From a virus: a stretch of DNA of 45,722 bases. The stretch spans positions 1 through 45,722 of the IMG/VR virus record IMGVR_UViG_3300003690_000023. One strand, given 5' to 3'. The notes below the pieces were generated by a model. The model saw nothing but the letters and a program-made list of their open reading frames with translations. It was not told the origin of the DNA and made no database searches. Shown here in pieces: positions 1-45,722 of the stretch (its first letter is position 1; every line of letters starts with the position of its first letter). The translations under genes were made by a program, and so were the position numbers.

Positions 1-34
1 CATAGGCCACCCCCCTTTACTTAGTTCTGAATAT

Positions 35-58
35 GGGTCCCCCCCTAAGGGGGAACCC
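35..58. other. GC-rich stem-loop at left end
   Basis: GGGT (35-38) pairs with ACCC (55-58), and after one mismatch five C (40-44) pair with five G (49-53) around a CTAA loop. The hairpin lies directly in front of the candidate promoter at 59-87. It could insulate that promoter from upstream transcription, but there is no T-tract, so an intrinsic terminator is not proven. Confidence 0.4.
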
Positions 59-87
59 TTGACCTTATCTTCAAACCCAATTAGGAT
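59..87 (+). promoter_or_regulatory. candidate sigma70-like promoter for the late operon
   Basis: TTGACC (59-64) is followed by a 17-nt spacer and TAGGAT (82-87), a 5/6 match to the -35 and a 4/6 match to the -10 consensus at optimal spacing. Transcription would start near 94, leaving a leader of about 520 nt before the first convincing gene at 619. This is pattern evidence only. No phage RNA polymerase gene is visible, so use of host polymerase is expected. Confidence 0.35.
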
Positions 88-95
88 AACCGTCA

Positions 96-410
96 ATGAC
101 GGCAGAGATGTCGTCAGCCACAACCAGGAGCCTGCTTATCCGGAAATTTGTGGGCAATGTGAATGCACAGATGGTGAACGTGAACCCGGTTCTGGTCTGG
201 GGGACAAACAAGCTCGGTTGGCAACCAGGGGTTGGGCCTATGATGACGGGTGTGCTGAGTACCTGTCTGAGGCCCAGGCCCGTAGCTGGCGTTGGTCGCC
301 GTGGATCTGTGGATATGGAGGGTGGATACCTAGCCTTTCCCTCAATCTGTACCACTGGTGGCTTAGGCTTAATAATTGATAGGACCGAACGGCCCCGGCG
401 AAGCTATTAG
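96..410 (+). CDS. doubtful short reading frame in the leader
   Basis: A 104-codon frame opens with ATG at 96 after an AGGATAA stretch. The translation has a protein-like run of hydrophobic and glycine residues (for example VNVNPVLVWG around residue 27) but matches no family I recognise. If the promoter at 59-87 is real, its transcript would begin almost at this ATG and the gene would have no leader. A second frame that starts at TTG 376 and runs to 495 continues in the next frame with GEAIRLTTGG, so the stretch may be one gene broken by a frameshift, or simply non-coding leader. The frame opening at 59 overlaps it and looks less protein-like. Confidence 0.28.
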   Translation: MTAEMSSATTRSLLIRKFVGNVNAQMVNVNPVLVWGTNKLGWQPGVGPMMTGVLSTCLRPRPVAGVGRRGSVDMEGGYLAFPSICTTGGLGLIIDRTERPRRSY

Positions 411-618
411 GCTGACTACAGGTGGTACCATCTGCCTGGCCATAGGGGAAAGAGGTCTGTCTGCGGGAACATCCGATCTTGTTCCTGGGGTGTGAAGGAT
501 TCGAGATCCAGATATCAGATCTTGAATTTAGCAAACGATCGGGGCTCGGTGGCCTAGCAGCCTACTACGAAGCAATGGGCTAGGTTTGCCCTGAGGATAA
601 CATGCCAAGGAGGGTATG
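411..618 (+). other. structured leader before the first late gene
   Basis: No convincing gene of its own lies here apart from the tail of the 376-495 frame. Visible structure includes AGATC/GATCT arms around an ATATC core near 500-520, and CCTAGC near 563 pairing with GCTAGG near 590. It ends in a strong AAGGAGG at 607-613 that serves the gene at 619. It may be a 5' untranslated region with a control role. Confidence 0.3.
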
Positions 619-1059
619 ATGGCTATTGTGCAGGATTACATTGATTTTGCGGTGTCGATGAAAATTGGCAACCGGTCGATGACGGATGTGTCGTTGAGCC
701 TGCCTGATGACTTCAGGCGTTTCTCTGATGTGAAGGTTGGGTCCTTAAATATTGACACCGAAACGTGGGCTGGTGGGACTGATACTAATGCTATCCCCTT
801 CGATAGCCTTACTCAGAGCATGTTCATGGTATTCTTCTCCCACCCCGTGAGCATTGTGGAAATAAACGGGTCGGCCATTTCCGACACGTTTTTTACGAGC
901 TTTGTGGCATTTAGCCGGATGAGTGCAGGAACGGCTTCTTTTAATCCGGCTATTGTGAGATTCAAAAACGATCTCCACACCCCGAACTACACCTCCGACC
1001 TCGGGGGCTCTACCACTGATGTAGATGCGTACATCTTTCATGCTGAGTTGGTGGCGTAA
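619..1059 (+). CDS. probable virion protein, unknown function
   Basis: A 146-aa protein that I do not recognise. Two ATG codons lie in frame at 616 and 619. The second is chosen because AAGGAGG (607-613) sits 5 nt upstream of it and only 2 nt from the first. The sequence alternates short hydrophobic stretches with polar turns rich in S, T, D and N (around residues 30-60 and 85-145), which suggests an all-beta fold. It has no signal peptide, membrane segment or cysteines. It is the first gene of the late block and its TAA overlaps the next ATG (TAATG), so it is translated with the putative small terminase. That position suggests a head or head-completion protein, but this is inference. Confidence 0.7.
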   Translation: MAIVQDYIDFAVSMKIGNRSMTDVSLSLPDDFRRFSDVKVGSLNIDTETWAGGTDTNAIPFDSLTQSMFMVFFSHPVSIVEINGSAISDTFFTSFVAFSRMSAGTASFNPAIVRFKNDLHTPNYTSDLGGSTTDVDAYIFHAELVA

Positions 1060-1445
1060 TGGCATCTGACGAAGACAGGTTAGACGGCGTTGACCCTTCT
1101 CTGGGGATCTCCTTGGGTAATCTGCCAGCTGAGACGGTGGATGCTATGTTCGCTGGGTTGGCTTGGGAGGCGGAGAAGAGCCACGGGCTGTCTGTGAGGG
1201 CTGTGGTGGCTGCTACCTTTGCTGCTGCGAGGGTGGAGAGTCAGATCATGGTTGATGAGGGTGTGGGGGTACGGGACCGCCTCCAGGCTGCTAAGCAGTT
1301 CAAGGCGGGGTTTCATGATGCCTGCCGGTTAGTGATGGACGAACCCCCTGTCCATCGTGTAGTGGGTATTGATAGCAATGGTCAGACGGTTGATATGTCT
1401 GTCCCTGCGGCCTTGGAAGCACTTTATGGAGATTCAACAGGTTGA
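1059..1445 (+). CDS. putative terminase small subunit
   Basis: A 128-aa protein, mostly helical and acidic, whose ATG overlaps the stop of the previous gene and whose 3' end overlaps the large terminase gene by 20 nt. Small terminases recognise phage DNA and present it to the packaging motor. This one has the usual size and position, directly before the large subunit. I see no clear helix-turn-helix motif. The Ala-rich stretch around residues 42-60 and the charged helix at 70-95 would suit the oligomerisation helices of the family. The call therefore rests mainly on synteny. An alternative is a small unrelated structural protein. Confidence 0.5.
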   Translation: MASDEDRLDGVDPSLGISLGNLPAETVDAMFAGLAWEAEKSHGLSVRAVVAATFAAARVESQIMVDEGVGVRDRLQAAKQFKAGFHDACRLVMDEPPVHRVVGIDSNGQTVDMSVPAALEALYGDSTG

Positions 1446-3525
1446 AAGGTTCCGTAAGGACTGCCTGGCGGATACCGCTTTCTTTGCTGAGAATCCCGTA
1501 GCTCCCCTTCATATTGCACCAGAGGATGGCCCTGTAGCCCCGATAACGCTACGGCGTGTTCAGAGGCGACTGGCGGCTATTGTGAACCGCCAGTGGTTTA
1601 CCAGGGGGTACTTGCGGATCATCGAGTGTAAGGCTCGGCGGATTGGCTCCACCACCTTCTTCTGTGGCGATGCGTACCGTAGAGCCACCATGGTTCCCAA
1701 TACCAATGTGGTCATAGGTGCTCAGCTGGATGATATGGCTGAGAGGATCCATGAGAGGAACCACATCTTTTGGGCCAACTACCCGCTGAGCTTGAGGCCT
1801 GATCGGTGGGGGAATAGCCGATCGTTCAGGGAGCCGATGGATTTAAGGCGGGATATTCCGGATGAAGAGATGGTTTTGTGGGAACGGGGAGGGAATAGGC
1901 CTGACGGTGGGCTGAACTCCTCTATCTCGATCTTCACGGAGAGGACCCCCCTCGCACGTACTGGAGCGACAATTCAGTACCTTTTGCTGTCAGAGTTCGC
2001 AAAGTACAGGAATCAATCGACGATTATCAAGGAGATGTTCCCCACGGTGAAGCGGGGGACGGGTGCGATTGTGATCGATACGACAGCTGAGGGGCGAGGG
2101 GATTCGTACTCGAGGCTGTGGGAAGAGGCTGTTGCTGGGCGCAGTGAGTTCGAGCCGGTGTTCATTGGGTGGCTGGACGACGACCAGCAGTGCTGGCAGC
2201 AGCCAACGAGGGATAATCGCGAGGCATTTTACAACTGGCAGCAGTGTGTGGTGCGTGAGGACCACTTTGGGATTGAGAGGTATGCGGCCAAGATGTCGCT
2301 GGATGAGGACGAGATAGACCTCTTGACTGAACACATCATCCCCATGTGGCAGAAGTCTGCCGATGAAGGGGAGAAATCCCTGCATCCAATGGGGTGGATT
2401 GAGTGGCGGCGGTGGGCGATTGCCGATCGTTGCGATGGGAAGGTCAAGGTCTTCCGCAACCAGTACCCCACCCACTGGCGGGAAGCGTTCCTATCATCAG
2501 CCATTACGATATTCGATATGAACCAGATCGCCGCGCAAGGGGAGAGGATCGCCGTGGAAGACCCGCCGATACGGGGCGAACTCCACCAGAGCGACAGGCG
2601 GGCAATGGATGTCGACCAGGACGCCATGATGGCTCAGGTCAACCGGGATATCGTGAGGGTAGACCCCTCGATGTTCATTTTTACCCCAGAGACCCATGGG
2701 CCCATCCGTATCTACGAGGAGCCAGATAGGAATGAGGAGTACCTGGTGTCGTCTGACTACGCCGAAGGCGTCAGTGACAACTGCGATTACAACGTCATCC
2801 ACGTCTACAAGCGGGGATCTACCCTCGAACAGGTGGCTCACTTCAGAGAGAAGTGCTACCCGGAGGAGTGTGCGAGCGAGGCGATAGCCATTGGGGCCTA
2901 CTACAATATGGCCTGGCAGATCCCTGAGGTGAACTCATGTGGTGCCGCCGCCCTGGCTTTGTTGCGTACGTGCTATCCGACTGACAGGATATTCAGGCGC
3001 AAGGCTGCGGATAATGCAAAGAGGATGAATCCATCGGACTTGATGGGTTGGCGTATGACCGGACGGTCGAAAGCAGAAGCCGTTGGCATTGCCACAGCTT
3101 TTTTTAAGCAGGGGCTCTGCGTCATCCGCAACCCCAATACGTTGAGGGAGCTGGAGGTGTTTGTAAAGCAATCATCCAGAATGCTCCCAGAGGCTATGAA
3201 GGGGACAGACCCGGTGACCGGTGACCGCTACCATGACGACGAGGTGACTGGTGTGGTCCTGGCTATTTTTGGCAACAGGCAGCTGCCGTATCGCGGTAAG
3301 TGGATATCCCCTGGAGCCGAGGCCTCGGTCTCCTCAGATGAGTGTGGCCATGCCATGATTGCTGGGGGTAAGTGCATTAGATGCAGGAAGGTGTTTCCAA
3401 TGGCCGTGGAAACCGTCTTGACATTTGAGGCCCTCCGCAAGATGGTTAAAGGCGATTCGGATACCCGTGGTGTGGATAAACGTCGTAATGAATCTCTAGC
3501 CTTCTGGATAGGAGACTATCAATAA
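1426..3525 (+). CDS. terL: terminase large subunit (packaging ATPase and nuclease)
   Basis: A 699-aa motor that cuts concatemeric DNA and pumps it through the portal. The N-terminal ATPase shows a terminase-style Walker A (KARRIGSTTF, about residues 69-78) and a Walker B region (LLLSEFAKY, about 186-194) where the usual D before the catalytic E is S, a common variant in this family. The RNase H-like nuclease has SSDYAEG near 442-448 with its first acidic residue, and YHDDEVTGVV near 600-610 with the late acidic pair. The C-terminal 60 residues carry an unusual possible zinc site, C-x-H-x7-C-x2-C, in CGHAMIAGGKCIRC. The start is placed at ATG 1426, with GGAA 8 nt upstream, which overlaps the previous gene by 20 nt. 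The TAA overlaps the ATG of the next gene. Confidence 0.93.
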   Translation: MEIQQVERFRKDCLADTAFFAENPVAPLHIAPEDGPVAPITLRRVQRRLAAIVNRQWFTRGYLRIIECKARRIGSTTFFCGDAYRRATMVPNTNVVIGAQLDDMAERIHERNHIFWANYPLSLRPDRWGNSRSFREPMDLRRDIPDEEMVLWERGGNRPDGGLNSSISIFTERTPLARTGATIQYLLLSEFAKYRNQSTIIKEMFPTVKRGTGAIVIDTTAEGRGDSYSRLWEEAVAGRSEFEPVFIGWLDDDQQCWQQPTRDNREAFYNWQQCVVREDHFGIERYAAKMSLDEDEIDLLTEHIIPMWQKSADEGEKSLHPMGWIEWRRWAIADRCDGKVKVFRNQYPTHWREAFLSSAITIFDMNQIAAQGERIAVEDPPIRGELHQSDRRAMDVDQDAMMAQVNRDIVRVDPSMFIFTPETHGPIRIYEEPDRNEEYLVSSDYAEGVSDNCDYNVIHVYKRGSTLEQVAHFREKCYPEECASEAIAIGAYYNMAWQIPEVNSCGAAALALLRTCYPTDRIFRRKAADNAKRMNPSDLMGWRMTGRSKAEAVGIATAFFKQGLCVIRNPNTLRELEVFVKQSSRMLPEAMKGTDPVTGDRYHDDEVTGVVLAIFGNRQLPYRGKWISPGAEASVSSDECGHAMIAGGKCIRCRKVFPMAVETVLTFEALRKMVKGDSDTRGVDKRRNESLAFWIGDYQ

Positions 3526-4355
3526 TGCCATATGACCCCTCAGATACTGGGGTAGCCGGTCCTAAGGGAGCGCACCCGATCCCAGAATACTCCCCGTGGA
3601 ATTCTGCATTCATGGCTCTGCCTTATCGGGAATTGGCTCCCAGGCCGTATACGCTTTCAGAGGAGTATGGGTGGCAGACTGCCAGGAGACCTGGAGTAAT
3701 GGGCAAGGAAGTGCATGTAAGGGATCAGCCCCCATTTCTTGGGGTAGGCACGGATAAGCCGGAAAATTATAGCGGATGGTACGAAGATCATCTTAATGAA
3801 AGGCCGGCTTACCACGACTCCATTGGAAGGGCTTTGGCGGCTATGGGGATTGGCAAATCCCTCCCATCGGTGGACCAAGCTCCGCCTGATTTTGGGTCCA
3901 TTGAGAGAGGGGGGCAGCCGGGGGCTGATTTTGCTCGAGAGCCATCAATAAAGCTGAGTGAATTGCAAATGCTGATGGATATCATTGCGGCTGGATCAGG
4001 GCTAGGTGGGTACTCATCGATTGGTAAGTTATCTGCTAGAGGTCGATTTGGTGATGCCTTGGCTCATGAGCGGATGGAGCCAATGGTTGGCAGGCAGTTT
4101 GATCCAATGCAGTCTGATCCAATGCAGTCTGTGCAAAGGCTCATGAAGGAGATGCAGGGCCAAAGGGGCCTCTCGTATCCCAATCCAATGCGCCCAGGAG
4201 CATCGGGGATCAGGGAGCCGTTTATGCGCCCATCCCCAGTAACGCCATCGCCACCACAGTCTGATGTGCTTGGCGGGGTAAAGAATCAAAAAGGGAAGCT
4301 CGAGGCTCTCCTCAAATTGGTTGATGATATGTTCCCAGAGCTAGGAGAGAAATAA
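3525..4355 (+). CDS. disordered Pro/Gly/Met-rich protein between terminase and portal
   Basis: A 276-aa protein with no family I recognise. It is rich in P, G, S and M and probably mostly disordered, with one short helix around residues 143-160 and a helical C-terminus. A 15-nt tandem repeat near 4101-4130 encodes two copies of DPMQS. The segment QFDPM followed by a short amphipathic helix ending in MQG recurs in the next gene as QFDPM ... QMRGG, suggesting a shared linear motif. Start and stop both overlap neighbours as TAATG, so it is co-translated with terminase. It may be a minor head-interior or ejected protein, or a packaging accessory; this is inference. Confidence 0.7.
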   Translation: MPYDPSDTGVAGPKGAHPIPEYSPWNSAFMALPYRELAPRPYTLSEEYGWQTARRPGVMGKEVHVRDQPPFLGVGTDKPENYSGWYEDHLNERPAYHDSIGRALAAMGIGKSLPSVDQAPPDFGSIERGGQPGADFAREPSIKLSELQMLMDIIAAGSGLGGYSSIGKLSARGRFGDALAHERMEPMVGRQFDPMQSDPMQSVQRLMKEMQGQRGLSYPNPMRPGASGIREPFMRPSPVTPSPPQSDVLGGVKNQKGKLEALLKLVDDMFPELGEK

Positions 4356-4921
4356 TGCCAGGATTTACGCCTCCGTCAGGGTCAATGATTCCTGGCTCTT
4401 CTCCCTCTTCTGCGGATCTATTCCGCGCTCGATCTGGATACACCTCACTCATCCCATCATTTGGCGAATTGCCACCGGAGGTTTATCAGGAGATTGGCGA
4501 AAGAGCTTTGCGGGAACGGCGATACGCGGGCCCGTCCGGAACACTTGGAGGGGGAGCTGCTCTTCCTGTACCACAGCAATTCGACCCAATGCCTCTAACA
4601 CAACCGGGTCAACCGATGGCTCCTGGGGCGAAGCCTGGCGATGAGATGACTCCGTTTATGAGGTATTTGCTGGAACAGATGAGAGGAGGACAGGCTGTCT
4701 TTGAGCAGTCAGCTGGCCCTCAATATCCAATGGGTCCGCTGGGAGGGCCGCGAGCTATGCCCAGATCAGCTCCTTCTCAAGGCCAGTACCAGCCTCCGAG
4801 GGTTGCGGGCATGCCTACCCCGCCTGTGCCTTCCCAGCGGTTCCCCTCTTCTCCCGCGCCTAGACAGCAGGGAGGCCCTTACCAGGCAATTAATCTGTCG
4901 CAATTGCAGCGGATGGTTTAG
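4355..4921 (+). CDS. disordered Pro/Gln-rich protein, unknown function
   Basis: A 188-aa protein dominated by P, G, S and Q, with little predicted order except a helix around residues 85-115 (FMRYLLEQMRGG). It has the same QFDPM motif as its upstream neighbour, also a short distance before an amphipathic helix, so the two proteins may bind the same partner. ATG overlaps the previous stop (TAATG), and the stop lies 2 nt before the next start. No catalytic, membrane or cysteine motif is visible. Position inside the packaging block, between terminase and portal, points to a virion or assembly role. Confidence 0.68.
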   Translation: MPGFTPPSGSMIPGSSPSSADLFRARSGYTSLIPSFGELPPEVYQEIGERALRERRYAGPSGTLGGGAALPVPQQFDPMPLTQPGQPMAPGAKPGDEMTPFMRYLLEQMRGGQAVFEQSAGPQYPMGPLGGPRAMPRSAPSQGQYQPPRVAGMPTPPVPSQRFPSSPAPRQQGGPYQAINLSQLQRMV

Positions 4922-4923
4922 AC

Positions 4924-5607
4924 ATGCCAAGAATGCCATTTGAGCCCGTTAAGTATTACGATGTCGAAGGCGGTCCTACAGGAATCCCTACGATGTGGGG
5001 TCAGGCTGCAGGCGGCGCGGTGGGAAGTGGAGTAAGCACCCTCTTGGGAGATGCCTCCAACTACTACCTTGCTAACCGTGGATATACTAGAGGCGGCGTG
5101 GTGTTTGGCGAGCAGTTGGCAAGACAGCCTCTGGTGAGCAGTCTTGGAGGGGCAGGCGCTGGAGCAGGTGCTGGAGCAGGCGCTGGGTCAGCGGCCATGG
5201 GCCCATTGGCATTCCCACCCTTATCGTCTGCTTTGCCGGCATCGGCTGGGACTAGCCTTGGAATGGCTCCAGGAGCCCTTGGAGCTGCTGCTGCTGGCGG
5301 TGGCGCTACTGCTGCTGGAACTGGAACCATTGGTCTGATGGCATCCCTTCCGTATTTGGCTCCTGTGTTTGCTGCGGGCCTTGGGATTCTAGGGGCATGG
5401 ATTGGTAGCCAGGCAGAAGAAGAGCCGGAGCTGGTGGAGAAAACGGCATATAGGCCAGTCCCAAAGCCTCCTCCAAGGCGTCCAGTAAGGCAAATAACTC
5501 GCCCTACTCGAAGGATGGCTGGCAGTCGTTATCCATCTGCAGCTGAATCATATGGGTCGACTGCAGCGGGATCATATGGATCCCTCCCACCAGGGTTTAG
5601 GGTTTAG
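4924..5607 (+). CDS. Gly/Ala-rich protein with hydrophobic core, possible ejection protein
   Basis: A 227-aa protein with three parts: a polar N-terminus, a low-complexity middle that includes an alternating Gly-Ala run near residues 75-90, and a long Ala/Gly/Leu hydrophobic region from about 95 to 160 with membrane-helix character (LPYLAPVFAAGLGILGAW). A basic Pro/Arg tail follows from about 175. Such hydrophobic, glycine-rich proteins in podovirus head blocks are often packed in the head and ejected to help DNA cross the membrane, but I cannot assign it to a family. The start follows the previous stop by 2 nt and the stop directly abuts the portal ATG. Confidence 0.68.
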   Translation: MPRMPFEPVKYYDVEGGPTGIPTMWGQAAGGAVGSGVSTLLGDASNYYLANRGYTRGGVVFGEQLARQPLVSSLGGAGAGAGAGAGAGSAAMGPLAFPPLSSALPASAGTSLGMAPGALGAAAAGGGATAAGTGTIGLMASLPYLAPVFAAGLGILGAWIGSQAEEEPELVEKTAYRPVPKPPPRRPVRQITRPTRRMAGSRYPSAAESYGSTAAGSYGSLPPGFRV

Positions 5608-7755
5608 ATGGTATCCAAAGCGACACAGATTAAGGCGTTGTCATACGTCAAGAAGGCGATTGAGCGCAATAAAGAGGCTCGCAAGCCCCTCGAGTGGAGA
5701 TGGTACGAGAATGCCGCCTATGCTGCAGGCTTTACCAATGTGGTCTTCGACCCTCGTCGCCAGCGTCCTATCTCTTTGGATTCTGTCTCAGATGAGTCCA
5801 GCAACCCCCAGGTACAGGATAAGCTCCGCAAATACCACGCGAAGCTGACGTCCCCGCGCATGATGCCTGAGTGCATCCCGAGGGGGAACGACAGGGAAGC
5901 GCGAAAGCGAGCTGATATTGCCAACGCGATCATCCTTCATTTCTGGGAGATGAGGGAGAGCGTGTATGCGAACCACGCCTCTTTGTTGAATGCAATGGTG
6001 TTTGGCAACGGCATATGGGCTACCCAGTGGAATGAAAACGCTGGTGAATGGATTGAGGAAATCTCCTATCGAGAGGATGAGACCCCAAGCTACGATGATA
6101 TGGAAATCCCTCAGATAGATGAGGAGGGGTTGCCCAGTATCATCGACCTCCCATTTGAGAAGGAGAGGAGGGTAAGGACCTCGCGCTGGCAGACAGGCCT
6201 TCCCAAGATCCGGTCTGTCCACCCATTCAACTTCTTCCCCGATCCACACTGGCGTCACCTTACGGTCGACCAGTGCATGAACTACGCGGAGAGGAAGCTC
6301 CTGCCCCTTGACCTCATTGAGCTGTACTACCCAGATTTGGACATGGATAACATCCCTGGGGCGCGTTCTTACGAGGATTCGTTCTTGTTCCGCGAGCTGG
6401 ACAGCTCCTTTGGGTTGCGAGGGGACGAGGGGACATTTGAGGAGTCACCACTGGTGGAGGTGTGGGACTTCTACCATGCTCCAATCGTTAGTCGTCGCCA
6501 CGGGCTAGATCACAAGAGGGGGTTCAGGTGCATTCATATTGGTGATCAGATCATCGATATGACCGACTCCCTGCCTTACAACGACTACCCTCACGCCACC
6601 TTCCGCGACCGGCAATACACCGATCGAGGATGGGGGTTGTGCGTAACGGATGTCCTCAGGTCTGCTCAGAAGCGCCTCGATCTGGTTGAGAGGATTGAGA
6701 TTCGGGCAGCTGAGAGGAGTGCAGATCCACCCATTCTGGTGCCTGAGGGTGCAGCAGATGTGAATTTCCAGGGACGTCCAGGCGAGATATACAAGTACAT
6801 GCCGTATGGTGAGGAAAAGCCTACGTACATGATTCCGCCTGAAATTCCTCGTCACATCTACCAGATGCGCTCAGATGCGATGGCTGACATCGAGTCGCTA
6901 TCGCTGACAGCTTCCCCCGTCGGAGGCTCTACGCCCGCACGCGGGGACTCTGCCGCTTACCTGGATCGCCTCCTCGAAGAGAATCAAGTAGCGATGGCAC
7001 CCACTATTCAGGAGATCGAGACAGCTCAAGGCCACCAGGCCTTCCATCTCATTCGCCTTGTTCAAGACCATCTGCCCATTGGCTATCGCTTTGCGATGAC
7101 TGGCAGAGATAAAATGGTGAGTGTGATGGAGTTCGACGGTAGGCCGTTTAATGTCCTCGAGGTGAGGATGGTGCCAGGCAGTGCTGCGATGACATTTCCG
7201 AATCAGTTACGGACCGCAGTCATGCAATTAGCGGCCAACGGTATCCTGATGGATGATAACCCCAAAGCATCTGCAGTAATGGAGCTTCTCCTTGGCGCTC
7301 CAGCTGCTGCACGCCTCACAGACCTCGAGGAGCCTGGGGATAAGGCTGTTGCGGAATTGAATGTGAGCCGGATATTGAATGGTCAGCTTCCATTCTTCAA
7401 ATCATGGATGAATCATCAAAAGCACATTGAGTCATTATTGTCTCAAATGCGTGATCCGAGATTTTTTTTGGACTTTACAGTTGACCAGCAATCTAAGATA
7501 GAGCAATTATTGGCACAACACCAGGCAGCTATTGCCCCGAATCCCATGACAGGGCTGGAGGGTGAAATGATGATGCCAGGTGGACCGACACCAGGTGGAG
7601 GGCCCCCCGGTCAGCCCCCCAGTGGGGGTCCTGCGGGCGAGGGTGTTAGGGGCACCCAGCCGAGAGGACCAGCACAAACGCCTGCCGTTGCATCGGGATT
7701 CACAGGGCCTTTGGGACGGGGGGCCGTCTCAATGGAAAGAGCACTAGGGGAGTGA
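5608..7755 (+). CDS. portal protein (head-tail connector)
   Basis: A 715-aa portal, the length typical of podovirus portals of the P22/T7 kind. The dodecameric ring sits at one capsid vertex and is the channel for packaging and ejection. The N-terminal half is helical and charged, followed by the stem-and-wing region (SVHPFNFFPDP near residues 200-210, a pattern commonly seen in podovirus portals). The C-terminal 80 residues are a Pro/Gly-rich low-complexity tail. It starts at ATG 5608 immediately after the previous TAG, with an AGGG-containing site in the end of that gene, and is followed by the scaffold gene after 3 nt. Identification rests on size, pattern and order between terminase and scaffold. 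Confidence 0.85.
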   Translation: MVSKATQIKALSYVKKAIERNKEARKPLEWRWYENAAYAAGFTNVVFDPRRQRPISLDSVSDESSNPQVQDKLRKYHAKLTSPRMMPECIPRGNDREARKRADIANAIILHFWEMRESVYANHASLLNAMVFGNGIWATQWNENAGEWIEEISYREDETPSYDDMEIPQIDEEGLPSIIDLPFEKERRVRTSRWQTGLPKIRSVHPFNFFPDPHWRHLTVDQCMNYAERKLLPLDLIELYYPDLDMDNIPGARSYEDSFLFRELDSSFGLRGDEGTFEESPLVEVWDFYHAPIVSRRHGLDHKRGFRCIHIGDQIIDMTDSLPYNDYPHATFRDRQYTDRGWGLCVTDVLRSAQKRLDLVERIEIRAAERSADPPILVPEGAADVNFQGRPGEIYKYMPYGEEKPTYMIPPEIPRHIYQMRSDAMADIESLSLTASPVGGSTPARGDSAAYLDRLLEENQVAMAPTIQEIETAQGHQAFHLIRLVQDHLPIGYRFAMTGRDKMVSVMEFDGRPFNVLEVRMVPGSAAMTFPNQLRTAVMQLAANGILMDDNPKASAVMELLLGAPAAARLTDLEEPGDKAVAELNVSRILNGQLPFFKSWMNHQKHIESLLSQMRDPRFFLDFTVDQQSKIEQLLAQHQAAIAPNPMTGLEGEMMMPGGPTPGGGPPGQPPSGGPAGEGVRGTQPRGPAQTPAVASGFTGPLGRGAVSMERALGE

Positions 7756-7758
7756 AAG

Positions 7759-8472
7759 ATGAGCAAGAGCGCCGAAGAGCGTATTGAGGAATTGAAGAAT
7801 CAGATGGTGCAGCAGTCAAAAGATGCGGATGAGCTTCGTAATAATTACGACAGCTTGTATCGTCATGCTGAAGAAGTTCAGCGAAATGCTGCCTATTACC
7901 AAGGGCAGGTGGAAGCAGCGAAGGCCGCACCACCGTCCCAATCTGTTGATTCGATTCCAGAAATGTCTGAAGATTTTGACTTCACGGACAGAGGAAGCGT
8001 GCAGAAGCTGATCCAGTCGACCATTGAGTCGCAATACGGTCAGCGGCTGCAGCAAGCCGAGAAGTACGCTACTGACGCTTTGCAACAAACGGCAGGCCGG
8101 GAAATTGATTCCGCGCTACGGGATTTCCGCTCCGCACACCCAGAGACAGATGGCATCATGGATTTTGAGCGCCTTGTGTTGATGGATGCGAGTGATGAGA
8201 TCCGCCGAATGAACGATGCCGGTAGGCCGGTAGAAGACATCAAGGTTGTGGCCATGGGCGCCGCTAAAAACCGCTTGAAATCCTTCAACCACTTCAATTC
8301 TGAAGTAACGAAGAGGAATAAGGATAGGCGGGAGAAGGCGCGGTCAAAGGCTACGATCCCTGAGGTGTTCTCCGCCGCCGGGTTTAACGAATCCCCCAAA
8401 GCTCCCGAGACGACCGAAGAGGCCGGGAAGCTATTGGACCAATTGCTCGCCGCAGGGCCAACAGGCCGGTAG
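7759..8472 (+). CDS. scaffolding protein
   Basis: A 237-aa acidic, highly charged protein without cysteines. A long coiled coil spans about residues 3-60 (heptads with EELKNQMVQQ and EVQRNAA), followed by a helical middle and a basic stretch near 180-200 (RNKDRREKARSK). It sits between portal and major capsid genes, the classic place for the scaffold that shapes the procapsid and then leaves. Basic residues near the C-terminus would suit coat binding, as known for P22. AGGGGAG precedes the ATG. Confidence 0.78.
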   Translation: MSKSAEERIEELKNQMVQQSKDADELRNNYDSLYRHAEEVQRNAAYYQGQVEAAKAAPPSQSVDSIPEMSEDFDFTDRGSVQKLIQSTIESQYGQRLQQAEKYATDALQQTAGREIDSALRDFRSAHPETDGIMDFERLVLMDASDEIRRMNDAGRPVEDIKVVAMGAAKNRLKSFNHFNSEVTKRNKDRREKARSKATIPEVFSAAGFNESPKAPETTEEAGKLLDQLLAAGPTGR

Positions 8473-8497
8473 CGGGCACAGCAGGAGATAAGAGACC

Positions 8498-9943
8498 ATG
8501 GCACTCGCTAAGCCAATTGCCGCTGGATTTCAAAGTTCATTCGGCGCGTTTAATGAATTATTTCAATACACATACGCTGATGTAATCATCAAGCTCCTCG
8601 ATACGGTCGATGACCTCGAGAAGTGGATTGATTCCATCAATTTCGAGGATTGGGGCGGCGGTGATGCGAAGCATTACCTCTACAAGACTGCTGAGGGCAG
8701 TGGCTCCCGATTCATTGGCGGGAGAGGCGCTGGCGCACAGGCTCCGGTTCTTCCCGCGTACAACCCGCCCTCGTACCAAGAGGCTGCGATTCGGTTGTTC
8801 CCCCACATGGATATTGTGGAGATCACCGGTCCAAAGCTGGTTCGGGCACACGATAAGCCGAACATGTACCGCTCGATTATGAACGAGCTGGTCATGGACG
8901 CTAAGGACTCCCACCGCAATCGGATTGGTCCGAAGTACTGGTGGGGAACCTCTGACTCTGCAGCGGTGGATCCAGGGACGGTCGGAGCCAACTCTGGCGT
9001 GTTGGGCATTGTTCTCAATACCGCTCTCGTTGCGGCTCTGACAGACCCTTCTGCAGCGACAGATGGCGTGATTGCAGCTGGGGCAGTGATTCGGGCTCGT
9101 CAGCGTGAATGTGATGCGAACCTTGCCAGCCCTAAGGCTTACATGAACGCCTATGCGGGCGCTCGGTTCCTTCGGGTTGGAATGCAGGTCGCGATTGGGA
9201 CAGCAACTGAGCTTAACCTCGGCACAGCCGATACAGCTATCGTTGCTACCGTTGACCAGACCAACCAGACATTTACGCTTGACGTTCAGGTCATTCTTCC
9301 GGCAGCTGGCCAGGTCTTTATTGTCGAGGGTGATGCCAACGGCAATGAGTTCGGTGGTTCGGTCACAGGCCTTAATGATGCCATCAGCGATAACGGCAAC
9401 TACCACGGCATCAACCGTGGAACCCTTGCCGCTCCAGCCAATCAGTCGTGGCATTCTTTCGTCGTGCGAAATGGCAACGTGTTGCGCGACTTCAACCACT
9501 TCCGTATCACGTCATTGCTGATGCGGATGGGTGAATTGGGTCCGAAGGACATATCGGAAATGGACCCGGTTATCTTCTCTCACTCTTCATTGCTTCAGGT
9601 CTACCTGCAGGAGATCGACCCGGTCTACATGCAGACGGATCTCAAGGCTTTGAAGGGGCACACAACGATTGCCTATCAGTACGGAGCTAAGCAGATCCCT
9701 TGGGAGACCGCTCGAAGCCACCCGCTGAACAGCTACCACGTTCTCGATCGCTCTGCGATGAAGCGCGTGCGCCTTGGCGATTATGGCTGGGACACCTCGA
9801 CAGGAGCCATCTGGAAGCAGATTCCAGGGACGTTCGCCTTCCAGGCCTTTGCGTACAATGAATTCGAGCTTGTTTGCGAGAATCCACGTACACAGGGCAA
9901 GGAAGAGGACATCCGCGTTCCCACCGGGCTGATCTTCACCTAA
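8498..9943 (+). CDS. major capsid protein
   Basis: A 481-aa protein in the standard place after portal and scaffold, expected to have the HK97 fold and to form the capsid shell. Good initiation signal: AGGAGATAAGAGACC before the ATG. An internal segment around residues 222-278 (starting FLRVGMQVAI and ending with IVEGDA) looks like a small beta-barrel insertion of the kind found in several coat proteins. No protease gene or processed N-terminal delta domain is evident, so assembly probably relies on the separate scaffold. A GC hairpin follows the gene, which could leave more capsid than downstream message. The exact coat family is not recognised. Confidence 0.85.
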   Translation: MALAKPIAAGFQSSFGAFNELFQYTYADVIIKLLDTVDDLEKWIDSINFEDWGGGDAKHYLYKTAEGSGSRFIGGRGAGAQAPVLPAYNPPSYQEAAIRLFPHMDIVEITGPKLVRAHDKPNMYRSIMNELVMDAKDSHRNRIGPKYWWGTSDSAAVDPGTVGANSGVLGIVLNTALVAALTDPSAATDGVIAAGAVIRARQRECDANLASPKAYMNAYAGARFLRVGMQVAIGTATELNLGTADTAIVATVDQTNQTFTLDVQVILPAAGQVFIVEGDANGNEFGGSVTGLNDAISDNGNYHGINRGTLAAPANQSWHSFVVRNGNVLRDFNHFRITSLLMRMGELGPKDISEMDPVIFSHSSLLQVYLQEIDPVYMQTDLKALKGHTTIAYQYGAKQIPWETARSHPLNSYHVLDRSAMKRVRLGDYGWDTSTGAIWKQIPGTFAFQAFAYNEFELVCENPRTQGKEEDIRVPTGLIFT

Positions 9944-9952
9944 GGAGATAAT

Positions 9953-9974
9953 CGGGGGGCCTAACCGCCCCCCG
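9953..9974 (+). terminator. stem-loop after the capsid gene (weak terminator or attenuator)
   Basis: CGGGGGG (9953-9959) pairs perfectly with CCCCCCG (9968-9974) around an 8-nt loop and is followed by GTCTTTCC. The U-tract is short, so partial termination or protection of the capsid message is more likely than a full stop. An AAGGAGG site for the next gene follows. Confidence 0.5.
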
Positions 9975-9997
9975 GTCTTTCCTAAGGAGGAAAGCAA

Positions 9998-10489
9998 ATG
10001 ACTAGCTTTCGAGATGCCCATAAGGTGGCGAATGAACTAGCGGCTGTTTATTTGGTAAGCCCCGTGCTTAACATTACTTCAGCAATGGGTGCTGCGGTGG
10101 CTTTTCCAGACCAGCCGTTCTTCAATGGTCGTAATTTCAGAGTGTTGGAGGTTGGGTTTACAGCCAATACCACCACCGCTGCTGGAACGACGGTCACCAT
10201 TGAGAATTTGGCGGGTGCCGGTCCGGGCGTTGATTATATCACCGCACAGGGAATTCCCGTGCTTACTGGTCCAGACCTGGCTACTGGAGTAGAGGGAGCC
10301 ACGGTGTCAACATCCAGGGGCGGTGCGGCCACGTGGGCATTCACTGCGGCTAGCTTGGATACAGAGGGAGTTCCAAGGGTTATTTCTGGCCAACAATTGA
10401 CTTATCAAGTGGTGGCAAGTGCTGGCACTGGATTTGGATATTTCTGGATCAAGTTAGCGCCTGAAATTAACCGGGACGTTGATGCCTAA
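9998..10489 (+). CDS. putative capsid decoration or head protein
   Basis: A 163-aa protein with a beta-rich pattern: alternating Val, Thr, Ala and Gly in the middle (for example AAGTTVTIEN near residues 61-70) and a C-terminal strand pair. No cysteines, membrane segment or known motif. It directly follows the major capsid gene with a strong AAGGAGG ribosome site, the usual position of decoration or head-stabilising proteins. Function is inferred from position and composition only. Confidence 0.6.
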   Translation: MTSFRDAHKVANELAAVYLVSPVLNITSAMGAAVAFPDQPFFNGRNFRVLEVGFTANTTTAAGTTVTIENLAGAGPGVDYITAQGIPVLTGPDLATGVEGATVSTSRGGAATWAFTAASLDTEGVPRVISGQQLTYQVVASAGTGFGYFWIKLAPEINRDVDA

Positions 10490-10527
10490 ATGACATTTGA
10501 CATTTTTGTTTAATAGGAGAAGAGAAG

Positions 10528-11214
10528 ATGGCTAATGATAATATGCGCTCAGGCCCACGGGGGTCGAGCAATCAAAGTGCTTACCTTAGACCGGTAACGA
10601 TCCGGTTGAACACCATGGCTAGCGCGACCGTTGATACGACGAACGTCAACCAAATGCTGCTGGACTGTGGGGTAACGCGAGACCATAGCGAGGATGATCT
10701 TGTTAACGGCACCATCGACTACGTAGTTGATGCCAGCGCAGCCACCGCTGGTTATGGGTTCCCAGGTATGCTGGACCCAACAACGTGGGGAGGCCAGTGG
10801 GTTATTGAGTCCCTCTGGGTCTATGCCCAGGTTGCCCTTGCTGGTAACAGTGGTGCGTTTACGGTTGGTGTGTACGCTCGCAATGTAGCGACACAGGCGG
10901 TAACGGCTGTTGATACGAACGCTTTTGTCACATCAAGGGTCCTTACATTGGCGCAACTGCCAGTTCTCTCTGTGGTTCACGAGATTCAACTGAATGGTGT
11001 TGGCGCTGGTCTTGAGGACAACGGCGGTACTGGCACGGGCTTGATCTCGTATACCCTTGGTTCTCAGGCGGCTCAGTACACCGATGGCGCTGCTGATGTT
11101 GTGGGCCAGGACCAGTTCTTGGTATTCAACCAGGACAATGCAGGGGGTTCTGCTGGTGATTACGTCGTTACTGCAGCACTTCGGCCTGTTGGCGGGAAGC
11201 AGTACTCGACCTAA
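10528..11214 (+). CDS. beta-rich virion protein, possibly head decoration
   Basis: A 228-aa protein rich in G, A, V, T and N with repeated short strands, low charge and no cysteine-rich motif. AGGAGAAGAGAAG precedes the ATG. It follows the other putative decoration gene after 38 nt, and its TAA overlaps the next ATG. The general composition resembles the gene at 9998 and the one at 29403, so this phage may carry a set of beta-rich surface proteins. I cannot name a family. Confidence 0.6.
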   Translation: MANDNMRSGPRGSSNQSAYLRPVTIRLNTMASATVDTTNVNQMLLDCGVTRDHSEDDLVNGTIDYVVDASAATAGYGFPGMLDPTTWGGQWVIESLWVYAQVALAGNSGAFTVGVYARNVATQAVTAVDTNAFVTSRVLTLAQLPVLSVVHEIQLNGVGAGLEDNGGTGTGLISYTLGSQAAQYTDGAADVVGQDQFLVFNQDNAGGSAGDYVVTAALRPVGGKQYST

Positions 11215-11807
11215 TGGAACCGATTGTAGCTACAACGCCTCAGAACCGTGACGACCTTAACCGGGAAGAGGACGACTTTTTTTCCAACATCGTGCGCGAC
11301 GGCACTGCTGGCGAGTATGATGATTGGGAGAAGAGGGCTAATGGATTCGGGGACATGTTGCCTGGGGAGCGATTCCACCTGCGTTTCATCAAGAAGAATT
11401 TTGATGGAGTGGCATTGAACAAGTGGATCGTCTTCTGCGACAAGCCCCCGTGTTCCGTTCATCCCGGTCGCAATCGGGTCATTACGGTAATGACGATTGA
11501 GGACCCCGGTTCTGTCGGTACCTTCTCTGCTCCTCGAGATGTTCACCTGGATGCCCTCCGGGTGGTTGTTCTCGACTGGCGGGAAGGCCGACAGGCCGCC
11601 CTCGATCGCTTGGAAGGTATGAGGGTCCAAGAAGAAGCGACCAGAGAAAAGGACGTCATCAGCGAAGCTGAGGGGCATGTTGATGAGATGTTCTGGGTCT
11701 GGAAGCGGACGATGGGCGAAAACCTTGGCCTACGCTTAGGCCCTGATGGTACTGGCCCCAACAGGGGTGGCAAGTACTTTGGTCAGGTGTTTGACCGGGT
11801 GGGATAA
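11214..11807 (+). CDS. unknown head-tail region protein
   Basis: A 197-aa, charged, mixed alpha/beta protein that I do not recognise. The N-terminal 45 residues are very acidic. A central beta part (residues 55-120) is followed by a helix rich in E, R and K (about 125-165). The gene lies between the head proteins and the adaptor and is coupled to both: its ATG overlaps the previous TAA and its TAA directly abuts the next ATG. A head-completion role is possible but not shown. Confidence 0.6.
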   Translation: MEPIVATTPQNRDDLNREEDDFFSNIVRDGTAGEYDDWEKRANGFGDMLPGERFHLRFIKKNFDGVALNKWIVFCDKPPCSVHPGRNRVITVMTIEDPGSVGTFSAPRDVHLDALRVVVLDWREGRQAALDRLEGMRVQEEATREKDVISEAEGHVDEMFWVWKRTMGENLGLRLGPDGTGPNRGGKYFGQVFDRVG

Positions 11808-12572
11808 ATGAATGTCCAAGACGCAGTCCGACGCCTTAATGGATATCTTCAGCGCCGGGGCGTTGTGGATGGTAGTGGTGGGTGGACGGAGCAATGGCTC
11901 CTCGATGCCCTTACTGATGCGAACCAGGACATTTACCATCGGATAGTCCAGTACGGACCCGACATCTTCCACACGACGTCTCGCTTCACGTATCCGGCGG
12001 ATTCACCGAACGTCATCCTTCATGACCTCATTGGCTCCAGGCCTCTTGGGATCTGGTATGTGGGTCAACTGACGCTTGATGAGGGCATTGGCCCAAACAA
12101 CGTCCCTCGTCAGATCGAAATGGCTCGCAGGACAGACCTGGATGCAGCACCGCTTGCCACGGGGAGCCTTGGGTCTAGCTCAGGCATTACGCAGAGCACA
12201 GCCTCCTTCAACCTCAACATTGCTAGCTCAACGTACGCATCGTACATGGGGTTCTACCTTGGCGACGAGTTCATATTGCGACCCTTCCCAAGGTCAGATC
12301 TGTACATCTACATGCGGTGGACCCCCACTGAGCTACCTGTCTTGTCTGACGAAGGCGATGAGCTGCTTCTCGGACAGTTGCCACAGTTCCACCCGGCTAT
12401 CGTTCTGAAGGCGGCTATTGCTGCAAAGAGCGCGAAGGGTGAGGACACGTCTCAGCTCGAGAGGCTGTACGTGGACTCTGTGGGTGAGTACGACACCAAC
12501 CTGAAGATGGGGTGTAGGCAGCGGCAGCGTCAGCAGCCCTCTCAACGTGAGCCAATGAGATGGGAGTACTAG
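11808..12572 (+). CDS. putative head-tail adaptor protein
   Basis: A 254-aa protein whose helical N-terminus (VRRLNGYLQR, then WLLDALTDANQDIY) and later beta segments resemble the general pattern of podovirus adaptors, which form the ring under the portal (P22 gp4 and T7 gp11 are the known examples). Its place just before the nozzle protein matches that role. The C-terminal 25 residues are rich in Q and R. The assignment rests on pattern and order; no family signature is decisive. The ATG abuts the previous TAA and the stop abuts the next ATG. Confidence 0.55.
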   Translation: MNVQDAVRRLNGYLQRRGVVDGSGGWTEQWLLDALTDANQDIYHRIVQYGPDIFHTTSRFTYPADSPNVILHDLIGSRPLGIWYVGQLTLDEGIGPNNVPRQIEMARRTDLDAAPLATGSLGSSSGITQSTASFNLNIASSTYASYMGFYLGDEFILRPFPRSDLYIYMRWTPTELPVLSDEGDELLLGQLPQFHPAIVLKAAIAAKSAKGEDTSQLERLYVDSVGEYDTNLKMGCRQRQRQQPSQREPMRWEY

Positions 12573-14774
12573 ATGAAGGCCTCATCTCCGCCCTTGGTTG
12601 CGTTCGGTGCCCCCTTGCGGGGTATGGATGTCAGGGAGAGTAGAGACCCTCAATCCCCTGTCCTCCTTCACAACATTGACGTTTCAGAGAGTGGGGTCTG
12701 GAAGGACCGCCCTGGCTTGAGGAGATGGGCTTACAACCTTGGCGGGAAGGTGATGGGCCTCTCCGTATTCAGCATATACGAGCACAGCATTCTTGTTGCC
12801 ATATATGCGCATTCCTCTAGTAGTGAAATGAGGATGGTTATATTGGACCTGGATAGTCGCCTGACAAGCGTTCCGGTTCCTGTTCCCAAGCTGCTTTACC
12901 TCAGGAGGCTTAGCGATCCATCAATAGACCCAAGCTCTGGTGACAGCGGGTCGTCTTCTATTCATCCAGAGCCTTACACAGAAGATCATTACTACTCCTT
13001 CGCGCAGGCAGGCCGGAGCCTGTATTTCTGCAATGGATATGGCCAGTACTTCCGGCTTGAATGGTCGACGAACGACATATTTACTATTACTGGCGATGAT
13101 CAGGCGCTGACGGTAGGCGTGAAGAATCTCATCATGTCGTATCGGGAAGGCGGCTTTAGCCCATCAAGCCTTCATCACATCTTCAACCAAATGTTCGCTA
13201 GTGGATTCAGGGTCCCCAAGGAAGGGCCCCTTTCCGCTCCGATACCCGTGGATAACGATCTGAATGCGGAAGAGCTTATTGGACCTATGAGGACCTCTAT
13301 ATTGGTAGATCCTGGGGTGATTAGCGTTGCTCATCCTGGTGATGCCAAGAGCTTTCCGATTGAAGATAAGGGTGCCTTCATATGGATGAGCGACTCTGAA
13401 ATCGTGGGGATGAGCAGTATCCAAGCCAGGATCATCGTATTCACGAGAAACGGAATATCGGTTATTGAGGGCTATCCAGACGCAAGCGTCATGAAGATTT
13501 CATCCCACTCACTGGTGAGCAATCGGGCTCATGTGAGGTTTGGCGATTGGGTATTCTTTGTCTCTGATACCGGCTGCTTCGCTACCGATGGGATCACGGT
13601 GAACAAGGTCAGTGCGGAGATGGATCCCCTGTGGTTTTCTGAGAAGTACCCGGAGATTACCCACTCTACCCACGCCAAGATGCGGGATACCGCGTATCCG
13701 TTTCATGTGAACCTCTTCGCATTGCACCATGTCCACTGCGTTCTCGATAATGAAAGGCAGCAGATCATGGTCTTCCTTCCATCTCAGGGATTTGGAGATC
13801 GGCCATCGATGTGTTGGGTGTGGAACTTTTCTGATTTTATGGGCGGAGGGCAGGAGGCTGCTGGCAAGTGGGCCATCTGGTCTGGCAAAGAGGAGTTGGA
13901 ACAGGATGCTGGCAACAGCAAAGCCCTTACGAACACCTACTCGACAAAGACGACATCAGGGGACTGCACGGGCGCTGGGGGTGTGTGGGTTGCCAATGCA
14001 TGGAGCGGTACTGCTCACACTGGGATATGCAAGCCCCCTGTGGATGTATCCATAAATCCCACCACATACAGCGATGCGTGGCACATTACAGCCGCTACGT
14101 CTCATGAGTATGGAGGCAAGAGAAGGGCTATTTTAGGTACTATCGATGGTCGTTTGTCTGAAGTGATAGGAGATTACCCGGATGATGGCCCGTATTCGAC
14201 AGATACCCTTTCATTCAGGGCATTCAATGTGTTGATAGGCCTTGGAAGGACGGGTCGGGTGGATGCGGATAGCAGGACCATCTACACAGACGTGGCTATC
14301 CGCAAGAAGCAGATCTTCCGCAACGACGAGGATACCACCGACACTGTTCCGAATCTGGTTGTAAGCGCCCAATCGGAAGGCGAGGCCCTTCACATTGTCC
14401 CCACGAGCAATGAGTACTTCGATGTGACGATGGACAACATGGGTATTGGGACTAGCAGGGTATCGAATTCGATTATTGGGACTGTGGATGGAGAGGCGAT
14501 CAAGGTTGGTGCTCTGCCAACTGGAACGGGTAGCCCCATCATGTCTGGCGAGTACCACGAGGCATATGCGCGTCTAAACCTCCCAGATGACGAGGCCCGG
14601 TCTATTATCGTCGACATCATTTCAGAGGGAACGGATGGCGGCAGCGGTGCAAGTGTGAATACCACTACAGCTCATAAGATGAAGATCGTAGAAGTGCGTA
14701 TCCATGGAACGGTTAAGGGAGGGGCCCAGAGAGACGGAGGCAATCCCAGCGCCTCGGGGAAGGTAATGACCTGA
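12573..14774 (+). CDS. tail nozzle / packaged-DNA stabilisation protein (P22 gp10 / T7 gp12-like)
   Basis: A 733-aa protein with repeated beta-blade segments, as expected for the propeller that closes the bottom of a short tail. The N-terminus has the usual pattern of naming a protein set and a genome-independent coordinate line (HNIDVSESGVWKDRPG). A blade near residues 325-345 reads GDWVFFVSDTGCFATDG, a pattern often seen in gp10-like proteins. It follows the adaptor and precedes the spike gene, matching P22 and T7 order. The last 100 residues are Gly/Ser/Thr-rich. Its TGA overlaps the next ATG (TGATG). Confidence 0.68.
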   Translation: MKASSPPLVAFGAPLRGMDVRESRDPQSPVLLHNIDVSESGVWKDRPGLRRWAYNLGGKVMGLSVFSIYEHSILVAIYAHSSSSEMRMVILDLDSRLTSVPVPVPKLLYLRRLSDPSIDPSSGDSGSSSIHPEPYTEDHYYSFAQAGRSLYFCNGYGQYFRLEWSTNDIFTITGDDQALTVGVKNLIMSYREGGFSPSSLHHIFNQMFASGFRVPKEGPLSAPIPVDNDLNAEELIGPMRTSILVDPGVISVAHPGDAKSFPIEDKGAFIWMSDSEIVGMSSIQARIIVFTRNGISVIEGYPDASVMKISSHSLVSNRAHVRFGDWVFFVSDTGCFATDGITVNKVSAEMDPLWFSEKYPEITHSTHAKMRDTAYPFHVNLFALHHVHCVLDNERQQIMVFLPSQGFGDRPSMCWVWNFSDFMGGGQEAAGKWAIWSGKEELEQDAGNSKALTNTYSTKTTSGDCTGAGGVWVANAWSGTAHTGICKPPVDVSINPTTYSDAWHITAATSHEYGGKRRAILGTIDGRLSEVIGDYPDDGPYSTDTLSFRAFNVLIGLGRTGRVDADSRTIYTDVAIRKKQIFRNDEDTTDTVPNLVVSAQSEGEALHIVPTSNEYFDVTMDNMGIGTSRVSNSIIGTVDGEAIKVGALPTGTGSPIMSGEYHEAYARLNLPDDEARSIIVDIISEGTDGGSGASVNTTTAHKMKIVEVRIHGTVKGGAQRDGGNPSASGKVMT

Positions 14775-15550
14775 TGAGGCACCCTGTTCGAGAGAAGCTG
14801 GCTGTGCTCATGCCAGGCTCTGAGACTGCGTCGGTAGGCAGAAGGCTTTACGATCTAGAGGGAAGGGTTCCGTATCGATGGGGTCCAGACACGCACATTC
14901 CTAATCAGCTATCGAATCCGCGATATCGGGAAGCTCCCCTGTACCTGGGGCCTGGGGTGTGGGACCTCAATGGGGCAATGAACATCGTCAACGATAAGGT
15001 GACGATTATTGGCTCTGGCTCCAAGACGATCTTCCGATCCAATAAGCTCGTCGATAGATCGCTGATGGAAGTCACGGGGGATGACTTCTTCCTTGCTTTG
15101 GTGAAGTTCGAGGACGGGGGTAACGCCCTTACATCCTTCATCGGCGGTGGGCCTGGCGTACGCAACCTGTACATCGACAGCTGCGTCTTTGAGTTTACGC
15201 CTGGAGCCACCGGAAATTCCCTGTACTTTGTCAATTGCGATCAGGTCACAATCAACAATTGCGCCTTCATATTCGGGGCAAATGGGGCGGCTCTTCAGGA
15301 CTGCGATGACGCCCTAATCACCAATTGCCGTTCGGCTGGGATTAACAGAGCATCGGGATATTCGGTGAATTTGCTCTCAACAGGAACCGGTTCCGCTGCC
15401 ACGAGATGCAACGATTGCGTGGTGATGACGAATCACTTTTCATCGATGGGCGGGATTCGGTATAACACGAGCGGTGCCCACTTGGTTGGGGACTCTGGGG
15501 CTGGGCAACCAACCCTGAACAATCTCAGCATCGGCTTTGCGGCCTACTAG
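14774..15550 (+). CDS. beta-helix tail spike-like protein
   Basis: A 258-aa protein with coils typical of a right-handed parallel beta-helix: recurring VTIIGSG, NLYIDSCVFEF, QVTINNCAFIF and ALITNCR segments between about residues 72 and 185, with N and C stacks at turns. Phage proteins with this fold bind or cut surface polysaccharide. The first 45 residues probably attach it to the tail. It is short for a tailspike and no catalytic acid pair can be assigned, so it may only bind or act as a spike base. Location between the nozzle and a fibre-like gene supports a receptor-facing role. Confidence 0.65.
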   Translation: MRHPVREKLAVLMPGSETASVGRRLYDLEGRVPYRWGPDTHIPNQLSNPRYREAPLYLGPGVWDLNGAMNIVNDKVTIIGSGSKTIFRSNKLVDRSLMEVTGDDFFLALVKFEDGGNALTSFIGGGPGVRNLYIDSCVFEFTPGATGNSLYFVNCDQVTINNCAFIFGANGAALQDCDDALITNCRSAGINRASGYSVNLLSTGTGSAATRCNDCVVMTNHFSSMGGIRYNTSGAHLVGDSGAGQPTLNNLSIGFAAY

Positions 15551-15560
15551 GTAGAGGACC

Positions 15561-16238
15561 ATGGCGATTATCAATATCCCCCCAGATAGTGACGGCACCA
15601 TTCATACGGCTGCAATGCACAACGACAAGTTCGCTGTTGTTCAGAATCTGGTGAACGGCAACATCGATCACTCGAATCTCAAGTACTCGCAATCGATTGT
15701 GGAATGGGGAGGGGATAGCTGGGAAAGCCACCAGATTGGTCCTATTCCTGCTGCAGGTGGCGCGTCAACTGTCCGGACTATTGGATTGGCCGATTCTCGT
15801 TTCGACACTGGGATAGCTGGTGCCAAGGATTCGTACAATGATTTGGTTAACGGAAGCAATCATTTCACGAATTCCATTCGCAGGACGAATGCAGCGGCGT
15901 ATCGGATTCAGTCGTGCGATGTGTGGTTTCAGTCCTTCCACTGGACTGCTGGATACACATGGACCCTGATTCTGGAGTACGCCAACTCTCTTGACCCCGT
16001 TATTTCTAATTGGACGACAGTTGCCAGCGGGACGTTGCTTGTCCCTGGGGCACCGACAAGCGTTCCGGTCCAACTGGTGGTGTCCGTAACCAATGCAAAT
16101 GTGCCTGCCTCTAAATGGTTCCGTGTTAGGTTGGTAAACATTGGAGATGGCTCTGGCACGTACAATGTGGTGGCTAGCGGGCCAGATGTTCCAGAGGTCC
16201 ATGTGCGGATGACCGCCAAGACGATTCACGTAGCCTAG
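15561..16238 (+). CDS. tail fibre-like protein
   Basis: A 225-aa protein. Residues 31-40 (VNGNIDHSNL) match the small repeat motif often seen near the N-terminus of phage tail fibres, where it forms a trimeric collar. The remaining 180 residues look beta-rich, with a jelly-roll-like sequence of strands (for example TWTLILEYAN near 134-143 and FRVRLVNIGD near 190-200). It follows the beta-helix gene with an AGAGGACC site before ATG and likely forms part of the receptor-binding apparatus. The receptor cannot be inferred. Confidence 0.6.
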   Translation: MAIINIPPDSDGTIHTAAMHNDKFAVVQNLVNGNIDHSNLKYSQSIVEWGGDSWESHQIGPIPAAGGASTVRTIGLADSRFDTGIAGAKDSYNDLVNGSNHFTNSIRRTNAAAYRIQSCDVWFQSFHWTAGYTWTLILEYANSLDPVISNWTTVASGTLLVPGAPTSVPVQLVVSVTNANVPASKWFRVRLVNIGDGSGTYNVVASGPDVPEVHVRMTAKTIHVA

Positions 16239-16249
16239 AGGGGTATAGC

Positions 16250-17905
16250 ATGCCACGGCATCCAAACAGAATTCCAAAGGGACCTAGTAATCAAGCTGCC
16301 GTGCCTGTATCTGGCACTGAAATGGCATCGCGTAAGCGCCAGGCTGGCATCGGCATGGACCCCAACATGCCCTTGGCCCCACAGATGCCTCGAGTCCCAG
16401 CTGCAGCTCCGCAAAGACCTGCCCCTCGCCCGGCTGCTCGCGCACGCCCGCAAGCCCGCCCTGCCCGTCCTGCGGCTCCCCAGAGGATGATGCCAGGCCG
16501 TGAGGGTGTGATGGTGACACGTCCACCCACAGTAGCTCCTGCTGCCACTGGCTATCAGATGCTGCAAGGGATGCCTCATCCGGATCTGGTGGCAATGAAC
16601 CAGACGATGGGGATCTCGAACCTATCGGATCTCGGAAGAGCCCAGCAGATGACAGGCGCTGCCCCCATTGCAAGACCAGCCGGTGGGTTGGGACAAAGGA
16701 TCACAGAAGGCCTTCCTACGCCAGTGGCCAGGCAGATTACTGCAGCAGGATTTGATCCTGCACTCCTCGATACTGCGAGGGAGCACACTACACCCCTCTA
16801 TGGAATTACATATTGGACTGAAGACGAAATGGAGGAGGAGTACCAGAAATATCTGGATGGCGGAGGAACTGACTCTTATGAGGATTGGAAGCAAGGGTTT
16901 AATAAGCATCCTGACGGCAATTACACGTCAAAGGGGATGTCTCCTGAGGCTGGAGCTATGGGGCACAACGATACCACTGCGTATAACGAGGAGATGATAG
17001 CGTCTGGAGCTTATGGTTTTAGCGGCGAAGGGTACGAAGAGGAAGAGGAAGAGGACTACGGCTTTGCTTCTGAAGGTCAAATGCCACATTGGTGGAAGCA
17101 AAAGTACGGGGATAAGGAGCCGGGTGATCCCGGCACGCCTGGTGCTGCTGTAGAAAGCGATGCTGACCGGTTCATGGAGGATATCCAGGAGGGAACCCAA
17201 CCCTTCCATCAGGAGAAAGCTGAAGCAGCGGCTGACGATCTCGGCTCACAGCAAAAAGATCTGGAAGAAGGCAAGCTGGAAATTGCGATAAAGAAAGGTG
17301 AGGCCGAACAAGAGCTAGAGGCTGAAGGGGCGACTGCTTACCAGAGCGCTATGGCCGACACAGATCGGCAATTCGCCATGATGGGGATGCTTGGATCATC
17401 CAACCACATGCTGGCCAACAACGCTTTGGCTGTTGAGGTTTTCAGGGGGTTGATGGATAAGCGCAGTGAGCTGAATGAGTTCTACGACAGTCAGACCTTC
17501 CGGTTGACCGAGGAGCATATCAAACAGATCGACAAGGATTTCCAGGAGATGTCGGATAACCTCCTCGAGGCCCTTAGGATTGAAACGGATGCATTTGCTA
17601 TCTCTGAGCAGTCTGAACTGGCATGGAACGATCTGCTCATCACGAGCCTTACGGCTTACGATGACATGATTGGAGGCGGGATGCTGTCCTTTATCCAGTC
17701 GTTTGAGAACCTCTCTGATGCGTCCAAGGCGATTCACGGGAAAGAGATATTCGCATTCGCTGCTGAGTTCTTTGGGTGCGTCGGTGGTAATGTTTCCAAT
17801 ATCCCGGCCTGTGCGGAGGAGTACAGCGATGCAGCAGCAGCCCTCTCGGAGAAGATGGCCACTGGAGAGGCTGGCGGTGGAGAGGCCGGAACGCCCCACA
17901 AATAA
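16250..17905 (+). CDS. internal virion protein candidate (disordered head, coiled-coil body)
   Basis: A 551-aa protein. Residues 1-100 are rich in Pro, Ala, Arg and Met and probably disordered. A middle part (170-290) is very acidic with a run of Glu near 265-275. From about 320 to 520 it is helical with heptads (EEGKLEIAIKKGEAEQELEA), ending in a Gly/Glu-rich tail. It opens the row of three large proteins that ends with the 3,026-aa product, the position held by internal (ejected) proteins in podoviruses. No lysozyme or protease motif is visible. AGAGGGG precedes the ATG. Confidence 0.6.
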   Translation: MPRHPNRIPKGPSNQAAVPVSGTEMASRKRQAGIGMDPNMPLAPQMPRVPAAAPQRPAPRPAARARPQARPARPAAPQRMMPGREGVMVTRPPTVAPAATGYQMLQGMPHPDLVAMNQTMGISNLSDLGRAQQMTGAAPIARPAGGLGQRITEGLPTPVARQITAAGFDPALLDTAREHTTPLYGITYWTEDEMEEEYQKYLDGGGTDSYEDWKQGFNKHPDGNYTSKGMSPEAGAMGHNDTTAYNEEMIASGAYGFSGEGYEEEEEEDYGFASEGQMPHWWKQKYGDKEPGDPGTPGAAVESDADRFMEDIQEGTQPFHQEKAEAAADDLGSQQKDLEEGKLEIAIKKGEAEQELEAEGATAYQSAMADTDRQFAMMGMLGSSNHMLANNALAVEVFRGLMDKRSELNEFYDSQTFRLTEEHIKQIDKDFQEMSDNLLEALRIETDAFAISEQSELAWNDLLITSLTAYDDMIGGGMLSFIQSFENLSDASKAIHGKEIFAFAAEFFGCVGGNVSNIPACAEEYSDAAAALSEKMATGEAGGGEAGTPHK

Positions 17906-17920
17906 CGGAGAATAGATCCA

Positions 17921-20104
17921 ATGCCTAAATGGGACCTGCGTAGAGAAAGCGAGAGGGAATCACTTGCTGAGCAGAAGAGGCAGTTCGATGTCCAGATGGA
18001 CCTGGGGTTTAAGCAAGCCCTTGGGAAGATTGCTCTGCAGGAGGGCCTGAAGGCCACGTTTGGCCTTGGCAAGACCCTTGGTACTGATTGGGCGAAGTGG
18101 GAGCTATTCGGAGGTGAGGAGGCTGCGGCTAGGCAGCAGGAGGAGCTTCAGGAGAGGAAGAGGATTTCCAGGCAAGAGGAGAGGGTAGCTGGTGGCCCAG
18201 CTGCGGTTGAAGCCTATTACAAGGAGGAAAGGAAACCCTTGGAGGCCAGGCAAGAGGCCAGGCAAGATTGGGAGACTGGCAGAGCCGCTTCGATAGGGGT
18301 ATTGCCCGAGGAGCTTGCTGAAACAAAGCTGCGCGAAGAATTCGATTCGGCAAGGATGGGGGAAACCGAATATCCACATGCTGGGTTGGGACCGGTATAC
18401 ACCGATGAAGAGCGGGAGAAATTTGTAGGCGCTCAGGCTGGATACGAAAAGGCTCGCACCACCCTTGTCCGGTTAGAGGCTGCGTCAGATGCGCTCCAGC
18501 CAGGAGATCCAAGGAAATCCCGTGTAGACAAGGCCATTGATAACCTCAACGCCCAGATGAAGATAGAGCTTGGCATCACTGCCAATCTAGGTAAAGGCGG
18601 CAGGTTCCGCCAGGTGACAGGGGCACCGCCAACCAAGATCACCCCTCCTACAGCGAAAAGCATCCAGAGTGAATCGGACGACAGGGCTGTTGCCTACCAT
18701 CAGCTCAATGGCAAATTGCTCAGAGAGGTCTCTGGCATAAAAATTCTTCCAGATGGGTATGCCGACAAGACGGTTGTGATTCATCCAGATGACCTCTCGC
18801 CAGAGCAGAGGGATTCGTTAGACAATACGTACGACGCCATGCGTTTGTGGAAGGACGCCATTGGTAATGAGCACAAAAGGGCTGGATATGGTCCGAGAGA
18901 TATTGTCTTTGCTGAGTACGGCGGGCATGTCCCCCTGATAGCCTTGTCCAGGGGAGATAGTCTTAAGGGGCTGGGCTTGATTGGGGTCTCGAATCTGACC
19001 AGGGAGCCCGATCCCATTAAGCTGCGTGTTGCTGGCCTGGCTCCTCCGCCGAGGACGAGAGATCTTGCTGCCGAGAACCAGAAGACCCATGGGATGATTA
19101 ATAGCGCAATCAGCTCCTTCCTTGATCTCCAAGGGATTGGGAAGACGATAGGGCTGCAGGGCCACGAGCTAAAGGAATATGTTGAGGGGACCTTGAAGCC
19201 TGCGGTGAGGGCTTACGTGAAAGGTATTCAGCTCCCGAAGGGTGAGGTAATAACCAGGGACATTATCGAGAAGGCTTTAGCGCACCGTGGCGCTGGAGTC
19301 GGCGTCCCATTGATTGGTAGGGTGGGATCCGTTGATGTCGATGTGGAGCTTGTCCTTAAAGACATGGAAGCGATGAGTAAGGCGGTAATTGCGGAGGATA
19401 GGATGGAAGCGAAGAGTGCCAGGCCGCATGCCTTCCCGAATCTCACGGAACACCTCTACAATCCCGGCATCGGTCGATACTTTGCCACACCAGGTGGAGA
19501 TAAAAACGTCCACGAAGCGACAAGGACGCGGGAAGAAGTTCTGCGAGATGATTACGACAAGGCCCGTAATGCGAAATTGGCCACTGAATCTGTTGCGAAA
19601 GAAGTGTCTTGGGACAAGGTCGATCGATGGCAGGTGGCTTCTAGCGTTGGTGCGGTAGAGGCCATAAACATAATTGAAATTGGCGGCGTATCCCTTGTCA
19701 ATCCCAAGGTCACAGACGGGAACAACAAGACCTTCATCGAAGTGGCGACCGGTGGCATTTACAAAGATGCAGCTGATATCCTTCAGGACAATGCGAAGCA
19801 TAACGCTGGGAATATGATCCTTGCGTTCATATCCAGCGATGCAGGCTATGGGTGGCTCAAGGATAACGCCGATTATGATGAGAGGAAGTTTGCCCTGCTG
19901 AAGGAGACGATAGTGGGATTTGCCATTAAGAACTCTGAGATCGGAACCATTATGGACCCGGAAAAGCAGAAAATCTTGATGGGCATGAAGAAGGTTTTAG
20001 AGAGCCTTCCTCCTGGATCTCAGAGATTGAAAGAGTTTAAGGCGTCAATGGATCTCCTTAGGCTTACAATGCAGATTGGTACCCAACAGACTTTTGAGCG
20101 ATGA
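17921..20104 (+). CDS. large helical virion protein, possible ejection protein
   Basis: A 727-aa protein. Its first 160 residues are a highly charged helix (many E, R, Q; EELQERKRISRQEER near 75-90), followed by a mixed region and a long helical C-terminus. No cysteines, signal sequence or enzyme motif stand out. It starts after CGGAGAATAG, and its stop lies one base before the ATG of the giant gene, so the two are co-translated and probably work together. It resembles internal core proteins in composition and order, but sequence alone does not prove ejection. Confidence 0.6.
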   Translation: MPKWDLRRESERESLAEQKRQFDVQMDLGFKQALGKIALQEGLKATFGLGKTLGTDWAKWELFGGEEAAARQQEELQERKRISRQEERVAGGPAAVEAYYKEERKPLEARQEARQDWETGRAASIGVLPEELAETKLREEFDSARMGETEYPHAGLGPVYTDEEREKFVGAQAGYEKARTTLVRLEAASDALQPGDPRKSRVDKAIDNLNAQMKIELGITANLGKGGRFRQVTGAPPTKITPPTAKSIQSESDDRAVAYHQLNGKLLREVSGIKILPDGYADKTVVIHPDDLSPEQRDSLDNTYDAMRLWKDAIGNEHKRAGYGPRDIVFAEYGGHVPLIALSRGDSLKGLGLIGVSNLTREPDPIKLRVAGLAPPPRTRDLAAENQKTHGMINSAISSFLDLQGIGKTIGLQGHELKEYVEGTLKPAVRAYVKGIQLPKGEVITRDIIEKALAHRGAGVGVPLIGRVGSVDVDVELVLKDMEAMSKAVIAEDRMEAKSARPHAFPNLTEHLYNPGIGRYFATPGGDKNVHEATRTREEVLRDDYDKARNAKLATESVAKEVSWDKVDRWQVASSVGAVEAINIIEIGGVSLVNPKVTDGNNKTFIEVATGGIYKDAADILQDNAKHNAGNMILAFISSDAGYGWLKDNADYDERKFALLKETIVGFAIKNSEIGTIMDPEKQKILMGMKKVLESLPPGSQRLKEFKASMDLLRLTMQIGTQQTFER

Positions 20105-20105
20105 C

Positions 20106-23100
20106 ATGGCAGATAGACCAGAATCAGAGCCTAGCGATCTGGGGGGATACAACCCCGCTATGGATTTCTCTCGACCCCTTTCTGAATTGCAGGAAATGTG
20201 GGAGGAGCAGGACAGGGTTTCTGAGCCAGACGAAGCCGTTGTCTTAGAGAAAGAGAGGGTGTTGGCTGAGGATAAGGCCTCGGCCGCAGAAGCGTCTGAC
20301 GCTGCCGTAGAGGGTGTTCTGGGCGAAGCCGATGTGGTGACCTCAGGCAAGGCGCTGGAAGGGGTTTCTGGGGGCATGGCTGGCATTATAGCTGGCATTA
20401 AGCATTCGATAGCCAATGTAGAGCAGATGGTTGGCGGACAGCAAGCAGGTCCAGCTGATCCGGATGAGCCAGCACCATCTGTTATGCCCTCGTCTGAGAC
20501 AACCCCAGAGGATGTGGCTGCTTACGATATGGAGTCTGCGACCAGAAGGCCGCGCAGGTTCCCATACGTTAAGCCATTGTTCATTCATCAAAGCAAGGTG
20601 GGTGAAGCGCCGACAAAAGACCACATGATGGGGAAGGGCATCATTCACGATGAGCCCTCCTGGCCAGATACCAACATGCCAGGCTCTTCCGTGCAGGGCG
20701 CGTGGTCGCCAGACCACAACGGGTACCTATCCCCTGGGGATTTTGAGCGGTACGACGACTACCGGACCCAAGAGGCGATGATGCCATCTGCTGTGGAGAT
20801 GGCGGACAATTACGTGGCTCAGGGCGAGATGGCTATGCAGCTAGCCCTTAAGGGTCCAAAGATTTTAGACCATGTCACGGGGCTGAAATTCTTCAATCCG
20901 AAGGCCCTTGGGTTTGATATCGACGAAGGGACATTGCGAGCTGCTATCGAGGAAAGGAAGGCGATCAGCGAATCTGAATGGGGGTCCAAGGGAGAAACAG
21001 GCCTTTACGGCATTCGCCTAGATGAGCAGGCGAAGGGTCGTGCCCGCCGAAAGGAAATCCTGACTCAGCTGGAAGCTAACCACACAAGGGGAGCTGATGC
21101 GGCAGAGGACATTCCCTTGCTTAAGGAATTCGCTACAAGCCTGGTTAGGGAGACAACTCTAATTCGTCCACGGTGGCAGTACCTTGAACAAACAAAGGGC
21201 GTTACCGATCCATCCGCATGGTTCGAGGAATTCCTTGGCAGCAGAGAGCCAGAAAAAGTGATGACGGTCAAGGAGACCAAGACGACCACAGCCCCAATGG
21301 GGACCCTTCTAGGTGGACCGTGGGGCGGCTCTGCGGCAGTGAGGGAGATTAGTGAGACAGAGAAGGAGCTAACTGATGCCAGTGAAGAGGATGCAACGAT
21401 AGCCCTGCTAGAGAGGGAAATGAAGCATCTCTGGCACAGGGGAGCGATTGGCAAAGACCAATACGACATGGCCAGACGCCAGGCCAAGGATCTGGTCCAG
21501 TACACCCTCGAGGTGAAGCCGCACGACATTATCCTTGGGATGCCAGATCTTCATGAGGATCCAGTTGGTGCCATCTTGTCGTTCGGGGCTTTTCTGGTGA
21601 CAATCCTCCCCTCCATGGTCTTTAGCGAGGTCATCGCTCTGTACGCAGATGTGTTCCATGGTGGCGCTACCGTTTATGGAGAGCCATCTGCCCCTCAGTT
21701 CAGGCAGGAGGCCAACCTCCAAGAGGCGAAGCATGTTGCCGGCATTCTTCATAACCCAGGCAAAACCCTTACAGAAGGAAATGTCGAAAAATTCATGACC
21801 GCTCTTTTCGAGGAGGGGAACGGCGAAGAGGTGGATTGGCAAATACCATCCGGAACCCTTGGCATGTTCGGTATTCTCGACAAGGTTGGGAGAATTACCG
21901 TCAGGAACGGTGGTCTTGGCGCTGCTGAGATGCGTCCATCCGACACCCTTGAAGCCCTCCTTCCTGAGAATTTGGCCAGGGCCAAGGAGAATATAGACGG
22001 GCACATGAAAGACCGTCTGCATGTGGGTATCCATGGCGAGGTTCTAGAATTTGATTCCATATGGAAAGACAGGCAATTCCTTCCAGTTGTCGCCAACATT
22101 CCTCGAGCTTGGAATCCAAGCATGGGGTATATCGATGTTGCTTACAGCGGATGGAAGAACGAGAAGGGGACTGCTTACGAGGAAGCGGAGAACATCTGGG
22201 AGGCGACATCAGATGGCAGGAACCCGGAGATGTGGCCAGAGGGAGCGCCTTCTGACGTTCGGCTAACGGGTATTGAGGTTGGTATCCCTGATATTTATGG
22301 TGTCGAGCGGGATAAGTGGTACGTCCCTCGACCCGGCCAACCAAAAGGGATTGAGAATATCTCTGAGCTGGCGGATTGGATTAGCTTTGACAGGACCATT
22401 AAGGTCGTTGAGGATGGTGGTCTTGGTTCAGAGATGCAGAAGGGAAACAGGCCGCAGATTGCCTCAGCCCTCCTTCATACCCTGTGGAAAACGAACAGTC
22501 CGGAATTTGTCTCTGTCCTAGCAGATCAGACCCTTAACCTCTCCAAGCAGGTATTCATTGGGATGCCTGCTGAGATCTTGGCTTCATCGACCATCCTTGG
22601 CGATTGGATCCCCTACAGCGACGAACTCTTCTCGTTTTTCAAGAGCGAATTCCCCCACCTCGAGGGGTACGATAGTTTCAACGAATACGCTCAGCACAAG
22701 TGGGAACGAGAGCCGCATATCCTTCTCTTTGATCTGTGGATCATGGGGGCAATTGGGTGGAAAACCCTTGGAAGGAGAGCCGTTAATGCCGTTGGCTCCA
22801 AGAGAAATTGGGCTGCTGCTGGTGAGTCGTTGCTGAACCTCCAGAAATTGGCGTCCAAGTACAATCCCAAAATGACCAAGGCTGAGAAGCAGCGGATCAT
22901 GGATGAGATGAAGGCGGAGACCAAGATCTACGAGGATTCCCTGAATCCACCTAAGGTCTCTGATTTGGCCAAGGAGGCTGTTAGCGACATCCATAAGCAT
23001 GGCCAGATCACATCCACAGAATTCAGAGGAGGCAACCAGGTTAAAACGGAGCTGGTCGACAAGCCGAAGACGGTTGGAGAGCAAGTGGTCCCGCCAGGAG

Positions 23101-26100
23101 GCGGTGGGAAGCTGAGGGTGGTATCTCAGTTGGAGGCTGATGTCATTCGACGTCGTATCGAATTGACTGGAGAGAAATTGGTTCCCCTGGAAGCAGGGCA
23201 GAAAATCCTGGATAGGACCATTCCTGATACAGCACCGAAGATCGTGCCATTGCCCATGAAGCAGGCAGCTATCGATGCTGGCAAGACAGAGATGCCATCT
23301 GTTGCTGCTGGCGAGGCACCCAAGCCTCCCACATCAAAAGACCTTCTTGACGCCACTCGAGGCATTCATGAGAGGGCTGGTCGTCTAGCTGACCAGATTG
23401 ATGCGATACGCCCCACAAAGATAAATTCATTCACAGATCCCATTGAGTACAAAAACAGCATATCGGATGCAGTGGATCGTCTTGGCGGATTGTTCCCATC
23501 TGGAGGACCCGTATACGACTCGATTCGATCTAAGCTGTCGGAGCTAATGGAATGGGTGGATAAGCCCGGTCGCGTGAAGGAATCCTTGCCAGAGCGATTC
23601 GCTGAGGATGGGGTTCCGAGAAGCGCCTTTCGCGTAGACCCTCTGGAGGCCCAAGCCTGGGACTACAAGCTGGCATCTCTTGCCAAGGAGGCAAGGAAGA
23701 GTGCGAAGGGGGCCTCTGACAGCGTCTGGGAGGCAGGTGGCCACCTTCAGGACAGGGCTGTAAGGGGAACCAAGCTCCACAGGATTGCGGACAAGCTACA
23801 GGAGAAGTTGGACAAGGCCCGTGATCAGATCGACGGGATCCCGGACCCGAAGACAAGGAAAGCTCTATTAAAAAAGAAGGATGCTCTTGCGGACAAGCTG
23901 GTTAAGGCGAGGGATGCTGCAAATGAGCAATGGCCTCGAGAGCCACTTAAGCCCATTGAGGTTAAGGACATTCCTCCAGACAAGCGGATCACGATCGACA
24001 ATTCAGTGGAGAGCCAGATGGCTGCTCACGAAGGACGCTTGGCGGAGATGCAGGCCAAGCTGGAAGAGGCTACGGCTTCAGGCGATAAGGCTTTAATCGA
24101 ATCCACCACCACTGAAATAGTCTCCCGGAAATTGTTGATGGCCGGAATTAGGGAGGCTTTGCATCCGAAGGATCCAGTGAAGATCACCGAAAGGTTCGAC
24201 CAATCGGATCGAATTAACCAGCTCCATAAGGAGCAAATACACGAGGCGGTCGTTTCCAATCTCGATACATTTTTTAATGAAGTGCGCCTTGCTCCGGCGG
24301 CGAAGACGAAGGGGAAGAAGACCAAGAGCCAGCTTCTCGGCACAGGAAAGGCGGAGCTTGCTAGGGTTCAGGGCTTGATTGCCAGCCTTCTTGGGTACTC
24401 GGGCCGCACCAAACGTGCCAACTACATTAAAGAAACAGCTGAGAGCCAGCGGGCCAGGGATCTTGCTGCTATGGGGGTGGACAATCCCCATGTGTATCGG
24501 GCGCTTCTGAACCCCGGTGGTAAAAAGCTCGGCGCCAAGAAGAAGAAGGAGATCGCTGAACTCGTTTTCCATGGAAGGATGTCCCTCCGAAGCAAAGCCA
24601 TTTCCGCCATCGAGGATTCGCTAAGCAAGCTGGCAGAGCTTAAGGGTGTCAGCGTATCGGAGTGGATTGCTGGCAATAGGCGGGAAAATGTGGCCTGGCG
24701 GATGGCTCAAAACGGCGTAAGGGAGCCGTCGGCCTATGCAATGCTTAAGCTCAGCGATGCGGACATCACGAAATACTCTGACATGGCTGCGGGAAAACCA
24801 CCAAAGGTGACGATCGTCAGGCGGGAGCAGGGGGATGCTGCAGAGGCGATGAACATGGATGTGCCAGTCCTCAAAAAGCCGTATGCTGACGTGGCCTACA
24901 ACAGGGACTCGAGGCTAATTAATGATTTCTTTGCGCGGCGATTCCTCACAACCCACACACTAGATGCCTGGAGGGGGCGTACGACATCTCAGCTGGTTCC
25001 ATCTGCCCAGAAGATTTACGCCGTTGGGGAGTTTATGGCCCACCCATTTGCGGTGGTCAACGTGCCTGCTCACTTCAGAGACACCATCATCTACTTGATG
25101 GCCAAGCATGGTGGATCCAAGAGGACAATCAATCGAGTTTTTGATGCTATTGGCCAGACCTTTCTGAATACGTCTGGCAAGATGGGGCCAGATTTCCACT
25201 ACACCCTTCGTAGATTCCGGTCTGCGGTGGACACAGCCAGCCAGAAGACGCAAGCCCTCCTTAGGGCCTACTCCAAAAGAACCAGCGTATGGGACGACAT
25301 GAAGGATATTCATGAGATCCTAGAAGCGGCTGAGATTGCAGGAGGGGAGGCTGCATACAGGGGTGGCCTGAAGTCTAACGGGTCATACATTGCCGATGCT
25401 GCATTCAATGACATGGCTCAACGAGCTGCCCATTCGATGGTGGAGAATTTCAAATTCGAGTGGACCAGGCCAGATGGCACTACTGAGTTGGTCTCGTTCG
25501 ATTTTGCAGAAACGAAATTCAAGATCCACACCGAAGCGGGATACGAGTGGTTGACTCGTGAGCAATTGCAATTCATGGCGAATGAACTTGGGATATTAAA
25601 GGAGGCTATCTACGGTGGTATAGAAAACGTGCAGGTGGTCCCCAAGGAAGGCTATGCCTGGGCAGATTTAACCCACAACCAGAAGACCCTCCTCCTCATT
25701 GCCAATGGCAATCTGAGGCCTATCAGGCTGGAGATATGGGATCTCCTCACCCAGTACAACATATCGAAAGATGCCCTGCGTCTGCAGATCGAGAACCCTC
25801 ACCAGAATGTGCTGTGGAAAGACGGCAAGATTGCATACTCATTTGAGAATTCAGCGAAGGGAGAGGTGCAAGCCCGTGCCTTGCAGGAGAAGGTTGGTGG
25901 AGAGATTCAAGCCGAATACCACGCCGCCTCTGTTGCTAAGCACAACGAATTGATTGCTGCTGCTGCCAGGGAAGAGGCGGCTGGCAGGAAAACAGGGGCG
26001 GATGATCTGAAAGCGGAGGCTGGTAATATCCAGCTCCAGGACGTGGCGAGCGTAAAGGGAGCGCATCTACGGAACGACTTCCATGGGGACGGCATCCTTA

Positions 26101-29100
26101 GGTCGACCTCATGGGTGAGTGATTTTTTCGATGGTCAGTTCGGGTTTGATTTTCTTGTCGATATGTACCGGAACGCCAAGCAAGGGAAGGTAACTGAATC
26201 TCAGTTCGCTGAAGCACTCGAGTCATACGACCTCTTGTACGCCAAGGTGATCCCCATCACGAAAGGATTGCTGGCTAGGAAACGACAGCTACAAGATCAA
26301 ATTGCCGCCAAAAAGAAGCAAGCGAAGGATAAGGGCTGGAGTGAGGAAAGGCTAGAAGAGGAGCTTTACGGAGCAACCCCGGAAGGGATGGCTATCGCCG
26401 CAAGGGTCAAGGCGAAAAAGGCCAAGAAGGGTAAGAAGGGTAAGAAGGAAGAGGTTGAAGAGATCCCCTTGCCCAAGAAGGAAGTGGCTGTTCCTCCAGG
26501 AGGCAGGCCACCCCTTGGGCCAGCCGCCATGCTCTATGACCTTACTCGAGCCAGCGGGATATTGGAGTTCTACAAGGGCAAGCCCCAATCACCCACGCAG
26601 GCCACAAAGGTAGCCATACCAGCTCACATCGAGAGGTTCCATAGGCTGCGTAAATGGGGGCACTTGACCCTTGAGGAGAAGTTGGCCCATGGCCTCTTCG
26701 ATTTCAGGGAAGCAGCAGCCCTTACGATGCAGGGCCTTTCTAAGAACCTGGCGGTATCCAGGATGCTCGTGTGGCTCCGGGAGAATGGTCTGGCCAGAAC
26801 CCAGGGCGAGGTGACCTCTGCTGGCCTTGAGGCTCCCTTGGGTAAGAATGTAAAGAAAACGGGACTGTCCTTTGAGATGGTTCCTGACGACCCTCTTTAC
26901 AGATGGGGTGATGAGATCCCCAAGGGGCTGATGCTGGAAAGCAGGACGGTCAAATACCTCAAGGAGATCCATGTCGTTGGGGAGGTCCTGTCTGGCAGCT
27001 CAGATGGTTCCTTCATGGGTGTGGTTGGCAAGACATACAAGGCAGCGTTGGGTGCCTGGAAGGTGGGGCAGGTAGCCCGGTTCTTGGGTGGGACCATGAT
27101 GCGGGCCATCATCGGTAACGGCCTCATCCTCGGCAAGATGGCTCAGATACCCTACAAGCATAAATATGTCAGGCGGTACATGGCAGACGCTATGCACTTC
27201 CGCAGAACGGGTGTGCTGAGGGGCATCTACAAAGAAACCCGCGACCAGGGTCACGGTGGTGCGACGATTTCCCACGAGACGAATGTTGTCCCGGATGAAT
27301 TCCTTCGGTGGCAGATGGATACGATGAACATTGACGGGAAGTTCTGGGATACGGTCGACAACATCGGTGATTTATCCAGGGATCGCGTCAAGAACCTCGT
27401 TGATATGTTCGATCAGGGATTTGCCAAAGGATCGTACGACAAGCTCCACGATTTCATTTCCCTCGATCAGATGAAGAGCCCTTTGCGTACCGGCAAGATG
27501 GACCGTGAGCTGAAGGCTGGGTTCCATAGGTATGGAGCAGAGGGCTTCAGGAAGATCTATGACTTCCAGCGCAAGTCGTTTGGAGGGATTGATGACCTCT
27601 ACAAGGGGTCATACGTCTATCAGCTGGTGTTAGACCACGGATGGACTGTGAAGGATGCTATCCGGATGGCTGACAGGGTCTTCATGGATTACATCGACGT
27701 AGCGCCTATCATTGGTTTCATTCGCCAGACCCCATGGGCTCTTGCTGAGCCCTTCGTCACCTTCCAGTTGAAGTGGCAATTCCTTTCCAATGAGTTTGTG
27801 GCTACGAATTCCCTCAAGGCCGCTGGGTGGTATCACCTGAGCCAGGCTCTGAACAAGGCCACCCTCGATACCCTCAACCTGCCTTACGAAACAGAGGAGC
27901 TTAACCGGGCTGCGAGGGGCAGGGAATACAAACAGATCATGCCGCTGGTCACATACGACAAAAACACAAGCAGATCGTACGCAACCACCCCGGCAGAGGC
28001 TGAGCGAGATTCGATGAAGATTGGGCATTTAGAGTTAGATCTATCGACGGTTATCGAGGGGTGGGCTCCAAGTCTTCCTGGCATGTTCCCCTCAAAAATT
28101 ATGGAGGCTGGTCAGCTATCCTGGATGGAGGGTACGAGCCTTAGCCCCATCAAGTGGAAGAAGGGTGAGTGGTTGCCAACGGTGGATAGCTGGAAGGATT
28201 TGACGAGGAATTTCTTTCGGACCTTCCTGATGTCAGGCGGGCTGGGAACCGCCATCCACGATAACCTGAACTTGCAGGAGAGGCATGACGCCAAAGACCC
28301 ATACGGTGGGGTTATTGACCAGATGACTATTACCAAGGGCCTCCTTACCCTTGCCTGGGAAGGCACTCACAATGCCATTGGGAATTTCCGGGACATTGCG
28401 AGCATCTGGTCGGCCATCACAGGGAAAGAGATTATGGGCAAGGAGACGAACAAAACGCTTGTCGCCTCCCGCATTCTTGGAATGTCATCATCCATTGCGG
28501 ATCCGCACAGGATAAGGAGGATGTACGGTGACCGCGTGTATCGCCTGATCCTGCCGTATGCCAGGCAGAAGGCATATGGGATGAGGCTTTTCATAGATCC
28601 GGGGCTGCTAAGTAACGCTGGAGACGACCCTGCATTCACCCTCATAAACAATCATTTGAGGATGGGCGGGGCTGAGATGGGCATCTACAGAATCCTTCAA
28701 GGCTCTATCCCATTGCAGAAAAAGTACCTGAATGATTCGATTAAGTCGCTATGGAATTACAGGGTGGCTTACAACTCCATGATCAAGGACGGTGAGTTGT
28801 ACGATTACCACCAATTGCTAATTGATTCCGGGATCCTTGACAAGGACTGGGACCTGACAGAGGGGGCTGGCCTCAACACTGGCATTGATTTTAGGTTGGT
28901 TCCCAAAAATGACAATACATACGACCTCATTTCCAAGTGGGGGAAGCATCGGAAGCGAACCGAATGGGACAGAGAGGCTGACAACAGGAACCCAGGGAAG
29001 CCCCACGAGTCAATTTTTCAGAATTACCTCATGACGGAGGGTTCTGAGGACCCAATCTTAATGGATAAGATCCATATCCCAGAAGAGGGATATGAAGAGA

Positions 29101-29186
29101 AGAGGCCAGAGGACAGAAGGGATGGGGCATACGACATCAGGATGCCTGGAAGGATCCCTGCTCATTTGAAACAACCAATTGATTGA
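20106..29186 (+). CDS. giant 3,026-aa virion protein, probably head-interior and ejected
   Basis: The largest gene here, one fifth of the window. The ATG at 20106 is chosen over the in-frame TTG at 20076, which lies inside the previous gene; the stop of that gene ends one base before the ATG. In order: an acidic disordered N-terminus (1-150); hydrophobic segments near 488-515, 815-840 and 872-892; charged helical regions near 910-1000 and 1200-1350; a Lys-rich linker near 2102-2125; then a conserved-looking C-terminal third with AARFLGG-like and NGLILGK hydrophobic patches (about 2320-2348) and the segment APIIGFIRQTPWALAEPF (about 2532-2550). That last arrangement resembles the C-terminal part of large polyvalent phage proteins. 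No T7-type polymerase, helicase, lytic or methyltransferase motif could be found. It may line the membrane channel for DNA entry; this is inference. Confidence 0.75.
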   Translation: MADRPESEPSDLGGYNPAMDFSRPLSELQEMWEEQDRVSEPDEAVVLEKERVLAEDKASAAEASDAAVEGVLGEADVVTSGKALEGVSGGMAGIIAGIKHSIANVEQMVGGQQAGPADPDEPAPSVMPSSETTPEDVAAYDMESATRRPRRFPYVKPLFIHQSKVGEAPTKDHMMGKGIIHDEPSWPDTNMPGSSVQGAWSPDHNGYLSPGDFERYDDYRTQEAMMPSAVEMADNYVAQGEMAMQLALKGPKILDHVTGLKFFNPKALGFDIDEGTLRAAIEERKAISESEWGSKGETGLYGIRLDEQAKGRARRKEILTQLEANHTRGADAAEDIPLLKEFATSLVRETTLIRPRWQYLEQTKGVTDPSAWFEEFLGSREPEKVMTVKETKTTTAPMGTLLGGPWGGSAAVREISETEKELTDASEEDATIALLEREMKHLWHRGAIGKDQYDMARRQAKDLVQYTLEVKPHDIILGMPDLHEDPVGAILSFGAFLVTILPSMVFSEVIALYADVFHGGATVYGEPSAPQFRQEANLQEAKHVAGILHNPGKTLTEGNVEKFMTALFEEGNGEEVDWQIPSGTLGMFGILDKVGRITVRNGGLGAAEMRPSDTLEALLPENLARAKENIDGHMKDRLHVGIHGEVLEFDSIWKDRQFLPVVANIPRAWNPSMGYIDVAYSGWKNEKGTAYEEAENIWEATSDGRNPEMWPEGAPSDVRLTGIEVGIPDIYGVERDKWYVPRPGQPKGIENISELADWISFDRTIKVVEDGGLGSEMQKGNRPQIASALLHTLWKTNSPEFVSVLADQTLNLSKQVFIGMPAEILASSTILGDWIPYSDELFSFFKSEFPHLEGYDSFNEYAQHKWEREPHILLFDLWIMGAIGWKTLGRRAVNAVGSKRNWAAAGESLLNLQKLASKYNPKMTKAEKQRIMDEMKAETKIYEDSLNPPKVSDLAKEAVSDIHKHGQITSTEFRGGNQVKTELVDKPKTVGEQVVPPGGGGKLRVVSQLEADVIRRRIELTGEKLVPLEAGQKILDRTIPDTAPKIVPLPMKQAAIDAGKTEMPSVAAGEAPKPPTSKDLLDATRGIHERAGRLADQIDAIRPTKINSFTDPIEYKNSISDAVDRLGGLFPSGGPVYDSIRSKLSELMEWVDKPGRVKESLPERFAEDGVPRSAFRVDPLEAQAWDYKLASLAKEARKSAKGASDSVWEAGGHLQDRAVRGTKLHRIADKLQEKLDKARDQIDGIPDPKTRKALLKKKDALADKLVKARDAANEQWPREPLKPIEVKDIPPDKRITIDNSVESQMAAHEGRLAEMQAKLEEATASGDKALIESTTTEIVSRKLLMAGIREALHPKDPVKITERFDQSDRINQLHKEQIHEAVVSNLDTFFNEVRLAPAAKTKGKKTKSQLLGTGKAELARVQGLIASLLGYSGRTKRANYIKETAESQRARDLAAMGVDNPHVYRALLNPGGKKLGAKKKKEIAELVFHGRMSLRSKAISAIEDSLSKLAELKGVSVSEWIAGNRRENVAWRMAQNGVREPSAYAMLKLSDADITKYSDMAAGKPPKVTIVRREQGDAAEAMNMDVPVLKKPYADVAYNRDSRLINDFFARRFLTTHTLDAWRGRTTSQLVPSAQKIYAVGEFMAHPFAVVNVPAHFRDTIIYLMAKHGGSKRTINRVFDAIGQTFLNTSGKMGPDFHYTLRRFRSAVDTASQKTQALLRAYSKRTSVWDDMKDIHEILEAAEIAGGEAAYRGGLKSNGSYIADAAFNDMAQRAAHSMVENFKFEWTRPDGTTELVSFDFAETKFKIHTEAGYEWLTREQLQFMANELGILKEAIYGGIENVQVVPKEGYAWADLTHNQKTLLLIANGNLRPIRLEIWDLLTQYNISKDALRLQIENPHQNVLWKDGKIAYSFENSAKGEVQARALQEKVGGEIQAEYHAASVAKHNELIAAAAREEAAGRKTGADDLKAEAGNIQLQDVASVKGAHLRNDFHGDGILRSTSWVSDFFDGQFGFDFLVDMYRNAKQGKVTESQFAEALESYDLLYAKVIPITKGLLARKRQLQDQIAAKKKQAKDKGWSEERLEEELYGATPEGMAIAARVKAKKAKKGKKGKKEEVEEIPLPKKEVAVPPGGRPPLGPAAMLYDLTRASGILEFYKGKPQSPTQATKVAIPAHIERFHRLRKWGHLTLEEKLAHGLFDFREAAALTMQGLSKNLAVSRMLVWLRENGLARTQGEVTSAGLEAPLGKNVKKTGLSFEMVPDDPLYRWGDEIPKGLMLESRTVKYLKEIHVVGEVLSGSSDGSFMGVVGKTYKAALGAWKVGQVARFLGGTMMRAIIGNGLILGKMAQIPYKHKYVRRYMADAMHFRRTGVLRGIYKETRDQGHGGATISHETNVVPDEFLRWQMDTMNIDGKFWDTVDNIGDLSRDRVKNLVDMFDQGFAKGSYDKLHDFISLDQMKSPLRTGKMDRELKAGFHRYGAEGFRKIYDFQRKSFGGIDDLYKGSYVYQLVLDHGWTVKDAIRMADRVFMDYIDVAPIIGFIRQTPWALAEPFVTFQLKWQFLSNEFVATNSLKAAGWYHLSQALNKATLDTLNLPYETEELNRAARGREYKQIMPLVTYDKNTSRSYATTPAEAERDSMKIGHLELDLSTVIEGWAPSLPGMFPSKIMEAGQLSWMEGTSLSPIKWKKGEWLPTVDSWKDLTRNFFRTFLMSGGLGTAIHDNLNLQERHDAKDPYGGVIDQMTITKGLLTLAWEGTHNAIGNFRDIASIWSAITGKEIMGKETNKTLVASRILGMSSSIADPHRIRRMYGDRVYRLILPYARQKAYGMRLFIDPGLLSNAGDDPAFTLINNHLRMGGAEMGIYRILQGSIPLQKKYLNDSIKSLWNYRVAYNSMIKDGELYDYHQLLIDSGILDKDWDLTEGAGLNTGIDFRLVPKNDNTYDLISKWGKHRKRTEWDREADNRNPGKPHESIFQNYLMTEGSEDPILMDKIHIPEEGYEEKRPEDRRDGAYDIRMPGRIPAHLKQPID

Positions 29187-29202
29187 ACAACAGCCAACAG
29201 GT

Positions 29203-29217
29203 GGGCTATGGTAGCCC
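29203..29217 (+). other. short stem-loop after the giant gene
   Basis: GGGCTA and TAGCCC form a perfect 6-bp stem with a TGG loop, 17 nt after the stop codon. No T-tract follows, so it is more likely a message-stabilising or processing element than a terminator. The AAGGAG site for the next small gene starts 6 nt later. Confidence 0.3.
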
Positions 29218-29238
29218 CAACACAAGGAGAGGTAGGTC

Positions 29239-29400
29239 ATGCCAGGCACAGGAAAAGGTAGCTACGATTTGCCAGGGTACTCGCACAGCAAGGTAGAGCC
29301 GCCCAAGGCGTCAGACAAGAAGGGTGAATTACCCAAGGCCACGTCGAAGAGCGGCAGCGCTGGCGGTAGCAAAGGGAACCCAGAGAAGAAGGGGTACTAG
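29239..29400 (+). CDS. small Lys/Gly/Ser-rich protein (53 aa)
   Basis: ATG 29239 follows AAGGAG (29223-29228) at normal spacing. The product has 53 residues, is basic, rich in K, G, S and P, and starts MPGTGKGSYDLPGYS, with no hydrophobic core, so it is probably disordered. It ends 2 nt before the next ATG, inside the late operon. Small basic proteins of this kind often occur beside internal virion proteins, and DNA condensation or packing with the giant protein is possible. No family is recognised with confidence. Confidence 0.65.
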   Translation: MPGTGKGSYDLPGYSHSKVEPPKASDKKGELPKATSKSGSAGGSKGNPEKKGY

Positions 29401-29402
29401 GG

Positions 29403-29879
29403 ATGGCCTCACATAAACGGGCTCTTGTCTCCAATGCCGGTGATGGCAATTGGGGTGATGGGGCTGAAAACTTAATCAATGCAGCAAACAGGGATATCTA
29501 CTTCCCTCCTGGGCCTGCCAAGGGCACCATTCCAGCTACAGCTGGAGCTAATCCAAGTGGGCTTGGTCCGTTTTCCGAGACTGACTTCGTTGGATGGGCC
29601 ACAAAGTCCAACTGGATGGTTCAGATTAATGTATCTGACCTTGGCACTAACGGCACCCCTTCGGTTAATGTCTACGCTGTTAGGCCCACTGGACTTCAAG
29701 AGCTTATCTTGACCGTAACAACGACTGGCATCCATGAGTACGGTGGATTTGGAACAGAAAGGATTGCCGGGCCAGTATCGTTCTTCCGTTTCCAGAATGT
29801 CTCGGCTGCCGGTACCCCGTCGATTCTCTGCTACGTCATGGGTTGGAATGAGGGGGATATCGCATATGGGTTTATCTAA
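29403..29879 (+). CDS. beta-rich virion protein
   Basis: A 158-aa protein with alternating strands (WMVQINVSDL near 76-85, LILTVTTTG near 104-112) and many G, T, N and P residues. It resembles in composition the putative decoration proteins at 9998 and 10528. The start is two bases after the previous stop, with AGGG upstream. Its last 14 nt overlap the next gene. It is likely a surface or accessory structural protein; position after the internal proteins does not decide between head and tail. Confidence 0.6.
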   Translation: MASHKRALVSNAGDGNWGDGAENLINAANRDIYFPPGPAKGTIPATAGANPSGLGPFSETDFVGWATKSNWMVQINVSDLGTNGTPSVNVYAVRPTGLQELILTVTTTGIHEYGGFGTERIAGPVSFFRFQNVSAAGTPSILCYVMGWNEGDIAYGFI

Positions 29880-30123
29880 AACCGATTTCGTCCAAGCAGC
29901 GGTTGTTGCTGATAGCCTTGCAACCTTGGTTGAGTCTGTGGCAAAGCTGAAGTCGGATGTTTTATCCCTCTCTGCTCGCCTTAAGGCTCTTGAGCCAAAG
30001 GCCGTAGCCAAGAAGCCTCCGGTCAAGGCCAAGCCGCCAGAGGAGGCAAAGAAGGTGGTAGTGGCTAAGGCAGCCCCTCCTGAACCCAAGAAGAAAGCCC
30101 CCCTCAAGCGAAAGAAGAAATAG
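29866..30123 (+). CDS. short coiled-coil protein with a Lys-rich tail
   Basis: An 85-aa protein. The ATG at 29866 follows AGGGGGAT and overlaps the previous gene by 14 nt in another frame. The first 45 residues form a helix with heptad spacing (LATLVESVAKLKSDVLSLSA). The remaining 40 are Lys/Pro/Ala repeats ending in RKKK, a strongly basic disordered tail that could bind DNA or the membrane. No family recognised. The tail is unusual for this operon and resembles histone-like C-terminal domains in composition. Confidence 0.6.
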   Translation: MGLSKTDFVQAAVVADSLATLVESVAKLKSDVLSLSARLKALEPKAVAKKPPVKAKPPEEAKKVVVAKAAPPEPKKKAPLKRKKK

Positions 30124-30147
30124 TTGGGGTCTGGTGAGGGGGGAGAG

Positions 30148-31005
30148 GTGCGGATTTTATTAACCAAACGTCTCGTAAACGTGTTATTGCGTATCCCCTT
30201 TTTCTTTATCAGACCTCGCTTCATCCCACCTCAATTCATTCTGACTGTCTGGCGCAGGGACATGATGGACCCCATGTGGTTCAACCACATTGATGGGTTC
30301 GACATTATCTCTGTGAAGATCATGGACAGAACATCCCCTTACGATGAGAAGGAAGCCAAGGAGTTGGTCATAGGGGCTACCGCCAAGGGCCTTGGTGTGC
30401 ATGGGTGGGGGTTCCACTACTGCTCGTCCATTGAGGACGCACAGGACGAAGCTGAGGCAGCTGCCAGGACTTGCTTGAAGCTCGGGGTAACCGGCTACCA
30501 TTGGAACGCTGAAAAGCAGTGGGTCGAGTCAGAGGACCCGGAGGCCTATGGGATCCACTTTGCCCAGACGTTCAAGGCTATCGTCCCCGACATCACCCTG
30601 TATGCCAACTGCTTCTCCTCCATGATGAGCAAGGCCCTGATCAAATCCTTTGACCGCATGGAGCCCATGCTGTACGGGACACGTCGGTCGACCATTGCGA
30701 AGAAGTTCAAGGGTAGGCTTGCTGGCAAGAGGGGCGTCCAGAGGTGGAAGAAATCTGCTATGGTTGGCACGGGGCGAATGGAGAAGGGGTCCCTCACCAG
30801 AGGGTGGGGGTACCTGGAGTCGACGGAGACTACCGAGGGATTGCTTGATCTTGTTCTGAGGTACAGTCCCGTAAGCGTTAATTTCTTCAGAGGGGGGCGA
30901 GCTGACGGTGAGGATATCATGCTCAAGCCCAATAAGCTGAACCCCGTCCTCAGTGAACAGGCTAGAAGGATCAAGAAGGCCCTGGTCTCCAGGGAGAAAG
31001 CATAA
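30148..31005 (+). CDS. TIM-barrel glycosidase-like lysin candidate
   Basis: A 285-aa protein. The start is placed at GTG 30148 behind GAGGGGGGAGAG; an in-frame TTG at 30124 is less likely and ATG 30262/30265 would remove the first strand (FILTVWRR). Repeated strand-helix units fit a (beta/alpha) barrel: ISVKIMDRTSPYDE, GLGVHGWGFHY, and GVTGYHWNAEKQW with an E where GH25-like and related barrels keep acidic residues. The gene leads the lysis block, directly before the holin candidate, so a wall-degrading role is the simplest reading. The first 25 residues are basic and hydrophobic and could be a membrane anchor or export signal. Family and catalytic residues are not certain. Confidence 0.5.
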   Translation: MRILLTKRLVNVLLRIPFFFIRPRFIPPQFILTVWRRDMMDPMWFNHIDGFDIISVKIMDRTSPYDEKEAKELVIGATAKGLGVHGWGFHYCSSIEDAQDEAEAAARTCLKLGVTGYHWNAEKQWVESEDPEAYGIHFAQTFKAIVPDITLYANCFSSMMSKALIKSFDRMEPMLYGTRRSTIAKKFKGRLAGKRGVQRWKKSAMVGTGRMEKGSLTRGWGYLESTETTEGLLDLVLRYSPVSVNFFRGGRADGEDIMLKPNKLNPVLSEQARRIKKALVSREKA

Positions 31006-31361
31006 TGGTTGAAATATCCGAAGGCGCTGAGATGAGTAGCGACGAAATGCTGAGGGAAATACTGAGGAAGCAAGAGGAGGCCTTGGATCTACAGGGCCAG
31101 CTCGTCCTCCTCAACGAGAAGATGGACACCCTGATTGATGCGGTAAGGGAGAAGATGACGCCTAAGGGTTTGATGAGCGCCGTCCTATCCAACCCGCAAT
31201 CGATGCTCTACCTGTTCGTCGTCACCATCATCGCTTTGTTCCTTGGCCTGGGAGACCAGGTAATGGACAGGGTGTTTGGCCCTAGCCACATTAGCCACAG
31301 TGAGATCCTTAATGCGATAGACACACCAACTGCTGGGCCTGGAGCCTCAGTGGTGCCATGA
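31005..31361 (+). CDS. holin-like protein (coiled coil plus one membrane helix)
   Basis: A 118-aa protein with a cytosolic coiled coil (about residues 12-50), one membrane helix (about 65-83, MLYLFVVTIIALFLGLG) and a 35-residue tail. Size, single helix and position between the lysin and the spanin-like gene suit a holin, which forms the membrane holes that release lysin. Alternative: a membrane-anchored structural protein, since the long coiled coil is not typical of classic holins. ATG overlaps the previous TAA (TAATG), and the stop overlaps the next start (ATGA). Confidence 0.55.
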   Translation: MVEISEGAEMSSDEMLREILRKQEEALDLQGQLVLLNEKMDTLIDAVREKMTPKGLMSAVLSNPQSMLYLFVVTIIALFLGLGDQVMDRVFGPSHISHSEILNAIDTPTAGPGASVVP

Positions 31362-31810
31362 TACGATCCGCAACAGCCCCCCTCATATTCATCCTCTTCG
31401 CCGCCGTTGCCTCCAACTGCGGTTGCACTGCAGCTCAGCGTGCAACTGTAAAGGGCGGCATCATCACTGTAGGGGAATGTGCTTTGCACACCACCTTAGC
31501 GTGTGCGAGTCAGGCACTTGGGGGATGCAATGAGGAAAGAAGGACCGAAGACTTTGATGGCCTTAGCCAGTGTTTGGTGGGGCAATCTGCGTCGTGCATG
31601 GGACGAGGACTTGCCACTTGTCTGTTTACTGGGGTTGTGGCTGTTGTTGGTAGTCATCATGTGGTTGCCGGTGGGATTGGGTGTACTGGCGAAGAGGATC
31701 TGGAGGTGGTGGGAGCGTGTGTTAGGGATGTTGACCGCCTGGAATCCGAACAAGAAGCCGTGGGAGCGGTAGCTTCCTGCTACCTGGCCGTGTGCTTTGG
31801 TGGTGATTGA
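31358..31810 (+). CDS. cysteine-rich lipoprotein-like protein, possible spanin
   Basis: A 150-aa protein with an N-terminal export signal (APLIFILFAAVAS) followed by NCGC at residues 20-23. This is close to, but not, a canonical lipobox, because the residue before Cys21 is Asn. Twelve cysteines occur in total. Position after the holin candidate suits an outer-membrane spanin (Rz1-like) partner. The second half overlaps a better-looking membrane protein in another frame (31530-31772), so the true protein may be shorter or both frames may be used. Start overlaps the holin stop by ATGA. Confidence 0.45.
   Translation: MIRSATAPLIFILFAAVASNCGCTAAQRATVKGGIITVGECALHTTLACASQALGGCNEERRTEDFDGLSQCLVGQSASCMGRGLATCLFTGVVAVVGSHHVVAGGIGCTGEEDLEVVGACVRDVDRLESEQEAVGAVASCYLAVCFGGD
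31530..31772 (+). CDS. nested membrane protein inside the lipoprotein-like gene
   Basis: An 80-aa protein read in a different frame from its host gene. ATG 31530 follows a GGGGG stretch. Residues 28-54 form a strong membrane helix (LVCLLGLWLLLVVIMWLPVG), flanked by acidic residues before it and a basic, Trp-rich tail (AKRIWRWWERV, then NPNKKPWER). This composition is unlikely by chance and is typical of small lysis proteins. Nested genes in lysis blocks are known from Rz/Rz1. It could be a second holin, an antiholin or an inner-membrane spanin fragment. Confidence 0.5.
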   Translation: MRKEGPKTLMALASVWWGNLRRAWDEDLPLVCLLGLWLLLVVIMWLPVGLGVLAKRIWRWWERVLGMLTAWNPNKKPWER

Positions 31811-31813
31811 TAA

Positions 31814-31927
31814 ATGAACAAGAGGCAAAAGCTGTCCCTTCGAGAGGCTGTCGAGATGAGTAGGCAGCTGATATCTGAGATGGATGTGGATGTCGACCCC
31901 GGCAAGAGTGAACGGCGAAAGGGTTGA
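31814..31927 (+). CDS. small hypothetical protein (37 aa)
   Basis: ATG 31814 lies three bases after the stop of the lipoprotein-like gene, and the frame runs to TGA 31927. The product is a charged helix (NKRQKLSLREAVEMSRQ) with no other feature. The only ribosome-site candidate is a weak GGTGG, so translation may depend on coupling to the upstream gene. The next gene begins 19 nt later. Function unknown. Confidence 0.4.
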   Translation: MNKRQKLSLREAVEMSRQLISEMDVDVDPGKSERRKG

Positions 31928-31946
31928 TGCGACAAGGAAGAAGGAG

Positions 31947-32225
31947 ATGCCCGTGAGGCATACGCAAGAATCAGTCGTAGAAAACGAAGTGCCTTTAATC
32001 GTCCTTAGCGGGTTCGAGGAGGCGATGATTGGGTACGCCGAGAGGTATGGGTTCGCTGATAGCGTTGCCTGTTACGACAGGGACGGTGTGATTGCCATCC
32101 TCATGAACAAGAGTTCCATGACCCATGAACAGGCGGAGATCTATTTCGAGGAGAAGATCCTGACCTCTCATTTTGGGGAGAGCACTCCCGTCTTCGTCAC
32201 CATCGACCCCTCGATCTCCCATTAG
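31947..32225 (+). CDS. conserved small phage protein, unknown function
   Basis: A 92-aa acidic protein. The start at ATG 31947 follows AAGGAAGAAGGAG. The sequence has the pattern GFEEAMIGYAERYG, a central ACYDRDGVIAIL and MTHEQAEIYFEEKI, ending in STPVFVTID. I recognise this as a short hypothetical protein family often found in tailed phages, with no known function. It is the last gene of the plus-strand block and its TAG overlaps the TAA of the convergent gene at 32222. Confidence 0.65.
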   Translation: MPVRHTQESVVENEVPLIVLSGFEEAMIGYAERYGFADSVACYDRDGVIAILMNKSSMTHEQAEIYFEEKILTSHFGESTPVFVTIDPSISH

Positions 32226-32545
32226 ACCACCCTCTTGAGGGAGCATCCAAGCAAGGCATCGTCGAGGCTTGCATCCTCGCTGTCAGCGAACAGTTCCTTT
32301 TCCATGTAATCTCCCCTCCACACCACACAGTCGTGGTCAGACAAGACATTCCTGACAGCCTCTTCCGCCATCCTGTTCTCGCACCTGGCCCAATCATGAC
32401 CGCCGAACGGTGCGTCCAACAGCAGGCTACCTCCTGCCTTGAGGATGCGGTGGCGTACCATCTCCTTGTTGCAGCCATCCGGCCAATCAATCTGCAAGTA
32501 CACCGGCTTATTGATCCCCAATCTTCCTAGAATCCACTCAATCAT
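32222..32545 (-). CDS. hypothetical protein (107 aa), last gene of the early operon
   Basis: A 107-aa protein with a hydrophobic N-terminal helix (IEWILGRLGI), a beta part with WPDG and a central segment rich in C, H and D (GHDWARCENR), then an acidic C-terminus. No family recognised. Its ATG overlaps the end of the RusA-like gene by 8 nt. Its stop codon shares bases with that of the convergent late gene, leaving no room for a terminator between the two operons. Confidence 0.55.
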   Translation of the reverse strand: MIEWILGRLGINKPVYLQIDWPDGCNKEMVRHRILKAGGSLLLDAPFGGHDWARCENRMAEEAVRNVLSDHDCVVWRGDYMEKELFADSEDASLDDALLGCSLKRVV

Positions 32546-33089
32546 TGTCTGTCTCCTTGCTTACGCTCGACACCCTATGGAGGGAGGCGAGGGCTTCAGA
32601 GGCCATGTACTGCGTCTCGTACGGGCTATCCGTAATAGACAAGGCGATGACCTCAACGAATGGGTTTTGTTTGGGTGCAGCTACCTCCTTCACAACGATG
32701 AGGCCTGCGATATCTTTGTCGTCCCCGGTGGTCAGCATGTCCTGCTGGAACGCATCGAGGATCACCTTGATAGGTGCGTCTATGTCTGGCTTGTGGGTCA
32801 GGCAATGGCGGAAGATGACCAGTGCAGGGGGTGCTACTGCCTCCCCTTCAATCTCAGCCATAGCCCTTAGTGCTAATAGGCACTTGGCTTTATCCGCATG
32901 AGCTGAGCGCCAGTGGCGATTGCGCTGCTTGTTAGCGAAGCATTGGCGCAGTAGCCAGATTGGATCTTCCTTCTTCCATGCCCGCATCTTAGTTGGCTCC
33001 TTCACCATGGACGGTGGGCGGGAGCCATCTACCCGAATCTTAATCACTGGACATGCTTTCGAGGATTGTGAGGAGCTTGCGTGCAGCAT
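32538..33089 (-). CDS. rusA: RusA-like Holliday junction resolvase
   Basis: A 183-aa endonuclease that would cut branched DNA before packaging. The RusA signature is exact in spacing: D102-x-D104-x3-K108, with D123-D124 further on (PDIDAPIKVILDA ... TGDDKD), matching the E. coli RusA active-site set D70, D72, K76 and D91. A typical N-terminal beta strand starts at VIKIRVDG. The ATG at 33089 has AGAGGG upstream. The GTG at 33047, which overlaps the stop of the preceding gene, would give the more usual family length and is a real alternative. It is co-transcribed with helicase and SSB genes. Confidence 0.82.
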   Translation of the reverse strand: MLHASSSQSSKACPVIKIRVDGSRPPSMVKEPTKMRAWKKEDPIWLLRQCFANKQRNRHWRSAHADKAKCLLALRAMAEIEGEAVAPPALVIFRHCLTHKPDIDAPIKVILDAFQQDMLTTGDDKDIAGLIVVKEVAAPKQNPFVEVIALSITDSPYETQYMASEALASLHRVSSVSKETDND

Positions 33090-33312
33090 AGAGGCCCTCT
33101 GGGATCTGCTTGGGGACCATCTCCTCGTACTGTCCTTCTGGCCTCTTCATGCCTATGAAGGGATGGATGGCCTGGTGGATAACCGAGATGCAGCTGTCTA
33201 TATGCAGCGCCCTCTCTCTGATGGTGAACTTCGATAGCTCTTGTGGTGCCTGGGTAGATGCCCAGTGGACTCCAGCCTGTGGGGCCGGGTCGAATATCCT
33301 ACTCTCTTCCAT
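33040..33312 (-). CDS. hypothetical protein (90 aa)
   Basis: A 90-aa protein of mixed composition with a helix in the middle (ERALHIDSCISVIHQAIH) and another near the C-terminus (GLYAARKLLTILESM). ATG is preceded by AGGA at 8 nt. It overlaps the start of the RusA-like gene by 50 nt (or ends within its alternative GTG start). No motif was recognised; likely a small replication-block accessory protein. Confidence 0.5.
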   Translation of the reverse strand: MEESRIFDPAPQAGVHWASTQAPQELSKFTIRERALHIDSCISVIHQAIHPFIGMKRPEGQYEEMVPKQIPEGLYAARKLLTILESMSSD

Positions 33313-33315
33313 TAT

Positions 33316-33558
33316 CTAAATTCCTAAAGCAGCTAAGATGATGAATATGAAGCCGACCAACGCGCCATAGACGTGCTGCCACCTCACCTCGTAGAACCTC
33401 TGGCTCGCTTCGACTACGCTCTTAGCAAAAGGGTCTTCACCAATCAACGATTTTGCTTGCCTGTACTTATCTCCTGATTGCCACCGTCTCCAGATCTCCC
33501 CACCGCTAATGAAGAGAAGAGACAGGCCGACTACCCAGAGCACGGCAACAGCTCCCAT
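33316..33558 (-). CDS. small protein with two membrane helices
   Basis: An 80-aa protein with helices at about residues 3-19 (AVAVLWVVGLSLLFI) and 62-80 (VYGALVGFIFIILAALG) separated by a charged loop with KSLIGEDPF. Hairpin membrane topology is clear. Its function is unknown: it could be an early membrane modifier, such as a superinfection-exclusion protein, but nothing in the sequence proves that. It is unusual in a replication operon. It overlaps the preceding gene by 28 nt. Confidence 0.55.
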   Translation of the reverse strand: MGAVAVLWVVGLSLLFISGGEIWRRWQSGDKYRQAKSLIGEDPFAKSVVEASQRFYEVRWQHVYGALVGFIFIILAALGI

Positions 33559-33743
33559 TCGTCATGCCTCTCTCCCTCAATGGTAGTAGACAAGACCCGT
33601 GCCCCTACGAGCTTGGCTCGAGACCCGTTCACCATTGAGAACTTGGCTGCTCTCTTGGGGTGCAGCCGTAGGGTATGGAGGACCTGCTCTGTTGAGTCGG
33701 CCTCGGCATCCAGTAAAAGCTCAACCTTAATTTGAATCAGCAC
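33531..33743 (-). CDS. hypothetical protein (70 aa)
   Basis: A 70-aa protein starting at GTG 33743 behind AAGGAAC, overlapping the end of the helicase gene by 17 nt. The pattern IQIKVELLLDAEADSTEQVLHTL suggests a beta strand followed by a helix, then more beta, a small alpha/beta fold. No family recognised. Tight overlaps on both sides favour a real gene. Confidence 0.5.
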   Translation of the reverse strand: MLIQIKVELLLDAEADSTEQVLHTLRLHPKRAAKFSMVNGSRAKLVGARVLSTTIEGERHDEWELLPCSG

Positions 33744-35100
33744 GTTCCTTCTCCCGAATTACACACGCCTCTGGGCTGAAGTGGTAGGGGATAGAGATGC
33801 TGTCCCCCTGCTTGCACTTCTCTATGTTGATGATCAGCTCATTGAATCTGCTGTTCTGCTGCGACATTGAAAGGCGCGGGTCCTTGTATGGCCTGTAGAT
33901 AACGGCACCCACATAGCACTTCTGTTCCGCTGCACCCATCCATTCGACATGCCTCAGCCCAGGCTTGACAGCCAAGGGCTCAGTCTCCCACATCCTGTTA
34001 AGCTGAGCTGTGATCATCAGCGGTACCTGTAGCCTCTCAGCCTCCCTCTCCAGCATGGCCCACGAGTACTCGAGGAAGTCTCGCCTACTTCTACCGTCCC
34101 TCGAGTCAGCGTAGATAGCCTGCAAGTAATCGATCCACACCACCTCAGCCCCATGCCTCACAACCAGCTCACTCATCGACCGCATGATATCCAGCAGCCT
34201 GCCACCCTTGGCATCGACGAATGTGATGTTGTCTAGGTGGGATGATTTAGTGGCTGCGATGATGGCTATACGCTCCTTGTCCGTCAGGCGAGGGGTTCCG
34301 TTGAGGGGGGCAGACAAGACGTTGTCGCGTATCTTTTGCAGAGGTACCCCGGATATCCTACTCATCCAACGAGAGGCCCATACAGATGGCGAGTCCTCTA
34401 AGCCTATGACTCCTACCCGATGACCTGCCTGGGCTTGCTGTGTGACCACCTGGCCCACCCAGGAGCTTTTCCCATGGGAGGTTCTTGCTGCCCATAGGTA
34501 GGTGCAGCCAGGCACAAGGGCTCCAATGGTTTCGTCCAGCCTATGGAACCCTGTCCGTATCCTCGTCGTCGGGTTCTTATCCCGTGCCTCCCACACCCCT
34601 TCCAGCATGGTCCTGACGTTAGCTGGTATGTAGTTGTCGGAGGTGTAGATGCTGACGAGGTCACGTTGGATGTTGTGGACTGCATCCTCTGGGCCCATGG
34701 AGCCATTGCTGAGCTGCCCAAGGCGGTCACAGACCTTCTGGTCTATGGTCCTGGCGGCAGCGTAGTACTCGAGGATGCGGTGGAACTTCTCTGGAGCCCC
34801 TCTGATCGTGGGGTCCATGAAGTCAGGCCACATATTCCTGACATCCGTATGGCTAGCTCGACTGAACTCAGCCGTTAGCGTCACCTCATCCAAGCCAACG
34901 TTATCGAGAAGGGGGTCATCCTTCCCTCTAAGGTTGATGGCCTGCTCGAGCATCCTCCATATGCAGAAGAGCTTTTCGTTGGCGAACAGGACCTGCGGGC
35001 GGCTCACGCTATGGATGTACCGGGGTGTCTTAATCAGGCTGGCAAGGAAGTAGAACTCTGGCCTCCACGTCAGGTTCGGCGTAATCCTCGGTCCCGACAT
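33727..35100 (-). CDS. dnaB: DnaB-type replicative helicase
   Basis: A 457-aa hexameric helicase that unwinds DNA ahead of the replisome. The N-terminal domain (1-180) is divergent. The RecA-like C-terminal domain has Walker A AARTSHGKSS (204-213), Walker B VVWIDYLQ (320-327) and TAQLNR (364-369), a sensor-type motif of DnaB/DnaB-like enzymes. The start is set at ATG 35100, which overlaps the upstream stop as TGATG and has GGAGG 6 nt upstream; a further ATG at 35112 lies in front of that site. It follows SSB and a winged-helix protein, a normal initiation module. No phage DNA polymerase or primase is visible here, so the host's are presumably used. Confidence 0.88.
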   Translation of the reverse strand: MSGPRITPNLTWRPEFYFLASLIKTPRYIHSVSRPQVLFANEKLFCIWRMLEQAINLRGKDDPLLDNVGLDEVTLTAEFSRASHTDVRNMWPDFMDPTIRGAPEKFHRILEYYAAARTIDQKVCDRLGQLSNGSMGPEDAVHNIQRDLVSIYTSDNYIPANVRTMLEGVWEARDKNPTTRIRTGFHRLDETIGALVPGCTYLWAARTSHGKSSWVGQVVTQQAQAGHRVGVIGLEDSPSVWASRWMSRISGVPLQKIRDNVLSAPLNGTPRLTDKERIAIIAATKSSHLDNITFVDAKGGRLLDIMRSMSELVVRHGAEVVWIDYLQAIYADSRDGRSRRDFLEYSWAMLEREAERLQVPLMITAQLNRMWETEPLAVKPGLRHVEWMGAAEQKCYVGAVIYRPYKDPRLSMSQQNSRFNELIINIEKCKQGDSISIPYHFSPEACVIREKERADSN

Positions 35101-35681
35101 CACGTCCTCCATGCTCTTTTGCCATCCAGCTCAGCCAGTGATTGAGCCTTGCGACAGAAGACGGTGAGGTTGTAGTCCCACTGTGCGTTTGCCCTGTCTT
35201 GGAAGTAAGCCTCTATGGCGACGAAAATCGTGGGGCCAAGAGCCTCAAAGAGGGTTGTCCAATCAGACTTCTCGCGCCAATAGTCCTTCCACATGCGGAT
35301 AGGAGGAGACCCCGTTGCCTCCTTCATCCCCTTGTCCCATGCCTGCATCAGCTCCCTCACAGGAACAGACGTGGGCACTGCCTTTGACCAATCGCCATGA
35401 AGGAAGTGGGACGAGGGGCCAAGGTCGATCAACCACTCACCCCTCTTCCCTTCCGTCTTGTCCAAGCGGATGAGGTCATGCTTGGCAAGGCTGCCGATAG
35501 CTTCTTCCACCTGCCCTCTAGTGGCTTGTAGATGCTCAGCGAGGACAGATGGTTTTAGCATGATGCGTAGATCATCTGTCGACGAAACCATTGCGGCCAG
35601 GTGGATGAAGATCCCAAGCCTCACAGGGGAGGCGAAGGCTCTGGACGCAAGTAGTTCTTTGGAATCGAATTGAACATCCAT
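35100..35681 (-). CDS. winged-helix protein, possible helicase loader or initiator
   Basis: A 193-aa protein. Residues 10-95 contain a winged-helix pattern with recognition-helix spacing (VLAEHLQATRGQVEEAIGSL, then HDLIRL). The C-terminal half is helical with W-rich segments (MWKDYWREKSDW). It lies between SSB and DnaB genes and its stop overlaps the helicase start, as in many phages where the gene encodes an initiator or loader (lambda P, DnaD/DnaT-like). I see no ATP-binding motif, so a DnaC-type loader is excluded. The function is inferred from order and fold. Confidence 0.58.
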   Translation of the reverse strand: MDVQFDSKELLASRAFASPVRLGIFIHLAAMVSSTDDLRIMLKPSVLAEHLQATRGQVEEAIGSLAKHDLIRLDKTEGKRGEWLIDLGPSSHFLHGDWSKAVPTSVPVRELMQAWDKGMKEATGSPPIRMWKDYWREKSDWTTLFEALGPTIFVAIEAYFQDRANAQWDYNLTVFCRKAQSLAELDGKRAWRT

Positions 35682-35683
35682 GG

Positions 35684-36265
35684 TTAAAAAGGGATGTGAG
35701 CGTCTTTGGGAATATCAGCCAAGGGTTCCCACTTGCCATCCGCTAGCTCGTAGGAGGTACCACCCTTGGTTGGGTCACTATGGTCATGCCACACTGCCAA
35801 GAGGTCTTTGCCAGCCTCTCTGGTATGGCTGCACTTGTCTTCTGCTGGCTTGGGCCACGATACGCCATTCCTCTTGTCGACGAATGGCCAAGACCCATTA
35901 GCCTTGACCGCTGGTGGTAAAGGGGAGGCCACGTCTCCTTCCTCTCTGCGTGCCTTACGGACACAGGCTATGTTGTCGAGGTTGACCTCGGTCATGTACC
36001 TGCGACCACCATCACCCTCCCATGAGCGTGTACGAAGCCGACCAATAGCCATGACCAAATCGCCCTTGCCAAGGTCATCGCAGTCATCAGCTACCCATGA
36101 CCAAGCCACGCACTTGTTGAACTCGGTGACCTCCTTGTCCCCACCGATAGATACGGTGGTGGCGATCGTTACCTTCGCCATCTTCGTCTCTTTGTCTCCG
36201 ACCGTACGAATTTCGGGGTCGTCTGCTATCCGTCCCCGAAGCATTACCTGATTGAGATCTGCCAT
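35684..36265 (-). CDS. ssb: single-stranded DNA-binding protein
   Basis: A 193-aa SSB. The OB-fold is in residues 1-115: LNQVMLRGRIADDPEIR start, then EFNKCVAWSWVADDC and GDLVMAIGRL, ending in YMTEVNLDNIA. A linker and a second, extra segment follow (115-180), unlike the plain Gly-rich linker of E. coli SSB, and the protein ends in the conserved acidic tip DAHIPF, which recruits partner proteins. AGGAGA precedes the ATG. Neighbours (helicase, resolvase, nuclease) suit a role in replication and recombination. Confidence 0.88.
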   Translation of the reverse strand: MADLNQVMLRGRIADDPEIRTVGDKETKMAKVTIATTVSIGGDKEVTEFNKCVAWSWVADDCDDLGKGDLVMAIGRLRTRSWEGDGGRRYMTEVNLDNIACVRKARREEGDVASPLPPAVKANGSWPFVDKRNGVSWPKPAEDKCSHTREAGKDLLAVWHDHSDPTKGGTSYELADGKWEPLADIPKDAHIPF

Positions 36266-36280
36266 TGTTGTTCTCCTGGT

Positions 36281-36457
36281 CTAACGACTGTCTAATGAAA
36301 CGACACGCAGCTCCTTGCATGCCTTGCGAATCGCAGATGTGGCTGTCCTCACCCGCGTACCCGCTGCCTTGTTTCCTTTCTCTTGCTTCTCTGCATCAGC
36401 TGCCATGCCAGCAGCCTCAGCAGCAATCTGCAGTGCGATATCTAAAACAATTCCCAT
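36281..36457 (-). CDS. small histone H1-like (Hc1-type) protein
   Basis: A 58-aa protein starting at ATG 36457 behind AAGGAG; an upstream in-frame ATG at 36505 lacks a ribosome site. Residues 25-50 have the pattern EKGNKAAGTRVRTATSAIRK, close to the N-terminal domain of Hc1-type histone-like proteins (known in Chlamydia and many bacteria and phages), where it binds DNA as a helical hairpin. It lacks the Lys/Ala tail. A DNA-binding or packaging-compaction role is inferred. The N-terminal helix (residues 1-20) is Ala-rich and may form a dimer. Confidence 0.6.
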   Translation of the reverse strand: MGIVLDIALQIAAEAAGMAADAEKQEKGNKAAGTRVRTATSAIRKACKELRVVSLDSR

Positions 36458-36482
36458 ACCTCTATCTCCTTGGTTGAAGTAA

Positions 36483-36500
36483 AGCCCGTCTCTCCGGGCT
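36483..36500 (-). terminator. hairpin upstream of the Hc1-like gene
   Basis: On the minus strand AGCCCG pairs with CGGGCT around a GAGAGA loop and is followed by TTTA. It is a short, weak intrinsic terminator or attenuator between the genes at 36705 and 36457. Partial read-through is expected because SSB and helicase lie downstream with no other promoter visible. Confidence 0.4.
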
Positions 36501-36524
36501 GTCACACCACAAGGCAGGTGTCGC

Positions 36525-36680
36525 CTACTGGCTTGTCCGAATGGGGACGGCTAACAGCAAGTCAGGGGCGTCTGCCGTTCCGGTTTCCACCGGCTGCCAT
36601 GCGACCCATGCCGCACCTTCGGCCCCTACAAGCGTCCGAGTAGGGGTGCCCCTGGTCTGCAGCAGAGCAACCCACTGCAC
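36525..36680 (-). CDS. candidate 51-aa gene in the gap
   Basis: In the 247-nt gap between two clear genes a minus-strand frame runs from GTG 36680 to TAG 36525 (51 aa). The product has a protein-like pattern (VQWVALLQTRG, LVGAEGAAWVAWQPVE, DLLLAVPIRTS), and synonymous sites look moderately GC-biased. The start is unclear: AGG is only one base before GTG, so a coupled start or a different start is possible. The same stretch also folds into hairpins (CCCCTAC/GTAGGGG and CCGG/CCGG), so it may instead be structured RNA. Confidence 0.35.
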   Translation of the reverse strand: MQWVALLQTRGTPTRTLVGAEGAAWVAWQPVETGTADAPDLLLAVPIRTSQ

Positions 36681-36704
36681 ACCTCAACAAGCCAATTGCT
36701 TTAT

Positions 36705-37649
36705 TCAACCCAATTGCTCGATTGCACGCATGACATTAGCGGTTAGTTTCCCCGCCTTGTGTGCCTCATGCGCGGTCTCGTGACCGGTTATCCTCCTGAT
36801 CCGATCCGACAGGTCCATGAAGTTGACTCCTTGGGCGACCATCCTGTCCACAAACAGGTTCACTTCGTCAATCCCATTCCCATTATCACCTTCTTGTTCT
36901 GGTGTTGCGGGTGGAGGGGTGACTGTCTTCGGTGTGTCTGGCACAACCACAGGCAGCTCCTTCACCTCTGGTACAGTGGGGACAGCGTTGCTTGCGAGGT
37001 GCCACTTGGCACTACGCCTATTGCCACTCATCTCCACAATCCCCTTCTCCTTCATGTCCCTGATTGCGTCGTTGAACTTGGACAGCGTCATCGCCGTTGC
37101 ATCCATGATCCCCTTACGTGAGGCCCCTTTGTTCTGTCCGGTCAGGTACCGGTAGATAGCCTTGGCCCTGGCCTCCTTGTCATCGTATGTATCGACAATG
37201 GGTGGAGCTGGCTCTGTTGGCACTACTGACATGACAGGTGGAGGAGGTAGGTTGGGCCTCGACCTCTTGAAGTCATCAGCCTCCTCCTCGCTGTACACAT
37301 GGCCACTCAGGCCGATGAGCTTGAGGATGACACGGTCCTTCCCCCTCTTCTCAGCCATAGCAAAGGGGTAGGGGTTGTTGTTGTTGTACGGCATAGCCTC
37401 GCCATAGCTCCATACGGATGGAGAGCCAGCCAGCCTACCCGTAACCATGACCACTACTCCCTTGCCGGGTGCATCTACGAACACCTCGTGCGGTGGGTCG
37501 AAGATGATCCCCTCTGCCTCAGCCAACCTCTCGAGGTAGTGGTGGTAGATCACAGTGGTTCCCTTGCAATCCCAACACGCCTCCTCAGCGTCAATGTTGT
37601 GTTTCTTTAGGACCGTCTTGATGATTGGGTCCAGCTCTTTCCTCTTCAT
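36705..37649 (-). CDS. unknown protein with C-terminal winged helix; possible annealing-type partner
   Basis: A 314-aa protein, start at ATG 37649 behind GGAGGGAGAAGG. Residues 1-125 hold a conserved-looking region with WSYGEAMPYN and FAMAEKRGKDRVILKLIGL (about 85-112), of a kind seen in phage proteins next to recombination genes. Residues 157-213 form a winged helix (ASRKGIMDATAMTLSKFNDA). The rest is Pro/Val-rich linker and a C-terminal helix. It overlaps no gene but sits 11 nt from the Cas4-like nuclease. This placement, with SSB two genes away, makes a single-strand annealing or recombination-mediator role plausible; it is not proven. Confidence 0.6.
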   Translation of the reverse strand: MKRKELDPIIKTVLKKHNIDAEEACWDCKGTTVIYHHYLERLAEAEGIIFDPPHEVFVDAPGKGVVVMVTGRLAGSPSVWSYGEAMPYNNNNPYPFAMAEKRGKDRVILKLIGLSGHVYSEEEADDFKRSRPNLPPPPVMSVVPTEPAPPIVDTYDDKEARAKAIYRYLTGQNKGASRKGIMDATAMTLSKFNDAIRDMKEKGIVEMSGNRRSAKWHLASNAVPTVPEVKELPVVVPDTPKTVTPPPATPEQEGDNGNGIDEVNLFVDRMVAQGVNFMDLSDRIRRITGHETAHEAHKAGKLTANVMRAIEQLG

Positions 37650-37660
37650 CCTTCTCCCTC

Positions 37661-38524
37661 CTAAGCGGTTTGTTTGCAGACGGTGTATCGAGCACACCAT
37701 CTAGGATCACAGCGACGTGCCTTGTACTTCTTTGCCTTGGTATCGTAGCCACCCCACACCATCTCATCCCCGGAATCAGGGATAGGGGGCAGTCGACCGT
37801 CATCCAAGTAAAGTTGGATCTCGTCGAAGAAATCCAAATACATCTCGGCATCCGCCATGTCTACGTCAAAGGCTACGAAGTGGAGGCGATCCAGCTCCTC
37901 CCTCTTGTCACCCCACCCCACCACTGGCCTCTCCTTGGGATGGTAGAGGACAAGCATGCCACCGAACTCAACCTCATTGAACGTCAGGTCCTTGACCTTC
38001 TGCCCTTTGCACTCCTCAAAGCGGTCGTCATTAACCACGGCATGCTTGTAGATGCCCAGCTGACGGCGGTGATTCTCACTCGCCTTGTCCTTCTCGACAA
38101 CCATCTTGTACCCGTAATTGCTGATGGTCTTGACGTCGAACAGGTACCAGTGGCCACCCATTGGCATGTCGTCAGGGATGATCATGATCCCATCGATATG
38201 TCCAGGGAGCTTCATCCCCATAGGGGTAGTCGACTCCACTGCCATCTGCTCGCAGGCGATAGTAATGCCTGACTCACGCAGGTACTCGAGGACCCTATCC
38301 TCTGCATCATGCCCCTGGTTGAATGTGATCTGGGTCCCCCACTCTGCCTTGGGAGGGTCGCTCTGCGGTATCTCCATCCCGTGGAGGACAGCCTCACGCA
38401 TACACCTACCCACCCCACTCACACGGTGGGAGTACTTCCTTTCCTCTCCACTCTTTATGAATTCGGCATCGGCTGCAGTCATTACGACATGAGCCAGTGC
38501 CTTTGCTGGGTTCTGGTGTTCCAC
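37661..38524 (-). CDS. Cas4-like PD-(D/E)XK nuclease with Fe-S cysteines
   Basis: A 287-aa nuclease of the Cas4/RecB-like group. C41 (GVGRCMREA) and three late cysteines C272, C277 and C283 (RRCDPRWCARYTVC) give the four-Cys layout of Fe-S nucleases such as Cas4 and AddB. The catalytic core has GHIDG (D), FDVKT (D-x-K, where E-x-K is more usual) and QLGIYKHA. No CRISPR array is present. In phages this group is thought to resect DNA ends for recombination. It starts with GTG behind AGGGG and lies next to a possible annealing protein. Helicase motifs are absent, so it acts alone or with host factors. Confidence 0.8.
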   Translation of the reverse strand: MEHQNPAKALAHVVMTAADAEFIKSGEERKYSHRVSGVGRCMREAVLHGMEIPQSDPPKAEWGTQITFNQGHDAEDRVLEYLRESGITIACEQMAVESTTPMGMKLPGHIDGIMIIPDDMPMGGHWYLFDVKTISNYGYKMVVEKDKASENHRRQLGIYKHAVVNDDRFEECKGQKVKDLTFNEVEFGGMLVLYHPKERPVVGWGDKREELDRLHFVAFDVDMADAEMYLDFFDEIQLYLDDGRLPPIPDSGDEMVWGGYDTKAKKYKARRCDPRWCARYTVCKQTA

Positions 38525-38537
38525 TTGTGCCCCTGTT

Positions 38538-38936
38538 CTAGAGGGCCCTCATTGCTGCGAGGGCCTTGCAAAGTAATTCGTTAATCAAATCCGAGACGGT
38601 TCGATCCCCCCTCTCCGTCCTGTACGCCACCAACTGATCCATCTCTGTCTGGCTCAGCCACAGGACCGTCTTAATCTTCTTGGTCCTACCGCTGAGGGTC
38701 ATCTTCTTAATCTTCGAGGGCATCCCCTCTACCCCTACCTCCCTTGGGAATGATGTCTCGTTGGACATGGCGTACAGAAATATCTCCCTTAGAAATTCCT
38801 CATCGAAGATCAACTCCGACTTGACCCTATCCAGCTTAGCCATCACCACCTCGGCTACCTCCACAATGCTAGGCGGGGCGTCACCGGATGATTCTAACTC
38901 CCAATGAGTTACGGGGTTTGCAAGATTTTCAATCAT
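38538..38936 (-). CDS. ribbon-helix-helix-type protein
   Basis: A 132-aa protein. Residues 85-132 fit the ribbon-helix-helix pattern (KTVLWLSQTEMDQLVAY, then TVSDLINELLCKAL), typical of small DNA-binding regulators such as Arc or MetJ. The N-terminal 80 residues are acidic and helical. The position at the head of the Cas4-like nuclease suggests a regulator of the recombination genes, but the partner site is unknown. Confidence 0.55.
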   Translation of the reverse strand: MIENLANPVTHWELESSGDAPPSIVEVAEVVMAKLDRVKSELIFDEEFLREIFLYAMSNETSFPREVGVEGMPSKIKKMTLSGRTKKIKTVLWLSQTEMDQLVAYRTERGDRTVSDLINELLCKALAAMRAL

Positions 38937-38973
38937 TCTTCACCACTGAAGGTAGGGTTTTAGATAAAACCTG

Positions 38974-39444
38974 TCAACCCCTCGTTGAATCCTTTATGAT
39001 TCTTGAAAGGTATCCCTTCACCCCTCCATGATCTACGGACATCATCTTCGGTCCCTCCTCTCGAGGCGAAGGGGGCTTGTCCTCTTCCTCCATGCCTATG
39101 CGATGGGCGTACTCACTAAGCTCATCCAGTAGGTCATTGTCCACAACGAGCTGACGAAGGAGGCGTATGTACCCCTTCATGTCCACGTTCCTTTCGGGTA
39201 CTGTTGAATAGCTCATGATGTCCCTGACCTTCTCGAAGAGCCTGCCAAGGGGCACGTCTATCAGCACAGCCAGCTTGCCCACAACCACATCGTCGATGGG
39301 CATGCACGCAACACCAGCCTCATCGATGACCTCATCAGATATCCACATGTGGTTCCTGATCTTGATCTTCACCCTCGACAAGGCGCACCTCACCTCTCTG
39401 TCCAGGGTGCCAGCTGCCACAATCAGATAGAGGTTGACTACCAT
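38974..39444 (-). CDS. hypothetical protein (156 aa)
   Basis: A protein of 156 aa from ATG 39444, or 124 aa from ATG 39348, which has AGGA at a better distance. The N-terminus is beta-like (VNLYLIVAAG), the middle hydrophobic with VVVGKLAVLIDVPLGRLF, and the C-terminus charged with KKPPSPREEGP-like polar linker. No family recognised. It sits in the minus-strand operon after the 39520 gene. Confidence 0.5.
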   Translation of the reverse strand: MVVNLYLIVAAGTLDREVRCALSRVKIKIRNHMWISDEVIDEAGVACMPIDDVVVGKLAVLIDVPLGRLFEKVRDIMSYSTVPERNVDMKGYIRLLRQLVVDNDLLDELSEYAHRIGMEEEDKPPSPREEGPKMMSVDHGGVKGYLSRIIKDSTRG

Positions 39445-39492
39445 CCTTGCATATGCCTACCATCTAGAGGCCATTACGTTGTTCTTCTGGTT

Positions 39493-39520
39493 AGGGGCTC
39501 CTCGGGGCCCCTTTCCTTTT
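39493..39520 (+). terminator. hairpin followed by T-rich run
   Basis: AGGGGC (39493-39498) pairs with GCCCCT (39507-39512) around an 8-nt loop; TTCCTTTT follows on the plus strand. It would end transcription on the plus strand, opposite to the genes around it, so it could stop antisense transcription. No plus-strand gene upstream needs it. Weak evidence. Confidence 0.25.
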
Positions 39521-39855
39521 CACCCCTCCTCATCAACCTTCAGCATATCGATGAGTTCATCGAGGCCGCACTGCATGCCGCCAAGGAATGTACCCACCTC
39601 CTCGAGCTTCTTTCCTACCATTATAGCTGCCGCTGTGTTGAGGTCGCGAAGGCGGCCAACGTGAGCCTCAATGCTTGGCTCATAGAGCGAGGATATCTCA
39701 TCCCTCAGGCCCATCATGTTATCGCGAACCTCTGTCACCACCGCCGCCGCCACCCCCTCTTCGAGTTCCCCGTCGGTCATGTATGCCTCGGGTGGGCTCG
39801 ACGGGCGTGGGTCTACGAGCTGCAGAACCTTTGCTTCAAATGGATTGTTCCTCAT
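39520..39855 (-). CDS. hypothetical helical protein (111 aa)
   Basis: A 111-aa acidic, mostly helical protein with two amphipathic helices (VVTEVRDNMMGLRDEISSLY and LNTAAAIMVGKKLEEVG). GGAGGAAGACGTA precedes the ATG. Nothing enzymatic visible. It lies just downstream of the methyltransferase-like gene with a 12-nt gap. Confidence 0.5.
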   Translation of the reverse strand: MRNNPFEAKVLQLVDPRPSSPPEAYMTDGELEEGVAAAVVTEVRDNMMGLRDEISSLYEPSIEAHVGRLRDLNTAAAIMVGKKLEEVGTFLGGMQCGLDELIDMLKVDEEG

Positions 39856-39867
39856 TACGTCTTCCTC

Positions 39868-40416
39868 CTACTCACCCCACTGCTCTGACATAGCCTCGGC
39901 TATGCCATTAAATGTCTTCGACCTTAGCTTCCACCTGTCTGGGCTTGGCCCCATTCGATGCACCCGTGCCTCCCTTCCCTCAACGATATCAGTAGCCACG
40001 AGTTTGGGTAGCCCCTTCAACCACAGGCACGTAGCCTTGACCTCCCCGTGACCGAACTGCCACGGCTGGATGATCTGATCTGGTTTCCTTATCTTGGTCG
40101 ATATGACAGAGATAGGGTTCTCCAGTGCTATGCGATCGATAGGCGCATCCAAGAGGAGCTGAACGAATTCCAACGCCTCGAGCTGTTCCTTCTGCTTGTC
40201 CTTGAACCACCTGGCACCAGACACGGCGAGGTGGGTGCATGGTGGGTGGGCTATCATCATATCCCAGCTGTCACCAAGCACATCCCTCACATCCCCTTGG
40301 TAGTGGGGACCGGGCACCTCTGTTGGCAGCAGGTCACAGCTCATTGCATCATGGCCTGCCCGAAGGAATGAATCCCTCACCGTGCCTGTAAATTCACACG
40401 CCACGAGTACCCTCAT
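39868..40416 (-). CDS. small cytosine-methyltransferase-like protein
   Basis: A 182-aa protein, starting at ATG 40416 behind GGAGGAAGG. It has a Rossmann-like start (MRVLVACEFTGTVRDSFL), a PPC motif (AHPPCTHLAVSG, residues 58-60 for PPC) and ENP (99-101), all known from C5 cytosine methyltransferases, and a FGHGEVKATCLWL segment. It lacks the usual target-recognition domain, so it is much shorter than the family. This small type is common in phages and may modify DNA or a nucleotide rather than a defined site. Its ATG overlaps the upstream zinc-ribbon stop by ATGA, so the two are co-translated. Confidence 0.78.
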   Translation of the reverse strand: MRVLVACEFTGTVRDSFLRAGHDAMSCDLLPTEVPGPHYQGDVRDVLGDSWDMMIAHPPCTHLAVSGARWFKDKQKEQLEALEFVQLLLDAPIDRIALENPISVISTKIRKPDQIIQPWQFGHGEVKATCLWLKGLPKLVATDIVEGREARVHRMGPSPDRWKLRSKTFNGIAEAMSEQWGE

Positions 40417-40634
40417 CCTTCCTCCTTCTTTGGGCGAGAGATAACCTCGATTCCAACAAGGTTGTAGAGGTCGCTCCACTCCCCTTTGCACTGGGGACAA
40501 TGCACTTGCGCCCATGCGTACGCCCCTTGTACGCTGGGTTCCCGTGCCCTGGTGTGCGGGCTTTCGCAGAACGGACATACAAGCCCTTTCTTCCTTAGAT
40601 ATTTTTCTTCAACTGTTTCATTCGGATTGCTCAT
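40413..40634 (-). CDS. zinc-ribbon protein
   Basis: A 73-aa protein with Cys20-x2-Cys23 and Cys46-x2-Cys49 (CPFC, CPQC), a zinc-ribbon, followed by WSDLYNLVGIE, a pattern I have seen in small phage zinc-ribbon proteins. Its stop overlaps the methyltransferase-like start, so it may bind DNA for that enzyme or act as a subunit; this is inference. Confidence 0.7.
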   Translation of the reverse strand: MSNPNETVEEKYLRKKGLVCPFCESPHTRAREPSVQGAYAWAQVHCPQCKGEWSDLYNLVGIEVISRPKKEEG

Positions 40635-40975
40635 CCCACACCCCCCTTCCCTCGGGCACGTCGTTCGCTACTCTCCTTGCGGAGATCGCGGACAAATTTG
40701 GAATGCTCTTGCCATTCACCCCCTGTGGGGCACGTCGTCCGCTTGTGGCCTTGCTTGCGACAGATACCACATCGGTTCTTACCTCGACGCGGCCTCTTCT
40801 TATCCTCGCCACCCTTGATCCCTCCACCGTTGACCTTGGAGGACCCAATCCTTGGATGTAGGCCCACGCTTGCCAGCCCCATCATGAGGCTGACCAGGTC
40901 CTTTGCCTTCTGTTTGTTTGGATTGTCACCCGATACGACGTACCCGGTGATCGTCACTTCCCATAGACTAGCCAT
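40631..40975 (-). CDS. CCHC zinc-knuckle protein
   Basis: A 114-aa basic protein with Cys69-x2-Cys72-x4-His77-x4-Cys82 (CGICRKQGHKRTTC), the retroviral-type zinc knuckle that binds single-stranded nucleic acid. The N-terminal 45 residues look like a small alpha/beta fold, then a Gly/Lys/Arg-rich linker. The start is the second ATG (40975), with AAGGAG at good distance; the first ATG is too close. It overlaps the zinc-ribbon gene by 4 nt. CCHC knuckles are rare in phages. Confidence 0.65.
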   Translation of the reverse strand: MASLWEVTITGYVVSGDNPNKQKAKDLVSLMMGLASVGLHPRIGSSKVNGGGIKGGEDKKRPRRGKNRCGICRKQGHKRTTCPTGGEWQEHSKFVRDLRKESSERRARGKGGVG

Positions 40976-41210
40976 CGTCATTCTCCTTTTTTGTTTTCAG
41001 ACTCCTCTTCGTGTTCTCCTGGTTCATCTCATGGATGATTGACTCCATGACAGGAGCTATCAATGGGTTATCTTTGTAATCCTTCAAGAGATTAGTCAAT
41101 ACCCCCCTCATGGTGAGGAGGTTGGCTTTGCTCATGCCCGGTATCATCTTGAAGACGGCATCCATCCTATCTTGTACCTCTCTGACCTTGTCGTTTTGGT
41201 TATCACTCAT
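40968..41210 (-). CDS. hypothetical helical protein (80 aa)
   Basis: An 80-aa charged protein with helices (VREVQDRMDAVFKMIPG, then LTNLLKDYKDNPLI) and a Lys-rich C-terminus. AAGGAATTGT precedes its ATG. It overlaps genes on both sides by a few bases. Unknown function. Confidence 0.5.
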   Translation of the reverse strand: MSDNQNDKVREVQDRMDAVFKMIPGMSKANLLTMRGVLTNLLKDYKDNPLIAPVMESIIHEMNQENTKRSLKTKKENDDG

Positions 41211-41436
41211 ACAATTCCTTTGGCTTGCGTGTGCTCGCCTGCCCCCATTCTACGTCGGATAGCTCACGCCCTATCGCCTCCTCTAGGAGGGTCCGACATT
41301 GTTGTTCATCCCACCCATTCATGTTTTGCAGCGTGCTAAAATAGCTAGTCATGAAAAGGCGATCATCAGGCCACGCCTCGGCTAGTAGACTGCGGGCGTG
41401 CCGAATCCTACCCTTGTACCATCCTCTTGTGCTCAC
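41203..41436 (-). CDS. hypothetical protein (77 aa)
   Basis: A 77-aa protein from GTG 41436, which has AGGAGG at 6 nt; a GTG at 41451 is a less likely start. It is mostly helical (RIRHARSLLAEAW, CRTLLEEAIGREL), with a W-rich N-terminus. No family recognised. Its stop overlaps the next gene by 8 nt. Confidence 0.5.
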   Translation of the reverse strand: MSTRGWYKGRIRHARSLLAEAWPDDRLFMTSYFSTLQNMNGWDEQQCRTLLEEAIGRELSDVEWGQASTRKPKELYE

Positions 41437-41447
41437 CCATCCTCCTG

Positions 41448-41663
41448 TCACCTTACGATTGCGTACTCACATGCAACCCTGAGGAGATTGTCGTAGTCGC
41501 CGCTCGTACTCTCCTCGATGTACTTGTCGACGTGCCCCTGCGGGCAACCCATACGAGTCAGTGCGTCGGACACCTTGCCCATGATGGCCCATGCGTTACC
41601 GTCTACACCGGTAAGCCTGACCTTAGGCCGCAACTGCCCGTTGTGCTTTGCCTCAGTCATCAT
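41448..41663 (-). CDS. conserved small phage protein
   Basis: A 71-aa protein with VRLTGVDGNAWAIMGKV and STSGDYDNLLRVAC, a pattern I recognise as a short conserved hypothetical family of phages and prophages. No known function. AGAGGG precedes a double ATG (41663 and 41660). It overlaps the end of the upstream Cys-rich gene. Confidence 0.6.
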   Translation of the reverse strand: MMTEAKHNGQLRPKVRLTGVDGNAWAIMGKVSDALTRMGCPQGHVDKYIEESTSGDYDNLLRVACEYAIVR

Positions 41664-42444
41664 CCCTCTTCCTCCTCATACGCAGGCCAAGGGATTTCTT
41701 ATCGTGGTTAAAGAACCCCACTGCTATTGGCCCTGGTTGTTGAGGGTCACACCATCCACAGTCATTGCAGATAACAGGCATGTCCCTATCCTCGGTCAGC
41801 ATGGCGGGGCATACGCTAATCGGCTCCCCACCTGGCGTCACGTTACCCTTACGTGGGGCATCCCACGCCAGGACTACGCTTGCCCTCCACCCCTGGGCTA
41901 CCGCTTCATCCACTTCGGATAGCGTGTCGCAGCTCGCTAACAATTGATCCTTGTACGCTGGCCTGTCACGCCAGCCATGTGTGTATCCCAATACACCGTC
42001 CAGCCCCTCGGCCTTCACCTCCTCCCTCAGTGCCCTGAGGTTGTCTACTGGCACGTCACCCGGATCACCCAATGCACCTACCCTCACAAACCGCAGGCGT
42101 GAGCGCCTTGGCCCTATCTTGCAACTCGTAGAGTCCAGTGCCTTACGTAGGCTGTACCTACGGCTAGGCTCTTGGTTCCGTTTAGCTTGTGCCCTGTCCA
42201 TTGATGATGCAGCCATGCTTGGCGTGCCTTGCCAGGCATAGCACCTCGGCCCATCGGGGTCGCCACCCTCTACCACTGGCCTCATGCGACAGCCTACTGC
42301 TACGCACGTTGCCATTGACTCGAGCTTGGTTGCCCCAACGTAGCCCGCCGGTATCCCCATTACCTTGCTGTAATGCAGGGTCCCGTCCTTATGCTGGGTC
42401 GCCACATTCTTCTGTGCCACCCAACGTATTGTCACGTTGTTCAT
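41653..42444 (-). CDS. conserved Cys-rich phage protein
   Basis: A 263-aa protein with several cysteine clusters (CVAVGCRMRP, CYAW, CPAML and CNDCGWCDP), likely metal binding. GALGDPGDVP and GYTHGW lie in the middle, a pattern that looks like a conserved phage family without known function. The start is ATG 42444, 8 nt after AGGGGTGA; both lie within the second copy of the 52-bp repeat. The last 11 nt overlap the next gene. The function could be enzymatic, but no known radical-SAM CxxxCxxC motif is seen. Confidence 0.6.
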   Translation of the reverse strand: MNNVTIRWVAQKNVATQHKDGTLHYSKVMGIPAGYVGATKLESMATCVAVGCRMRPVVEGGDPDGPRCYAWQGTPSMAASSMDRAQAKRNQEPSRRYSLRKALDSTSCKIGPRRSRLRFVRVGALGDPGDVPVDNLRALREEVKAEGLDGVLGYTHGWRDRPAYKDQLLASCDTLSEVDEAVAQGWRASVVLAWDAPRKGNVTPGGEPISVCPAMLTEDRDMPVICNDCGWCDPQQPGPIAVGFFNHDKKSLGLRMRRKRDDD

Positions 42445-42531
42445 ACCAATCACCCCTGATTGTGCTATCCCTCCTCCTCATTGTCACGTTGTTCATACCA
42501 ATCACCCCTGATTGTGCTATCCCTCCTCCTC
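42428..42531. repeat. 52-bp perfect tandem duplication at a gene boundary
   Basis: Two identical 52-nt units lie head to tail at 42428-42479 and 42480-42531. Read on the minus strand, each unit has the end of the 42517 gene (GAGGAGGAGGGATAG), an AGGGGTGA ribosome site and an ATG. The real Cys-rich gene uses the ATG in the downstream copy (42444). The upstream copy keeps a second ATG at 42496 that opens a 35-codon decoy frame. A recent duplication is the simplest explanation, because the copies are identical. Confidence 0.9.
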
Positions 42532-42693
42532 GTTCCGCGTTTCAATTGTCATCGCCAAGTGCAGCCTGATTGCTGCCTCATGGTTCCGGCCTTCACCTTT
42601 CAGAGTAGCCGCATGCCGTGCAATATCAGCCGCCTCCGGGTCCTCAATAACGAACGTCTTTGAACCGTAGATAACGGTTTGTCCGTTTGCCAT
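42517..42693 (-). CDS. small hypothetical protein (58 aa)
   Basis: A 58-aa protein from ATG 42693 behind GGAGGAAGGG; a longer frame upstream has no ribosome site. It begins MANGQTVIYGSKTFVIED, followed by a helix (ADIARHAATLKGEGRNHEAA). Its stop lies inside the first repeat unit, in a GAGGAGGAGGGATAG stretch. Function unknown. Confidence 0.55.
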   Translation of the reverse strand: MANGQTVIYGSKTFVIEDPEAADIARHAATLKGEGRNHEAAIRLHLAMTIETRNEEEG

Positions 42694-42850
42694 TACCCTT
42701 CCTCCTTTGAAAGCGGGCAGTTCATAGGCGTACCCAGGCCTTGCAGAGGACAACACTCTGCTACGTGGCTTGTTGTTCTACCGGGAGGGGCGACCTTGCA
42801 AGGGTCACCACTAACCGGACCGTCTATGCTGCGACGGGAAAGAAGCGAGG
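42694..42850 (-). other. intergenic region with hairpins
   Basis: 157 nt without a clear gene. On the minus strand it shows GCAGAG/CTCTGC with a 7-nt loop and GGTGACC/GGTCGCC around CTTGCAA, plus one arm of the 19-bp inverted repeat. A frame that ends in the GGGTAATGG overlap of the next gene is open throughout but has no good start, so a small coupled gene cannot be ruled out. Confidence 0.4.
42768..42786 (+). repeat. 19-bp inverted repeat, left arm
   Basis: GCTTGTTGTTCTACCGGGA occurs here and, reverse-complemented without mismatch, at 43697-43715. The two arms enclose the DUF932-like gene (42851-43660), 910 bp apart. They could be terminal repeats of a mobile segment or pairing arms in the message. 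Confidence 0.85.
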
Positions 42851-43660
42851 CTAGGAAGCCAACGCTTGCTCTTTGGCAAAGGCGTGGACCCCACCGTGAG
42901 CAGTGAATGTGTTCACATTGGAACCAATCTTAACCGCTTCGGTGAGGTGATTGCTGTACTCCCAGAACGTATCCCCTCTGAACACTTCGTCAGTGGGGCT
43001 ATCAATCTGGCGGTACACCTCGTTCGCTTGTGTTGACGTGAGGATATCACGGTACTGAGCAAGGCCGGTCAGCTCCGCCATCCTATCCCGCTTCAGCGGA
43101 ACACTTTGGAAAAGCTCAACGTCCTCATCAATCACTTCCCACTGCCCTTCGGCTGTGTTCAGGGCCAGCTCAACCTCATGGCCGAGGTGACTAAGGACGT
43201 TGGTCGTGTTCTTCTTCAGTACCCAAATGGCATCGCCGCCACCCGCACTCATGATAAGGTTTTCACAAATGAATACCCGTTTTGCGAACACTACTTGATT
43301 GCTCATCTCCTGAACAATTGAATTGCGAAACGCAATCACCTTGCTACGGTGGTCATCCGCCACATCATCCGCTACACCCCACCTAATGCCCTCCTTTGCT
43401 TCCAGTACGTATATGCCAAACAAAGCATCTTGCTTTTTGTTAAGGGCAAGGTGCGTCTCAGCAATGTCGTACTTGCCACCCAACACCTTGCGGGTGCGGT
43501 GGGCAATCGTGTCAGCAAAGTAGTCAAAGGGTACGGGATGGTGGCGGGTTGATCCCTCAAGGGGTAGCGGCAATACCCCACCATAACGGGGGTTGTGCAA
43601 CGCCCTAAGGTAATCGATCGTTACCATCGATCCGCCATTGTCTAAGCAAATTCTACTCAT
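42851..43660 (-). CDS. DUF932-like phage/plasmid protein
   Basis: A 269-aa protein, start at ATG 43660 behind GGAGG; upstream ATGs lack a ribosome site. The central block RNSIVQEMSNQ, VFICENLIMS and NTTNVLSHLGHEVELAL (about residues 110-165) fits the DUF932 pattern (RNS, then FVCxNL, then a conserved K/H-T). Function of this family is not established; it is common in phages and plasmids. The gene is flanked by a 19-bp inverted repeat and a leader with a GTGGCA/TGCCAC hairpin (43680-43695), so it may be an independent unit. Confidence 0.68.
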   Translation of the reverse strand: MSRICLDNGGSMVTIDYLRALHNPRYGGVLPLPLEGSTRHHPVPFDYFADTIAHRTRKVLGGKYDIAETHLALNKKQDALFGIYVLEAKEGIRWGVADDVADDHRSKVIAFRNSIVQEMSNQVVFAKRVFICENLIMSAGGGDAIWVLKKNTTNVLSHLGHEVELALNTAEGQWEVIDEDVELFQSVPLKRDRMAELTGLAQYRDILTSTQANEVYRQIDSPTDEVFRGDTFWEYSNHLTEAVKIGSNVNTFTAHGGVHAFAKEQALAS

Positions 43661-43696
43661 GTTGTCCTCCGTTGGGCGTGGCATAATTGCCACACA

Positions 43697-43715
43697 TCCC
43701 GGTAGAACAACAAGC
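43697..43715 (-). repeat. 19-bp inverted repeat, right arm
   Basis: Reverse complement of 42768-42786, without mismatch, between the DUF932-like gene and the basic protein gene. Just downstream on the minus strand is a GTGGCA-ATTA-TGCCAC hairpin that precedes the GGAGG of the DUF932-like gene, so this may be a control leader. Confidence 0.85.
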
Positions 43716-43767
43716 TCTGTCTATCCGCTTCGGGCGCACTGTCGGTAGGCTGTAGCAGAATGGGGAA

Positions 43768-44235
43768 TTATTTCCCTTGCATTCTCGCAAGGTAGATCGT
43801 TGTCTCGATCGCCTTGCGCTTTTCTGCTATCTCGTTCGCAATCTTTATCTGTGCCCGTACTTCGGCACGGTATATTGCTTCCTCGAGATCCATTTGCTCT
43901 TCTTCTGGTGTCCGATCGTCGGAGTAGTAAAGCTCCCATTGATCCGTACCAAAGAAACGTCGCGCATCAATTCCGTCGTGCATTCCTGCTAGAAAGAATT
44001 GATTGTCAGGACTACGCCCGAACCTAACGCGGCTAGCATTGACGACCGGGCCACGATAATCTGACAGGTAAACCGTGCGCACGTCGCGCTTGCGGTCTAT
44101 CTCTCTGTCTCTCTTAACCCGGTCTATTGCCAGCGAACGGTCTAACGGGTGGAGCATACCAGCACAGGCAAGCCTACGCTTTGACGCCCGTCGTCGCCGC
44201 CGTTCGCTTCTAGTTGCACCACCACGTCTAGCCAT
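43768..44235 (-). CDS. basic hypothetical protein (155 aa), first early minus-strand gene
   Basis: A 155-aa protein. Residues 1-25 are very Arg-rich (RSERRRRRASKRRL), residues 30-90 mixed alpha/beta, and residues 105-150 a charged coiled coil (EEEQMDLEEAIYRAEVRAQI). GGAGAG precedes the ATG at 8 nt. It is the first gene behind the leftward promoter, where host-takeover proteins usually lie. An RNA- or DNA-binding role for the Arg-rich head is likely but unproven. Confidence 0.55.
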   Translation of the reverse strand: MARRGGATRSERRRRRASKRRLACAGMLHPLDRSLAIDRVKRDREIDRKRDVRTVYLSDYRGPVVNASRVRFGRSPDNQFFLAGMHDGIDARRFFGTDQWELYYSDDRTPEEEQMDLEEAIYRAEVRAQIKIANEIAEKRKAIETTIYLARMQGK

Positions 44236-44327
44236 TACGCTAACTCTCCGATGCTACAACCTACCGACAGTCCGCCCGAAGACGGCGGAACCTGACACGG
44301 TGTGTGTCGGTCCCTATCTGGACTGTC

Positions 44328-44355
44328 AATCTAATCACCCGTCAAAGCCTGTCAA
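44328..44355 (-). promoter_or_regulatory. leftward sigma70-like early promoter
   Basis: TTGACA (44355-44350) and TAGATT (44333-44328) are separated by 16 nt on the minus strand. Three more TTGAC-type boxes (44363-44358, 44345-44340 and 44329-44324) surround it. Their regular clustering may be a set of protein-binding sites. It would drive the 43768 gene and the whole replication block. Confidence 0.5.
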
Positions 44356-44596
44356 GGTGTCAATGTGTCCTTTGTCTTATTTAGTTTTGCAATCGGCACA
44401 CTGCCCCACAATTTTCGCACGAGATAGCTACTCGATCGGACCCCCCCGATCCCGGCCAGGTGGGCGCGGCGCGGGCATTTTGCGCATAGGCTAGGCACCC
44501 GTGCGCAAGGCGTGCGATCGACTGTCGACCGGCTCGGCACGGGGCCAGGCCGTCGCCTTCTCTTTGTCACGTCTTTGTCATATTTTCGTGGACGTA

Positions 44597-44624
44597 TTGA
44601 CAGGGCCCTGTGTTGGGGTATGTT
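44597..44624 (+). promoter_or_regulatory. rightward sigma70-like early promoter
   Basis: A perfect TTGACA (44597-44602) is followed after 16 nt by TATGTT (44619-44624), a 4/6 match to the -10. Transcription would start near 44631, about 38 nt before the ATG at 44669, and the leader would carry the CCGGT/ACCGG stem. This is the best promoter match in the window. Confidence 0.65.
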
Positions 44625-44668
44625 CGTGGCGACCGGTAATTTCACCGGCGATTGAAAGGACAACGAAA

Positions 44669-45166
44669 ATGGCAATCTTCACAGGAACCGATTGGAATGA
44701 CGACAGGCTCAGTGGAACGGGATCGATCATCGACCTAACGCAAGGGGAGGTAATGGTGCTGGGCCACGGCCTGAACATGGTGGTTAATAGGTACATTGCA
44801 TTGGAGGACATGTTCGCTTCGGGACATACGGCCGACGAGATCGTCACGGCTTCGGGTGGTTTGCTGCAGCACGGGCGGACCGGGCAAATGCACGAGATAG
44901 TGACCATGGCGAATGCCGATAACATCGACCGCCTTGCAAGGGTCCTGGAACAGGTATCCGAAGCGATCTCTGCCCTGAATGCCGGCGCGAATCTTGACGT
45001 GGTAACGGCGGACAGTGTTAGCGACGGCGAACGTATTGACCTAACACGCGAGGCGAACGAGGCGTGCCCGGTCTGCACTGACCAGGATGACCATGAACTG
45101 ACGCAAGGTACCGGCTGTGCCGAGTGTGATTGGACTGGCATTGCCCTGACAGATGCGATCATTTAA
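44669..45166 (+). CDS. early protein with C-terminal zinc ribbon
   Basis: A 165-aa acidic protein starting at ATG 44669 after AAAGGA. Residues 1-110 are helical and unrecognised. The C-terminus has Cys133-x2-Cys136 and Cys150-x2-Cys153 (CPVC, CAEC), a zinc-ribbon. It is the first gene behind the rightward early promoter, a typical place for a host-takeover or regulatory protein; it could target host transcription, but nothing shows which step. Confidence 0.65.
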   Translation: MAIFTGTDWNDDRLSGTGSIIDLTQGEVMVLGHGLNMVVNRYIALEDMFASGHTADEIVTASGGLLQHGRTGQMHEIVTMANADNIDRLARVLEQVSEAISALNAGANLDVVTADSVSDGERIDLTREANEACPVCTDQDDHELTQGTGCAECDWTGIALTDAII

Positions 45167-45189
45167 CGGACAGAACAAAGGAGAATGAC

Positions 45190-45522
45190 ATGGCAGACGA
45201 TAGACAGGTAGAGACGCACGAAGGCATTTGCAAAGCCTTGAAAGAGTTAGCATCCACGCTTAAGAGCCTGGAACAGGTAGTGGGTGTTGGCATGGCCGGT
45301 TGGGGCCTGGACGTGCCGAAGGTGGATGAGTTGATCGGCAAGGGGATGATGGAGAAGACGTACCGTGTCAACGACGTCCTGGCCGACATGGTCCAGACAT
45401 GGACCACGGGTGTCTTGGTGCCGAAGGCCGGAGCCCTTCATGAGGAAGCGGTTTGGGAATTGGATAGAGAATGCAATCTGGCGATTGCTTCTGACGAACA
45501 TGCCGAAGGATCCCTGTATTAG
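45190..45522 (+). CDS. early hypothetical protein (110 aa)
   Basis: A 110-aa acidic helical protein, start at ATG 45190 behind AAAGGAG. A long N-terminal helix (HEGICKALKELASTLKSL) and a Trp/Gly-containing middle, no cysteine motif. It is the last gene of the rightward early transcript, 23 nt after the zinc-ribbon gene and 27 nt before the terminator stem. Unknown function. Confidence 0.62.
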   Translation: MADDRQVETHEGICKALKELASTLKSLEQVVGVGMAGWGLDVPKVDELIGKGMMEKTYRVNDVLADMVQTWTTGVLVPKAGALHEEAVWELDRECNLAIASDEHAEGSLY

Positions 45523-45549
45523 AACCCGCCCATAGTCCCGCCTTGACAG

Positions 45550-45579
45550 GCCCGGTAGCGTCCCGCTATCGGGCTTTTT
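45550..45579 (+). terminator. strong intrinsic terminator
   Basis: GCCCGGTAGCG pairs with CGCTATCGGGC (one G-T pair) around a 3-nt TCC loop, followed by five T (45575-45579). It ends the rightward early transcript after the 45190 gene. It is the best terminator in the window. Confidence 0.88.
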
Positions 45580-45722
45580 CTTTGCCCACCGTACCGACAC
45601 AGCCCGAAGCCTGCGCAGGCCGTCCTAGCCTGTCCTGCGAACACTGAACGTCTACAGCTGGACGCGGCCTGGCAGTGGACCGTCGTCGACACTGAACGTG
45701 GGGCGTGTGATCCGCGCTGAAT
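45580..45722. other. right-end non-coding segment
   Basis: 143 nt without a gene. It holds a 12-bp palindrome, GCCTGCGCAGGC (45609-45620), and two copies of ACACTGAACGT (45641-45651 and 45689-45699), 48 bp apart. If the molecule is circular or terminally redundant, this would join the non-coding 1-618, making a gene-poor region of about 760 nt. I found no overlap of the last and first bases. Confidence 0.5.

Follow-up and report, generated by a model that had tools for sequence, protein, structure and literature searches.

The window, the 45,722-nucleotide stretch of viral DNA analysed here over its whole length, carries a gene whose 3,026-residue product is probably the third and largest ejection protein (internal virion or pilot protein) of a podovirus, comparable to T7 gp16 or to an N4 gp50 without the polymerase. 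The reading follows from three properties of this giant protein: its gene lies in the slot of T7 gp16 and N4 gp50, it contains no cysteine, and one of its segments aligns with N4-type virion RNA polymerases (vRNAPs). Together they lend indirect support to a large virion protein that would be ejected and help to build a channel through the cell envelope; its location in the virion, its ejection, order of exit and refolding, and its role in the channel are all inferred from sequence comparison.

Genome setting and the giant gene

The giant is encoded by a phage of an uncultivated podovirus lineage. Among annotated phages, no isolate has a recognisable portal or giant (including by tblastn with the window giant), and the phage was present in none of the bacterial genome contigs searched with portal and capsid for a host. 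The genes of the morphogenesis arm to which the text refers are the following.

1369..3525, plus strand: terminase large subunit (TerL; phrog_2, 7e-13)
5608..7755, plus strand: portal, the head-tail connector (phrog_332, 5e-13; phrog_156, 1.6e-9)
7759..8472, plus strand: scaffold-like protein, a weak assignment (phrog_8865, 1.6e-4)
8498..9943, plus strand: major capsid protein (phrog_14242, 1e-7)
11214..11807, plus strand: 197-aa protein, placed in the tail tubular A slot solely on its size and position (T7 gp11 has 196 aa)
12573..14774, plus strand: 733-aa tail protein in the nozzle or tubular B slot (weak matches to phrog_8094, tail appendage, 2e-4, and phrog_511, 7e-3; synteny)
16250..17905, plus strand: 551-aa protein, proposed partner in the gp14/gp52 slot (2 Cys here, none in relatives)
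17921..20104, plus strand: 727-aa cysteine-free protein, proposed partner in the gp15/gp51 slot (periplasmic tunnel), by position, size and cysteine absence only
20106..29186, plus strand: giant protein, an ORF of 3,026 aa with no cysteine and no family match, proposed ejection protein in the gp16/gp50 slot

The 3,026-codon reading frame is real. It covers 19.9% of the 45,722-base record, contains no internal stop and begins with an ATG one base past the stop of the 727-aa gene (TGA-C-ATG), with an in-frame TTG upstream at 20076; its openness is not due to chance, because each of the remaining frames is interrupted by 60-169 stops. An earlier sequence-only reading had placed a 3,026-residue gene at 20106-29186 that fills a fifth of the genome, and both statements agree with the checked frame; the slot is conserved in relatives. 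Its 46-kb genome is plausible in view of a related contig of 40.66 kb with matching ends, although the record itself is linear and no end repeats were found in it. The minus-strand arm codes for a DnaB-type helicase, an SSB, a Cas4-like exonuclease and a methyltransferase, and no RNA polymerase was found among the window genes searched.

Within the giant, four regions are distinguished.

21564..21620, plus strand: residues 487-505, the sole strongly hydrophobic 19-residue window (mean Kyte-Doolittle above 1.3)
24603..28025, plus strand: residues about 1500-2640, the part conserved in relatives
26409..26480, plus strand: residues 2102-2125, a Lys-rich stretch (11 Lys in 24)
27558..27827, plus strand: residues about 2485-2574, a C-terminal segment of about 90 residues (GIDDLYKGSYVYQLV...DYIDVAP...PFVTF), found by hhalign and hmmsearch

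The Lys-rich linker and the long charged regions described earlier are both present, the latter at residues 1001-1500, where the stretches are 32-33% charged. The repeated hydrophobic segments are not confirmed, since the segment at 487-505 is the only strongly hydrophobic one.

Two other genes are recorded here as separate observations. Just downstream of the giant, at 30124-31005, lies a conserved 293-aa protein (42-48% identity in relatives) with the motifs HGWGFHYC and YHWNAE; it has no Pfam match and is perhaps a glycosidase-like lysis enzyme. At 14774-15550, a 258-aa protein matched only in G006 and G008 shows by eye a beta-helix-like repeat pattern and is probably part of a tail spike or fibre.

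Gene order and comparison with T7 and N4

In this lineage, the genes from the tail tubular A slot onward encode proteins of 197, 254, 733, (258), 225, 551, 727 and 3026 aa, an order to be set beside gp11, gp12, gp13, gp14, gp15 and gp16 of T7 and gp53, gp52, gp51 and gp50 of N4. In the window, in seven relatives and in L099, the giant is the last of three adjacent genes past the tail-tube genes, and these three (551, 727 and 3026 aa) fit a small-to-large ejection set. On this gene-order evidence, the slot of the giant is taken to be that of T7 gp16 and N4 gp50. N4 gp50 is described as the counterpart of T7 gp16: it is the last protein to be ejected, passes through a conduit that gp52 and gp51 form, and consists of strung-together sub-domains that fit the channel of the tail (PMC12633501). 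The 551-aa and 727-aa proteins, in gp14/gp52-like and gp15/gp51-like slots, respectively, are accordingly proposed as the partners of the giant.

Relatives and sequence divergence

Relatives were collected from IMG/VR with TerL (17 loci) and portal (34 loci) and later with the 254-aa and 293-aa neighbours as queries; scanning viral contigs directly with the giant recovered none, and the aligned C-termini of the giants proved too divergent to serve as a query. A counterpart of the giant occupies the same slot in all seven surveyed relatives that reach the locus and in L099, and gene order is constant throughout, the counterpart standing directly after two mid-sized genes and these after the head and tail genes. 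Its ORF measures between 2,291 aa (truncated where the contig stops) and 2,817 aa in the seven records and 2,727 aa in L099.

Identity between the window and its relatives is 65-73% for TerL, 61-67% for the portal, 69-79% for the capsid, 52-62% for the 197-aa, 55-58% for the 254-aa and 30-37% for the 733-aa protein. The 551-aa protein retains 28-37% over about 130 aa, the 727-aa protein has no BLAST match among the relatives, and the giant retains 22-28% over 125-686 aa only, its first 1,500 residues aligning poorly. Podophage ejection proteins are reported to diverge much faster than portals, and the fast giant and slow portal of this lineage reproduce the contrast described for them (PMC8954989).

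Several features of the relatives' giants were observed alongside. Five of them (L076 9610-9760; L062 from 12241, L064 from 9941, L066 from 12443 and L058 from 15788 downward) open with short aromatic and acidic tags that are duplicated or triplicated and differ by lineage: DLFSDVA x2, YSVFDD x2, DYFPEE x3, NSFSSWL x2 and Y[DA][DE]LL x3. The window giant has no such N-terminal repeats, and the idea that such tags label every ejected protein of a given phage was rejected, as they are confined to giants. A domain of roughly 100 residues (FPT.R.DG...GN.IEFDTPEEA..FA) moves between the ends of giants, being N-terminal in L099 (about 150-260) and L064 and C-terminal in L061 (about 2287-2394); it also stands alone in the Schitovirus Littlefix (gp26) and is C-terminal in head maturation proteases of Gordonia phages. 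In G001, the N-terminal part of the giant lies in a separate overlapping ORF (L061 1491-2564 and 2522-9817) where the near-identical L099 has a single 2,727-aa ORF, a split due to a frameshift or to faulty assembly. Contig G005 (40,658 bases; L068 and L096) is probably a complete circularly permuted genome, because its ends overlap inside the giant gene.

Absence of cysteine

The giant contains no cysteine in 3,026 aa, a property on which the earlier reading had not remarked; the 1.108% cysteine of the other window genes predicts 33.5 residues, so that P(0) = 2.3e-15, and this DNA read in its other five frames gives 68-143 cysteine codons. None occurs in the 23,092 aa of the nine giants (window, seven relatives and L099). 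Among lineage ORFs of at least 400 aa, 24 of the 25 in gp14-, gp15- and gp16-like slots are cysteine-free versus 2 of 45 others (Fisher 2e-15), with ORF classes assigned by hand and genomes that are related rather than independent. The sole member of the trio with cysteine is the window 551-aa protein (2 Cys), and the two cysteine-free ORFs outside the trio, encoded between TerL and portal, have low-complexity products.

The same pattern is found in a hand-chosen, non-random set of 11 phages with established or accepted ejection proteins, where these proteins contain 7 cysteines in 35,329 aa, compared with 159 cysteines in 21,372 aa of other proteins from those phages. The set comprises T7 gp15 and gp16; P22 gp7, gp20 and gp16; gp35-37 of phiKMV and of SP6; P-SSP7 gp15 and gp16; the gp50 and the gp51- and gp52-like proteins of four Schitoviridae; JC1 gp67-69; and epsilon15. 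The last is the exception, with 5 cysteines in 2,574 aa of ejection proteins; without these the count falls to 2 in 32,755 aa, epsilon15 being included in the 21,372-aa comparison set. A literature search with partial coverage of subscription papers, and hence a weak negative, returned no statement of a cysteine rule for ejection proteins. The absence of cysteine in the N4 vRNAP alone may have been remarked before.

Composition bears on the question of whether the giant might instead be a structural protein of the tail or head, tape-measure-like or part of a core, that stays in the particle. Its gene does lie within the morphogenesis arm and its long helical segments would suit such a role; against this, the gene set is of the podovirus type without a long tail, the length varies from about 2,300 to 3,026 aa across close relatives, and cysteine is absent as in ejected proteins and not as in the portal, capsid and tail proteins of the same genomes. 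A protein that remains in the particle is quite improbable.

Other observations on cysteine concern separate genes. Between TerL and portal (3525-5607), the window encodes three Pro/Gly/Ala-rich, cysteine-free proteins of 276, 188 and 227 aa without BLAST match in relatives, and G001 and G005 carry other cysteine-free proteins (480 and 465 aa) at this position; these are possibly further internal proteins. The highest cysteine content in the window, 12 residues (8%), belongs to a 150-aa protein at 31358-31810.

Searches for known domains and enzymes

Queried with the giant and its relatives, Pfam, PHROG and PDB returned no significant family at the sequence level, nor did NCBIfam, queried with the giant only, under conditions in which N4 gp50 yielded four vRNAP Pfam domains and JC1 gp69 yielded SLT, LPD3 and LPD38. 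Neither a polymerase, a transglycosylase nor a DarB-type domain was found in the giant, and Pfam gave no LPD, methylase or helicase match. A match of most of its length to a known non-virion enzyme, which would have contradicted the earlier reading, did not emerge from the Pfam, PHROG, NCBIfam and PDB searches. Of the follow-up proposed there, the PHROG search gave no match, while structure prediction gave an AlphaFold model of residues 1500-2670 with a pLDDT of 41, which was set aside, and a weak all-helical model of residues 2300-2640 (pLDDT 53.5, pTM 0.58). For the suggested polyvalent-type C-terminal third, no Pfam LPD model gives a match, but a C-terminal segment is common to other phage giants.

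These searches also weigh on a multi-function polyvalent effector of the Bcep22/JC1 DarB-like kind, which would be ejected too but would work mainly in the host cytoplasm, shielding phage DNA or disarming the cell, and not in building the channel. Its model, JC1 gp69, follows two virion genes as the giant does, takes a similar share of its genome (4,515 aa, 22%), likewise has no cysteine and was detected in virions by mass spectrometry (PMC9144972); some entries named large polyvalent protein also stand among the non-significant top Foldseek hits in BFVD. The methyltransferase- and helicase-like, SLT, LPD3 and LPD38 domains of JC1 gp69 are nevertheless all unmatched in the giant, whose N-terminal half is too variable for a conserved enzyme. 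Such an effector is unlikely, and an ejection protein that serves the channel is preferred.

A C-terminal segment probably shared with N4-type vRNAPs

The segment at residues about 2485-2574 aligns with the giant of the podovirus ctwe8250, with the partial giant L098 and, in N4-type vRNAPs, with the C2 domain. When the C-terminal profile of the giants was compared with the full N4-type gp50 alignment, a single place was matched, N4 3360-3446, with a score of 40.3-41.4 (E 1e-3); the match spans about 90 residues, and the gp50 alignment comprises four related sequences. Controls remained well below: none of 40 column shuffles exceeded 21.1 (mean 16.0, s.d. 2.1), reversing the alignment gave 23.7, and T7 gp16, portal and neighbours scored 12-19. 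In block-versus-block comparison, giant residues 2301-2640 against N4 C2 (2376-3500) scored 32.6, and the other 19 of 20 pairings at most 20.0. The ctwe8250 protein has the segment at 2e-6 by hhalign and 4e-11 by hmmsearch (8 sequences), and L098 at 2e-4 and 1e-5, respectively. These profile comparisons make a C-terminal link to N4-type vRNAPs likely. JC1 gp69 was rejected as a further sharer, its similar-looking stretch scoring no better than shuffles.

The N4 C2 domain is reported to resemble no known structure (PMC12633501). Foldseek with the weak 2300-2640 model gave only noise against PDB, where the N4 gp50 chains are present, and nothing significant against BFVD, whose non-significant top entries include several virion RNA polymerases and large polyvalent proteins, a hint only.

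A highly diverged N4-kind vRNAP would share the size, slot, cysteine absence and C-terminal segment of N4-type gp50. Yet none of the giant's blocks aligns with NTD, RNAP or C1 in the N4-type alignment, Pfam detects in it none of the vRNAP domains that it detects in N4, the HExxH of N4 C1 is absent, and no PDB match was obtained although N4 gp50 chains are among the PDB entries. The giant as a whole was rejected as a diverged vRNAP, the blocks outside the C2 pairing giving noise, and a polymerase of this kind is highly improbable. The resemblance to gp50 is better described as that of an ejection protein with a probably related C-terminal segment.

Proposed mechanism and implications

In the mechanism that we propose, several copies of the giant would be packed in the head close to the portal. 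Upon receptor contact, the 551-aa and 727-aa partners would exit first and assemble a conduit across the outer membrane and the periplasm. The giant would come next, its small, mostly helical domains, linked in a chain and free of disulfides, unfolding to traverse the narrow tail and then refolding. It may then form or cap the inner-membrane or cytoplasmic end of the conduit, its conserved C-terminal region acting as a docking or DNA-handling module. Taken on its own, the claim that the giant, once ejected, makes up the channel's inner-membrane end is close to evenly poised, tilting slightly against.

If a non-polymerase giant of 3,000 residues is indeed ejected, an ejected protein of this length need not be a polymerase, and the great size of ejection proteins is therefore not explained by vRNAP activity. 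The shared segment would then represent the first relatives of the N4 C2 domain outside Schitoviridae. Zero cysteine would offer a cheap test for ejected proteins among the many phage genes that lack annotation, and would suggest that passage through the tail and exposure to the oxidising periplasm impose a physical constraint. More tentatively, and with somewhat more doubt than belief, unlike podophage giants might share an ancestral C-terminal ejection or docking domain while their N-terminal cargo is swapped, with strict cysteine absence generally marking tail-threaded proteins; this would cover the N4-type vRNAPs (RNA polymerase as cargo), the present lineage (unknown modules) and ctwe8250.

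Comparison with known systems

With T7 gp16, SP6 gp37, phiKMV gp37, P-SSP7 gp16 and P22 gp16, the likeness lies in the order of tail tubular A/B, gp14-, gp15- and gp16-slot genes, and the T7-type gp15- and gp16-slot proteins likewise contain no cysteine. An N-terminal lytic transglycosylase is a feature of T7-type gp16 that is absent in the P22 type. The giant differs from T7-type gp16 in having neither an SLT (lytic transglycosylase) domain, for which Pfam gave no match in the giant or its seven relatives, nor a significant sequence match; no peptidoglycan hydrolase was identified in the 551-aa, 727-aa and giant trio. Compared with the giants of T7, P22, phiKMV, P-SSP7 and JC1, the window giant showed no significant match, hhalign scores being at noise level. 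Rapid divergence is common to T7-type ejection proteins and the giant, and is extreme within the gp16 class; the giant is 2.3 times larger than the largest ejection protein in a published table (1,337 aa, phiKMV; PMC8954989).

The podovirus ctwe8250 from Manatee Spring (MW202615) encodes a 2,166-aa protein (27793-34293; L104 4958-11458) whose C-terminal segment significantly matches that of the giant. Its gene closes the morphogenesis arm after those of 619- and 385-aa proteins, all three without cysteine; it carries an HELGH that the window giant lacks and is otherwise unalignable. It is annotated as a DNA repair protein and its neighbour as a chromosome segregation ATPase, and both look like misannotated ejection proteins.

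A further close parallel is Schitoviridae gp50 (N4, LUZ7, DSS3phi2 and Littlefix), above all its C2 domain; the protein has about 3,400-3,600 aa. The genomes differ, with about 40-46 kb in this lineage versus about 70-75 kb in Schitoviridae, as does the distance from the shared segment to the C-terminus, about 450 residues in the giant versus about 55 in N4. In both, the giant is encoded last, preceded in Schitoviridae by one small ejection protein of about 150 aa and another of middle size, about 410-670 aa, and gp50 and the gp51- and gp52-like proteins are, like the giant, entirely free of cysteine.
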